From Pegea sp. RAD2-039 (Eukaryota > Chordata > Thaliacea > Salpida > Salpidae): DNA of 64,000 bases. Made by a program: the position numbers and the translations under genes. Shown in pieces: positions 1 to 64,000 of the stretch (position 1 is the stretch's first letter; each line of letters starts with the position of its first letter). Under the pieces are notes generated by a model. That model ran no database searches. It had not been told where the DNA came from and saw only the letters and a list, made by a program, of their open reading frames with translations. The stretch lies in assembly GCA_034620365.1 (NCBI GenBank), contig JAQGEQ010000318.1, positions 1 to 64,000 on the forward strand, read 5' to 3'.

Positions 1-285
1 ATTTAATTTCTTTATCTTTGTTTTAAGAAGAGTAAGTAAAAAGTTAAAATATGATTTGCTTTTTCAAACAATTAAACAACTTTTCCATATGTTCTCCATC
101 AATCAATATAAAACACTTTTGCCTATTAATTAATAGAATTATTTCTTTCTCTGACGCACACTTTTGGCTATGGATACACTGTTTGACTTAATTATAGGAA
201 TCATATCAAAACTAAGTGACCATGTCTGACGCTCAAACTATCTCTCATCAACAACTAAAGAAACCTGTCGGAAAAACTCTAATAC

Positions 286-1458
286 GTGAGATATATAAAC
301 ACTTATATATTCAGGAGAATAGTCACAGAGATTGCATGGATACTTTTTATCAGTTGGATGTTTTCTTTTAAGATGAAATTCAAAAACTTTCTTATCATCA
401 AAAACGTCTTTCCAAAACTCACAATGATAAAGATCGGCTGCAAAAAAATTAATTTTATTCTAGTAGTAGAAACATTAATAAGATTTATTTTTTGCAAGTA
501 ATTGAAAAAAGTTTAATTTACTCTTTTGAGTAATTCCGGATTCCTTTTCAATTTCTTTATTTCTTTCTGAGGACTTTTAGCTGGAAAAAGTTACTTGTAA
601 TTATTCCTAAGATTGTCTTTGTGACTAATTAGATGACTTAAACTTTTGATTTTTCACTTTAAGTTTTTATTAAAACATCAAATATTCTTTCAATAAAAAT
701 AAGTTTTTAACTTTTATCTTCTTTATTCATAGTTTAGCATCTTCAAAATCTTCCGAAGTAACCTCTCTCATTTGTTGTTAATAAACAAACATTTAATTTC
801 TATTTCTAACAGATGACTTAATGAAAGCATCCAAGTGGAACAAAATCCACAAAGGGGTCGGTAGAGAGTTAGTAAAGACAAAATGGTCGTTGAGAGTTGG
901 TGGGAAAGATAAGTTCAAAAAAAACTCACCTTCTTGATCGAGAATGAAAGTTACTTCTTCGTCAACTACAAAGATTTCAGGAACATCTTTAAAAAATATT
1001 TTGAAGAAATTTAAACTTTTTTACTAAACGCTTCTTAATTAAAAGTTATTATTGTGCTCCAAATAAATAAAGCTAATAAAAGATTTTTGATTTGTATGCA
1101 AAGAATAACCTAATTTGATTCAATTGTAGTAGAAGCCATGAAATGTTTAAAATATTTGTAAACTTACCGGATAATTCAGCTGGTAGTGGCGCGATAAATC
1201 GATAGAGCGCTTTTTCTTTTTCTGTAGTCTTTAGTTTCATTGAGTTTTTATCTTTAATTAAATTCTGCTCGTCGAAAAACCTTTTATGAATTTAGTTTAT
1301 TGCTTATATTAGTATACAAAGGTACAATTTTATCACTGTAACCACAATTACATAATAATTATTATTAGGTAATAACAATATACTTGCTGAAGTAAAGCTC
1401 CGCTTTTGTCTAAAATGATTTCGTCTGAATAATTTTCTTTCTTTTTTGAAGCCATCAT
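286..1458 (-). CDS. C2H2-like zinc-finger protein, 5' part (partial model)
   Basis: Exons read on the minus strand: 1384-1458, 1168-1267, 930-986, 286-437; all junctions are GT-AG and keep frame. The start is ATG at 1458 (MMASKKKENYSDE...). Exon 4 encodes two finger-like modules. The first (YHCEFWKDVFDDKK...HLKRKH) has the two His but Trp where the second Cys is expected. The second (YPCNLCDYSPEYIS...SH) has CxxC and the first His. The exon ends at a GTATTA donor, so the finger should be completed further left; a possible frame at about 138-215 is not convincing. A possible extra exon near 540-590 (KSPQKEIKKLKRNP) joins in frame on its 5' side but not to the finger exon. Function is unknown; nucleic-acid binding is inferred from the finger pattern only. 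A foldback repeat sits 26 bases upstream of the ATG. Confidence 0.5.
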
Positions 1459-1483
1459 AAGATGGTTTTAATCATTAAACAAC

Positions 1484-1746
1484 ATTTGTTGAAAAATATT
1501 TCAACTCCAAAATGCTGTAAAGAGTTTTGTAACTAACCAGTCTTCAATATTTGGACGAATTTCCTTATTATATAACATTCTTTTAATCTAAAGTTTGTGG
1601 GTTAAAAAAACATCTTTGATTAGATTTTTAACCCACAAACCTTAGATTGTATCAACATTTCATATTACGGAAATTTCATTCGGTAAATGCGACTCTATTG
1701 CAAAACTCTATGTAGCATTTTGGAGTTAAAATGTTTTTCAACAAAT
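1484..1746. repeat. foldback/MITE-like palindromic element
   Basis: About 262 bp with two sets of inverted arms. The outer arms (1485-1530 and 1702-1746) pair as TTTGTTGAAAAA...AAAACTC against its reverse complement with a few mismatches. The inner arms are 1587-1607 and 1629-1648 (TTTGTGGGTTA / TAACCCACAAA). No coding frame is present. I see no clear target-site duplication. It lies just upstream of the start codon of the zinc-finger gene, so it may be part of that promoter. Confidence 0.7.
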
Positions 1747-2459
1747 TTTCTTTAAGATTTGAATCCGCAAAAGTTCAACATTTTGCTTAGAAGGAGATAT
1801 TAGTAAGCAAATAGTATTTACTTTGTAAAATTAATTTGTAAAATTTGGAGTAATATATTTAGTTATTTATCACTTTAAACTGTTTATTATATATATTTTC
1901 ATTGGAAGATATTTAATTTTTTAGAATATTATGCTTCATACTAGGCTGTCTACGCTAAATTTTAATTTTTGAATTATATAAGAAGCTTACACTTATTAAA
2001 TAGAAAGCTGAAAACGTATTTAATTATTTTATAAAAAATAGTAACTCAACTTAATACAAAGAATAGTTTGTTTAAAATAACTAACTTTAGATTGATACAG
2101 CTTTCAAAAAATAACAAAATATTCAACAACAGGATTTTAAAAGAATGGAAAATTTAGTAAATAATTTTGTTGTTGAAATTTTAAGGTTTGATTTAAATGG
2201 GTTAAAGATTTAATCTTTAAGGTGAGATGATGTTGGGATTAAGGAACATATTTTGGTATCTAACTGGAAACTTCAACTGTTAAAAAGAAAAATCAACTGT
2301 AAAGAAAGATTTAAAAAATAAGAAATAAAAAAGTACTTTTAATAATAAGTTTAAAAAATCATAAATTACCTTCAATAGATGCCATTGATGATATGCTAAT
2401 TGAAAAATAAAAAGCTATTGAAAAAATTATTGTTTTAAATTGTTATATAAAAGTATCAA
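1747..2459. other. AT-rich intergenic stretch, no gene seen
   Basis: Very AT-rich sequence without a convincing exon, RNA gene or repeat match inside this window. Confidence 0.5.
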
Positions 2460-4486
2460 GAATATATTTTTAAAAAGTATAAGAAAAAGCTATTAGAAAA
2501 TATTTTTGTCAAAAGCAATTATAAAATAAAAAACAAATAAATGTTATATTCTATTTGAATAAATGCATATAAGTTATGATAAAGTTATTTCTAGGAAGTG
2601 ATTTGTATATTTTATATTGTGGTTGGTGACAGTAAAAATCTTTTATGAAAACTTTGGTGGACCCAAATAGATCTGGCAAGACCTTATGTTCAAATGTAGA
2701 GAAAAATCCTGATAAACCGACTTCATCAAAACAAGCTTGCAATGGCAGTTGCCAATCCTGCAATAAAATTTGCTATGGTGAATAGAATCCGGCAATAGAA
2801 TGCTTTAAATGTCTCTCCTGGTTTCATCTTACCTGTAGTGATGTGAGCAAAAAAATTTACGATATTTTTGATAACAACCGGACGAAGCAAATGGGATTTA
2901 CATTTGTAAAATGGGTAACAAGTTTTAATAATTGAAAATACTTTTTATTTTTGAAGATTTGAAAATTGGCATGAATCTAACAAACCAATTCTAAAAAGTA
3001 ATTTGTCTTTAAAGTCTTTAAAGATGAAGAATTCCAAAATTTTTATTGATATTGGCAAGTTTGATTGTTGATTGATTAATAATTATCTGATTTTGAGTTT
3101 AGGAAACACCACTGAAAGTTTGATGAAGTTTTTAAATAGTGATGACTTAACTAGTTTTTAAATTAAACAGATTTGATAAAACCTAAAATCTTAATTAGAA
3201 GTCAGATAAAGTTGGATTTGAAGGATTTAACATTTGCCGAAAAATTTCTAAATTGAAACTTTTGATTTAAGAAACTATCTTTAGTGAAGAGCTTCTAGAA
3301 GCTTTGATTAAAAGTTCAGATTTTTCAAGATCACTGAGACACAAATAGTCATCAATAAGAGGATGTTCTGAAGTTTAATTTAACAAATTTTAAATTTGAG
3401 TTTTCGTGATTAACTCATTTCACAGAATTTACTTCCTCTAGAGCTTTTGTAAAATTTTCTTCAGACTTAGTTGGAAAGTTCCACTTAAACTTGTAATTTG
3501 CTTGAATTTAAGTGATGAGCTGTAGTCATGAATTTTACTTTCTCTGTAATCGTGTCACTTATTAGCTTCAGTTTCATATTCCTACAATTGAGTTTGTAGT
3601 TTGCTTTATATGAGTTTTCAACTTCGATTTTTGTATATAAGATATTTTTCATGTAACAATCGTTTAATGTGTGGTGAAGGTTTGGTGGAAAGGAACTTTT
3701 ATATCAAACTGGACAGAATTTGGATGAAGCAATCAAACCAAACCTTTATTGAGAATTATTAGTTAGAGGTTTCTTTTTAGTTCCTTTTATAGAAGTTAAG
3801 ATATCATCAATAGAGAAATTTACAAATGAAATAGATTGAAAGAAATATCAACTAATTATTACTAATTGCTGAATTTATTGACTGGATATCACAAAAAGAA
3901 ATCACAAGAATGAATATTTCACCAATAGACTTTTCCACTTCAATTTCCTGCCTATCTTTCGTGCTGTTGACTTTTATAATGTCGAATATCTAAGTTTGTT
4001 CGTGCAAATGTGTAACTTACCGTTGAAAACTCAACTATTTTGCAGAAGAGGAAGAAGAAATGACCATGCAGCCAGGGACTATGTGCCAGGGCAGAAGTTA
4101 TGAATATCCAGTTGTTGCCCATGCAGCAGGATTCCACTCTCCACGCTAACAAGGTTATGTAGCGGAACAGATGCATCCGCACTTAGCTGGCGTCGCAGAA
4201 GATGTCAGAACGACACTGAGTACAAAGACGAACTGCCTACGAGGTTCCAACTTCGGATTTAAATTTGGATCTCTTAGAACTCTTGTCATTTTACCAAACT
4301 CACAGGACACAAAAACACGCACAAAAAACTCACTGTAGACCGTAAGGACAGAGAAATTGTCATTTTAGTTTTTTTGTCATTTTACCAAACTCATAGGACC
4401 CTTCTACCCGTATTTTATATAGATGTTTCCTTGTCACTAATATGTGTCCACCTGGGATCAAACCCGAAGCCACTCGCTTTTTAAAA
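2460..4486 (+). mobile_element. repeat copy A: PHD-like finger ORF remnant, interrupted by a 1.4-kb block
   Basis: The left part (2460-2913) matches the start of copy B at 4487-4920 at high identity, and the right part (about 4303-4486) matches copy B at 5210-5370. The plus-strand frame near 2740-2850 keeps a zinc-finger pattern (CNGSCQSCNKI...ECFKC...WFHLTCSD) but has an in-frame TAG, so it is a pseudogene. Cx2C...Cx2C-W-H-x2-C resembles the PHD-type finger found in ORF1 of some CR1-like non-LTR elements; that assignment is inferred. The middle (2914-4303) is foreign to copy B and recurs inverted at 52695-54084. Confidence 0.55.
2914..4303 (+). repeat. 1.4-kb repeat block, inverted partner at 52695-54084
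   Basis: Reads forward here and reverse-complemented at 52695-54084 over nearly its whole length, with scattered substitutions and small gaps. The end near 4040-4260 is richer in G+C and keeps an open frame in the other copy; here the frame (MTMQPGTMCQ...) is broken by a TAA near 4147. Because the partner lies 50 kb away in opposite orientation, the pair could also support intrachromosomal inversion. Confidence 0.75.
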
Positions 4487-5400
4487 TAATATTTTTTTAA
4501 AAGTATAAGAAAATATTGTTGTCAAAAACAATTATAAAAGAAAAAACAAATAAATGTTATATTTTATCTGAATATAAGTTTATTATGAATAAGTGCATAT
4601 AAGATGTGATAAAGTTATTTCTAGGAAGTGATTTGTATATTATATATTGTGGTTGGTGACAGTAAAAATCTTTCATGAAAACTATGGTGGGCCTAAATAG
4701 ATCTGGCAAGACCTTATGTTCAAATGTAGAACCTGGCAAACCGACTTCATCAAAGCAAGCTTGCAATGGCAGTTCCAATTTCCCAATAAAATTTACTCTG
4801 GTGAAGATCCGGCCAAAGAATGCTTTAAATGTCTCATCTGGTTGTATCTCACTTGTAGTGATGTGAGCCAAAAAATGTACGATAAATTTGATAACAACCA
4901 GATGAAGCAAATGGGATTTAAATTATTTTGCATTAAATGTAGAACCATGAACACAACAGCTCCTTCATCTAATTCTAATAAAAACCTCTTATCCGACATC
5001 AGCAAATCTTTATCTGCTGAATTAGCCAAATTTAAATCCAAAATTGGCAAAGATGTTGCCAAGATCGATGAGAAAATTTCTAGTTTGTCTAAGTCAATGG
5101 ACGAACTGGATGCCTCTTCAAAGAAACAAGTCACATGGGCCTCGGTGGTCGGTGATTCCGGTTCCGACAAAAATGCTAACATAGTGCAGCTTCTTGTCAA
5201 GAAGGTCACCGACAAGCACAAAAAACTCACTGTAGACCGTGAGGAGACAAAAATTGTCATTTTACCAAACTCATAGGACCCTTCTACCCAGGTTTTTATC
5301 GACGTTTCCTTGTAACTAATATGTGTCCACCTGGGATCGAACCCAAAACCACTCGCTTTCTAGGTAGGCATGGTAACCGCTTCGCCACACAGATCAATTC
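4487..5400 (+). mobile_element. repeat copy B with ORF1-like frame (PHD-like finger plus coiled coil)
   Basis: The plus-strand frame 4716-5276 (186 codons, ends TAG) holds ECFKC-x-IW-LYLTCSD and a downstream CIKC, a Cys-rich finger close to the PHD pattern with Tyr in place of His. A hydrophilic helical stretch with heptad-like spacing follows (SKSLSAELAKFKSKI, EKISSLSKSMDEL). Finger followed by coiled coil is an arrangement known from ORF1 of CR1-like retroelements. A frameshift upstream puts the first Cys pairs in another frame, so the element is probably defective. No reverse transcriptase follows. Copy B starts directly where copy A ends, so the two form a head-to-tail pair. Confidence 0.5.
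5322..5395 (-). repeat. tRNA-Ser-like sequence (tRNA-derived repeat or tRNA pseudogene)
   Basis: On the minus strand there is an A-box-like TGGCGAAGCGG, an anticodon-loop-like CTAGAAA as in tRNA-Ser(AGA), and a perfect B box GGTTCGATCCC within a pairing T arm (TTGGG/CCCAG). The acceptor and anticodon stems pair poorly, so a working tRNA is unlikely. A shortened copy lies at about 4440-4480, and another B-box sequence at 52640-52705, each beside the same repeat family. A tRNA-derived SINE head is the best reading. Confidence 0.6.
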
Positions 5401-5530
5401 AATACAAATAATAAATGAAAAGAATATACATCTAAAACAACATTTATTTTGCATAAAAAGGCATGACATTTTTCAAATATTAGTTTCTTTGATTTCAACA
5501 ACATATTTTTAAACATGTTTCTACATCAGA

Positions 5531-8500
5531 CTAAGCCAAAGAGATTGGAATTCTATTGTCAATTGGAAGAATATGCTTTGGTGAGTTAGTTGTAAAGTAT
5601 GTTTTGTGTCTGTTATCAATTGCGAGATGATCCTGTGAAAATTGAAAAAAAAGTTTAACTTTTAAAAACATAAAAATAAATAAATAAAATTAAATATTTT
5701 TTAGTAAATTCTAATGATAATTTTATAGTTTAAAACATATTTACACAACTTACAGAATTGTTTATTTTAAGAATTAATTTAAATTAAAAGATTTTTTTTC
5801 TAATTTTGGTGATTGAAAATAAACTTACTGAACGAAAACTGTTTGCTTCTCCAGATGACCTTCTTTGGCTCCTATGATGATAAGGCATCACTAGAAACAA
5901 TTTAGAAAAAAGTTTATCATTTGGTTTATTGAATTATATATAAATATAAAATCGTAGAAATTACTTAAAGATTTTCTTTTTGAATTTGGTTCAGAAATTT
6001 GATGAATCCAATTAAAAGTGTGACGTCTGCTGAAGTTTTCATTAAAATTCTTTCTTTCAGCATTTGCTGGAATTACTTGTCTTTCTTTAAAGATATTTTG
6101 CAAATTAATAAAAGCTTTTATATTATATTATATTATATTATATTATATTATATTATATTATATTATACTACATTATATTACATTATATTACATTACATTA
6201 TATTATATTACATTATATTATATTACATTATATTATATTATATTATATTATATTATATTATATTATATTATATTATATTATATTATATTATATTATATTA
6301 TATTATATTATATTATATTATATTATATTATATTATATATAAACTTACGATTTTTAGTTTTTATAGTTTCCCATTGAGCTGTTTGGGAGCTACTTTCTGG
6401 GTCCGCAATTGTATGCCTTCTAATTGATGAAACTTTGAGAAATTCGTCAGGAATGATCTTAGGATGCTGAACACTCTGCGATCTATATTTCTCTATCAAA
6501 TCAATATAATAAAATAAAATTTAAAAAATTTAGTTTCTTTTACTATTCGTGTTTTTTATTCGTTGGTTATTATTTCTGGAGGCAAATTTTATTTTATTTG
6601 AAGTTGCAATAATGAGATCATCAGTTCTACGTTTGTTGACATCTGCAAAGAAAAATTAATCTCAACTTTAAAAAAGTTTTTAACAAAATTACAGAAATAA
6701 TTCATTTATATTTAGCTTGATGTCAAAGGTTTTTACAATCATCTATTAAAATCACTATAAAATATGTTTTAAGTTAGATCTTTAAATCAACTCAAAAGTA
6801 ATCTTTATCAAACGTTAAAGTGGACCTTGATTGAAAAACTTTAGATTTTTACTGACAGTACTTCCATTTCTAATTCGGAATTTTTTTCTGTCTTGGTTTG
6901 ACTTCCAAAAATTTCCTTTAGCTTCACTAAGATGTCGTATAAAGAAGTTTGGTTCTACATTTGAATTAACAGCACTCTGTCTCAAGTCATAAATACTTTT
7001 GTAAGTTTGTAACTGAAACATTAAACTTATAAATAGATGTTTTAAAATAAAAGAAAACTTTGATTTACTCCATCGTTTAATTCTTCTAAATACAACTTCA
7101 GAAGTTGCTTTGTTTCATTGATAATTATTGATTCACTTTCTGCTAATGTTTTATGGATCTATTAAAACAAAACGGCTGTAAAAGAAAGAATTCCCAACAA
7201 ATACTCGTACCAATTTACGAGCCTTCTTTGTGGTGTTTTCTGAGCCAAGGTTATTGACGATTTTACTAATTTTCTGCAACAATAACAACAAGTAAGCTTA
7301 TAAACTACCTTTTGCTTTTTACCAACTTTACTAGCTGCTTTTTTATACAAATTGCTTAAAAGAATCTCATTTGCGTTGTGTATCATATGACTTTTAACTC
7401 CAATATCATCTTCTGTTTCATCAACAAATGTTGTTGTGTTTTTCATTGTTGTCAATAACTATAAACTCAGCAACTTAAAATTGATTCTATTTCTGTTGAA
7501 ATCATTCTAACCCTTTTCCAAGAATCAGAAAGTTGCCTTTCTAGTTGCTTTTCTAAAACTTCTGGTTTCATACCATTAAGCATATTCATTCCTATTTCTA
7601 AAGCTAAATCGTGGTTCTGTTTGAAGAAAACAAACTTGCCTCAAAATTTAGTCATTATGATTGAATCAACAAAACAACTTTCTATTTAATAATTAAAGTT
7701 GATTTTAAATAAAAATTTTTACAAAAGTTTAAATTAATTCTACATCAGTTACTTTTTCTTTATTGTTCGAGTCGTTTGTGTCTTGATCTTTATTAGTAAT
7801 AGGGCTGAAAGATGACTTATTTTGTCCAGTTGCTACAAGTTCATCATTATAACTTTGAGGTTTGTATGATTGTAAAGCTTTTGAAGCTGTTAAAATTTGA
7901 CTTTTTGTAAGAACAGATAAATCTCAAAGACAATTTTCAATTGAAACCGTTTCATATAAGTACTTAGGATTTGTTAAAATTTATTTTTGAGATTTGAAAG
8001 TTAATATGTTACATCGTGAGTATTTTCTCTTGTGGAATGTTTTAACTTATCAAAGAAGAGTCAATCAACTATTACCTCTCCTACCGCTACTCTTACGGAC
8101 TTCCTTCTGAGCTGGAATACAATGAGTATCAATCGCATCTTCATCAATTCCTTTCTTCATATGAAGACATCATTTTAAATAAATTAAATTCTCACTAATC
8201 GAATCTTACCTTTACTTCGTTTAATGATGGATTAATTGCATCTCTCTCTGAGTCTTCTTCACTTGCTACATCTGATGTTAATTTTGTATATTTTTCTGTA
8301 ATTATCTTCTTTTCAATGTTATCTTTTTCTGATCTATTTTTGAAATTCTTCAAATATTTGTAAGCTTCTTTTGTGTCTTTTGATGTTCCTGTATCTTGTA
8401 TTTTATTCAAATTTGTTTTCACAAACGGTTTTTCATCATTTTCTAAAGACTTATTGATTTTTGAATGCTGAACAGTAGACTTATTTTGAAGGGAGTCAGT

Positions 8501-11500
8501 AAAATTTGTGTTAATTGAATCTTTCAACTTGATTTTATGTGAATCTGAAAATTTTTCTTCTTTTTCTGATTCAATTTTAGATAAAAATAGCTGATGATAA
8601 AAAATAGAAAAATTTCTGGAAAAATTCTGACGATTCAATAAAATAAACTTACTGTATTTTGAGCAGCTAATTTTTCATTCAATTTTTCAATCTGTAATTT
8701 AAATTAATAAATTTGTATCTAGAAAATGATTCAGAAAATTTCTACCTCTTTTTGAAGTTTTATATTTTCTTCGTTCAGATCTTCAATTTGATTGGTTAAT
8801 ATATCAATAACAGAAGTTCTACTGGAATCTAACTTATCTAACTGAATAGATACGTGACTGTTAACTTTGTTGTCTATTTCACTTTCTACGAAATTGTCTT
8901 TTTCACTTTCTACCCAAATGTCTTTTTCACTTTCTACGAAAATGTCTTTTTCACTTTTGACGAAAATGTCTTTTTCACTTTCTACCAAATTGTCTTTTTC
9001 ACTTTTGACGAAATTGTCTTTTTCACTTTCTACCAAATTGTCTTTTTCACTTTCTACCAAAATGCCTTTTTTACTTTCTACGAAAATGTCTTTTTCACTT
9101 TTGACGAAATTGCCTTTTTCACTTTCTACCAAAATGTCTTTTTCACTTTCTACCAAATTGTCTTTTTTACTTTCTACGAAATTGTCTTTTTCACTTTTGA
9201 CGAAATTGTCTTTTTCACTTTCTACCAAAATGTCTTTTTCACTTTCTACCAAATTGTCTTTTTCACTTTTGACGAAATTGTCTTTTTCACTTTCTACCAA
9301 AATTTCTTTTTCAATTTCTACCAAATTGTCTTTTTCAATTTCTACCAAATTGTCTTTTTCACTTTCTACAAATTTGTCTTTTTCTGACGATAAGCTCGAG
9401 TCTCTTAATTTCTTCGTTTTACTGAAAGATCATAAATTTACAAAATATTAAAAAATCAACAAAATTTCAAACAAGAAATTTTACTTTTCTCTTTCAACTG
9501 CATTCTCTTCATGTCTTTCTGCTATCAAATCTTCCTTTGATTGATCAGTTTGAGTTAAAACACTTTTATTCATCATCTTGATCTTTGTTTCATCATTTAT
9601 TTTCTGCAACAAATTATTAAGTCTTTTAATCTCCTCTAACTTCTTATCTTCATCTTGATCCTTAAAATCAATAACTTCCTTGTAACCAGAAGCAATTTTT
9701 TCAAGAGCGCTGTAATTCTGAGACAAAAACTTTTAAGATCAAATTTTTTGTTCAAATCTCTCACATGCTGGAGCTGGTTGTAAGATTTTTGCTTCTCAGC
9801 TAGCTGTTGTAGTGTGTTGAGAAGATCATGATCTGATTCATTGTTTCGTTCTTTCTTATTTCCTGACTGAAGAACAAAAAATTAAAGTCTTTTTGACAAC
9901 AACACTTTCAAAAAGTTCAAACCTTTTTAATTTTATTTTTTAAATTTTTATTTTTTTCTTTTATAATTTGGTTTTTCAGTTCAACACATTCCTTCAAACA
10001 AAATATTTTTCAACATCAATTAACAACTGATTTTCAAACAAACTTTTTCTAAACTAATAATCGCTTTATCTTTTGTTGCAATTCCAGAAGATACTCGATT
10101 ATAATTTTCTTTCAATTTTAAAATGACTTCGTCGCTTTCTTCTTTCGCCTGCATCCAAATATTAATATTTTAAACTTCAACCAAAGCTTACTTTATCTTT
10201 TTCCATAATGATAAAATACAACTTCCCAATCTCTTCATCTTTTGAAGCAATTCGCGCGATAAATTCTTCCAGATTTTTCTTTAAATCATCAACTTGATTG
10301 TTTTTTTCGTCTCGCGCTCTTTGCACTAAACTGTAAACCTCACCAGCAGCATATCGAAAATAATTCATCTTTTCGTCTTTAACACTTTCATTTTCATTTT
10401 CTTCATGTTTTTTCATCTCTGATTTATAAAATAGACAAAGATTAGAAATTAAACCTTAAATCAAAACCTTCTCTTTCAATTCTTGATTTGCTTAACACTC
10501 GAGAGTATTCTTTCCTCAATTCTTTCATATCGTGTTCGATATTAATAAGAGGGACTCCTCTTAACTTATTTATATTCATTTTTGTTTTCATCAGAGCAAC
10601 TTTACGAATGAAGTCATCGATATTAGTGAGTTCCTGACTGTCAACACCTTTTGTTAATTGTTATTCGCTTGTGATGGCAACTTACGAAAAACTTTGGTTT
10701 CGTTGAATTATAAATTGTGAATCAAAACGTGAATGATTCATCTGAAAAAGTTCAAATTAGTTTAACTTTCTGTAGCTTCAATTAAATTCAATTTTTTATT
10801 CAAATTAATCAAATAGTTTAAAAAATGAAATTAAAAAAATTGTTTTTGAAATATTAATTCATGCTAATTAAAAAATAATCAAATAATAAATATACATAAC
10901 TCAGAAAGTTTTATTTTAAAATTGAAAAAAATCGTTTTTAAATCTTAATATTCAAAAGTAGTTTTGAAAATCTTGAATCTCAAATTTTACAAAACTTTAA
11001 AAAGCAAATTTTTAGGCAGATATTTAAAACATCTAGTAAGTCAGTTACACAATTTTAACTGAAAGAATACTTTAAAAATACAAAAACTCAACTATAGATT
11101 GATTTTCTAAGACGTTGCTACTTTCATCAATCCATTTAGTTAAAAAAGCTGTAAGGTCTTTTGGTTCATCTAAATCATCATAAGAAGAAGAAGCTCTTAT
11201 TCCAGCAGCTCGTACGTATGTTCGAAATTTATTTATTAAAAGAGCGACATTAAATTTCAACTGTAGAAAAATAGTTTGTGAAAAATATCAGATTTTGAAA
11301 CACTAACCATTTGATTATCGACTTGTAAAAGATTCATTTCAACTTTTTTAACTAAATCTTCATCTGTAAGAGGAACTTGATTTTTATTCCCATCTTCATA
11401 ATCAGTAACCGCCTTTAAAAATCATTTAAACTTATATTAACACCAACATTCAATCGTCAACTAACCTTATTGATTCTATCTTTAATTTCTTTCACATTTT

Positions 11501-11702
11501 CTAGTGCAGAAAGACGTAGATATCTATCTAAGCTATCTTGTTTATGAGACTGATTATCAGAATTAACAACTTTTTCATTATGATAATTTACAATGCTCCT
11601 TTTAACAGAGCCTTTGCTGTCAAAACTCCGATTCTGAACGGTATGATTTACAAAGTTTTTATTTGATTTAGTTTTAGAATCTTTATCTTGATCTAAATTC
11701 AT
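5531..11702 (-). CDS. large charged coiled-coil protein, 25 exons, function unknown
   Basis: Exons: 11466-11702, 11308-11412, 11093-11260, 10686-10741, 10468-10637, 10192-10418, 10044-10148, 9923-9991, 9765-9866, 9485-9717, 8746-9421, 8653-8691, 8210-8590, 8076-8154, 7753-7922, 7512-7616, 7309-7458, 7211-7273, 7069-7158, 6826-7012, 6544-6642, 6349-6492, 5965-6084, 5829-5890, 5531-5632. Together they give 1,312 codons plus TAG with every phase matching. The protein is rich in Lys, Glu, Asp, Asn and Ser. It has helical stretches with heptad-like spacing (about residues 190-490 and 660-700), an eight-residue repeat block (about 504-670, VESEKDN type) and a basic C-terminal part (RRHT, HRSQRRSS). 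No signal peptide, membrane segment or enzyme motif is visible. I do not recognise the family; a cytoskeletal or nuclear scaffold is a guess. The least certain junctions are the donor at 11093 and the 350-base intron after it; the exon at 10686 begins with ATG, so two adjacent genes remain possible. Confidence 0.72.
6117..6337. repeat. pentanucleotide microsatellite (TTATA)n
   Basis: About 220 bp of near-perfect five-base units, with a few C substitutions near 6167-6225. It lies inside an intron of the coiled-coil gene. The long open frame across it (repeating YYIIL) is an artefact of the repeat. Confidence 0.95.
8866..9384 (-). repeat. 24-bp coding minisatellite (about 21 units)
   Basis: Units of 24 bases translate on the minus strand as eight-residue repeats of the form [FL]VxSEKD[NI]. 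Unit length is a multiple of three, so copy-number change keeps the coiled-coil gene in frame. Units mix a few types (VESEKDN, VKSEKDN, VEIEKDN), which suggests repeated slippage or unequal exchange. Both complementary plus-strand frames are also open for this reason and are not genes. Confidence 0.9.
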
Positions 11703-11937
11703 TCTTTTTAAGTTTTATTACATTTCATGTTTTACACAAAAATCACCAACTTATTTTCAGTTCATCTAGTTTTAAAAATTTCCATTGTGACGTCATAATT
11801 CAAATTTTTTTATTCATTAGACAACAAAAGAAAATTTACATAAATTTTTATAAAGTAATTTAATTGCTTTATATGTTTGGCATTTGTAACTTACAAATTA
11901 TTTAAGCTGCTAACTATTACTATCTTCTTTAAGAACA

Positions 11938-12897
11938 ATATAAGTGAATTGGCAGCTCAGAATCCAGCCCACAAAGTCTGAACTTATAACTTTTTCCCAT
12001 AAACCAGCTGTAAATTGCTTCAACCAATACTCCATCAATAGATTTATTATTCAACGAGTATCTTCGGTCCTAGACCTTGGCATTACTCTATCATCTGACT
12101 TTAAATGGCGCAATTATGTTTCCAAAATCTTTGGAAAATCAATCAACTTTGTCTTATTAAAAAGACCTTTATTTCTAAGAACCCATGCTTTTTTATAAAT
12201 CTTTTCAAATTGTACTTACGTCCAATTCTTAAATACAATGTCAGTGCATGGATGCCATATCAAGTTAGTGATATCAAAAAAATCGAATCTGTTCAGGCCA
12301 CATTTACAAGATTAGTATGTAGGAAACTTAATATTAAATATGATAGTTATAAACATCGTCTCAATCTCTTCAATTTAGATACTTTGGAAATTCTACGAAT
12401 TAAATACCACTTAACTTTTTTTTTTAAAATTATCCACAATTTAATTGACCTTCAGTTTGATGATTTCTTTTCCATTAGTCCTTCCCTCAAGTTATATCAA
12501 CTCAGACGACACACATTACACCTTAATAAGCCTATATCACCTAGTACATTGGTCAGAACAAATTTTTTCTCATACCGTACAATTAGTACATGGAACCAGC
12601 TGCCATCAGACATTGTCATGTCGAAGTCGCTCGCATTGTTCAAGCAGAAGTTGAAATGTTATACTATTGCCAACATTGTCATTTCTAAACTGTGATTTTT
12701 TTCCTTTCTTATATTATTATCATTCCATGTAATTGTTCACTGTTATATGCTTTGAGGACTTATGAATAAGAATGTGTTGTATCTATTACTTTCTATATTT
12801 CTAACTTAATAGATGTTATTTGTGAGAACGTGTGTCAGCGAGAGGTGCTCTTTTCAGGCACCTTCCTTCGCATTTTTTGAAATAAATAAATAAATTA
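11938..12897 (+). mobile_element. CR1/jockey-like non-LTR retrotransposon, 3' fragment
   Basis: Holds the C-terminal part of a reverse-transcriptase polyprotein on the plus strand. The first frame (11944-12198) reads NWQLRIQPTKSEL; after a frameshift near 12150-12200 the second frame (to TGA at 12693) reads MPYQVSDIKKIESVQA and ends in NIVISKL. A 3' UTR of about 200 bp follows, with a GAGGTGC...GGCACC hairpin and an (AAAT)n tail. It lies between the coiled-coil gene and the PDIA5-like gene. It is 5' truncated and dead. Four related pieces in the window share the same 3' end. Confidence 0.85.
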
Positions 12898-13092
12898 AAA
12901 ATTTTTGGCGAAAACTTTTAACTTCAAATACTTTTAGAAATTGTTTATATATTCCAACTACAAGTTCATCTAATTTATTTGTGAAATCAACAAACAACAT
13001 ATTTTGCTTCTTTTATGTTTAACATCTAATTAAAGTTAACAAAAAAAATGAAATTTTTAACTTTATGGCTTTTCATGAAGAAAATTAAATCA

Positions 13093-16000
13093 TTAAAGTT
13101 CTTCTTTCGAATATTTTCGAAGATTTTCTTCAACCACTGAAACAACTTCATCAGCAGAAGATAGTTCCAAATCAGAAGAAAACTTCCCATTCACAAAATA
13201 CTTGAATGTCGGATGCTTACGAATAGAAAATTTGTAGCATAATACTGAAAATGAAAATCAGCCAATCAGAAGTCGATAAAAAGAAGGTTTTTGTTTTTGT
13301 AACTAACCGCCTTGCTCGGGTTGGCGATAACAATCGACTGCTCCTAATGCCACTTCCGGTTGTAGATGACGTAATCTAAGCGACGCGTCGCGATAATAAT
13401 CACATGCTTGTCTAGAGGTTTTCGAGTACAGGGAATGGAACATAATGATCACGTGATGCTGAAATTTCAATAAATTTGCATAAAATCGTTAAATAAATGA
13501 CTCACGTGATCATTTAGGAATTGATTGAAAGATGAATTGCTGAGATGGATGACTGATCCTGAAAGAGTCGGATCAAGATCTTGCCAAGATGTAGGTTTGA
13601 CTCTTTGTGAAAGTTTTTTAGAAGGTCTGAAGATGAGATGGAATTAATAAAAAGTCTTGTGAGTGATGAAGTGAGGACTTTTTGAGAAATTTCATCAAAT
13701 GATCTGATGTCCATTTTGCTTTATATTCAAATTTCTTTTTTCCATTTCTGAAATAATTTCGATTTTATTTATTTTGAAACACTTCCAGCTGATAATTTAA
13801 AATGTTTCTCGTCTTCAGTAGCAGAGAAAATTGCTCCAGTAAAAGCTGAAGGTTTCTTCCTCTTAAAGATTTGAAGCGCTTCCATATCGCTCTGCAAAGT
13901 CTTGCATCTCTTCTCAGTCTTTCAGTTTTATCATTTCAATGATTTATGAATGAAACATAAAAAGTCGAGTTTGAAAAACATCAGAATTTCCAAACTAATT
14001 GAGATACAAATTTGTTGCTTACTTAAAGTAGAGGAAAGTTGGGAAACTGTTGATGTTGAATTGATCAGTTAACTTTCTATTTTCATCAGAATTCACAGCA
14101 GCAATTTGAACTTTTAGTTTCTCATCGTGAGATAATTGAGCGGCTCTTTCAAGTTCTGGTTTGATATCAGAGAAACAAATCTTGCAAACTGATAAAAAAG
14201 TAGATTAGAAAATAAACAACCAATCACAACGCTTCTACGTTTGATATAAAAGAAGACGAGGACATGTTTATTCGTCTTCATGAATTGATTAAATGTTTCT
14301 GTTTGTAATTTAGTGATCTTTGAGTTCTCTTCATCTTCCCATTTCAAAGATTCGGACTCAACTGAAGGTGGCTCCTGATAAGAAGGTCTGAAATTCAAGA
14401 AGACGGATTACCCTTAAAGATCAGAGATTGATTGAAGATGAAGTTATGTCTTACTCGCTCAAATAATTTGCAAAGTCATGTTTGCTTCTCGCCCCAAAAT
14501 ATTGGAATTTCATTTCACTGTCTTTAAAGTACCAAAAAGTTGGGTACCCCTGAAATAGAAGTTTGAATCATCAATAAAACTTCATTTAACTTCCACCAAC
14601 TTTTATTTTAAACTTCTTTAACGCGTCGCGATGTTTTACAGCATCAAAAACCGCGAGTTTCACGTCAGGAAGTTCTTCTGCAATCTCAGCAGCAGTTTCA
14701 AAAAATGCTTCTTTTGAAGCTTTACAAGCTCCACACCCTAAAAAACAGATCTTACTGCTCCTGTTTGAGTTGTTACAACTTCTTACAAGGAGCATAAAAC
14801 ATGACAAAAGCTTCTGGTGTTGCTTCTAAGAAGTCTTCAAAGTTATCTGGTGATAAAGAAGCAACAGTGTCAGGTTTTGTATCCAAAATCTCATCAGTTT
14901 CTTCATCAACTTCTTCATTGTTTTCTTTCCTAAGATTTTTGTGAAATTTCATTTTAAAGATCAACTTCATCTAGACGAACCTCTGCAGAAAATCCACAAG
15001 ACTATTTGTGTCTCTTTTATCTTTATAGTTTTCAACAACTTTTCCATCTCTGTAATCATCTTTATCAACTTAACTTTAATTTAACGAATTTTTAAACTTA
15101 CTTAAAATAGATTAAAGTTGGGTAACCTTTGACCTGATATTTATCGGTAATCTTCTCAGCGTCTGCAACGTCAAGCGCTGCTAGCTTTGAAAGCATCTTC
15201 CTTTCCTTTAATATATCACCAACAGCAATAAAAGTTGGTTTAAGCTGTTGACAATGTCCACACCCTAAAACATTTGAAAGTTTTATTTAATAATTTGTTA
15301 ACAATTTAGAAGATATTTACATTTAGCAAAGAACATCACGAGTAAATGTTGATTGTTTTTAATAAATTGGTAGAAAGTGGACTTTGACAGAATTGTCACT
15401 TCACTATTTTTCCATTCGTCTTTTGGTTTCTCAATGAACTTAGGCCTTGACAGAAATTTATTATAAGTTGAACGCTGAGAACGACCAAGTGATATATATT
15501 TATAATAATTATAAATTAATGTTTGAAGATTTATTTGCAGATAGATAAAGTTTAGATCTTAAACACAAATTCACTTTTTCATAAACTTCACGAACGATTT
15601 GGAGTTCCTTTTACCATGATACTCATAAATAAGTCGATTATTTCGAAAGTAAGCGATAAAAGGAACGTCTTCGACTTTGTATCTATTTTTCAGAATTAAA
15701 GCTGAAATAGAAAAGTGACTTTTTTGTCTGAAAATATTCTGAAGTAAAAATTCACCTTTTTCAACATTAATAGCTGCCATGGTTACACTCGCTTTTACAG
15801 AAGCTAATCTGCGAGCCGCTTTCTCGTAAGCTTTACGTAATTTGAAGCAGGCTTTCGAAGCTGGAAATAATTTGCAAATATCAAGTTGTAAATAAATTAA
15901 AAACTTGATGAGCTTGGAAATAATATTTGCTAACTGTTCTGATATTGTGAGTATTATTGACTGAAAGGTTTATGAGGGTGTTAAATAAATCAAACTTTTA

Positions 16001-19000
16001 GTGATTGTGATTAATAAGAAATATAAAAGATAAATATTTAAGTTGTTGAAAAAGTTAGAAAATTCAATTTAAGATTTCAATTTTTCAAAAATTAAATAAA
16101 ATTTTTTTTCAAACAAAAAATTTGAAACTTTTATTTATAAATTTACTTAGAGAATAGAAGAAGACTAGCATCTCTTCTTGATCTGAAGCAAAATGATCAA
16201 AGTTAGAGTCAGTAAGATGCTCAACATCACTAGCTGATTCTTCTGTTTCCCAAAGAGCAAATCTCTTTTTTTCTTTTGGTTTTTTCGGACTGAAAAATAA
16301 AAAAAGAAAAATCTCTCAGCAAATTTTAGTTTTAATTTCAAACTAACTTTTCAATGAAATGTAAAATATCAGGAACAGCTCGTTGCCCTTTATATTCAAA
16401 CTGTTTTTCACCTTCAACAAACCAAAACAAACTTGGAACTCCTAAATTATATGTCCACATTCGATAAATATCATTTTCATACTTGTCGCCATTAATCACA
16501 GCCAATTTAACAAGTTTCTAGAACAAGTTGATTTATTATTTAATTTCAAATTCTTCTAACTAACTTTATCTAATTCTATTTGTTTTGCGCAATCAGCAAA
16601 AGGTTTCCTTGCTTGTTTACAGATTGGACAATTTGTGTTGTAAATCATCACAAGTACTTTGTGATTATCTTTCATGAATTCTCTCCAAGTCTTATCTTTA
16701 CAATTCATCAAAAAGTTGTAAATTTTTGAGGCTTACAACAAACCAGTAAGATGGTACAACGAAGAGCTATTCCTAATACTTCTCCAGAAACTGTTTTCTT
16801 CTCGAAGCTTATAAACTTCATCTCGTTTAGAATGGATAAATTTACAATAATCATCAGTCTACAATTTGATGTTTTACTTTAAACGTTTTCTTGTCTTTTT
16901 ACAGAAATTTTATCATTAAATTTTGAGATTACTTTCTACCAGTCATCATGAAGTTAGCTGCTATCAGCTTTCAATTTTTTCAAATTATATTTGAATAAGA
17001 AACAATTTTTATGAGCTATCCTCTACAAAATTGTTTCAGTCACTAAACAAGACTTGACTAATAAAACTCTTTCAAGATTTGAATTTTATTTTTATTAGAA
17101 TTTGAAGAAGAAATGGAACTAATTTTTATTGTACTAATTGTATTATAAAGAAGATAAAAACACAAATAATATTAATAAAATAATTGATTTAAAAGATATA
17201 CATAAGCAGAGATGTTCTAATTCAAAAGCTTCAACACTTGATGAGAAAATAATAAAAGAAGTTTGCTTCATTAGAAAGAAAGGCACTTTATCAACTAACA
17301 GTGCTTCATATGCAAGTAAAATGTATAAATCTAATTGTAGCTGTTATTTCTACATCTTTTATAACTCTGATTTAGGAGTTGTTCGCTTGCTATCCATAAA
17401 CGAAACGAAGTCAGGTTCCTAATAGCACAAAATCAGTTAATTTGTTGCAAAAATCAACCAATCAGCAACAAGCACTAAACACGTGACTACTAAATATTCA
17501 TTCATAAAACTAAATTTACAAACCGTTCGACCAGATTCATATTTAGCGGCGTTTTTACCATAAGACATATAATAGAAGGTCGGATAACCTTTGACCTCTA
17601 GACTATCGCAGCTGTTTCTGTTTTTAGTGCAATCAATAGCAGCAAACGCGACCTAAAAACCAAACCCAGATGAAATAAGAACTTGAAACTCATCGAGAAA
17701 CCTTTTTGTCATCAGCAAATCTCGCTGCTGCTTCCTGATACTCCGGTTTCGCTTTCTTGCAGTGTCCGCACCCTGGAAGTAGAAGTTAGGATCAAGATCA
17801 GGATCAGGATTGAACTCACATGGAGCGTAGAACATCACTAGAGAATGCTTCTTCTTCTTCAGTGAAGATTGGAAGGAAGAGTCATCTAGATGAATGACGT
17901 CACTTTCAGTTTCATCCCAAGATTTTTCAGGTGGCGGAGGAGGTGTGGGACTTTTAAAAGATCAAATATTAAATCTAGCGGTTCATATTTTCACAACGAT
18001 TCAAACAACTTGTTGATATATTCAATAATTCCATCAGAAGTTCGTTTCATAGCAGCACCGACGTTATATTTCATCTCACCATCTTCAAAATAGATTAAAG
18101 TTGGATACCCAGTGACCTAGATCACATAAAACGGATCAGTATCATGAAAAAGACCCAAAAAATCCAACCTTATACTCAGATGCTAATGCTGGAAACTTTG
18201 TAGCGTCTAGAGCGGCTAATTTTGCTTCAGATTCGGATTCTTTCAGTTGAGTCGCCGCCTTTTCCCATTCAGGTTTCAGATTCTTACAATGTCCACACCC
18301 TAGATAGAAGAATCAAATCCTGATCTTCAGATACAACTGATCCTCATCTTACAAGGAGCATAAAAGAAGAGAAGGACTTGTTTGTTGTCAGCGATAAATG
18401 AATCGAAGTTGCCATCTTCTAGATGGTGGACATCGTTTTCAGAGTCTGACCAGGCCACCTCTGGTTCCTTTGGTTTAGGAGGCTGAGGACTTTTATAAAA
18501 ATTAAATTTCAAATCTTGAAATAATTTTGATTTCTTACTCTTCTAGAAAACCTTTCAAATCATCTTTTGAATGTCCTGCTGAATATTCAAACTTCTTTTT
18601 ACCTTTCCTAAAAACACAACAAATTTAATCCACAAAAAAACCATCGATAAAAATAAATACTCGAAATAAATGGTCTTCGGAAATCCAGTAACATTAAAAC
18701 GACCTCTAACTTTATGAGCGTCTTGATTTGTGTCAGCATCATAACCAGCTAAAATCTAAACAAAAAAAACTTCAGATCATTTCATAAGATCGTCTCAACC
18801 AACCATCTGCCCCTTAACTTCAGATGCCACCTCAGCAAAGACTGGTTTAAACCGTTTACAGTGTCCACACCCTGTCAATATCTCAGGTTTTTAAAGAGTC
18901 ATAAATAGAAGAAACTAACATGGGGCATAGAACATGATTAAAGTTGGTTTGTTCTTCTTTAAAACGTTGTTTAGTTGTTTTTCAGTCGATAAATGAACTA

Positions 19001-20089
19001 CATCAACAGCATCCTCTTCTTCTGACCACGGACCATCTGATTTGGGGTCCTTGAGGAAAGAGTAGAGAGACTGGAAAGAAGAAAATTATTTTAAAAGATT
19101 ATTTAAATATAGAGAATAAGATGAAGATGCCAAAATTTAAATCATAATTTCCAAAAGTTTTGATAAAAGATGTTTATTTATTAATTAAATAAAATAATTA
19201 ATTAATATTAATTAATAATTATTCTATAGATTTTTATATTCATTTTATCCATTTATATAAATAAATAACATATATATAAATAATATATAAATAATATATA
19301 TATATTGACAAGTTATTTTTAGAATTTATTAAATGGAAATTGTATCAAGTACCAGAACAGAGAACTTTCTTTCATATAAGGAACTGAATTCTCCATCTTT
19401 AAAATGAGCCAAATCAAAACCAACATTTCCATATTTATATTTCTTACAAATCTAAAGAAATAAAATAATTTCAAATTTCAATAAACTTCTAAAATCATTG
19501 AAATTATTTTTCACTTTTTTTCCTTCTTTTAAATTACAATTAATCCAAGAAATTGTTCCAATTCCTTTAGCTTTCACAGCTACTTCACCAAGTAACTTAA
19601 ACTGCTTATTAGCAACTTTTTCTAAGAAACAAAACAAACAATTTCTATAAAAATTAATAAAATTAACTTTTACAACTACTTATAATATAATTTAAATAAA
19701 ATATTTATATTATTAGGTAAATATGATATAAAAAACTTTCTATTTTTTACCATCTTTTGCAAATAATGTTAATATATTTGTTTTTGTACGAAGAAGTTTT
19801 TTAAAAGATTTCAAATCATCAATTTTCTGAATTAGATTAAAACCTTCAATTACTTTCTTGGCTTCAATTTCTGAGTAAAAGACCTAAAAATAAATCAAAA
19901 TACAAAATTCAAGATATTGATGATATTAGGCAAGACACTTTCAAAAAAAATAGTCAAAAAATAGTTTTCTAATTGGAATAATTATTTATATAAACTTATA
20001 AACTAATTAGAAATAAAAAATAAAAAGTTTAAAAGTTATTTTACTTGTAAAAACAGAACAGATAAAATTAAAATCCGAAAACTTGGCAT
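13093..20089 (-). CDS. PDIA5: PDIA5/PDIR-family ER protein with nine thioredoxin-fold domains
   Basis: There are 32 exons: 20045-20089, 19751-19883, 19515-19621, 19353-19451, 18920-19070, 18804-18871, 18661-18755, 18539-18607, 18353-18489, 18169-18299, 17995-18116, 17820-17950, 17702-17772, 17524-17652, 16744-16858, 16565-16695, 16348-16517, 16147-16289, 15756-15860, 15575-15701, 15321-15445, 15102-15264, 14981-15049, 14787-14929, 14601-14737, 14455-14549, 14239-14387, 14023-14188, 13679-13747, 13506-13626, 13308-13458, 13093-13244. All phases match; 1,272 aa. An ER signal peptide (MPSFRILILSVLFLQ) leads into a PDIR-type b-like domain (residues 16-128; KSFKKLLRTKTNIL). Nine thioredoxin-like domains follow, with active sites CGHC 180-183, CGHC 303-306, CGHC 431-434, CPIC 557-560, SKAC 684-687 (first Cys lost), CGHC 803-806, CGAC 928-931, CKIC 1055-1058, and a ninth with only one Cys (1191). 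The protein ends in KEEL, an ER-retrieval signal also used by PDIA5. Family role: disulfide formation and isomerisation in the ER lumen. Human PDIA5 has three such domains, so this is a large expansion. Confidence 0.88.
17138..17422 (+). other. open frame antisense within a PDIA5-like intron
   Basis: A 94-codon frame on the plus strand inside the 665-base intron 16859-17523. It contains KSNCSCYFYIFYNSDLG, a Cys-containing segment loosely like the zinc-binding N-terminal part of MULE/FLYWCH-type proteins. The first codons are simple AT-rich sequence. It may be a transposase remnant or chance; I cannot decide. Confidence 0.2.
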
Positions 20090-23000
20090 CTTCACTTCCA
20101 CCAACGAGGACTTCTAAAGATTAAATGAATTTGCTTTATGTTTTATCTAATGGAATTTTTGTTGAGTCACGTACACGCAAACAAAATATGAATCAGCATT
20201 TACTACAGAATTCACGCTTGAGTAGGCATACAAAATGGCTTTTTTTATATTGCTGAAATTGTATTGAAGTATTACAAAACAAAGTATATTTCAAACATTT
20301 AAATTCAAACTTATCGTAACTATTTTGTAAAAGTTTGAAAATGAGCTAAAGACATGCAAATTATAGATAGTATCTCGAAGAACACTGTCGACGTTATCTC
20401 TAAAAAAACTTTTAAAAATGTGTATTTGGAAATAAGATAAATGTCAACATGTTTTTAAGAACAAATTTGTTTTTTATATATTTTTGTCATTTTGTTGTTT
20501 TTAGGTTACTTGCTAATCTTATAACAACTTTTATTTGTATAATAAGTTTTATTTTGAGTCTACAAACTTGATGAATATATAAGTTTGGTTGGTTGCAAAG
20601 CTTAATTATTATTTTGTCAGATATTTAACTAAGAAATTAGTTAAATAGTTTTTTTTAATAATTAGAAAATCAGTTTATGTAAGATTTAAAGCTCTCAAAT
20701 ATTACAAAATTCACTGACCAACAAATGACCAAAAAGTTTTCTTTGTAATCAAATTTATTTTAGTTTAATGAAAGTTTAACAGTTTTGCAGAATACTTTTT
20801 TTTTATTTTTACTTATTAACAAATTTTAAGTCTATAAGAAAGTTATTTGTCAGTTTTTTTCAAAAGTTAGTTCATTTGTTACTATTTTTGATTTTAAGCT
20901 GATTTAATCTTGTAATTTGAACCATATTCTTATATTTGTTTACAATGATAAGTTTTTTTATCATATCATATGATTATAAAGTTATTTAAAACCTAAGCTT
21001 TTCTAAAATAAAAATAGTTTTTGTAGCATATACAAACTTAAGAAGTTTAAAAAATTGATCAAAATATTGTTGTTGTAATGATAAGTTTTTGTCATCAAAA
21101 TATTTATCAACAATATTTGTTAAGTTGCTTACTTACCAAATTAAATTGTATTTACTGATTCTTTTCAAAAACATATGAAAAGTAAACCAGCTAACTTCTA
21201 TTTTAAATTATTAAATTCAGAAAGTACAATTAATTAAATTTTATTAAGTATTAAAAGTTTGATATAAGCCACTTAATTGGATATCATAAATTTAATACTA
21301 ATGTATTTAAATACATCAATTTATTTGCTTTTATTTATGCTTTATTAAAACAATTTTTCTTACAACTGTTCAAACCGGTAATTTTAAAATTTTTAAAGAT
21401 TTAATTTAATTAAGTTTTATATTTTCTAACAGGTTTTAAACTTGAGTTTTTCTTTAATAAATAAAAATTGGATTACTGTATTGAAAATGGTTACAGTCAC
21501 CATAAGGTCCACAACTTTCTAGTTTGAAGCTACAAATGATTTGTCGAAAAAAAACTATTTAAAAATCTCTAAAAATTTCATTATTAGACTTTAAAGAAGT
21601 TGAAATATTCTACAAATCAAAGATTATTTGTTTACAAATAACATTACTAACTTTTGAGATTTATTTAGTTTATAACATTTTTATAGCAATGGCGACGAGC
21701 TTATTACCACAATTTCAAAAATATTTCATTTTTTCTTCTAAATCATTTATCTTCCTCTAAACAAAATCCTTAGAAAGATTTTATAATTTTTAGATCTTTA
21801 GAATCGAACAGTTTTTCTAAAATAAATTCACTTTTAAAAAGCTGTCGTCAAATTTTATAAAATTTCATGTTTAATTTCAGTTAAGTTTTTTTCATGTTTC
21901 TTTTACAGTTTAAAAAAAAACATTTTTTTGTTTGTTGTTTCAAACAGTTTACTTTTACTTTTTTGGTTTGTATAAGAACAAGACATTTTGTACGAATTAT
22001 AATTTTATCATATATAAATAATTCTTTTATTTCAAATAAATTTGAGTTAAACTCAAAACAACTTTTTGCTTCTTTAAATCAGAATATTTTTCTCGAAAAT
22101 TCTTTACAGTGATTTTTCCTGTAGTGACCTTTGTGGTATTTTATAGAATTCTCTGTCATTAAAATCTCATTTAAAACATTAGAAATAATTAAAAAAACTT
22201 AGATACAATTTATTTTTTACTATAAGATTATAAGCTGTAAATCACCTTTCTCTCTAAGCTTTGAAAGGAATTAGTTTATATTTTCTACAACCATATGTTT
22301 CTATCAAAACTTCTTTTTTTAGTATAAACTAAACTTATTCTTATTTATAAGCAACAAAAAATTAGAAGAATTATCTTCAGAAATTTTTTTGAGTTTTTAA
22401 GAAACATTATATCGAATTAAATATTCTTAAAATATGTTTCTGTTTATATGATTTATTTTTTTCTAATTATAAAAGATACTTGTTTATGAAATCATATATT
22501 TTGATATATCCGTCTATTACATAAACACCTTATGATTAAGAAAAAATTTTAAATTAGATCTTATGATTTCTGTTGCTTAATTAAACAAGTTTATTTAAGA
22601 GAATATTTTTGAATTTATTTCTATTAAATTGTAAATAGTTTTATAGTTTATATTTTTGTCAATTTTTGTTCAGTTAAAATAAAATTAATTAATATTTGAA
22701 AAAAGTTTGAATATTTTTTCCATGCTTTTTTATTAAAGCATGTAATTCTTATTTTTGGTTTCATTTTTACTAAAAAAGATTTTTTTAGTTTACAATTTAA
22801 AGTTGAACGCTTTATTTATAGGTTTGAAAAGTTCTTACTACTTCCAAATCATAATTTTCTATCTTTTGAAATTCTTTTTTAAATATTAATTTCTGTAATT
22901 TTTATTTATTTATCATTTTTTTGATGTTTATTTATTAATTAAAGTATAAATTAATAAATACTTATTTATAATTGAAAAATTAACTTTGTTTAACCTTACT

Positions 23001-23738
23001 TTAGTTTTATTATGTATTATAAATAGTTAATAGCTACTAAATATGGAATTAAAAGTTTTTTTTTCAAATTAAACTTAATATACAATCAAAATGATAAAAA
23101 TTTCGAACAGTTTGTCATTTATAATTTCTTAGTATAAATATTTTATAGAACTTTCAACAGTGTTTCAACACTGGTTTTTTTACATTTGTAAATATTTTTA
23201 AACCGTTTTCCATTTCACCTATTTTTATCTCGAAAATTTGGAGAAATTAAAATGAATAATTTTACATAAAGTATAGACGCCTCTATTGGTGTATCAGAAG
23301 TATATTTGAAGGTGGTTTTAAGTTTAGATAAAATTATATTTATGTCTTTTGAACTAGAAGCTAGTTTTGTTGAAGGTTTATTTTGATAATAATTATAAAC
23401 AAGTTCAATTTGTTTATTTCAAAATAGCTGAAATAAGTCTATAATTATTTCTGAAGAACTGTTACCGTTTAAAGTTTTAATTTTCTCTGTGAGTTTAAGA
23501 TATTTTTTCTGCATTTGATTTAATAGTTTTATTTTTTAAACTTTAATTTAGTAACTTGAAAGTAATTAAAATATATCTTTGAATTGAATAATAAGAAAAC
23601 AATAATGTAGTATAACAGTAAAGTATTTTACCGCTGATGTAAATGTGTTTAACATCATTCTTGTATATACTTGTTGTATTGTTAGTCGACTAATAATTTG
23701 AATAAAGCGTTATTTGAAGAGTCATTAAATTTTAAATT
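20090..23738. other. AT-rich intergenic region between divergent genes
   Basis: This 3.6-kb region separates the 5' ends of the PDIA5-like gene (minus) and the GPCR gene (plus), so it should hold both promoters. It is extremely AT-rich. No convincing exon, RNA gene or long repeat is visible; the open frame at 21894-22112 is Phe/Lys-rich noise. Confidence 0.6.
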
Positions 23739-23759
23739 TATTCTTTTTTAGAGATCAGT
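23739..23759 (+). promoter_or_regulatory. 3' splice acceptor 9 bases before the GPCR start codon
   Basis: T-rich tract ending TTTTTTAG at 23744-23751, then 8 bases, then ATG at 23760. No upstream exon is evident. This spacing fits either a 5'-UTR intron or spliced-leader trans-splicing. Similar acceptors precede the PDIA5-like ATG (26 bases of leader, minus strand) and the CCDC85 ATG (about 21 bases). Confidence 0.45.
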
Positions 23760-25852
23760 ATGGAACATACAACTCAAGTGATTACAAAGTAAATCTTTTT
23801 TGAGATTGAATTAAAATATAGGAAATAAATTGTTAGAAAATAGAAATAGTGAATAGTAGAAATATGTCAGTTATCAATTGTGAATGAAAACTTTGACGTC
23901 AGTTCATGTCTACATATCTATAGTGCTTTTTTTTACAAATTTATTTCTAAAACGCGCTGATAAATTGTTTATATATTTATAAATAAATTCAAACAGAAGT
24001 TAAGCTTTTATAAAATAAACAAATTTCAATGAATTTATAAATTTGATTCAAAACAACTCTTGAAATAAACATTTAATTGTTTTTATTGATTCAGTTCATC
24101 CTACTCCAAGAGACCATTTACAAACAATGAAGGAATCGGGATCACATTTTTGTTGTTTATTCTCATGATTACTGGAGTATCTTCTAATATTATCACGATG
24201 TTAGTGATTCGGAATACTCGTCGTTTAAAGTCAGTTTCTCGACAAAAACTTTCTTAAAATAAATTTTGTGATTTTTAAAAATTCTAAATTAAGAAAATTA
24301 TTCGTAAATTTTTCTAATTTATTTCAAAATTTAATAAATTTCTGATATTTTTTTACTCAGAAAAGATAAATTCTTTCTTGTCATTTTCTCGCTTTGTATT
24401 TCTGACTTAATAGCGAGCTGCATCAGTTGGATCTCATGGTACAGAAGGACTTATGGATACGACGACTTCTCCCCAATTCCAAGTTTCATTTGTTCAGTGA
24501 GTTCAGTTTTGTGGATTTGAAGATCATTTAAATAATTGAGATTTCAAATTGATGAATTATATTTTCTGATATTTAGATAAAGAGATCCTTTAGTGTTTTC
24601 TCTAAAAGAGAATCTTTAAAAAATCTTATTAAAGTAGTAGAATGATATTCGACTTTTTAAAGAACTTTGAAATATTTTTAATATTTATTTTTTGAATTAA
24701 TTATTTAAGAAATCTTTTTTTTTCATCTCTATCAGTTTTCTTTTGTTTATATTTTTATTCTTAATCAACAAATCAACAAAAAGTTTGTTTTGTAGAAATC
24801 AAATTCTCCTTAAAAATTTGTAATTTCTCAAAATGAGTCATCATCTTCACAAGACTGAAAAATATTCTTTAAGAACTTTTCAAACTGATTGAAGAATATA
24901 TTTGAAATATTCTAAAACTTTTCTAATTTTTTTCTAGTTTTTTTGGGGTTCATCTTACCTAACTACTTATGCAACATCTGTACATGTTCTATGGTTTGCA
25001 GCATTAAGATTTGTAGCTATCAGACACAACCATATATTCAAGAAAATCTCATTAAATCTCATCAAGGTAAACCACTTTTCTAATTCATCTTTTTCATTAT
25101 ATTTTTACAGAAAATTTTGTTGGGTGTTTGGCTCGTAAGTTTTGCTATTGGTTTTATTCCTGCTTCTATTTGGCATTCAGCTGATGTTAGAGACCGAAAC
25201 AGTAACTCCGTAGACGCAAATTGGCCTTCTTGTAGTTTAAACCCAATTTAGTAAGACTGATTTTATTGTCGTGGCTTATGATCTGAAATTCTAATTTTTT
25301 AGTGTGAAGAACGATAAATTTTACGAGTTGATAGCTCCTACAATCATATTAGGATTATCTCTTGTTGGAGTTTTAACTTTTAGTTCTCTGGTCGCTTCTT
25401 TAGTTTATTTAAATTCAAAAAAATCAACAATTCAAAGAAGCGACGCGAGAAAGAAACAAGATCATCAAGCAATTGTTCAACTATTTCTTATTGTTATTGT
25501 ATTTTTTGTCGGTTATGTTCCAATAACAGGTTAACAACTTTCTTTTAACCCAATTTTTTTATTAACTAGATTATTTTTAGGCTTCAACATCTGGGTAACA
25601 AATTATGAAGGGAACGCTGAAACGAGAGAGCTCGAATACTGGCTAGGATTCTCTAGTTACATTATACAAAGATTTTGTGAAACTTTAAACCCTTTTTTTT
25701 ATAACCTTGGATCTTATAAACTCCGGAACGCGACGCAGAAGTATTTTGCGAATTGGATGGAAAGTAATTCGACTAAATCTGCCACAAAGACAAACGGTGA
25801 AAGTACAAACGGAGGAAGAACTAATAGTAGATCTGTTGGATCAGTTGTATAA
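23760..25852 (+). CDS. class A (rhodopsin-like) G-protein-coupled receptor, orphan
   Basis: Seven exons: 23760-23788, 24095-24229, 24361-24496, 24938-25066, 25111-25250, 25303-25529, 25581-25852; 355 aa, all in frame. Seven hydrophobic segments are visible: TM1 GITFLLFILMITGVSSNI, TM2 FFLVIFSLCISDLIAS with the usual SxxD, TM3 after a Cys (SFIC), TM4 ILLGVWLVSFAIGFIPAS, TM5, TM6 and TM7 ending in NPFFY, the NPxxY motif. The second extracellular loop has a Cys (WPSC) for the conserved disulfide. At the end of TM3 the E/DRY motif is replaced by LRF, and TM6 has FFVGYVP instead of CWxP. The N terminus has an NSS glycosylation site. The tail is Ser/Thr/Asn-rich and ends SVV, a class I PDZ-ligand pattern. 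The ligand is unknown; a peptide receptor is plausible but unproven. Confidence 0.88.
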
Positions 25853-27125
25853 CTTCATTTTTCAACTCTTTCTTATTTACAACAACTGGAAAAGTAACAA
25901 AAACAATCGTAACAAGTAATTAAAAATATATTTGTTGAAACAATCGCATTTGTAACAAATAATTTAAAGCTGAATTTTCTTTTATTTTTTGATCAAAAAA
26001 ATGATTTTTGAAAATTAATTTTCTTCCAAAAGTTTTTATGAAAAGATTTTTTTCAAATATATTTCTTTTTTTTTATTGGTTCAAAAAAATGAATATTTAA
26101 ATTTGTCTATAATAAAAAAAAGTTTATCTGACGAACTAAAGTTGATTTTCTACAAATTATTTGCTTGTGACAAATTTTTTATTTAAAAATTGAAGTTTAT
26201 AAAACTTAACAGAAATATTTAGAAAATAAAAAGTTTAAAATAATATTTATTTTAAATAAACAATTATTGATTATATTTATTTGAAAAAATCATTTTTCAA
26301 ACATTAGAATTTTTATTTGCTGAAAATTTCTACAACTTAATAAATAAAACATATTTTAGTATCTTTAGTTTGTTTCCGCTTTAATCACATTAAAGATTTT
26401 GATGAAAATGTTTATAAGTGTTAGAAATTAACAAGTTTGTAGCTAATTATATTTTAGAAAATAACTGAACTTTGTTTAAAAATTTATCAACAATTTTATT
26501 ATTAAATAAAATTAGATTTGATTCAAGAAAACTTTAAGATTTTTAAACTTAAGTTTTTGAAAGATTTCAATCTTTTGATGAGTTTTTGGTGGAGATCTTC
26601 TATTTATTATTTCTCTAACACGTTTGTGATTAATCTTTAATTTGAAATAGAAACCAGTTGACTGTTTCAAGGAATTGAAAAGTGTTACAAGTAAACATTT
26701 AATGAAAGTTAAATTGATAAGGCTTTCAAAACACGTGAAGTAAGTTTAGTTAGAAAATTTACCACCGAGACGGATGTATCAGATACTTGTACCAAAAAGA
26801 CAGACAGACAGACAAACGCACCACAATAAAATAAAGAAATTTGGAAAATACAGATAACGTTGGTACCATTAGAAATTGTTGTCGGCTTCTTGTGTCTCGA
26901 ATATTGGAATAAAATGAAAAAAATGTGTTTATGCTGTTTACGAAGGTAAGTGAGCAGCAAATGGTAGTTGAAGGGCTTGTTGGTCGGTAGAAATGAAAAA
27001 AGTTGGTGTTGAAAGAATAACAAATTTGGAAAGTTGGGGTTAAGGTGGTAAAAAAATAAAGTTAAATAAAATTATTGAAAAATAAAAAGAAGTTCGGACG
27101 GTTGTTGAAGGTTGAGTTGGTTTGG
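25853..27125. other. convergent intergenic region, no gene seen
   Basis: The GPCR (plus) and the formin (minus) end towards each other, so both 3' UTRs and poly(A) sites should lie here. I see no further coding or RNA feature; the open frames here lack protein-like composition. Confidence 0.6.
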
Positions 27126-30100
27126 TTACAACATTGTTGACATTTGAGCAGATGTCAGTTGGTTGCGGGTCCCTGTTTCCGATCTCGGGATACGACGGAT
27201 GCTACGGTGGACTGTATCTGATCTTCTGTATGGTTCTGATTTGATGTCTACGTCATCAAGTGATTTGAAAAAAAAAAAAAAAGTGAAAAAGGTGAAATTG
27301 TGGAGCATGCAAAAAAATAATCTCAATAATTTAAAAGATTAGAAAAATGATGAAGACATAATTTAAAGATCTTAAAACAGAATTAGTGAAAAGTTAATGA
27401 TTTTTGCCGATGAGGTTTCTGAGCAAAAAAAAATACGAATTGATATTTTAGTGGTTAGATGAAGATTAGATGAAGATCAGATGTAGAAGTAACTTACAGT
27501 TGATGTTATCTTCAATTGCTCCATCTTTACTTTCAATTGCTCTTCGATCTTTACGTTTATTTGAACGAATCTCATTGACAAGTCGTTCACCTTCTTCACG
27601 AATTCCTTCAACTGTTTTCCGTCTCACATTTTCTTGTTGTTCTTCTTTCAAACGTTGAACCTCAACTCGTTTTGCCTGTTTATCACAAATAATCATCTTC
27701 ATCTCGTAAATGATCTTCTATTGATCTTACTTCCGCTATCTTCCGTTCTTCAACTTCCTTTTCAGCTTTTTTATAAGCTTCAATAAATCGACTGACCATC
27801 GGAAAGAAGGTTTCTGGTGGCATTGTTTTTGGAGTTTCTCCAAAATACTTCACCACATTCTCATAAGCTTCTTTAGCTGTCTCTGTGTCTTGAATGATCT
27901 ACAACAGCTTGTGAAGATGTAGGAACATGAAAAGAAGCAGGGAGTTCACCTTATCAACTTTACTTCGATTTGTAGAGATAAATTTCTTTAATATCTCATC
28001 GCCACTAACTTCACACTGCTTCTCAGTCATCTGCATTCCTCGTTTAATTTGATTCACATCAGCAAGAATATTTTCAAAAGAAGCTGAACAAAAAATCAAG
28101 ATAAAAAACCCAACTGGTCCACACTTTCTCGACCACCTTTACAAGCCCTGTCCACATATCTCAGTTCGTTGTAAAAACACTTTGCGTCCGGATAATACGA
28201 GTCAAGGACATTGACGATGTAATGGAGAAGTGTCCACTTCTTATCAGCTGATTTTGTGTCTGCTAACTGCGGACCACTTGATAATTGTGGGCCACAAATA
28301 AGGACAACTTACAGCATCTAGAGATTGTAGTTTGAATCCATACACAGCACCTCTTTTCGAACTATTCATGTAGTTTCCAAACGCTAACACAACCTCTAGG
28401 ACACGTTTCAAATTATTTGATGATTTGATTGACATCGAAGCAGCAATAACTCCCGCGATTTGAGGTAAGAGAGTCACGTGAGTTTCAGGAAAACTTCCGA
28501 TGAAGATCATGATAGTGAGACGTTGTTGAAGTCTTTCAACTCTTCCAAACTGAAGATATGATCTTAAAAAAGGTGATGAGGAAGATCTGATGTACTTACG
28601 AGCCACATAAACTTATCTTCTGGAGTCAATTCATCAAAATTCTTTCCAGTTTTTTCATAATCTTTAAAAGCTTTCAATTCATGTTCGTTGGGCATGAAAC
28701 TCGGCAACATTTCGACATGTTCCAGTGAAAGCCGCGATAAATCATAAGTGTATAAAGCGTTACAAATCTCTTCTGTTGATAAACCGATCTTCCTCAAAAG
28801 GATCGCTGTTAAAACATCTCATCACGTCAACGAACACGTGATCAACTGATGACGTCATACATAGATTTCGCGCACGTGTCACATCGATAATAGAGACGCC
28901 GCGCTTCTTTCTCGCTTCAGCCATCTTCAACCAGCGTTGTCGATCGGCTTCTGTATCTTGAGCTTTCGTTTTGAAAACTTCTTCAAAAGCTTCCATATCA
29001 ACCTGAAATTAACCAAGTGTTAGCTCTCTGCTGTCATCTTGCGGAAATGTGAGAATTCTCAAACATCCGCGTGGTGGCAGTAGATAGTAGAGAGCAGAAC
29101 ACGGATTTATTGATCAGTCAACAAGTTGAAGTAAAAATCGAATTTAAATCGAGAAATTAACCAATCAGCTTTCAGTAAATAGCAACTGGTGACATGTACT
29201 AACCCGGTTGAGGACAGAATCATCGTCCAGGTCGTTGAAGATGGTCCCTGCCACTTGATTGGGTCGCATCGGGGTTAGATTGAGGTTCTGAAGTCGATAT
29301 TTGGGTTTATAAACCTTCTTCTGTTTGATTCCCATTCCTGGAGGTAGATTTGGAATTCTAGCGACACCTAGTGGTGGTGGAGGTGGGACTCCGATCGCTG
29401 GAGGAGGAGGAGGGATGTTGATTGGAGGTGGAGGGATTGGGATTGATGAAGATTCAGGTTTAGGAGCTTCAGGAGCTTTAGTGTGATCCTGAAAATGGAA
29501 GATTGTGAAGAAGATGAAAGAAGAGATGATTGGATGACTTTAGTTTTGACTTTGAAGTTGATTCCTTCTTCTCCTGCATCCGCATCTGAAGGAGGAAACA
29601 TGGAAGGAAGTTTGAGAGCAGGGAGCTTGTTCTCAGTTTGTTCCTTGACATCAGGAGTTTTGGAGATTGTTTGAAGTTGTTGTTGAAGTTTCAATTGATT
29701 ATCGGATGTTAGAAAAGATGCAGGGATTGTTCCGGATGCAAGCGATCCCTACAGATGAAGATCAGATGAATATCAGATGAAGATGAAGATGAAGAACATC
29801 GAGACGACGACACGTGACACGTGACAAACCACGTGCTTAACCTGCTTATCTTCCCAAATAGTTCCAAGGGAGTCATCACATTCTTCATATCTTGCTCGAT
29901 TTGCCTGAAAGTTTGCTGATCTTCGGATACTGTTCTGAGCTGAATCGATGGACTCGATAGAGGGTAGCAAAGAGTAGGGCGAAAATGGGGTTTGGGGCGG
30001 AGATGTGGTTCCCGGGTCGAAGAAAGTGGCTGGTAGGTTGAGAAGGAAACTAAATTCAGGGTCAAGGGCAAATGAATGATCGATGTCGGATAAGGGAAGA

Positions 30101-33100
30101 GTTGTTGATGATTGAGGTCGATTTTCTGGGACATTATGTCTTTGATCAGATGCTGGAAAGTAACCGTTAGATGATGAGGGTCTCGGACGTCTTATGACAG
30201 TGGTTTTGTGGTCAGTGGTTTGATGGTCAGTGGTTGGCATAGAACGATGTCTCCAGTGATCCACAGACAACATCCGATTGTCGAAAGACTCGATTTTAGA
30301 AGTTGGCTAAATTGGAAGTTAAAAAGTTATCGGGCCATTTTCGAAAACGACCATTTTCGATTGAGACGATTTTTAAAAATGAAATTGAAAGAAAACTAAC
30401 TTTTAATTGAGATAATTCTTCAATATTTGCAGAAAGTTGTTTTTCTAGTTGTACTATCTTACATGAATTCTCATATTCTTGCCAAGTATTCTGCTCGTTT
30501 TTCTATCGACCAATCAAAACTCAGTATTTAATCAATCTTCTAATAAAGACATACTTTAAGAAGTTGATCTTCTAAACGATCAATTCTTTCAAGAGCCATG
30601 TGTTTTGATTCAGAATCTTCAAGTAATGTGGAAACATCGAACATATTGTCTAAATAAGCCTGGATCTGAACCTTTAGACGGTCACTCTCAGTGGACCTTA
30701 AACGCTAAAAAGAAATCAGAAAAAGTTGAAGAAAGGATTAAAAATGAATATTTTCTCTTCAAACTTACATCTAAGTAGTCATCTAGACCAAGTAAAGTGA
30801 ATTCGTGTTGGAGATGGACTCGGAAATTCATATCTTCGACTGAATGGACAACAATGTTGATAAATTGCATGCAGGACACCTATGAAAGACATATGTCAGC
30901 TGTGAGATTGTTTCTAGAGATTAGAAGTTGTTTTATGAATCATTTATAGAGTTTGAGAGAAGATGCAGATCAATTTGCTTGAGAAGATATCTCACAAGTG
31001 ACTTTCTCTTTTCTGTTGTTGATGATAAAATTGCTGAGATGAAAGCAACGAAGAGGAGATAAGCGAGAAATATCAGAGATATTTTGAAAGAAGATAACGA
31101 ATTACTGAAATTATTTGAGATTTATGTAAATTAAGTGATGAAGGTTTTGTGTTAATAATTTCTCAAACACAAAAAGTTCCAAACGTTTACAAGCTCACAA
31201 GGATTTTGTGGTTTAAATTTAAAAAATATGTTTTTGAAGCAATTAAAGCAAGAGATATTGAAGGCCACCAAACCACAAAACCACCTACAACTACCTGAAA
31301 CCTGTGCAAGTGATATCCATTAGCAATTTCATAATCCTAACAATAAACTCATGTTATGAATGATTTTATGATGAAGTCTCTTCAAGCGATTTCATTGATG
31401 ATTTAGCAAAAGACTTAAACTAAGATGTTAGTTGAAATATGGTTGGAACAATTAGCAGTTTTATATGAAGAGACGAACAAATGAGTCAATTATTGATTAG
31501 AGAAGAAACTACTAACCATAAATTCAATGTTTTCACTTTCTATTTCAAAACATTTCATCAAGCTATCAAATCTTCTTGTCTCGTTACATTGGTTTTTAAA
31601 GTTATCAAAAGCTCTTAAGATAATTTCATGACCACCTTGTACTAGACATATAGCTGCTAGTAGTTCCAATACCAAAGATTTCGTTCTGAAAGTTCAAAAA
31701 ATATAAGTTAGTGTTGAAAGGATGTGTTAATAAAGAAATAAACAATTTATTATTTTTATTCAGTTTATTATAAATAAATATTTAAAATTTTAAGGAAATT
31801 TTTAATAAATAAATAAAGTAGAAAGTTTAGTTGGTTTCTAAAAGATTAAATGTGAATAAATTGATCAGTTGTTGAAAAACATGTCCAGTTTCAAAACAGA
31901 GCTTTAAAATCTATGTTGAAAGATGCTATTTAGTGTTTCTATCATTAGTTTTTAATATTTTTAGCTCTGTACGTATCAATTATTGATAGTTATTCCATTT
32001 TAGCAATTCTTCACCAACCAAAATTCAATCATTTTTTTTTTAAATAACAATTTAAAATTTGAAATAAAAACGATTAAATTTGATTCAAGACTTCCTTCTA
32101 CTGATGAAGAAGACATTAAAAGATTATCTAATTACACAAAAACTAACAATTTCTTAACCACAAACAAATCAGACTTACTTGTAACTTTTGTTCTTTAAAC
32201 TAAGTACAATTTGATTGATACAATCAGTATGAGCCATGACTAAAGTAAACCCTTGCTGGTAATTCATAATTGCTCGGAGACAGGTGATGCACACGTGAAC
32301 ATCCTCCCTATATCAACAAAGAGTTGAAGACACAAATATGTGAAGAGCTATCATCTACATCTTCTTCAAGTTTAAGAATTAGAAAAGAAAATGTGATGAA
32401 GAAGCCACAAAATCGGTTTGATTGAAAATAGAGAATTAAAAGAAATCGATAAAAGGAATTGACAAGATAATTCAAATTGTTTTGTATTCTGGTGTAGACT
32501 TGTTTATAATCAAAACACAACTTTTACTCAAGCGTTAAAAAAATATCAGAAACTTTTGAAGCTAAAACTTGCTTCTAAATCGACATAACATGATGAATAT
32601 TCAGTAAAATAACATAAATGCCCCGAAGCTACAAACAGCAACTTGTTATTCAGTAACCTGTTAGTGATGACACGAGAATGTTTCAACTTTCTATCTAAAG
32701 TTCTTGATTTACGATTCGTCTTCAATGTTAGTGTTTGATCTTTTTTCAAAGTCAAGTTCTTCCAACTACCACCTACAGTTACATCACCAGTACTAATCGC
32801 TTTGTGGCGTCTTAGCGTTGATGGAGCAGATAGAGATAAGGATACATCATGTCTGTAAAAGATGTTGTGAGAAGATACTAGTGATGATTCATGTGAATGA
32901 TTAAAAGAAATCATGCGTGAAGTACAAGCGAACTTACTTCGTATCTTCGTCATTAGAATATCTAATCAAAAAAAAAATCTAAACTATTAAAAGAAATTGG
33001 AATGATTGCAACAAGCATTTATTTGATTATAAACTTACACAAGAGCGTATTGGGCAAAGGCAAGATACTTGACTAACACATCTAGTCCTTGATGTTGGTT

Positions 33101-34745
33101 ATTGAGAAATTCTCTTACCCATCTGTAAGTATTTAGATGAATATTTCAAAAACAACAACAACCTCATAATTACCCGATGTGGTTTGTTCTCAAAGAAATT
33201 TCTAAATCACGTAACACGCTTGTTGAATGGTTTATTCGTTTACGGAATTTTTTACCAGCCAATGAATAATCAAGGTAACTGTTGATAGTTTTGACGAAGT
33301 AGGCAGGCTGATGTTTCACTTGTACCAAGTCCTTTAAAATTAAAAAGTTTGAATAAAATCTGAAACCATCTCAAGATATATGAGACTAGGAACAGTTTGA
33401 AGGTATATAGCAGGTGTGAACTATACTAAAGAGACATTAATGTTTTATTATGTCGGCATACCAGTTGGTTTCACTTAAAACATTGAAATAAGGACAAGAA
33501 AATTACTGATATGAAATAGAATTGAAGATACTTGAACAGAAATTTGTCAAGTAAATATAAAGAATATTAGGAGGTATTTAATGTTAATAAATCCTTGATA
33601 ATCTGATATTGTTTCAAATGTTTAGTTGTCATTCAATTTGTTAAGTAGTTGTTTGTTTTAATCTTTTAATCCTATAAAAACCCAAAACACGATTAACCTA
33701 AAACATGACTTCAACGTCAGCTGATTAAACAAATGAGAAAATGTTAAGAAAGTTTTAATCATACAAAAAATAAGTGGGTTTTAACAGTAACAATCATCAT
33801 AAAACCCATAAACAGCTTTACAAACATAAAAATAGGCTGTTAAGTTGGTTATTAATTTCTTTTTATCAATATTTAACATTCTTATCTACTCTTTTAAAAC
33901 GTTTTAGCTAAAAAACAGCTGAATTTCAAAATATCTTAAATAAGGGAGGTTAAAATGTTGATGTAATGATGAGTATCACTTTTTATAACCAAAACATCAT
34001 AAAAATTATAAACAAATTTCTAATTTGATGCAAAAAAGAAAAATAAATAACAAAAAAAATTAGTTTATACAAACAGATTGAAAATTATTTGCTTATTAAT
34101 ACTTTTTAAGATTGATATTTTTACCTTGTCACAAATCATTTGCCACTTCTTGTCAGGATCATACTTTGACAAAACCTTCATTTTATCAGGAGGCAAGTTC
34201 ATTGATTGCTGCAAAAAGTTTAAAAAACTTCTTTTAATTTAAATTATTATTTAAATATCATTTTTTAGTTTGTGTATGATAATAATATGGAGTTATTATT
34301 GACATATAATGAATTTATACATATTTTGAATACACTAAAAACTAATATGATTTATATAAAATATTCTTAATTTTTTGAGTTTAATTTAAAGAAATGTTAC
34401 TTCACTGAAAAACTGAACTTTTTTTTTATTGATTTACAACTAAATGAACAAAAAAGTTAAACTAATTTTTTTATATTGAACAATTGATTTATTCAAAAGT
34501 TTCAGTTGCATTTAAAAGTGGAAATAGATATAAACAAAGTCAGAATAATTATGATTAAACTAAAACTGAATCACAAAATTATCAAAAACATTAACTTTCT
34601 GATTACTTTGTACCAATAACAAATAAACACTTACTAAAACTTTGTTGAAACGTTCATCAAGTTCAGCTTTGCTTGGCATTGGTAGTTTTAAGGGAACATT
34701 ATGAGTTTTAAACTCGTGGGCAGAGGTGCTTTCTGAGTTTCCCAT
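27126..34745 (-). CDS. FMNL: formin-like protein (FMNL/FRL family)
   Basis: There are 23 exons: 34635-34745, 34125-34208, 33174-33331, 33039-33122, 32938-32961, 32658-32852, 32179-32307, 31517-31685, 31295-31336 (42 bases, least certain), 30769-30879, 30555-30704, 30401-30502, 29842-30306, 29539-29748, 29204-29488, 28861-29002, 28600-28805, 28313-28549, 28137-28266, 27950-28083, 27731-27898, 27498-27675, 27126-27247; 1,211 aa, in frame throughout. It starts MGNSES, an N-myristoylation motif typical of the family. GBD/FH3 follows ([41 protein letters not shown]), then a coiled coil, a family-variable linker (about 454-678), a short FH1 with three runs of four to five prolines (about 690-715), and FH2 (about 735-1120; [38 protein letters not shown]). 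The DAD core is DGAIEDNI, then a basic tail. Family role: Rho-GTPase-regulated nucleation and elongation of unbranched actin at the cell cortex. Confidence 0.93.
29811..29835. promoter_or_regulatory. cluster of three CACGTG E-boxes in a short formin intron
   Basis: CACGTG occurs at 29811-29816, 29818-29823 and 29830-29835 within the 93-base intron 29749-29841. The hexamer is a bHLH (Myc/USF/HLH-type) site. Three in 25 bases of AT-rich DNA is unusual, but binding is not shown. Confidence 0.35.
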
Positions 34746-37700
34746 ACTTATACTCAAAGTACTTTTAACTTAACATAAGAATAACTTAATGAGAGGGTTA
34801 TAGATGTTGTATATACCTTAAAGTTCTAGAAACAAGTAAATAGTAAATGATGTTATAATTATTTGTATTATGATAATATCTAACTATAAAAATAATTTTT
34901 TAAATAATTCTTAATAGCAAAATAAAATTAGTTGTAAAAATATGTTTATAAAAAGTTAAATCATTTTATAACTTGACATTTAGCAAGTAAGTTATCAGAA
35001 AAATATTTTCAAAATGAATCAGATCAAAAACATTAAACTTTATTCTTTTATATAAACAACATTCAACTTACTAAAGTTTAACATAGTATAATATATACCA
35101 AAGTTAAGTGTATAATCTAGAGAAATGTACTCAAATAATATATTCAATATATGTTACTCCATATAAACAAACTTTTGTTATTTAAAAATATCTATAGTAA
35201 TTATATTCAAAACTGAAAAGAAATACATTTATATAAAATTTTAAAAACTAATTTATATTTAAGTAAGATATCTATTACAAATATACAAGATAAGGAATTT
35301 ATTATAAATTTAAGTAACTAATGTATCCTAAATTGTATAGAAATAATAAAAAAGTTTTAACTTATCTACCAAAAATTATTCTAAGTTCTTAATCTAAAAA
35401 CTTCCAACAAAAGCATATAACCTACTTCAATTATAAACCATAATTTTTTGGAAATATGTGCTAATAAGGTAATTAAAATATTTTTATTACTTTGCTTTTT
35501 ATATACTCTCAAATACTTTTAATACTTTAAGCTATATTAAAGCTATTAACAGTCATTAAATTATTATTAAAATAATTATTGCTAAAAAACATTGAAAAAT
35601 GAATTCTGTCAATCTATAAATAAATAATCTAATAATTGAAAGAAACCAACTTACTAACTAAACTCATTAAATTATATTCATATTCTAAACTTTAAGTTTT
35701 ATTTAAAACTTATAAATATTTTAAAAGTATTTTCCAAATTTTATTTATATAAAAAAGTTTATATTTAAGTAATAATATTATTACTATAAATCACAGTTTA
35801 AAGAAAGTTTGTAAAATGCTATTAACACTACTATTATAATCAACATAAAAACATAAATAAAAAATGATTACATAATCAAAGTTATTTTCCATAAAAAAAA
35901 ATAAATAAAAAATATAATGCAAGTTAAATTATTACATAATAAAAAAACATTATTACAAAAATAAAAGAAAAAAGAAATATTTTTGTAATCATATTATAAA
36001 CTTATTTTGCTTTCAAAAGTAACATAGGAACTTGTTTCTCAAACTTTACAAATAATATTACAAATATTTATAAACTTTAAAACTTATATATATGAGTATA
36101 AAGAATATAGAAATATAAGTACATAAAAAAATTGTACAAATATTTAGATTTAATGTAAAATAAACTTAATTAGACTACAAAATTTCTGTTTAAATTATTA
36201 TTTAAGATTACGTTCAACAAAGTTAACAAATAAAATGTAAAAAGATGTTTTTTTACAAATAATAGACAAATTTTTTAATAAATGCCAAAAAATAGAAAAA
36301 AATAATTTTAAAGTAATTTTCACTCGTTTAAAAATCCAAGTCAAAAAGAATAAACAGAAATAAATTATTAAAGTTTCAATTTTTAAGAAAAAATAAATAA
36401 AAAAAAGACTTGATAAATACTCAAAGTAAACTTTGAAACTATTACCAACTTTAAGCATAACAACCAAAAACCTGTCAATATGTAACAACCACAACAAAAC
36501 CTAAACGTAACAATACCAAATTTTCAAGTTAACATAAAATGTATTCATTCGAAATAAAGTACGAATTTGGTCGAATTTTTTTATCAGTATTTAAATTTGA
36601 TATACTTTTGGTAAATTATTTTTGAAATAAAATGTAAATTACATAAAAGTATGATTTTAAAATTCATTGTAAGGTTTAAAAACAAACTGATTTAAAAAGA
36701 CGGAAAAAGTTGTGGAAAATGTAGTTTTTGAGGTTACCTTTAAATTTAAATAGGCAAAAATAAGATTTAACAAAACTTATTAGCATTTGAACATTACAAG
36801 CCAAAAGTCTACTAAATGTCATCCATAAAATTTATGTTTTTTTCTTATTTACTAAGAGAGTTTTATTCAGTTGTAAAATGCATCCAATAACAACGGTGAG
36901 CAAAACTGAACGACATAATAAATTCATTTTTTATATATAGGATCAAAATATTTTGAAAAAGTCAACTATAAATGGATTGGTTGCTTATTAAACAGACCTT
37001 TTTACCTTTAGAATGTCCTAACAATAATGGATAATTGTTTAATCTTGTGATAAGAACTTCTAAACGTTTAGAATTAGAAATTTATATTTCTAACTATAAT
37101 TATGTATCTCATGATATGACCAAATAATTTTGGCGATAAAAAATAAACAAGTTTTCCCTGAAATTTTTTACGATGAAAGACAACTTAGATTACTCAACAA
37201 ACCTTTTAGAAGTTTTTTAAATTTTATTTACTTTTAAGCAATGCATAAAATCTTATATAAAAATTGTTTTCGTTAATTGTTTAATTTAAGAAAATTTCTG
37301 TTCTTAAATTAAAAGAGATTCTTTCTTTGATTTGATATTTTTTAATAAGAATTTCATTTCGAATCAAAATATATTATTTAATTTCGTATAAGTGAAAGCA
37401 AATCAATAAAAGATTATATAATTAATTAATTATAATTGAAGTGTTTAATTTTTGTGAATATATTTCTCATATCAACATCAACATCAAAAGATGGTTATCC
37501 CCTATTGATTTAAAAATTAGAGTAACTTTTAAATAATACCAAAAAAATGGTCGTTTCATCTCGTCAGTGTGTTTTGATACAAAACTAGATGAAGAAGGAA
37601 CTAAAAATGAATCTCTCATATGATGATGTGACTAAAACACGTTTGGAAGTAAACTATTTACATCTTCAACTGAAAATATCGAACTTCAAACTCCCTGAAA

Positions 37701-39772
37701 CGGATCTTTCTGAAAGTATCTCCAATGAAAGATCAAGAGTCTTATGGAGTTCAACATCTTCTAAATCTAAACTTTCTACTTTTCAAATTGAAATTCTTCA
37801 AAACCTCAGCATCAAATAAACCGTTGAAAAAAACAGCTTCATAAAAAACTAAGTAAAAACGAGAAGCTTCTCGCTTCGATAGTTTTGATCAATATCCATC
37901 ATCAATTAGAGATTCATAATCTGTCTGTTAATTTGAAGCAAATCAGTTAATTGCTTTGAACTGAGTCCTGCTACGTGACGACGTTTTTGATTCAACTTTT
38001 TCCCCTGTATTTATGACATCAGCTTCCTTGCTTTTTAGAAAATGGCTTCAAAGATCAATTAGCTTCTAAAGATCAATGGATTCTAGATTGTTTCTAGATC
38101 CTACTTCAAGGTCTCACTCATTAGAATGTTCTAAGCAACAAATGTGATTCAGGTTTTGACTTCTTTCGATGTATTTCTGAAGATTCTCACTAAAAAGAAT
38201 TTATTTTTTTATTCTGTAAGACCCAAAGATTCAACAAGCTTATTGAGTTCACTTTCTTTCAACTTAATTTGTAAATGTCTCCAATAGTGATATGATCAAC
38301 TTCTATCATATTCAAATATGAACAACTTCTTTTAACACTGATTTCTTTCTAAATCATCTTGTTGAACGAAATCATCTCTTTTATAAAAAATCTAATTTGC
38401 AATTGTTGAAGTACAAGCTTAAGTGTGAGGAAATTGAAACTGAATTTAGGTTACAAGGAACTTTTGGTAAATGTCCCACTAAGGCGATGTATTCTGCTAA
38501 AGAAGAAACGATCAAATATCATTGATTTTGAAATTCCCACAAATCCCACAAACCTTATTTGGAGTTTTATTCAATTTATTATCTTCAATTATTTGCTTCA
38601 GTTACGTTTCTCCCAAAACATCCTTTCCATTTATAAAAAAGAAGAAGAAGAAGAAGAAGAAGAAAGACTATTTAGTTTCAACAATTTCTCTCCAAACCTT
38701 CTCCAACAAATATTATTTTGAGTTCCCTCAAATCAAAAGATCTTTCTGCAATCAGCTGATGCCACTTCACCAGTGGCTGTGTTTTATGACAATATCACTG
38801 CAACTTATCAATATTATCAATATAATAACACTTGAGTAACAAGACTTGAACCACTGGAATAAATTGCTTGAAGATATTTAGAAAGAAAAGAATTTTGAAA
38901 ATTGAATAAAACTTCAAAAAGATTCAAAGAAAGCGAAATTTATTAATAAAGCAAAGATTAAGAAAGTTTCTATAATCTGTTATAGGTTTTTGAATTTACT
39001 GAAAAGTTCAAAGTTTCACTTAATCACTTCAACGCATTCAGATGCAGGTAACTCAAAATCTTGATAATTAATTAGCTAATTGATTGACCTTTCAACCTCT
39101 TGTCTTTTGAATTGAGATCTTCTTAAAGATAGACATCAACATCTTCTGTCTCAAGCTCTCTTTGTGTCTTCTAATTGGATCTACTAACTGATAGCTTCAA
39201 TCCAGACAACTTGAGCTAGCTACTGATAAATATTTCCTCTCAATAAACATCTTCATCTTTTATGACCTAAAATGAGTTCATCACATCACTTGCTACTTCA
39301 TACCAGATCTTTCAAGGTAAGAGATTATTTGGATCTTGTTGAATCCACGAAAGTTCATCTCAAGTGAAAGTTCATCTCTTCTGTATGAAGTTCACTTCAG
39401 AAACAAAATTCTTAAATCTCCAAATTTTCCTGAAGATTTAAAATCTGTAAAATATTTTCTTATCTGTGATATATATTTTTCTTACACCTTATTTCCTAAA
39501 TAATTTTTTGATTTAATTTTTTAGAAAGCTTTCAGTAGATACAATGATTTTGTAAATAAAGTTTTTTTTTTCTTTTTTTTTCATGGTCAGAAACATTGAG
39601 TAGTTATCAAGAATTTCTAAAACAAAAACACATGTGAAATGATTTTGCTTTGCAAATCAAAACTGATAAAGTTTAAAGTTCACTTGTATCAGATAAATCA
39701 TCATAAATCAAAATCATTTGTGATTACAAAGAAGAAAACAACAAATAATTGCTAAACAAGCTAATTTCAGCA
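34746..39772. other. AT-rich region upstream of the formin, no supported gene
   Basis: Holds the formin promoter side and about 5 kb of AT-rich DNA. A short (GAA)n run lies at 38640-38665. The open frames at 37589-37819 and 38425-38839 lack homologues I recognise or splice partners. 39120-39310 matches the arms of the foldback repeat at 42.6-43.5 kb. Confidence 0.5.
39120..39310 (+). repeat. arm-like copy of the 42.6-43.5 kb foldback repeat
   Basis: Contains CTACTAACTGATAG, CAATCCAGACAAC and GAGCTAGCTACTGATAAAT. It matches 43480-43535 and 47397-47450 in the same orientation, and 42600-42745 and 46570-46705 in reverse. Confidence 0.65.
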
Positions 39773-40462
39773 ACTGGTTTCAAGTACTAATTGTTCGGTA
39801 TGAGAAATAATTCGCTCTGATTAGTGTAACAGGTGATATGGTCTTATTGAGGTGTAATGTAAACATCCTGACCTTCTCTTTGTTAGCTATTGATATGAAA
39901 GTTAAGACTTATAAGGATTTATAAAGATTTAGTTTAACACTTTTAAGCAAAATATGTTCACCTAAAAAATAAAATCAAGTTTTTGTAGCTTAATTTATTT
40001 ATTTATTTCAATAAATGCGAAGGAGAGTGCCTGAAGAGAGCACCTCTCTCGCTCTCACACATTCTCACATATAACATCTATTAAGTTAGAAATATAAAAA
40101 GATGTAGCAAATGGCATTTCGATATCACTCAAAGCATATAACAGTGAACAATTACATAGAATGTTAATAATATAAGAAAGGAAAAATTCACAGTTTAGAA
40201 ATGACATTGTTGGCAATATTATAACGGTTCAACTTCTTTTTGAACAACACGAGCGACTTCGACATGACAATGTCTGATGGCAGCTGGTTCCATGTACTAA
40301 TTGTTCGGTATAAGAAAAAATTGGCTCTGACCAATGTACCAGGTGATATGGGCTTATTAAGATGTAATGTGTGTCGTCTGAGCTGATATAACTTGAGGGA
40401 AGGACTAATAGAAAAGAAATCATCAAACTGAAGGTCAATTAAATTGTGGATAATTTTAAGAA
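39773..40462 (-). mobile_element. non-LTR retrotransposon 3' fragments
   Basis: 40008-40462 is the 3' end of the CR1/jockey-like family on the minus strand: (AAAT)n tail, GGCACTCTC hairpin region, UTR, then the last codons in the frame ending NVISKL. 39773-39885 is a shorter, more diverged piece of the same coding end. Between them lies unrelated AT-rich DNA. Both are dead fragments. Confidence 0.75.
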
Positions 40463-41649
40463 TAAAAAGTAAAATGTTTTTACTTTAAAATTACAAGCCA
40501 GGTTGGTTTCATCATCTTTAACCACCTATGCAGTAATCTTTTATCTGATAATTCTATTGCTCTAAATTAAATATTCAAAGTTCAACATTAATTTTAAAAA
40601 AATTATGACATAAAGAAATTAAAAAATATATTTTCATTTAAAAATTTGAAAACTACTTTATTTTCACATCGATTCATGTTTTTATGTTTGAATTCAAAAT
40701 TGAAATTTAAGTTTGAAAGAAAAACTTTTGTTGTTTTCAGCTGAAAATCTGAATTTTTAAAGAAACTTTTCGAACTTTTATGATTACAATGAAGGTTTAT
40801 GTATTGATTAAGAATATTTTAAAGTTAGAAATTTGAGTTTACAGAAATCTCTCTAACTGTTAAAAGTACAAATTTCGAAAACGACAAAAAATTTTTAAAC
40901 TTGTCGAAAAATTTTTACGAAAAACTAAATTTTCTAAAAAACTTTTCCATGTATTTGAAACCAACTGTTAAAACCAAATAAATATTTTTATTTCTAGTTA
41001 AAAATAACTTTAAAAATCATTTTTATAAATTTCATTAATCTTTATTTATCAAATATTTCTGATTCTTTTAAAAGTTTTTATTTGATATTCAAATATTTGA
41101 AATACAAGAAATTCTTCAGAAGTTACAAATGTTGAAAAAATTCACTGCATGAAGTAACTCTTTTATGAAAATAAACTTCAAATCGTCGAAGACAAATTTT
41201 CAACCAATTAAAAGTGGATTGAAGAATATCAAATAATCGAATGAATTTTATAATAGAGGATATTTGATTGTAGAACAAGTGTGAGGCACCCTCCTTCGCG
41301 TTTATTGTAATCTTACGAATTTTCAACAAAATTTAGGAAAAGGAATTCTGCTGATACAGTTTTAATTTCAAAATAAAAATAAACTGAAAAAATGTCTTTG
41401 AGTCTTGATTGCGTTTAAATATTAACTAATAATAAAAGCTCATTTGATTTAAAAGCTTTTAAAATAATTAGTTTTGAAAATCGAATATTTTAGTGATTAT
41501 GTGGAAAAGATACAAATATTTTAAATTCTTTTCTTTATTGTCGAGTTCTTCATTGACTTCAACTCGCAAATACTTGATACTTCAAAAATGAGTTTTTGAA
41601 TTTTGCAAAACTTCATTTCGTCAATTCTTAAAATCATTTCTTACAACTC

Positions 41650-42340
41650 CCAAAGCTACATCTTTACCCACAAAGTGTCCAGGGGCTCCGTTTGTTGATG
41701 TACAAAGACCGGACAGCACTTAAAGCCCAGATAGGTGGCTCTCTTGACTCCAAGACACATCTCAATACCCTCCAAACTCACTTGTTTACCTTGTGGGTGT
41801 CCTGCAATTTGAATTTATTTTTCGTAAAAATTCCTTCAGTTGTTGAAACATGAAAGTCTGAATGGAGGAAGCTCCAAACATTTCCTCCGAGTTAGAGTCC
41901 AGCTGAGAACACGGAAGACAAAAAAGAGAAAACTCCTCAACAGTTTACAACGCTCATGATCAAAGTGTAATTCATAAAGAGCTTTTAGATCTCGCATATA
42001 ATCCCAGGGGCACGCGTGTCAGGCACACCAGGTTCTTCTACTTCATATTCTTTAAAGTCATTTTGTTGTCTCCGACCGACTTAAGAATAAATTTGTAGTC
42101 TGATCTAAAGAGTTGCCTCCAGTAATATCCAAACGTGTTCCTCGCTTTTTACTGTCTCCGTCATAATCCTTTAAAAGACCTTCAAATGGAATCACATTTG
42201 ATTCGCTTCAGCTCCACAAGAATCTCAGAATCCACAAGAAGCAAAAATTTCAATCAAACTGAAAAAGTCCTTTTTGTAATGGGGCATTTTGTTGGACTCA
42301 CTGTCCCAGCCTTTTTTCATTTAATGACCGTCCCATTATA
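41650..42340 (-). pseudogene. decayed protein-like fragments inside the duplicated unit
   Basis: On the minus strand, short frames with ordinary protein composition occur: one near 42165-42065 (KDYDGDSKKRGTRLDITG), one near 42060-41995 (EYEVEEPGVPDTRAPGI, then a stop), and one near 41810-41650 (EGIEMCLGVKRATYLGFKCC). They are richer in G+C than the surroundings and recur in unit 2 with few changes, but are separated by stops and frameshifts. I do not recognise the parent gene; a captured host gene or a DNA transposon remnant are both possible. Confidence 0.35.
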
Positions 42341-42599
42341 TCGCCAGGTTTGGTGACAACCGGCTGAGGTTCGCAACAACAAAGATATGAAGACTTTATT
42401 CGCTGCCAAAACCTACTTTACTTACTACTAAGTGTATTCGAGGACCTTCAAACTCAAAGACCACTTTATCAAGAGGTCCTCAACCTCAACCTTTACATCC
42501 AATTCTATTTTCTGTGTCTCCAACACTTGGAGATTAGTTTGAAATTTCATTTATTGTCTTAGAGTTCTTATTAAAATATGATTTGAATCAAAAATCAAA

Positions 42600-43535
42600 T
42601 ACTTCTTTCTGGTATGAAGTAGCAAGTGATGTGATGAACTCATTTTAGGTCATAGAAGATGAAGATATTTATTGAGAGGAATATTAATCAGTAGCTAGCT
42701 TGAGTTGTATGGATTGAAGCTATAAGTTAGTAGATCCCAAATAAGATTGAAGGTTTTAAAGAACAAATACATTTCAAGCTTATTTAGATGTGAAATCTTA
42801 TATTTGTTGTCAACTAAATTACCAAATTTCAGATATTATCTTTTTGATGTTTATATTGATAAAAGTAGATAATTCCATAATAAGTTTGTAGTAACCAAGG
42901 ACTCAAACCTATAACTGTCCAGGGCTTTCCTAAGACTGTCCAAGTCTTTCCTAAGACTGTCCAAGTCTTTCCTAAGACTGTCCAGGTCTTTCCTAAGATT
43001 GTCCAAGGGCTTTCCTAAGACTGTCCAAGTCTTTCCTAAGATTGTCCAAGTCTTTCCTAAGTCTGTCCAAGTCTTTCCTAAGACTGTCCAGGTCTTTCCT
43101 AAGATTGTCCAAGGGCTTTCCTAAGACTGTCCAAGTCTTTCCTAAGATTGTCCAGGTCTTTCCTAAGACTGTCCAGGGCTTTCCTAAGTCTGTCCAGGGC
43201 TTTCCTAAGACTAAATAAGATTGAAGTTGTTGTGAATCAGTGCTAAAAAGTTTACTGAAGACACAAAGAGAGCTTCAGACAGAAGATGTACTCTTATCTT
43301 TTGAATTGAGCTCTTCGAGGATCCGCCATCAATAAGCTCCTTCAGTATCTTCTTCGATTGACTTCTCCGTTCATAGTAACCCTAACCCAACTCTTATCTT
43401 TTGAATTAAGATCTTATTTCTTAAAGATAGACATCAACATCTTCTGATTCACTTCAACTTCAAAACTTCTTTGGAATCTACTAACTGATAGTTTCAATCC
43501 AGACAACTCAAGCTAGCTACTGATAAATATTATTT
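42600..43535. repeat. foldback element with an internal minisatellite
   Basis: The left arm (about 42608-42745, ending ...AGCTAGCTTGAGTTGT...AGTTAGTAGATCC) is the reverse complement of the right-hand sequence near 43480-43535. The 21-bp minisatellite lies between the arms. The same arrangement recurs at 46570-47450 in the second unit. Inverted arms with internal tandem repeats resemble foldback transposons. Confidence 0.5.
42911..43212. repeat. 21-bp minisatellite, unit 1 (about 14 copies)
   Basis: Unit CTGTCCAAGTCTTTCCTAAGA, with AAG/AGG/AGGG variants; a few units are 22 bases long and shift frame. On the minus strand a 21-base unit reads as a seven-residue LRKDLDS-type heptad. No promoter, splice context or conserved start supports a gene. 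Confidence 0.92.
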
Positions 43536-43749
43536 TATTCTTCGACTGACTTCTCCGTTCATACTAGATGAAAGAAGCTTCATTTGGTTTCTTTACAACC
43601 ATTCAAGCGTCGCTTCAGCTTCTACATAAGTCAGACAGCTTTCAAAGTCTTCGGTTATGAGTTTGGTTATTTTTTTATTAATTCAATTCGGCTGTTTTGG
43701 GTTTACTTTGTTCCAGGCTTCAATAATTTCTCCATTTTTACATCTAGAT

Positions 43750-44600
43750 ATTTTATTTATTTATTGTAATAAACGCGACGGAGGGTGCCTGAAGAGAGCA
43801 CCTCTCGCTAACACACATTCTCACAAATAACATCTATTAAGTTAGAAATATAAAAAGTAATAGATACAACACATTCTTATTCATAAGTCCTCAAAGCATA
43901 TAACAGTGAACAATTACATGGAATGATAATAATATAAGAAAGGAAAAAAAATCACAGTTTAGAAATGACATTGTTGGCAATATTATAACGGTTCAACTTC
44001 TTCTTGAACAACACGAGCGACTTCGACATGACAATGTCTGATGGCAGCTGATTCCATGCAGCAATTGTGCGGTATGAGAAAAAATTTGTTCTGACCAATG
44101 TACTAGGTGATATAGGCTTATTAAGGTGTAATGTGTGTCGTCTGAGCTGATATAACTTGAGGGAAGGACTAATGAAAAAGAAATCATCGAACTGAATGTC
44201 AATTAAATTGTGGATAATTTTAAAAATAAGAATTAAGTCGTAATTAATCCGTCGGATTTCCAAAGTATCTAAATTGAAGAAGCTGAGACGATGTTTATAA
44301 CTATCATATTTAATATTAAGTTTCCTGTATACTAATCTTGTAAGTGTGGCCTGAACAGATTCGATTTTTTTGATATCACCAACTTGATATGGCATCCATG
44401 CACTAACATTATATTCAAGAATTGGACGTACGTACAATTTGAAGAGTAATGTGTGTCGTCTGAGCTGATGTAGCTTGAGTGAAGGACTAATAGAAAAGAA
44501 ATCATCAAACTGAAGGTCAATTAAATTGTGGATAATTTTAAAAATAAGAATTAAATCGTAATTAATCCGTCGAATTTTTTTGGTATCACCGACTTAATCA
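43750..44600 (-). mobile_element. non-LTR retrotransposon 3' fragment, rearranged
   Basis: 43750-44437 carries the tail, UTR and C-terminal coding part (NVISKL stop; MPYQVGDIKKIES). At about 44447 the sequence jumps back to a second copy of an internal segment (44447-44590, matching 44120-44260), giving a head-to-tail join of two truncated pieces. It marks the border of the tandem duplication. Confidence 0.8.
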
Positions 44601-47600
44601 TAGATTAGAATAAAAAGTAAAATATTTTTACTTAAAATTACAAGCCAGGTTTGTTTCATCATCTTTAACCACCTATGCAATAATCTTTTATCTGATAATT
44701 CTATTACTCTAAATTAAATATTCAAAGTTCAACATTAATTTTAAAAAATTTATGACATAAAGAAATTAAAAAATATATTTTCATTTAAAAATTTGAAAAC
44801 TACTTTATTTTCACATCGATTCATGTTTTTATGTTTGAATTCAAAATTGAAATTTAAGTTTGAAAGAAAAACTTTTGTTGTTTTCAGCTGAAAATCTGAA
44901 TTTTTTAAGAAACTTTTCGAACTTTTATGATTACAATGAAGGTTTATGTATTGATTAAAGAATATTTTAAAGTTTGAAATTTGAGTTTACAGAAATCTCT
45001 CTAACTGTTAAAAGTACAAATTTCGAAAACGACGAAAAAATTTTTACGAAAAACTAAATTTTCTAAAAAACTTTTCCATGTATTTGAAACCAACTGTTAA
45101 AACCAAATAAATATTTTTATGTCTAGTTAAAAATAACTTTAAAAATCATTTTTATAAATTTCATTAATCTTTATTTATCAAATATTTCTGATTCTTTTAA
45201 AAAGTTTTTATTTGATATTCAAATATTTGAAATACAAGAAATTGTTCAAAAGTTACAAATGTTGAAAAAATTCACTGCATGAAGTAACTCTTTTATGAAA
45301 AATAAACTTCAAATCGTCGAAGACAAATTTTCAACCAATTAAAAGTGGATTGAAGAATATCAAATAATCGAATAAATTTTATAATAGAGGATATTTGATT
45401 GTAGAACAAGTGTGAGGCACCCTCCTTCGAGTTTATTGTAATCTTATGAATTTTCAACAAAATTTAGGGAAAGGAATTCTGCTGATACAGTTTTAATTTC
45501 AAAATAAAAATAAAAAAACTGAAAAAATGTCTTTGAGTCTTGATTGCGTTTAAATATTAACTAATAAAAAAAGCTCATTTGATTTAAAAGCTTTTAAAAT
45601 AATTAGTTTTGAAAATCGAATATTTTTGTGATTATGTGGAAACAACTTTGGAATTATGTGAAAAAGATACAAATATTTTAAATTCTTTTCTTTATTGTCG
45701 AGTTCTTCATTAACTTCAACTCGCAAATACTTGATACTTCAAAAATGAGTTTTTGAATTTTGCAAAACTTTATTTCGTCAATTCTTAAAATCATTTCTTA
45801 CAACTTCCAAAGCTACATCTTTGCCCACAAAGTGTCCAGGGGCTCCGTTTGTTGATGTACAAAAACCGGGCAGCACTTAAAGCCTAGTTAGGTGGCTCTT
45901 TTGACTCCAAGGAACATCTCACTTTTCCAAACTCACTTGTTTACCTTGTGGGTGTCCTGCAGTTTGAACTTCGTAAAAATTCCTTCAGTTGTTGAAACAT
46001 GAAAGTCTGAATGGAGGAAGCTCCAAAAATTTCCTCCGAGTCAGAGTCCAGCTGAGAACACGGAAGACAAAAAGGAGAAAACTCCTCAATTCTTTACATC
46101 ACTTATGATCGGAGTTTAATTCATAAAGAGCTTTTAGATCTCGCATATAATCCCAGGGGCACGCGTGTCAGGCAAACCAGGTTCTTCTACTTCATATTCT
46201 TTAAAGTCATTTTGTTGTCTCCGACCGACTTAAGAATAAATTTGTAGTATGATCTAAAGAGTTGCCTCCAATAATATCCAAACGTGTTCCTCGCTTTTTA
46301 CTGTCTCCGTCATAATCCTTTAAAAGACCTTCAAATGGAATCACATTTGATTCGCTTCAGCTCCACAAGAATCTCAGAATCCACAAGAAGCAAAAATTTT
46401 AAACAAACTGAAAAAGTCCTTTTTGCAATGAGGCATTTTGCTGGGCCTCAACCTCAACCTTTACATCCAATTCTATTTTCTGTGTCTCCAACACTTGGTG
46501 ATTAGTTTGAAATTTCATTTATTGTCTTAGAGTTCTTATTAAAATATGATTTGAATCAAAAATCAAATACTTCTTTCTGGTATGAAGTAGCAAGTGATGT
46601 GATGAACTCATTTTAGGTCATAGAAGATGAAGATGTTTATTGAGAGGAATATTAATCAGTAGCTAGCTTGAGTTGTCTGGATTGAAGCTATAAGTTAGTA
46701 GATCCCAAATAAGATTGAAGGTTTTAAAGAACAAATAGATTTCAAGCTTATTTAGATGTGAAATCTTATATTTGTTGTCAACTAAATCAACAAATTTCAG
46801 ATATTATCTTTTTGATGTTTATATTGATAAAAGTAGATAATTCCATAATAAGTTCGTAGTAACCAAGGACTCAAACCTACGACTGTCCAGGGCTTTCCTA
46901 AGACTGACCAGGTCTTTCCTAAGACTGTCCAAGTCTTTCCTAAGACTGTCCAGGGCTTTCCTAAGACTGACCAAGTCTTTCCTAAGACTGTCCAAGTCTT
47001 TCCTAAGATTGTCCAGGGCTTTCCTAAGACTGACCAAGTCTTTCCTAAGTCTGTCCAAGTCTTTCCTAAGACTGTCCAGGGCTTTCCTAAGTCTGTCCAG
47101 GGCTTTCCTAAGACTAAATAAGATTGAAGTTGATGTGAATCAGTGCTAAAAAGTTTACTGAAGACACAAAGAGAGCTTCAGACAGAAGATGTTAATGTAC
47201 TCTTATCTTTTGAATTGAGCTCTTCGAGGATCCGCCATCAATAAGCTTCTTCAGTATCTTCTTCGATTGACTTCTCCGTTCATAGTAACCCTAACCCTTA
47301 TCTTTTGAACTCTTATCTTTTGAATTAAGATCTTATTTCTTAAAGATAGACATCAACATCTTCTGATTCACTTCAACTTCAAAACTTCTTTGGAATCTAC
47401 TAACTGATAGTTTCAATCCAGACAACTCAAGCTAGCTACTGATAAATATTATTTTATTCTTCGACTGACTTCTCCGTTCATACTAGATGAAAGAAGCTTC
47501 ATTTGGTTTCTTTACAACCATTCAAGCGTCGCTTCAGCTTCTACATAAGTCTGACAGCTTTCAAAGTCTTCGGTTATGAGTTTGGTTATTTTTTTATTAA

Positions 47601-47690
47601 TTCAATTCGGCGGTTTACTTTGTTCCAGGCTTCAATAATTTCTCCATTTTTACATCTAGATATTTTATTTATTTATTGTAATAAACGCGA
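44600..47690. repeat. tandem segmental duplication, unit 2
   Basis: Second copy of 40461-43770. It lacks about 185 bases near 46450, has small indels (for example an insertion near 45640), and keeps the protein-like fragments, foldback arms and minisatellite. High identity implies a recent duplication. Confidence 0.88.
46872..47113. repeat. 21-bp minisatellite, unit 2 (about 11 copies)
   Basis: Same unit as at 42911-43212, but the variant order differs and an ACTGACC variant appears, so the array has changed length and composition since the segmental duplication. A minus-strand frame (46819-47058) reads LRKDL/LRKAL heptads through it. Confidence 0.92.
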
Positions 47691-50400
47691 CGGAGGGTGC
47701 CTGAACAGAGCACCTCTCGCTAACACACATTCTCACAAATAACATCTATTAAGTCAAAAATAAAGAAAGCAAAAGATGTAACACATGGCATTTAAGTAGT
47801 CCTAAAAATATATAACAGTGAACAATTACATGGAATGATAATAATATAAAAAAGGAAAAAATCACAGTTTAGAAATGGCAATGTTGGCAATATAATAACG
47901 GTTCAACTTCTTTTTGAACAACACGAGCGACTTCGACATGGCAATGTCTGATGGCAGCTGATTCCAAGTACTAATTGTACGGTATGAGAAAAAATTTGTT
48001 CTGACCAATGTACCAGGTGATATGGGCTTATTAAGATGTAATGTGTGTCGTCTGAGCTGATATAGCTTGAGTGAAGGACTAATAGAAAAGAAATCATCAA
48101 ACTGAAGGTCAATTAAACTGTGAATAATTTTAAAAATAAGAATTAAGTCGTGTTTAATTCGTCGGATTTCAAAAATATCTAAATTGAAGAAGCTGAGACG
48201 ATGTTTATAACTATCATATTTAATGTTAAGTTTCCTACATACTAATCTTGTAAGTGTGGCCTGAACAGATTCGATTTTTTTGATATCACTAACTTGATAT
48301 GGCATCCATGCACTGACATTGTATTCAGGAATTGGACGAAAGTACAATTTGAAAAGATTGATAAAAAAGCATGGGTCCTTAGAATTAAAGGTCTTTATAA
48401 TAAGAAAGACAAAGTTGATTGATTTTGTAAAGATTTTGGAAACATAATTGCGCCATTTAAAGTCAGATGATAGAGTAATGCCAAAGTCTAGGGCCGAAGA
48501 TACTCGTTGAATAATAAATCTATTGATGGGGTATTGGTTCAAGAAATTTACAGCTGGTTTACGAGAAAAAGCTATAAGTTCAGTCTTAGTGGGCTGGATT
48601 GTGAGCTGCCAATTCGTAGACTAGTTTTCTACCGTGTGTAGTACAGTTTGAAGTTTTGAAGGATTACAAGATAATAGCTGATATCATCTGCATACACAAA
48701 CACACTGACATCATCTACTGCTACTAATCTTCTGATGAGGTCTTCGATAAAAATTAAAAAGAGAAGGGGACCCAGAACAGAACCCTAAGGAACACCACTA
48801 GTGATTTGACTAGAAGTAGAAAAACTTAAACTACTACACGAGTTTGTTGGGTTCTACCTGATAGGTAATCTTCAATCCACTGTAGGATAAAGCTGTTGAT
48901 TTTTAAGTTTTTCAATACAGTAACGAGCTTAGTGTGTGGGACAGAATCAAATGTTTTAGCAGAATCGAGGTATATGATGTCACAGGGAGTATTACTTTCA
49001 TAATGGTCTGTAAGCTCATTAAGAAAAGTGAGATGTTGAGTCAGGGAAGATCTCCGTTTCACAAAGCCATGCTGGACATCAGATATTAGATGGTGCTCCA
49101 TCGAATGACTGGTCATATGATTGTGAATGATATGCTCTTGAGTTCTGCAGATAACTTAAGTCAGCGAAACTGGTCTGTAGTTAAGTGGGGTGTTTCTGGG
49201 ACCCTTTTTATGAAATGGAATAATAATGGCATTCTTCCAAATTTGTGGAACTCTTCCTCGCCTCAGAGTGATGTTAAAGAAAAGCGATAAAGGTAGTGAT
49301 AAAGATGAAGTATTTTTTCTTAAAAACAAAGCTGGGATCTGATCTGGAGTATTGGAAACTGATGATTTTAAAGAAGAAATAACCTTAGATACCATATTGA
49401 CCGTTATGCCAAGATATACCATCTCAGAGACATTTATATGAATGTCGGAGTAGGAGAGAGAAGGAGTATTGCCATCATCAGTTATAAAAACGCTATTAAA
49501 TTGATTGTTTAGCAATTCAGCTTTATTCTCTGGTTCCATCACAAGCTGGTCGCTGTTATCAATTAGGGGAGGTATTTGAGATCTCGCCTTAAGCTTGCGA
49601 TTTATGAATCCAAAAAACGTTTTCTTGCTAGGAAAAGATAAAACTGCACTTTCTCTTCCCAAATAGAAATTAGAAATAGATTTCTTGTAAACTATACAAA
49701 GATCTTTGAACATAGATTTGATAGAAGGGTCTGTTTAAGTTTGTTTTTATAGGAGGTTTTTTAAATTTTGTAATTTCTTTAAATTTTTGGGCAAATGTGG
49801 TTTTTTGTTGGCTCTATAAAAAGGTATGAATTTTTCGATTGACTTTTTAACGATGTTAGTAAACCTTGAGTAAATAGTATTGATGTCTTCGGAAGAGTTG
49901 AAAACAGAAATCCAGTCAACATCTGATAGAAACTTGTTAATACCATCATAATTTCCACAGTAAAAATTCCATTTGCTTGAAGTTTTAACGTTCATAAAAA
50001 AAGTTTGGTGGAGCTTGAATTCAATCATATTGTGATCGCATGTCAGAGCAAAAGGTTCTTTTTGATAAACGTAGGTAATATTCTGAGGTTTTGATGTGAT
50101 AAGAAGATCCAAAGTATTACCACTAACTTGGATCGGAAAAGTAACCACCTGATATAGATTATTGGCATTGAGGAAGCTTACAAAGAAATGACTGAATTAA
50201 GATTATCCTAATCCAAGTTAAACGATTTTCCACTAAATGCTAAATTCGGGTTATTCTAATCAATTTTACTAAAATTAAAATCCCCCAAAATATATAACTC
50301 AGGACACACAACACTCCTCAGAGCCTTCAATAAAGCCTTAACAGTAACCTCATCATTAGTTTTAGAGGGTGGTAGATAGGTACATTTAAAACGAGAAAGT
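47671..50400 (-). mobile_element. CR1/jockey-like non-LTR retrotransposon, longest copy (5' truncated)
   Basis: On the minus strand, 5' to 3': endonuclease C-terminal part (about 50390-49950; LGDFNFSKID, DLLITSKPQN, CDHNMIEF); linker; reverse transcriptase (49713-48600) with IIPFHKKG, LNYRPVSLT, HGFVKRRS, GSVLGPLLFLIF and VYADDI, the YxDD catalytic motif; the C-terminal domain (48542-47862, ends ISKL); UTR and tail. Stops and frameshifts break it at about 50260, 50210, 49740, 49155-49116, 48825 and 48600, so it is not active. APE-type endonuclease plus RT without LTRs places it in the CR1/jockey group; the exact clade needs a tree. ORF1 is absent here; the PHD-finger ORF at 4.5-5.3 kb may be from a related element. 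Confidence 0.9.
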
Positions 50401-50956
50401 TTGGGCTTTGATTATTGAAACATCAATTTAGAAGATATCGCAGCGGATCTAATCTCCGCAAACAACCGAAGAAGACGAAACTTCAAAAGAAAATAATTTT
50501 TCTTTTGTATGTCCTTGTATATCATCACAGATTAAATTTAATTTAAGAGAGTTTTATCATATTGCAAAAAGCGACTATTTAAATCAACATTCAGAAAACA
50601 TAATAACATTTACGTATGCGGTAAACTCATCTGTTCACCACAATTCCTTTTTACAAACCAAACCTCAGCACCTCGCTTTTGGCAACAGCTTTATCCTTTT
50701 AAGCAATGTGTTATTGACAGGTGTGGATTGCAGCAGCGAGTAGTATGCTGCGTCCTTGTAACAAGATAATGACGTAAACCGCACTTAGACACCATCAGCG
50801 AGGTTTTCTACTTTCAACAAGCGCTACGCTGGATAAACCAATCAAATAGATTGTGAACAAGAGAAGAACTCAGCCATTTCTGCAATGAGTTTTGGGAAAG
50901 TCCCTGATAGAGACGATAAAACTGATAAAACAACTCAACGATATTTTAATCAAATT

Positions 50957-51540
50957 TATTTATTTTTTACAAAAAATACAAAGGAGGGTGCCTGAAGAGA
51001 GTATCTCTCGCTAACACACATTCTCACAAATAATATCTATTTAGTCAAAAATATAGAAAGTAAAAGATGTAACACATGGTATTTCAGTATAATTTTAATA
51101 ATATAAAGTTTTCTGTAATTAAACTACCAAAGTTTCACATCGATTTCGAAGGCTGATGAATATTTTAAGTTTATTTCTTTGCTTAATACCGCTTCCATTT
51201 AAGGTTAACACTTTCCTGTGTAAATCTTTAAATGTTGAAGTTTCAATCACTGTTATAACAGCTTGGATTACTAAAAGTATGATTAAGAAGAACTTATCTT
51301 AAAAGTATATAGATCTGTTTACTTCTCTAAAATAATATTTTGAAATTTAGAAACCATAATTTTGTAGATAAATTTCTACTTATAAAAAAGTATGGGTTCT
51401 TAGAATTAAAAGTACACAAACACTCTGACATCATCTACTGCTACTAATCTTCTGATGAGGTCTTTGATGAAAATTACAGCTGGTTTACGAGAAAAAGTTC
51501 AGGCTTTGTGGGCTGGATTCTGAGCTGCCAATTCGAAGCC
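50957..51540 (-). mobile_element. scrambled non-LTR retrotransposon fragments
   Basis: 50957-51110 is a diverged 3' end of the same family (GGAGGGTGCCTGAAGAGAG and CTAACACACATTCTCAC). 51380-51540 holds small internal RT pieces near the YADD region (CATCATCTACTGCTACTAAT), joined out of order. Confidence 0.65.
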
Positions 51541-52309
51541 AGTTCAAGACCAAGGAATATCTTTGCTCAATTTTCCAGCCAAAGATCGTGTGCTACTTTC
51601 TCGTCTGCAAATATTAGCTGAAAGATTAAATCACTCTACGATGGACATAATTTTACTTGTGCCCCAACTACAGTAAAAATCATTTCACAAGAATAACAGT
51701 CCACAGAAGCTGTCCCAGACCATTTACTATAAAACAAAGACCTGTCCTGACACAAACGCTCTTTAGCACTTTACTTTTGATGTTACTAAAACAAATCTGC
51801 GTTCATTCAATATCTGACGGAATTCTTCTCAACACATCTCGTGTAAAAGCGAAGAAGATCAAGATAAAAAAGATCCTTTTGTTAATGATGTAACAATTAG
51901 TGGATCTCTACTCAGCAAACAACTAAAGAAACTCAAAATTGTTTCAACTTTTTTAACTTTTTACTTTTGAGGTACTTTATGTAGTGAAAAAAAATTAATC
52001 TTTCTAATATTATTCTCTCGTAAGTTTTTAAATCATTTATTTACAGCAATTAAGTTTATTTATAATCATCATTTACGAATAACTTCAATTTCTGGGAAAT
52101 TAATTTTTACCACAAAAATGAGGTGCTTCAAGTAGTTGTGAAAGATATCACAATGTTAGAGGTTTCTGAAGACATTCAGAAGACTTTCTGAAGACAAGAA
52201 GGAGACTTGAGAATATTGTGAGGTGACTTTAGTGATGATTCAAAATAATTCATTTTTTATCAATTTCAGAAAGTATCAAATATCAATTTGATGAATATAA
52301 CCAAGATCG
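51541..52309. other. intergenic, no supported gene
   Basis: A moderately G+C-richer patch at 51540-51890 has protein-like bits in several frames, but no frame or splice path holds together. The rest is AT-rich. Confidence 0.4.
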
Positions 52310-52639
52310 TTATCTCAAAATTTAGAAAACACCAGTGATATTTATTTGTAATTTTTAGGGTTTACTTACTAAGCAGATACATATTCAGCATATTTGATCA
52401 CTAAGTACGATTTCATTGATGTTTTTTTTAAAGTTTCATCAGAAATTTATTTTTTAAGTTTTTATTTGGCTAATAAAGAAAGCTTTTTTGTAAATTACGA
52501 AGTCGGTTCGGAATTTAAACAAATTGTCATCAACTCAAATTTACAAATGCGGCAAAGTAATCTTTTTCATCTAAATCAATTCATTCCCCTAATTACGAAA
52601 AAGCGAAAAGTTTATAATGGATCCGAGAAGAAGACTTTG

Positions 52640-52705
52640 TGAGTCCTTTGTGACAGACAGAAGGTCCCAGGTTCGAGTCCAGGTTGACACAGGTGTGAGT
52701 TTGGT
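52640..52705 (+). repeat. tRNA-like sequence with intact B box
   Basis: GGTTCGAGTCC at about 52671-52681 is a perfect Pol III B box, with CCCAGG upstream and GTTGACAC downstream. The 5' half is too diverged to fold as a tRNA. It is the counterpart of the tRNA-like pieces at 4440-4480 and 5322-5395. Confidence 0.45.
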
Positions 52706-52970
52706 TAATGACAACTAAGACGCAAAACTTTGAATTTAAATCCGAAGTTGGAACCTCGTAAGCAGTTCGTCTTTGTACTCAGTATCGTTCTGACAACTCC
52801 TGCGACGCCAGCTGGGCGCGGCTGCATCTGTTCCGCTGTATAATCTTGTTGGCGTGGAGAGTGGAATCCTGCTGCATGGGCAGCAACTGGATATTCATAA
52901 CTTCTGCCCTGGCACATAGTCCATGGCTGCATGGTCATTTCTTCTTCCTCTTCTGCAAAATAGTTAAGTT
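52705..52970 (-). pseudogene. recurrent G+C-rich exon-like segment
   Basis: A 77-codon frame (MTMQPWTMCQGRSYEYPV...) is open on the minus strand here and is preceded by TATTTTGCAG, a good 3' splice acceptor. It is broken by a TAA in the copy at 4040-4260, and only a fragment remains at 55555-55650. The opposite strand also has an open frame with a GTAAGT donor (52979). Many differences between copies change amino acids, so I infer a repeat-borne exon remnant, not a selected gene. The family is not recognised. Confidence 0.35.
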
Positions 52971-55834
52971 TTCAAAGGTAAGTTACATTTGCACGAACAA
53001 ACTTAGATATTCGACAAAAAATAAAAGTCAGCAGCACGAAAGATAGGCAGGAAATTGAAGTGGAAAATTTTTTTGGTGAAATATTCATTCTTGTGATTTC
53101 TTTTTGTGATATCCATTCAATAAATTCAGCAATTAGTAATAATTAGTTGATATTTCTTTAAATTTATTTCATTTGTAAATTTCTCTATTGATGATATCTT
53201 AACTTCTATAAAAGGAACTAAAAAGAAACCTCTAACTAATAATTCTCATTGAAGGTTTGGTTTGATTGCTTCATCCAAAATCTGTCCAGTTTAATATAAA
53301 AGTTCTTTTCCATCAAACCTTCACCAAACATTAAACGATTGTTACATGAAAAATATCTTATATACAAAAATCGAAGTTGAAAACTCATATAAAGCAAACT
53401 ACAAACTCAAGTGTAGGAATATGAAACTGAAGCTAATAAGTGACACGATTACAGAGAAAGTAAAATTCATGACTACAGTTCATCACTTAAATTCAAACAA
53501 ATTACAAGTTTAAGTGAAACTTTCCAACTAAGTCTGAAGAAAATCTTACAAAAGCTCTAGAGGAAGTAAATTTTGTGAAATGAGCTAATCACGAAAACTC
53601 AAATTTAAAATTTGTTAAATTAAACTTCAGAACATCCTCTTATTGATGAATATTTGTGTCTCAGTGATCTTGAAAAATCTGAACTTTTAATCAAAGCTTC
53701 CAGAAGCTCTTCACTAAAGACAGTTTCTTAAATCAAAAGTTTCAATTTAGAAATTTTTCGACAAATGTTAAATCCTTCAAATCCAACTTTATCTGACTTC
53801 TAATTAAGATTTTAGGTTTTAATATCAAATCAGTTTAATTTAGAAACTAGTTAAGTCATCACTATTAAAAAACTTCATCAAATTTTCAGTGGTGTTTCCT
53901 AAACTCAAAATCAGAATTATTAATCAAGCAACAATTAAACTTGCCAATATCAGTAAAGATTTGGGAATTCTTCATCTTTAAAGACTTTAAAGACAAATTA
54001 CTTTTTAGAATTGGTTTGTTAGATTCATGCCAATTTTCAAATCTTCAAAAATAAAAATATTTTCAATTATTAAAACTTGTTACCAAATACATCCGCCCCA
54101 AATTAGAAATCTTTTGTATAGAGTCCTCATCTTATAAAAGATAAGGCGTGAATGTTTTCGAAGAGCTTTCTTAGATCTTCTTTAAATCTTCTAATCTGCT
54201 GATTTTTCATTTCAATATTTGAAATCAATAAAAGTTTTTCTGAAATTTATTCTTCAAAAGTCCTCAGAGGCTTCTAGCATCCAATGGAGCTTTCAACTGG
54301 AATTTCCTTTCCGACTTTGTGGTTACAACAAGATCTATCTTCTCCTTGAAAAGATTTAACTTCCTCTGCAGTTTCCTTTTTCTAAAAAAGCTGAATTTTT
54401 ATTAAAACTTTTTCTTTCTGGTAATTTCTTCTTTTTTTTATAAAATGATTCATCAAAAAAAACTTTTTAAAATAAGAAGTCTTCGAATTTAAGAAATTGT
54501 TTTTCATAAACATTTTAAACTCTCGTCAAAGTCGCGTTTTAATAAACGTCTCAAATTGAAAGAAAAAAACTAATATATAAAAGTCCTAATTATGAAAACT
54601 AGAAAAAGAGTAATAGAAAACTTAAGATGTATCAAAGAACATAATAAATATCATTTATTTAGTATCTATGTATTTGAAAATAATCATTTTTAATTTTCTT
54701 CTATACAGAGATTATTTCGAATATTATGAGAATGTTTCAAAATCGAACTTTTATCAATTAACATTTTGTTGGTTTCATTTTTTCCTAGTTTTGTTTGTCA
54801 GTAAACTTTTCTGTTGTTGACTTCGTGAAAGTGAAAACAAATACTGCAGTTTCAGCTGCAAATAAAAAAAATACTAAAATTTATTGAAATATCGAATCTT
54901 TAAATCAAGCAAACTTGAATATAATCTAATTTATTCTATATAAAGTTTATAATATTCATAAAACTTTGCAAACTAATTTTTTTATGAATGAGATTGTTTT
55001 AAGTAGAAAAACTGTATGGAGATAGATGACTTCTACAAACTTACATCTGCAATTGTTGTTGTTGATCAGCAAACAATAGAATCAAAACTAATAAATGATT
55101 CGACAATTAAATCTTTTAAAAATCATTTTTCAGTGGAATCTAGAGTAAAAGTAGACAATTAAATGAAAAGTTAAATATATTAACTTACTTTTATCAGCTA
55201 CTAATTCAGCTACTAATTCAGTGGAACTTAAAAGCATGTGTAAAAGAAGCTAAAAGTTTTTAATGAAAACAAAACTATTTGGTAATCATAACTAGCTTCT
55301 CATTTAAGGAGTAGAAAGTTCTTTTGACTAAATTACAGGAGTAAGAATTAACACTTTTGATGAATATTTTGTTTTGTAGCAAATTTTAAGGAAAATAACA
55401 GAAGGAGAAGTCATTAGTGGATGTTTTGAAGTTAATCATCATTTAGATTTGTTGAAAACACCAAAAATACTTAAAAGAGCTTAAAAACAATTTATTGAGT
55501 TGTTTAAAGGAATAGAAATCCACAAATTAAAATTATATTCAAAAATGAATTTTGAGGAATCCTGCTGCATGGGCAACAACTGGATCTCTATAATTTCTGT
55601 CCTGGCTCACAGCTTGGCCAGTTCTCGGTTGAAGCATGTTGACAACTTATTTTTTAAAAATGATGAAAAATAATTCATAAATTTTTGGATTTTTATTTTG
55701 CTTTACTACATTAAGATACAAAAACATCAACGAAGTCGTGTTTAGTGATCGAATATTCTGAATATGTATCTGCTTAGTAAGTAAACCCTAAACATTACAA
55801 ATAAATATCACTGGTGTTCTCTAACTTTTGAGAT

Positions 55835-58800
55835 AAGTACATCTTGTGTTTCTTGTATAAACATTTAATCTAAATCACACTGACTTCAAAACTGATATAT
55901 TTTGTGATATAAACAGCATTTGTTGTTACTAGATGAGTTTAGACGTAGAAAGTTTGTTGAAAAATAAATAAAAGAAGATGAAACAGCTTTATCTGTATTA
56001 AATTTCAACAAACAACCTAAATACTAAAGATGTTTTTCAAAATATTATATTTTAAACCATATTATTTTAATTTCTATTTTGTACTTTATCAAATCATTCT
56101 TGCTTAAATTGTTTTCAAATTTTGTTTACAAATGATATATGATGTTCTAATTATAATTATGTTTATTTGGCTCATGGTATAATGGTTTTAAAAATATTCT
56201 GATGTAAAACGATTGAAAGGTATTTTAAGATAATAATAAATAAATAGAAGTAATAACCTTTATTTACTTATCATATTATCAAAAGTTTTAGTTAAATTCA
56301 CATATGTTGCTTTTGTGGGTTTTTATTTCAACTATTAACTTATAAATACTTCAAAGTTTATTCTACAAACTTATAAACTAATAACAGAACTATTTTTAAG
56401 GTGATAAAGAAAGTATTGAGTATATACTTGTTGTGTACTTATGATTCAATTGATTTGTAAACACTTTTGAAGTAAGCTCATTTTGTTTTATTAAAGTATT
56501 TGCCAAACACATAAAAATATTTGATAAGAATTTATTTTTTTAAATATTTATTTAAACTTTTTGGTTTTGTCAAATGTATTTCAAGCTACAAATATTTGAT
56601 ATCATCAACTTTTATATGTCTTGAAGTAATTAATTAACCAACTTAATTTTTAAAATATCACAAAAAGTATAAAATCATTTTTAATTTCCAAAATTTTTTA
56701 ATTTGTAAAATATTTTCGACTTGTTTAGAAATCTCAAATACAATTTCTTGAACTTCTGATATAAAATTTTTTTATTCTATTAGAGTCACTATAAAATATA
56801 AAAGATTTTAATTCTAACTATTTCAGAAATTTTCTACAAAATAAAAACGTCATTTTTCTCGACTTCATCAACATCTTTAAAATCTTCTTAAACAAAAGAC
56901 TTCCTTGAAATTTCTTCAAGAAATTTCGTGAATTTTTTTCACAATTTACATCTGCAATTGTATGTTGCATCAATTTTACTAAATTGGGATTTTTTCATGA
57001 TCTTTCTGTGGATGTTTTGTGTCTTTATAAAAGTCTTAAATTTGTCACTCGCAGCCATTCGTTGAATAAAATAAATAAAAAAAACTTTGAAAATGTTTAT
57101 TAATATATGTAGTTACAAATAATTTAAAAATTTAAGTTTTCATAAAAGTCGGTTTTCAGTTTATTCAAAACCTAATTATCAAAATCTATAGAAGTTTTAT
57201 TCACCTTTTTGTATTTTGTGAAAGATCAAACTTTTAAAAAATATTAAAGTAAAATGAGAAAATTTGAAATATATAAATCAATTGAAGCCATAAATTCAGT
57301 AAAAATAATAAAATATGAAAATTAATAAACAAAATATAATGAATGAACTTTTGAAAATAAATTAGAAAATTCAGTTTTTTTGAAATTAGATAAAAAATCT
57401 TTTGAAAAAATGAAATGAAAGTCGACAGTCAATGAAATTCCTGGAAATTTTTTTTAGATTTTTAAAATTTATGACTTTAAAAATGATTTATAGACACAGA
57501 ATTTACTTTTTTCGCTTTTAAGACTTATTTTTTGGCATTTTGAAGTTTATCAAACTTCTTTTATTAATTTTAAATTCATTTGACTAAAAAATCAAAGTTT
57601 TTCAATTTTTTAAACTAAATTTAAAATGTTTGATTTTCAAAATTGACAAATACTTTATTAAAAATAGAAAATATTTTTAATTTTTAAAACTTAAATCCAA
57701 CTTAAAAGTTTTATTTTTATTTATAAATAGTAAATTTAATCCAAAGTCAATATAAAATTGTCAAAAAATATTTTCAATTTAATAATTAGAATAAAATTAG
57801 AAAAACTTTTAAATATTTTCACAAAATTTAAATTTTTTTTTACAATTATAAAAAGAAATTTGAATTAATTTAATTATTTTTGCAAAATACATTTTAAGTG
57901 ACTAAATTAAAGAAAAAAATTAAGTAATGAAGCTGTTTTTTTACAAAACTAAATCAATAAAGATATTTACAAACTTCTAATGAATTAAAAAGCTCTTAAA
58001 AAATTGAAAAAAATTTTCTAAGATTATTTTTGAGGTGAATAAAAAGTATCTGAAAATAATAAATAAATAGTTTCTTTTTTGAAAATAAATCTATCATCCT
58101 TGTTTGCATCAAATGATTCATCTTATTTTTATGTGATAAATCAAACTTTAAAACATTCTCAACAATTATATTGAAAGTTAAAAATTTAATCAGACATCTA
58201 GATATATTTATTTTTTGTCATAGACAAATATGTTTAAGCTTAAAGCTGGAAACAAAGATTAATGAACAAAATCTTTTACACTTTTTACAAAAAAATGTTA
58301 ATAAATTTGTGTTTTTTTGATGTTGTGTGACTTGATGTTGTTTATTACCTATGAGGTGACAAGTTTGGTGATAAAAAAAAAACCTTTTAAAATTTTTCAC
58401 ATAAATTTTTTTGGGGAAAATATTTTAGCAGTTGTAATATTTCCACGTTTTTAAAAATCAATTTTTATAATCTAAATATATTTCAGAAAAATATAAAGTT
58501 TAAAAAATGTCATTTTATTAATATTATATTTGATTATTAAACTATATATACTTTTATAAAAAAATATTCTTTAAGTTGAGTTGTAATAACCAATCAAGTT
58601 ATAAATGTTGATTAAATTATTAGTTTTAAATTTAGATTTTGTTAGTTAGATCATCTTGAAATATTTTTGAGTTAAATTAGAATTTTTTTTAAATCAATAA
58701 TCCTGATTTAGCTCATTAGAAATATGATTATTTGAAAATATGTCAAATGCTGTCTACTTCATTTAAAACATTTTTTTTGTAAAAAGGTTTTTGGTTTTTA

Positions 58801-59913
58801 AAAGCAGATGACTTTATGAGATAAAAGATGTTAAAATAAAAGTGAAAAGTTTTTTAACTTAAAAATTTACATTTGAAATTAAAACTGAAAAAAAATGAAA
58901 TATTTTTTTAATAATTTTGTAAAATCTAAAAATTGTTTATTTAATTATAAAATTATCAAAAATATTTGTTATAAGAAATGTTGAACTTTTTAAAATTAAA
59001 AAACTTTCTGTTTTAATAAAACAATTTTTTCTATTTATGTTTAAAAAGTGATTTGATATTAAACTGTTTCTCAATTTAATCTGATTTTTAAAAGTTTAGA
59101 AAACTAATAATTTTGTTCAAAAAGATTTCGAGTTTTAAAATAATTTCTTAAATCTTATTATTTGTAAAAAGTAATTTTTTTTTACTTTCTTCTCAAAAAC
59201 TTTTCGAGATTTTGAAGATTTCATTAAAAACTTTTCGAATTTGTTGAAAAATTTACAAAAATTATTCATAAAAAATAATTTAAAAAGTAAATTTGTTTAA
59301 AATGTTAATTGATGAAATTAAAAGATCTTAAAGTTTTTTTTTAAATCAAATATTTGATAAATTTAAATCGATTACAGATTTTATGAGTTTTTTTAAATTC
59401 TTTTTATTTGTTTGAAATTTACATAAAAATTTTAGTTGTTTAAAAATAAACTTTTGAAACTGAATTTTTTAAACATTTCTTCAAAAACAGGAAAACTTGG
59501 AAAAAAAAGATTTATTTTTCTGAATTCAAATTTTTCAACAATCTAACTGTAATAAAGATAATTTACTAAAAGGTAAAAACTAAATGACTTATTGGTTTGA
59601 ATCACTGAATAAATATTAACTTGTGTCAAGTCATTGTTTGAAGCCAATTTAGAAAAAAGCCAAATTCGGAGTTTTTTTTGAAAGATTTTTATTTTCGACA
59701 CAAAAAAGAAAATCGAAGAAAAATATCAACAAAAAGAAAAAGCAAAAAAAAAAGCATGCTGTCTCATTCTTAACTCAATTATCTTTTAAAAAGTCCCTGA
59801 TTTGTTTTCAGCAGCAGCAGCAAAATAAATTAAATCACAATGAAAGTGGAAGATCTCTATTTTTCTATTTTTGTTGAAAAACTGCGAAAAATATGAAAAA
59901 GAAGAAATTCTAG
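55835..59913. other. long AT-rich intergenic region, no gene seen
   Basis: About 4 kb of extremely AT-rich DNA downstream of the CCDC85 gene. No exon, RNA gene or long repeat could be supported. The 58218-58400 frame is poly-T noise. Confidence 0.6.
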
Positions 59914-62859
59914 TTACAAGTCACTGATGCTGGGAGTTTTGGGGATTCTGGGTTTGTTCGGAAGATAAGACTGCTGATTGGTTGTTAGAAACTTCTTCCA
60001 AACAGTCTGAAAAAGAAGAAGAAAGATTAGATGAAGATCTGGTAAAGATCAGGTGAAGATCAGGTGATGAAGATCTGGTGATGAAGATCTCATAAATACA
60101 TGCAAATGAGGAAATAAACAATTTGGTGAAAAATGGTGTTTTCATGCAAAAAGTGAAAGTGAACATAAAAGCATTCCACAGGCAACAAGTCAGCGGACCA
60201 ACTGGTCAGAGGACCAACGGACCAGAGGACCAATAGGTCATAGGACAAACGGACCAACAGGCAACAGGCACATACTCACTTTTGGAGTTATACAAACGTA
60301 TCGCCTGCAAATGCTGACTGCTAAAAAATAAAAACATTTGAAAAAAAAGGAATTAGAAATGAAATTGAATTTGTTGTTAGTTGAAGATTTAGAAGAAGAT
60401 GAAGAAGACATCAAAAGAAGATTTTAACAAGATCTCGGAAGATGACAAAGACATTCCTTAAAAGATCAACTTCTGATACTCACACTGCAAACATTCTGGA
60501 CATTTGCTCGTTCCTTCTCATCCAGATGCTGATCCTGGGATTCATTCGAAGCAGATTTGAGGGTCTTTGGAGCGACGGAAGATTTCAGGAGCTGAAAGAA
60601 GATTCATTGATGCAATTAAACAGTTGTTTGTAAATACAATCGAAAAACAAACAGAAAATTCTTCTTGTTGTCGATTTATTAATAAAAATGTTGGAAAAAA
60701 AACCAAAAAAACAGATGACGTCATTCTAGTGACTCAATCAGTGTGTGGATAACAGCGTCACGCTCCAGTGAGCACGCCGAAAGTAGATTAGCGAGTCATC
60801 TTCGGCTTCTCGCGGGTTTTGTTCACAATTCAGAAATCTTACGTCAATCATAAACAAAACAGCGGTGATGACGTCACGCTCGACTGCACACCAGCGAGCG
60901 GTGTAGTCACTCATGCGTGACTCGCTGTCGGTGGTGGATTTCACGCTTCAGTGATTACGTGATTGGAGTTTTTTGAGAAAATTTTTTTTTGGGAAAAAAT
61001 TAAGAAAAGTTCGATAGTTGAAGAAGATGAAGATTTCGGAAGATTTGGAAGAGAAAGTTGAATTATGCAAATTAGATTGAAGTAACAATTGACAAGAGAA
61101 AGTGAAAGTTCGATTTTTACAACATTGAAAAGATTTTTTGTAATTGAATTGAAGTTCTAATCAAGTTACTTCTTTCAGTTTTCTACAAGATGCTTTCATG
61201 TAAATAAATCATTATTTGAAAGGAATGGACCACCAGCTACTTTTATTCAATAAACAAAAGATTTATTTCGAAATTGTAACCATCAGTAGATGAGATGAGA
61301 AAAAGTTACAAAAACCGCTAAACTTTCTAAAGTTTTGAGAATTATTTAATGGTTTTATGATGGTTTATGATGGTTTCTTTTCTCATAAAACATGATGCCA
61401 GTTGAAAAAACAAAAGTTATTTCGTAAAACTTTTGTAAAGTACTTGTGATGTACTCGAAAGCAAGCAATCGTTATTTGTTAGAAAATTACTCAAACAACA
61501 TTTCAAATAAATCAATCATAAAGTTGTATCATCAAAAAAAGTTGAAAAACTTTAGAGGAATTGGAAGAAAATGTTTAAAAAGTAAAAAGAAAGGTTATTG
61601 ATTTTAGAGATATATTTTTATCGTGATAAATATTTGCCAAAAAAGATGAAGACACATTTTCTATTGATCTTCAACTTCTGATAATTAATTTCAAAATTTC
61701 ATGAAAAGTTAAAAAAAATGTAAATTAATTGATGGACTTTCAATTAGGACCAGTGACCAAGGACTTACAGTTTTTGGTGAAGAGTGGACAACTTTTGATA
61801 GACGTGGTTCACAAGTAGAAGGTGGAAAAACTGCAACTAAAAAATATTGATTTTATGAAAGAATTGATGACGAATAAGATCTTACCAGGTTGTTGTGTTT
61901 GAAGATCAGTTGGTGTAGTAGTAGGAACAGAAGATGAAGATGAAGAAGAAGAACGTTTCGAAGAGTCTGGATTCGCTTGAACAATTTTTATTCTTCCTTT
62001 TGACTCTTCTTCTAAATGTCGGACTTTATGTTCAAGATATCTTATATATCTTGTACCTTGAGCAGGATCTGCAAAATTTACGATCAAAACTGGATTAGGT
62101 GATGTTGAGAGATTACCAGCGGAGTACAGATTCGAGTCCTTGATAGTTGGACGACTTGAGGACCGGTGGTCAGGACTGCTACTTCCAGTGGTCGACCCAT
62201 TACTACTTCCATCACCAGAATCTCTTGTACAAGACACAGATAAATGAGATGAAGTCGGAAGATTTGATTCAAAACTTCCAGTTGTTTCATGATCGAAACA
62301 AATCTCCTTTAAACTCTTGTTCTCATGAATAAGAGCAATCTGTCTTTGTTCTAAATCTTTAATCTTATTCTGATAACTTGCAACCTCTTTTTGGAGGTAG
62401 CTAGTTGCATATCTTCCAAACATCTGCCACTCACGAGCAACTTTATTTGCCTTGCTTCGATCATCATCAAGAAAGCAACAAAGACCTTTTAGCTCCTCCT
62501 TCTCAAAGAGCAACATCTTCTTTTCAAGAGTTAATCTCTGATTAAACTCATCAAGTTTTCTTATTTTCAATCCATTATGCTGAAAGTTTAAAATTAGCTG
62601 GTGACACTAAAAAGACGTTGCTTACTTGGATGCATTGGTTAGTATCTTTAATAATATGATTCCGCTCAGCTAAAATCTTCTTCATTTCAACCTCCATGAA
62701 TCTTAAACGCTTCAGAAGATTCTCTGTTCCCTCTTTTCTCAACTCCTCATCAGTTGGGAGTTTGAAGATCAGAGATTCATTCCAGCCTGGAGTTGTCATG
62801 GAGGAATTTAAGGAAGATCTGCTGGATGAAGAGCTTGAATGTCCACTGGATTTGTGCAT
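59914..62859 (-). CDS. CCDC85: CCDC85-family coiled-coil protein (C. elegans PICC-1 type)
   Basis: Exons: 62626-62859, 61886-62579, 61769-61830, 60484-60591, 59914-60006; 396 aa, in frame. The start is ATG at 62859, preceded by an acceptor-like TTCTCTTTAG about 21 bases upstream. The hallmark block spans about residues 90-170 (KKMLLFEKEELKGLCCFLDDD, AREWQMFGRYATSYLQKEV, ENKSLKEIC), a coiled coil with the family's LCCFLDDDR motif. A Ser-rich linker follows, then a second helix (TRYIRYLEHKVRHLEEE) and a C-terminal segment (DEKERANVQNVCSTVWKKF) that matches the family's EKEKAIVREMCNVVWRKL. Family role: CCDC85 proteins sit at cell-cell junctions and bind p120-catenin relatives; the nematode member recruits a RhoGAP to contacts. 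An upstream coding exon cannot be excluded, since the frame is open back to the acceptor. Confidence 0.9.
60030..60270. repeat. short imperfect tandem repeats in a CCDC85 intron
   Basis: 60030-60095 repeats a GATCAGGTGAAGATCTGG-like unit. 60185-60265 repeats a GGACCAACGGACC-like unit of about 9-10 bases. Both lie in the last intron. Confidence 0.7.
60716..60960. promoter_or_regulatory. G+C-rich patch with CRE-like TGACGTCA sites in a CCDC85 intron
   Basis: TGACGTCA at 60716-60723 and 60869-60876 and TTACGTCA at 60839-60846, within about 250 bases that are much richer in G+C and CpG than the flanks. TGACTCA/TGACTCG-like AP-1 half sites are also present (60730, 60918). This could be an intronic enhancer or an alternative promoter for the 3' exons. 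No coding exon fits here. Confidence 0.4.
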
Positions 62860-64000
62860 CAGGAATAAAACTCTGATAAATTCTAAAGAGAAATTTTTAA
62901 AGATTATTTTTATGTAAAAAAAAAATATTGATTTTAAAAATAATCTTTTATTAGAAATTAAAATTGATTAAATAAAACATCAAAATTATAAATGTTTTAT
63001 TTGAAAGTTATAAAAATCAATTTTATGGTTAAAATCATAAAAAAAATAATAATAATTATGTAAAAAATAATTTGTAAAATATTATGAAAAGTTTTAAAAA
63101 TTTCTTTTAAATTAAATAATTGAAAAAATGGCAGTTTTTAAAAAGTTTATTTTGTAACTAATGTTGGCTTTTAAGCAAAAATTAAATAAACATCAACAAA
63201 AAACAAAGTTTACAAAAAAATAAAAAATTTTCTAAAAATATTTCCTTCAACAAAACTAAACTTTTGATTAAAAAAAAAACTATTAAAATTTAATCGGAAT
63301 AATTCTATAGAATTAAAACATTAAATAAAAACTGATAAAAAAGAAATTAGTTGAAAAGTTGCAGCAGAAAACGAAGAAAAAAAAACACAATGTAAAGCTC
63401 AGAGTATCGTACTACAAGTGCTACAGCGTGAAGTGAAAAGTTTTGTGAGCACGTGACCAAAACGCACTTTTCAAGTTCCCAAAAACTACCATAAAAAAAA
63501 AACATTTCTCACTTTTTAATAAAATATTAATATTTCAAGCTTTATATTGCGATTATTAGTAATAAAAATATCATTAATCTAAAAAATTCGAAAGAGTTTT
63601 TAAATATTTATTTTATAGTCATTATGGTTTGAACTTATTATTTAAAAAATATTTTAAATTTCTTTATTTATTAAAAAGTTAAATTGATACTAATAAATAT
63701 TTCAATTAGTAATAGTTCACTGAAAACCATTTTGAAATGTAGATTTTATAATTTTCATAATCTTGTGTTTTTATATATACAATCTAATTTTTAATATTTT
63801 AAAAATTGACAAAACAAACCAAAAAGCTTAAATTTATATTTGTGAAATATTCAGTGATGAAAGTTATCTAAAATGAAAACATAAAGATTTTTTAAAGATA
63901 TCTTTCTAACAGTAAGAATTCTTTAACAACCTTTTTGTCGCAATAATACTTTGAAATCTTACTTATTTCTCTACTCTTTCATAATATCTAAGCTTTATTA
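62860..64000. other. upstream region of the CCDC85 gene
   Basis: AT-rich, with a G+C-richer patch at 63390-63480 containing a CACGTG (63453-63458). This patch may hold the promoter or a 5' non-coding exon of the minus-strand gene. Nothing else is supported up to the window end. Confidence 0.4.

Follow-up and report, generated by a model that had tools for sequence, protein, structure and literature searches.

PDIA5-related locus and its domains

The window, a 64,000-nucleotide stretch of contig JAQGEQ010000318.1 from Pegea sp. RAD2-039, carries on its minus strand a multi-exon locus that encodes a signal peptide, a non-catalytic b domain and nine a-type thioredoxin (Trx) domains (Table 1). 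Rebuilding the gene model by following splice sites and open frames gave a chain of 32 exons (20089..13093) in which all 31 introns are GT-AG. Thirty of these introns are 47-286 bp long, and the intron between exon 14 and exon A measures 665 bp. The spliced reading frame comprises 1,271 codons plus a stop and runs from the signal peptide to a C-terminal KEEL. An initial annotation, made from the sequence alone, had described the 32-exon chain as in frame throughout; the open frame, the GT-AG borders and the KEEL end all stood, the length proved to be 1,271 codons and not 1,272, and an in-frame exon ending in KSEL had been passed over.

Table 1. Features of the PDIA5-related locus, in the order of the minus strand
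Feature	Position	Strand	Evidence
Exon 1: start codon and signal peptide (MPSFRILILSVLFLQ...)	20045..20089	-	translation, hydropathy
Exons 2-4: PDIA5-type non-catalytic b domain, Cys 88 and Cys 97	19353..19883	-	4i6x match E 8.7e-25, Cys spacing 9
Exons 5-8: b domain end and catalytic domain a1 (WCGHC)	18539..19070	-	PF00085 81.8 bits
Exons 9-11: catalytic domain a2 (WCGHC)	17998..18489	-	PF00085 95.4 bits
Exons 12-14: catalytic domain a3 (WCGHC)	17524..17950	-	PF00085 98.5 bits
Candidate short-form last exon, phase 0: EPDFVSFMDSKRTTPKSEL, then stop, ending KSEL	17359..17418	-	acceptor 4.4 bits, frame best of three
Three AATAAA, possible poly(A) signals (first bases 17130, 17096, 17090)	17085..17130	-	228-268 nt 3' of KSEL stop
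Exon A, candidate long-form joining exon, phase 0: last helix, linker and first strand (TDDYCKFI...SLYHLT)	16744..16858	-	weak acceptor, neutral codon usage
Exons 16-17: domain d5 (CPIC)	16348..16695	-	PF00085 33.4 bits
Exons 18-20: domain d6 (SKAC, single active-site Cys)	15575..16289	-	PF00085 49.4 bits
Exons 21-23: domain d7 (WCGHC)	14981..15445	-	PF00085 86.2 bits
Exons 24-26: domain d8 (WCGAC)	14455..14929	-	PF00085 71.8 bits
Exons 27-29: domain d9 (CKIC)	13679..14387	-	PF00085 66.3 bits
Exons 30-32: domain d10 (no CxxC), ends YSKEEL, then stop	13093..13626	-	PF00085 27.4 bits, weak a3 grouping

Judged by its sequence, the locus is PDIA5-related. The signal peptide reaches a best 9-residue hydropathy mean of 3.38. 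In a PDB search the b domain aligned over residues 32-152 to the structure of the human PDIA5 b domain (4i6x), with the E value given in Table 1, and it matched no Pfam family at E 0.01. Its two cysteines are nine residues apart, the same spacing, which is all that was compared, as that of the structural pair Cys85-Cys94 in the human b domain (PMC3629029). The 4i6x match and the domain layout bore out the PDIA5-like identity that had been assigned to the locus.

When the a-type domains were cut out singly, all nine passed the curated PF00085 cut-off of 23.5 bits, the two lowest scores being those of d10 and d5. A PF00085 search of the spliced product, which had been proposed with the initial annotation, recovered three matching stretches in the part up to a3 and another six from d5 onward. 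The locus had been credited with nine thioredoxin-fold domains; this is the number of a-type domains, and with the b domain, which had been left uncounted, the total is ten. The seven CxxC sites claimed were all located in the translation of the long reading, at residues 180, 303, 430, 556, 802, 927 and 1054. Two further domains had been described as having one cysteine each, and d6 and d10 do lack CxxC; d10 has additional cysteines elsewhere.

The block formed by d5 to d10, taken together with exon A (16858-13093), spans 18 exons and 776 codons without a stop. CxxC motifs are present in four of its domains (CPIC, CGHC, CGAC and CKIC); d6 has SKAC and d10 has none. The thioredoxin-type proline (GYPT and similar), which stands opposite the thioredoxin active site, was found in all six. 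Using a codon table trained on exons 1-14 and the KSEL exon, we found that the modelled frame outscored both others in all 18 exons, a count helped by stops in those frames, and in 13 of 18 once stop codons were left out. A domain tree of 12 rows, consisting of the nine a-type domains and three Trx domains that are each encoded by a single exon at other places in the genome, separated the two sets, left seven of nine inner branches open and grouped a3 with d10 weakly (support 81/77). This weak grouping suggests that the block may have arisen when the 3' part of PDIA5 was copied in tandem, an origin that fits both a one-gene and a two-gene reading. A 14-row domain tree and its score matrix were set aside because the exons of five reference rows (TX1, TX2, TX5, P4a and P4c) had been pieced together over introns by eye, and a few of their residues had been guessed or omitted.

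No second copy or allele of the locus was found in the genome; besides itself, the locus retrieved four short matches (about 44-129 bases). All four fall at query positions 662-1048, mostly in AT-rich intron. The genome also had no match to Chitin_bind_4 (an arthropod cuticle family) or to TTR-52 (a nematode-rich family), which speaks weakly against an arthropod or nematode; both are weak tests, with prokaryote control genomes likewise giving no match. SL1 RNA (50 of 41,002 candidates scored, the same controls again without a match), COX1 and the TTAGGC telomere repeat were weak negatives too, and an 18S gene was recovered. The suggestion in the initial annotation that the protein could act on clients such as cuticle or eggshell proteins found no support in this analysis.

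The KSEL exon and exon A

The KSEL exon lies between a3 and d5, in frame and in phase 0, and the a3-to-d5 join of the long reading is therefore a choice and not forced. The exon 14 donor (phase 0, 4.0 bits) is compatible with both endings. Exons 1-14 joined to the KSEL exon encode a 514-residue b-a1-a2-a3 protein with three PF00085 stretches. A stop between the third and ninth domains had been named in the initial annotation as evidence that would count against a single enlarged chain, and the stop that the KSEL exon supplies after a3 comes close to it.

Among the 29 uncontested acceptors of the locus the median is 6.0 bits and the minimum 0.8, so that the KSEL exon acceptor falls within their range. 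With stops left out, the modelled frame of this exon scored 0.82 in codon usage, compared with 0.32 and 0.25 for the other two frames, under a table whose training included the KSEL exon itself; under a table excluding it the exon scored 0.52 per codon, and the median for exons inside the training set was 0.54. We also scanned both strands of the window for AG sites followed by 6-60 phase-0 codons ending in a retention-like tetrapeptide. Such a tail followed 6 of 6,866 AG sites, two of them readings of the KSEL exon, three readings of the KEEL end and one elsewhere. When the acceptor was required to reach 4.3 bits, a threshold chosen just under the KSEL exon's own score, 17418 alone of the six was left. 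The AATAAA motifs in the AT-rich gap were considered as support for a short form and dropped, since three is within chance (1.4 expected; at least three in 290 of 2000 shuffles).

The acceptors of exon A (-1.4 bits) and exon 16 (0.3 bits) are both under all 29 uncontested acceptors. Codon usage, with stops left out, does not distinguish the modelled frame of exon A (0.05) from the other two (0.02 and 0.16). Read in the modelled frame, exon A supplies the final helix of a Trx domain, then a Trp-containing linker and the first strand of d5, and the linker Trp is present in seven of the eight other domain linkers in the alignment. A linker HMM built from the eight other domain boundaries, all of them from the PDIA5 locus itself, gave 37.7 bits for the a3 end plus exon A in the homologous frame, a score reached by none of 300 residue shuffles (median 15.1, maximum 28.4). 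The other open frame of exon A scored 13.9 bits, no better than exon 16 alone (14.6). When the upstream partner was varied, exon 14 gave 37.4 bits, six other exons ending in phase 0 gave 30.8-32.0 and no partner gave 30.3, in a model with same-locus training in which any true Trx-domain end raises the score. What the linker HMM shows is that exon A calls for a Trx domain in front of it, and it does not single out which one; the nearest upstream Trx domain is a3.

In its first 16 residues exon A is similar to the beginning of the KSEL exon (an equally good match in 8 of 5000 shuffles), and at the DNA level the similarity of the two exons is not significant (142 of 2000 codon shuffles). Exon A was also considered as a copy of exon 5, which holds the end of the b domain, and this was rejected because the match is poorer (140 of 5000 shuffles as good, for the best of three registers). 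An ATG stands 4 nt past the exon A acceptor; the open frame to which it belongs differs from the modelled one and contains a hydrophobic stretch (read by eye, unscored).

The gap of about 500 bp 3' of the KSEL exon was scanned for single exons running from an ATG to a phase-0 donor, and for traces of a b domain. Two candidate first exons were recovered, one short, with a donor of 3.0 bits and a hydropathy of 1.19, and one with a donor of -1.6 bits and a hydropathy of 2.56. As an independent beginning of the block they were unconvincing against the value for the real signal peptide and were rejected, and the gap yielded no other convincing start or signal peptide. No b-domain remnant was found in its three minus-strand frames (score 23, shuffled mean 27.6).

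Readings of the locus

We favour, with a probability of roughly 0.57, the reading that one PDIA5 (PDIR) gene has two 3' ends in competition, a short one in KSEL and a long one in KEEL. Both open readings, with their phases, domains and ER signals, are present in the DNA; KSEL and KEEL are by sequence KDEL-like C-terminal retention signals, and both forms have the hydrophobic N-terminus. In the short form, exons 1-14 would be spliced to the proximal exon (17418-17359) to give an ER-retained b-a1-a2-a3 protein of 514 aa, and the mRNA would end in the 500-bp gap. In the long form, the KSEL exon would be skipped and the phase-0 donor of exon 14 joined to the distal exon (16858-16744), adding six a-type domains (four with CxxC and two without) and KEEL to give 1,271 aa. 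We infer that both mRNAs exist, and the short form would be the default, given the strong proximal and weak distal acceptors. Both proteins would be expected to carry out thiol-disulfide exchange in the ER, the long form presumably as a multi-site oxidoreductase in which the domains without CxxC serve for binding and not for catalysis.

This reading is favoured because the KSEL exon has a normal acceptor, a coding-like frame and a rare retention-like tail, and because exon A, among the upstream partners compared, fits the a3 end best and begins with residues like those of the KSEL exon, and the block is open throughout and has no convincing start of its own. The long chain is made plausible by the precedent of a Hydra ortholog with eight catalytic domains. 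The one-gene reading is weakened by the weak acceptors of exons A and 16, the 665-bp intron, the neutral codon usage of exon A and an AATAAA count within chance, and its weight is limited by the same-locus origin of the linker HMM and by a likeness of exon A to the KSEL exon that is not significant in DNA. The earlier description of one chain enlarged from three to nine domains thus keeps its in-frame chain, but as one of several readings, with a complete KSEL-ended PDIA5 of three catalytic domains lying inside its span.

It may instead be that two genes lie side by side, a PDIA5 that is complete (20089-17359) and, downstream of it, a tandem copy in part that encodes six a-type domains. The copy would be driven by a promoter of its own or trans-spliced as a second cistron, and its signal peptide and b domain would be lost or held in an unrecognised first exon. 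The first gene would then be complete, with its own stop and retention tail; the exon A acceptor is weak for cis-splicing from exon 14, and the modelled frame of exon A is not favoured by codon usage. The weak grouping of d10 with a3 is what would be expected of a tandem copy ending in its own a3, and the ATG just inside exon A points the same way. However, a KEEL protein without a signal peptide makes little sense, the only two ATG-to-phase-0-donor candidates in the gap are each poor in donor or hydropathy, the gap holds no b-domain trace and reading exon A in its alternative frame brings no gain in the linker HMM. We consider two genes, the chief rival of the one-gene reading, rather unlikely.

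A locus that makes the long nine-a-domain PDIA5 only, with the KSEL exon an unused relic or a chance occurrence, would agree with the in-frame 32-exon chain and with Hydra. We hold this to be improbable, as the KSEL exon has a normal acceptor and a coding-like frame, and a tail with such an acceptor occurs at 1 of 6,866 AG sites. The uninterrupted 776 codons over 18 exons, free of stops and frame breaks, with GT-AG everywhere and the modelled frame best in 13 of the 18 exons when stops are left out, make it very improbable that the six-domain block is a decaying duplicate whose translation has been lost, although the weak joining acceptors and the low Pfam scores of d5 and d10 would suit such decay.

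The proposed pair of endings may have a counterpart in this genome. On a different contig, the PDI-family gene L001, which we take to be PDIA1- or PDIA4-like, has two alternative last exons in the same phase (0) after ...PYYANELQ, a KEEL exon at 6454-6660 (acceptor 4.0) and a KDEL exon at 6891-6968 (acceptor 8.4), the exons having been chosen by eye. A broader proposal, possible if somewhat doubtful, is that a regulated last-exon switch lets one PDIA5 gene yield ER oxidoreductases of either three or seven sites that differ in their retention tails, that such a switch is perhaps a general device in this animal, L001 also having two in-frame ends, and that the long form perhaps dates from early animals and is common to this one and Hydra. 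Should both forms be produced, splicing would set the number of redox sites per PDIA5 chain and would offer a direct test of what the extra a domains add to an ER oxidoreductase. The locus also illustrates that an ordinary gene end, complete in itself, can go unnoticed within a plausible long gene model.

Comparison with known multi-domain proteins

Human PDIA5 has 519 residues (PMC3500226) and the active sites CSMC, CGHC and CPHC (PMC3500226, PMC3629029). The predicted short form, at 514 aa, resembles it in its signal peptide, its b-like domain with a Cys pair spaced 9, its three a-type domains and its KxEL end. The a1-a3 sites are all CGHC here, in contrast to the three different human sites, and the human protein is described with three catalytic domains only. 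Three CxxC a-type domains in about 520 residues are thus what the short form has, and the long form exceeds them.

The initial annotation had contrasted the locus with known PDIA5 proteins of three catalytic domains. This contrast was too sharp: PMC3629029 states that some PDIR orthologs carry additional C-terminal catalytic domains, with eight catalytic domains in Hydra magnipapillata (XP_002159276) and four in the mosquito Aedes aegypti (XP_001659136). A b domain followed by more than three a domains is encoded in frame here, and a single chain would depend on joining through the weak exon A acceptor. Compared by description only, the long reading of the locus has in common with the Hydra and Aedes orthologs the PDIR b domain and the extra C-terminal catalytic domains, and differs from what PMC3629029 describes in that its a-type domains number nine, that CxxC is missing from two of these, and that a KSEL last exon intervenes. 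An extended PDIA5 is already known, and the nine-domain form would be a further member of a little-studied class to which the locus draws attention. The new part is the two-ended arrangement, since we found in the open-access literature no PDIA5 gene with two alternative retention-signal ends, canonical and extended.

ERdj5/DNAJC10 similarly places many Trx domains in one ER chain (five, with four CxxC sites, according to PMC3500226), but it differs in having a J domain and in lacking the PDIR b domain. For both the first part and the block, PDB matches to ERdj5 were weaker than those to TXNDC5. TXNDC5/ERp46, which has tandem a domains and was the best PDB match of both parts (8eky), differs from the locus in having no PDIR b domain. 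The same genome contains a separate gene (L002) that we take to be TXNDC5-like.

Near-identical exon stretches in a seemingly TXNDC5-like gene

Outside the window, the same genome carries a gene that we take to resemble TXNDC5 (L002), in which about five thioredoxin domains were read by eye. Three of these domains contain an exon stretch that matches pairwise at 162-164 of 165 bases, which points either to tandem duplication in the very recent past or to gene conversion.

Alternative last exons in a PDI-family gene

The PDI-family gene in L001, presumably PDIA1- or PDIA4-like, has two alternative last exons, both of which follow ...PYYANELQ in frame and in phase 0.

Other features of the window

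Several reading frames are apparent pieces of related reverse transcriptases, presumably from LINE-type retrotransposons, and their C-terminal peptides are alike. One lies a short way downstream of the KEEL end of the PDIA5-type gene. The coiled-coil frames resemble, we assume, CCDC85-family proteins, and the frame of eight-residue repeats may encode a repetitive protein or may be a tandem repeat seen in translation.

Features of the window and of other stretches of the same genome (local coordinates)
Feature	Location	Strand	Remarks
TXNDC5-like-looking gene	L002 (C374:12500-19500), about 2150-5540	minus	
PDI-family gene	L001 (C23:93500-101500), 5904-6968		
KEEL-ending last exon	L001, 6454-6660		AATAAA 73 nt further on
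KDEL-ending last exon	L001, 6891-6968		AATAAA 216 and 313 nt further on
LINE-like frames	window, 12105-12695, 43952-44593, 47862-48620, 49156-50196		
Coiled-coil frames	window, 61809-62967		
Eight-residue repeat frame	window, 8731-9429	minus	about 20 near-identical repeats (LVESEKDN / FVKSEKDI)
18S rRNA gene	L019 (C27:2500-7500), about 1760-3550		apparently complete
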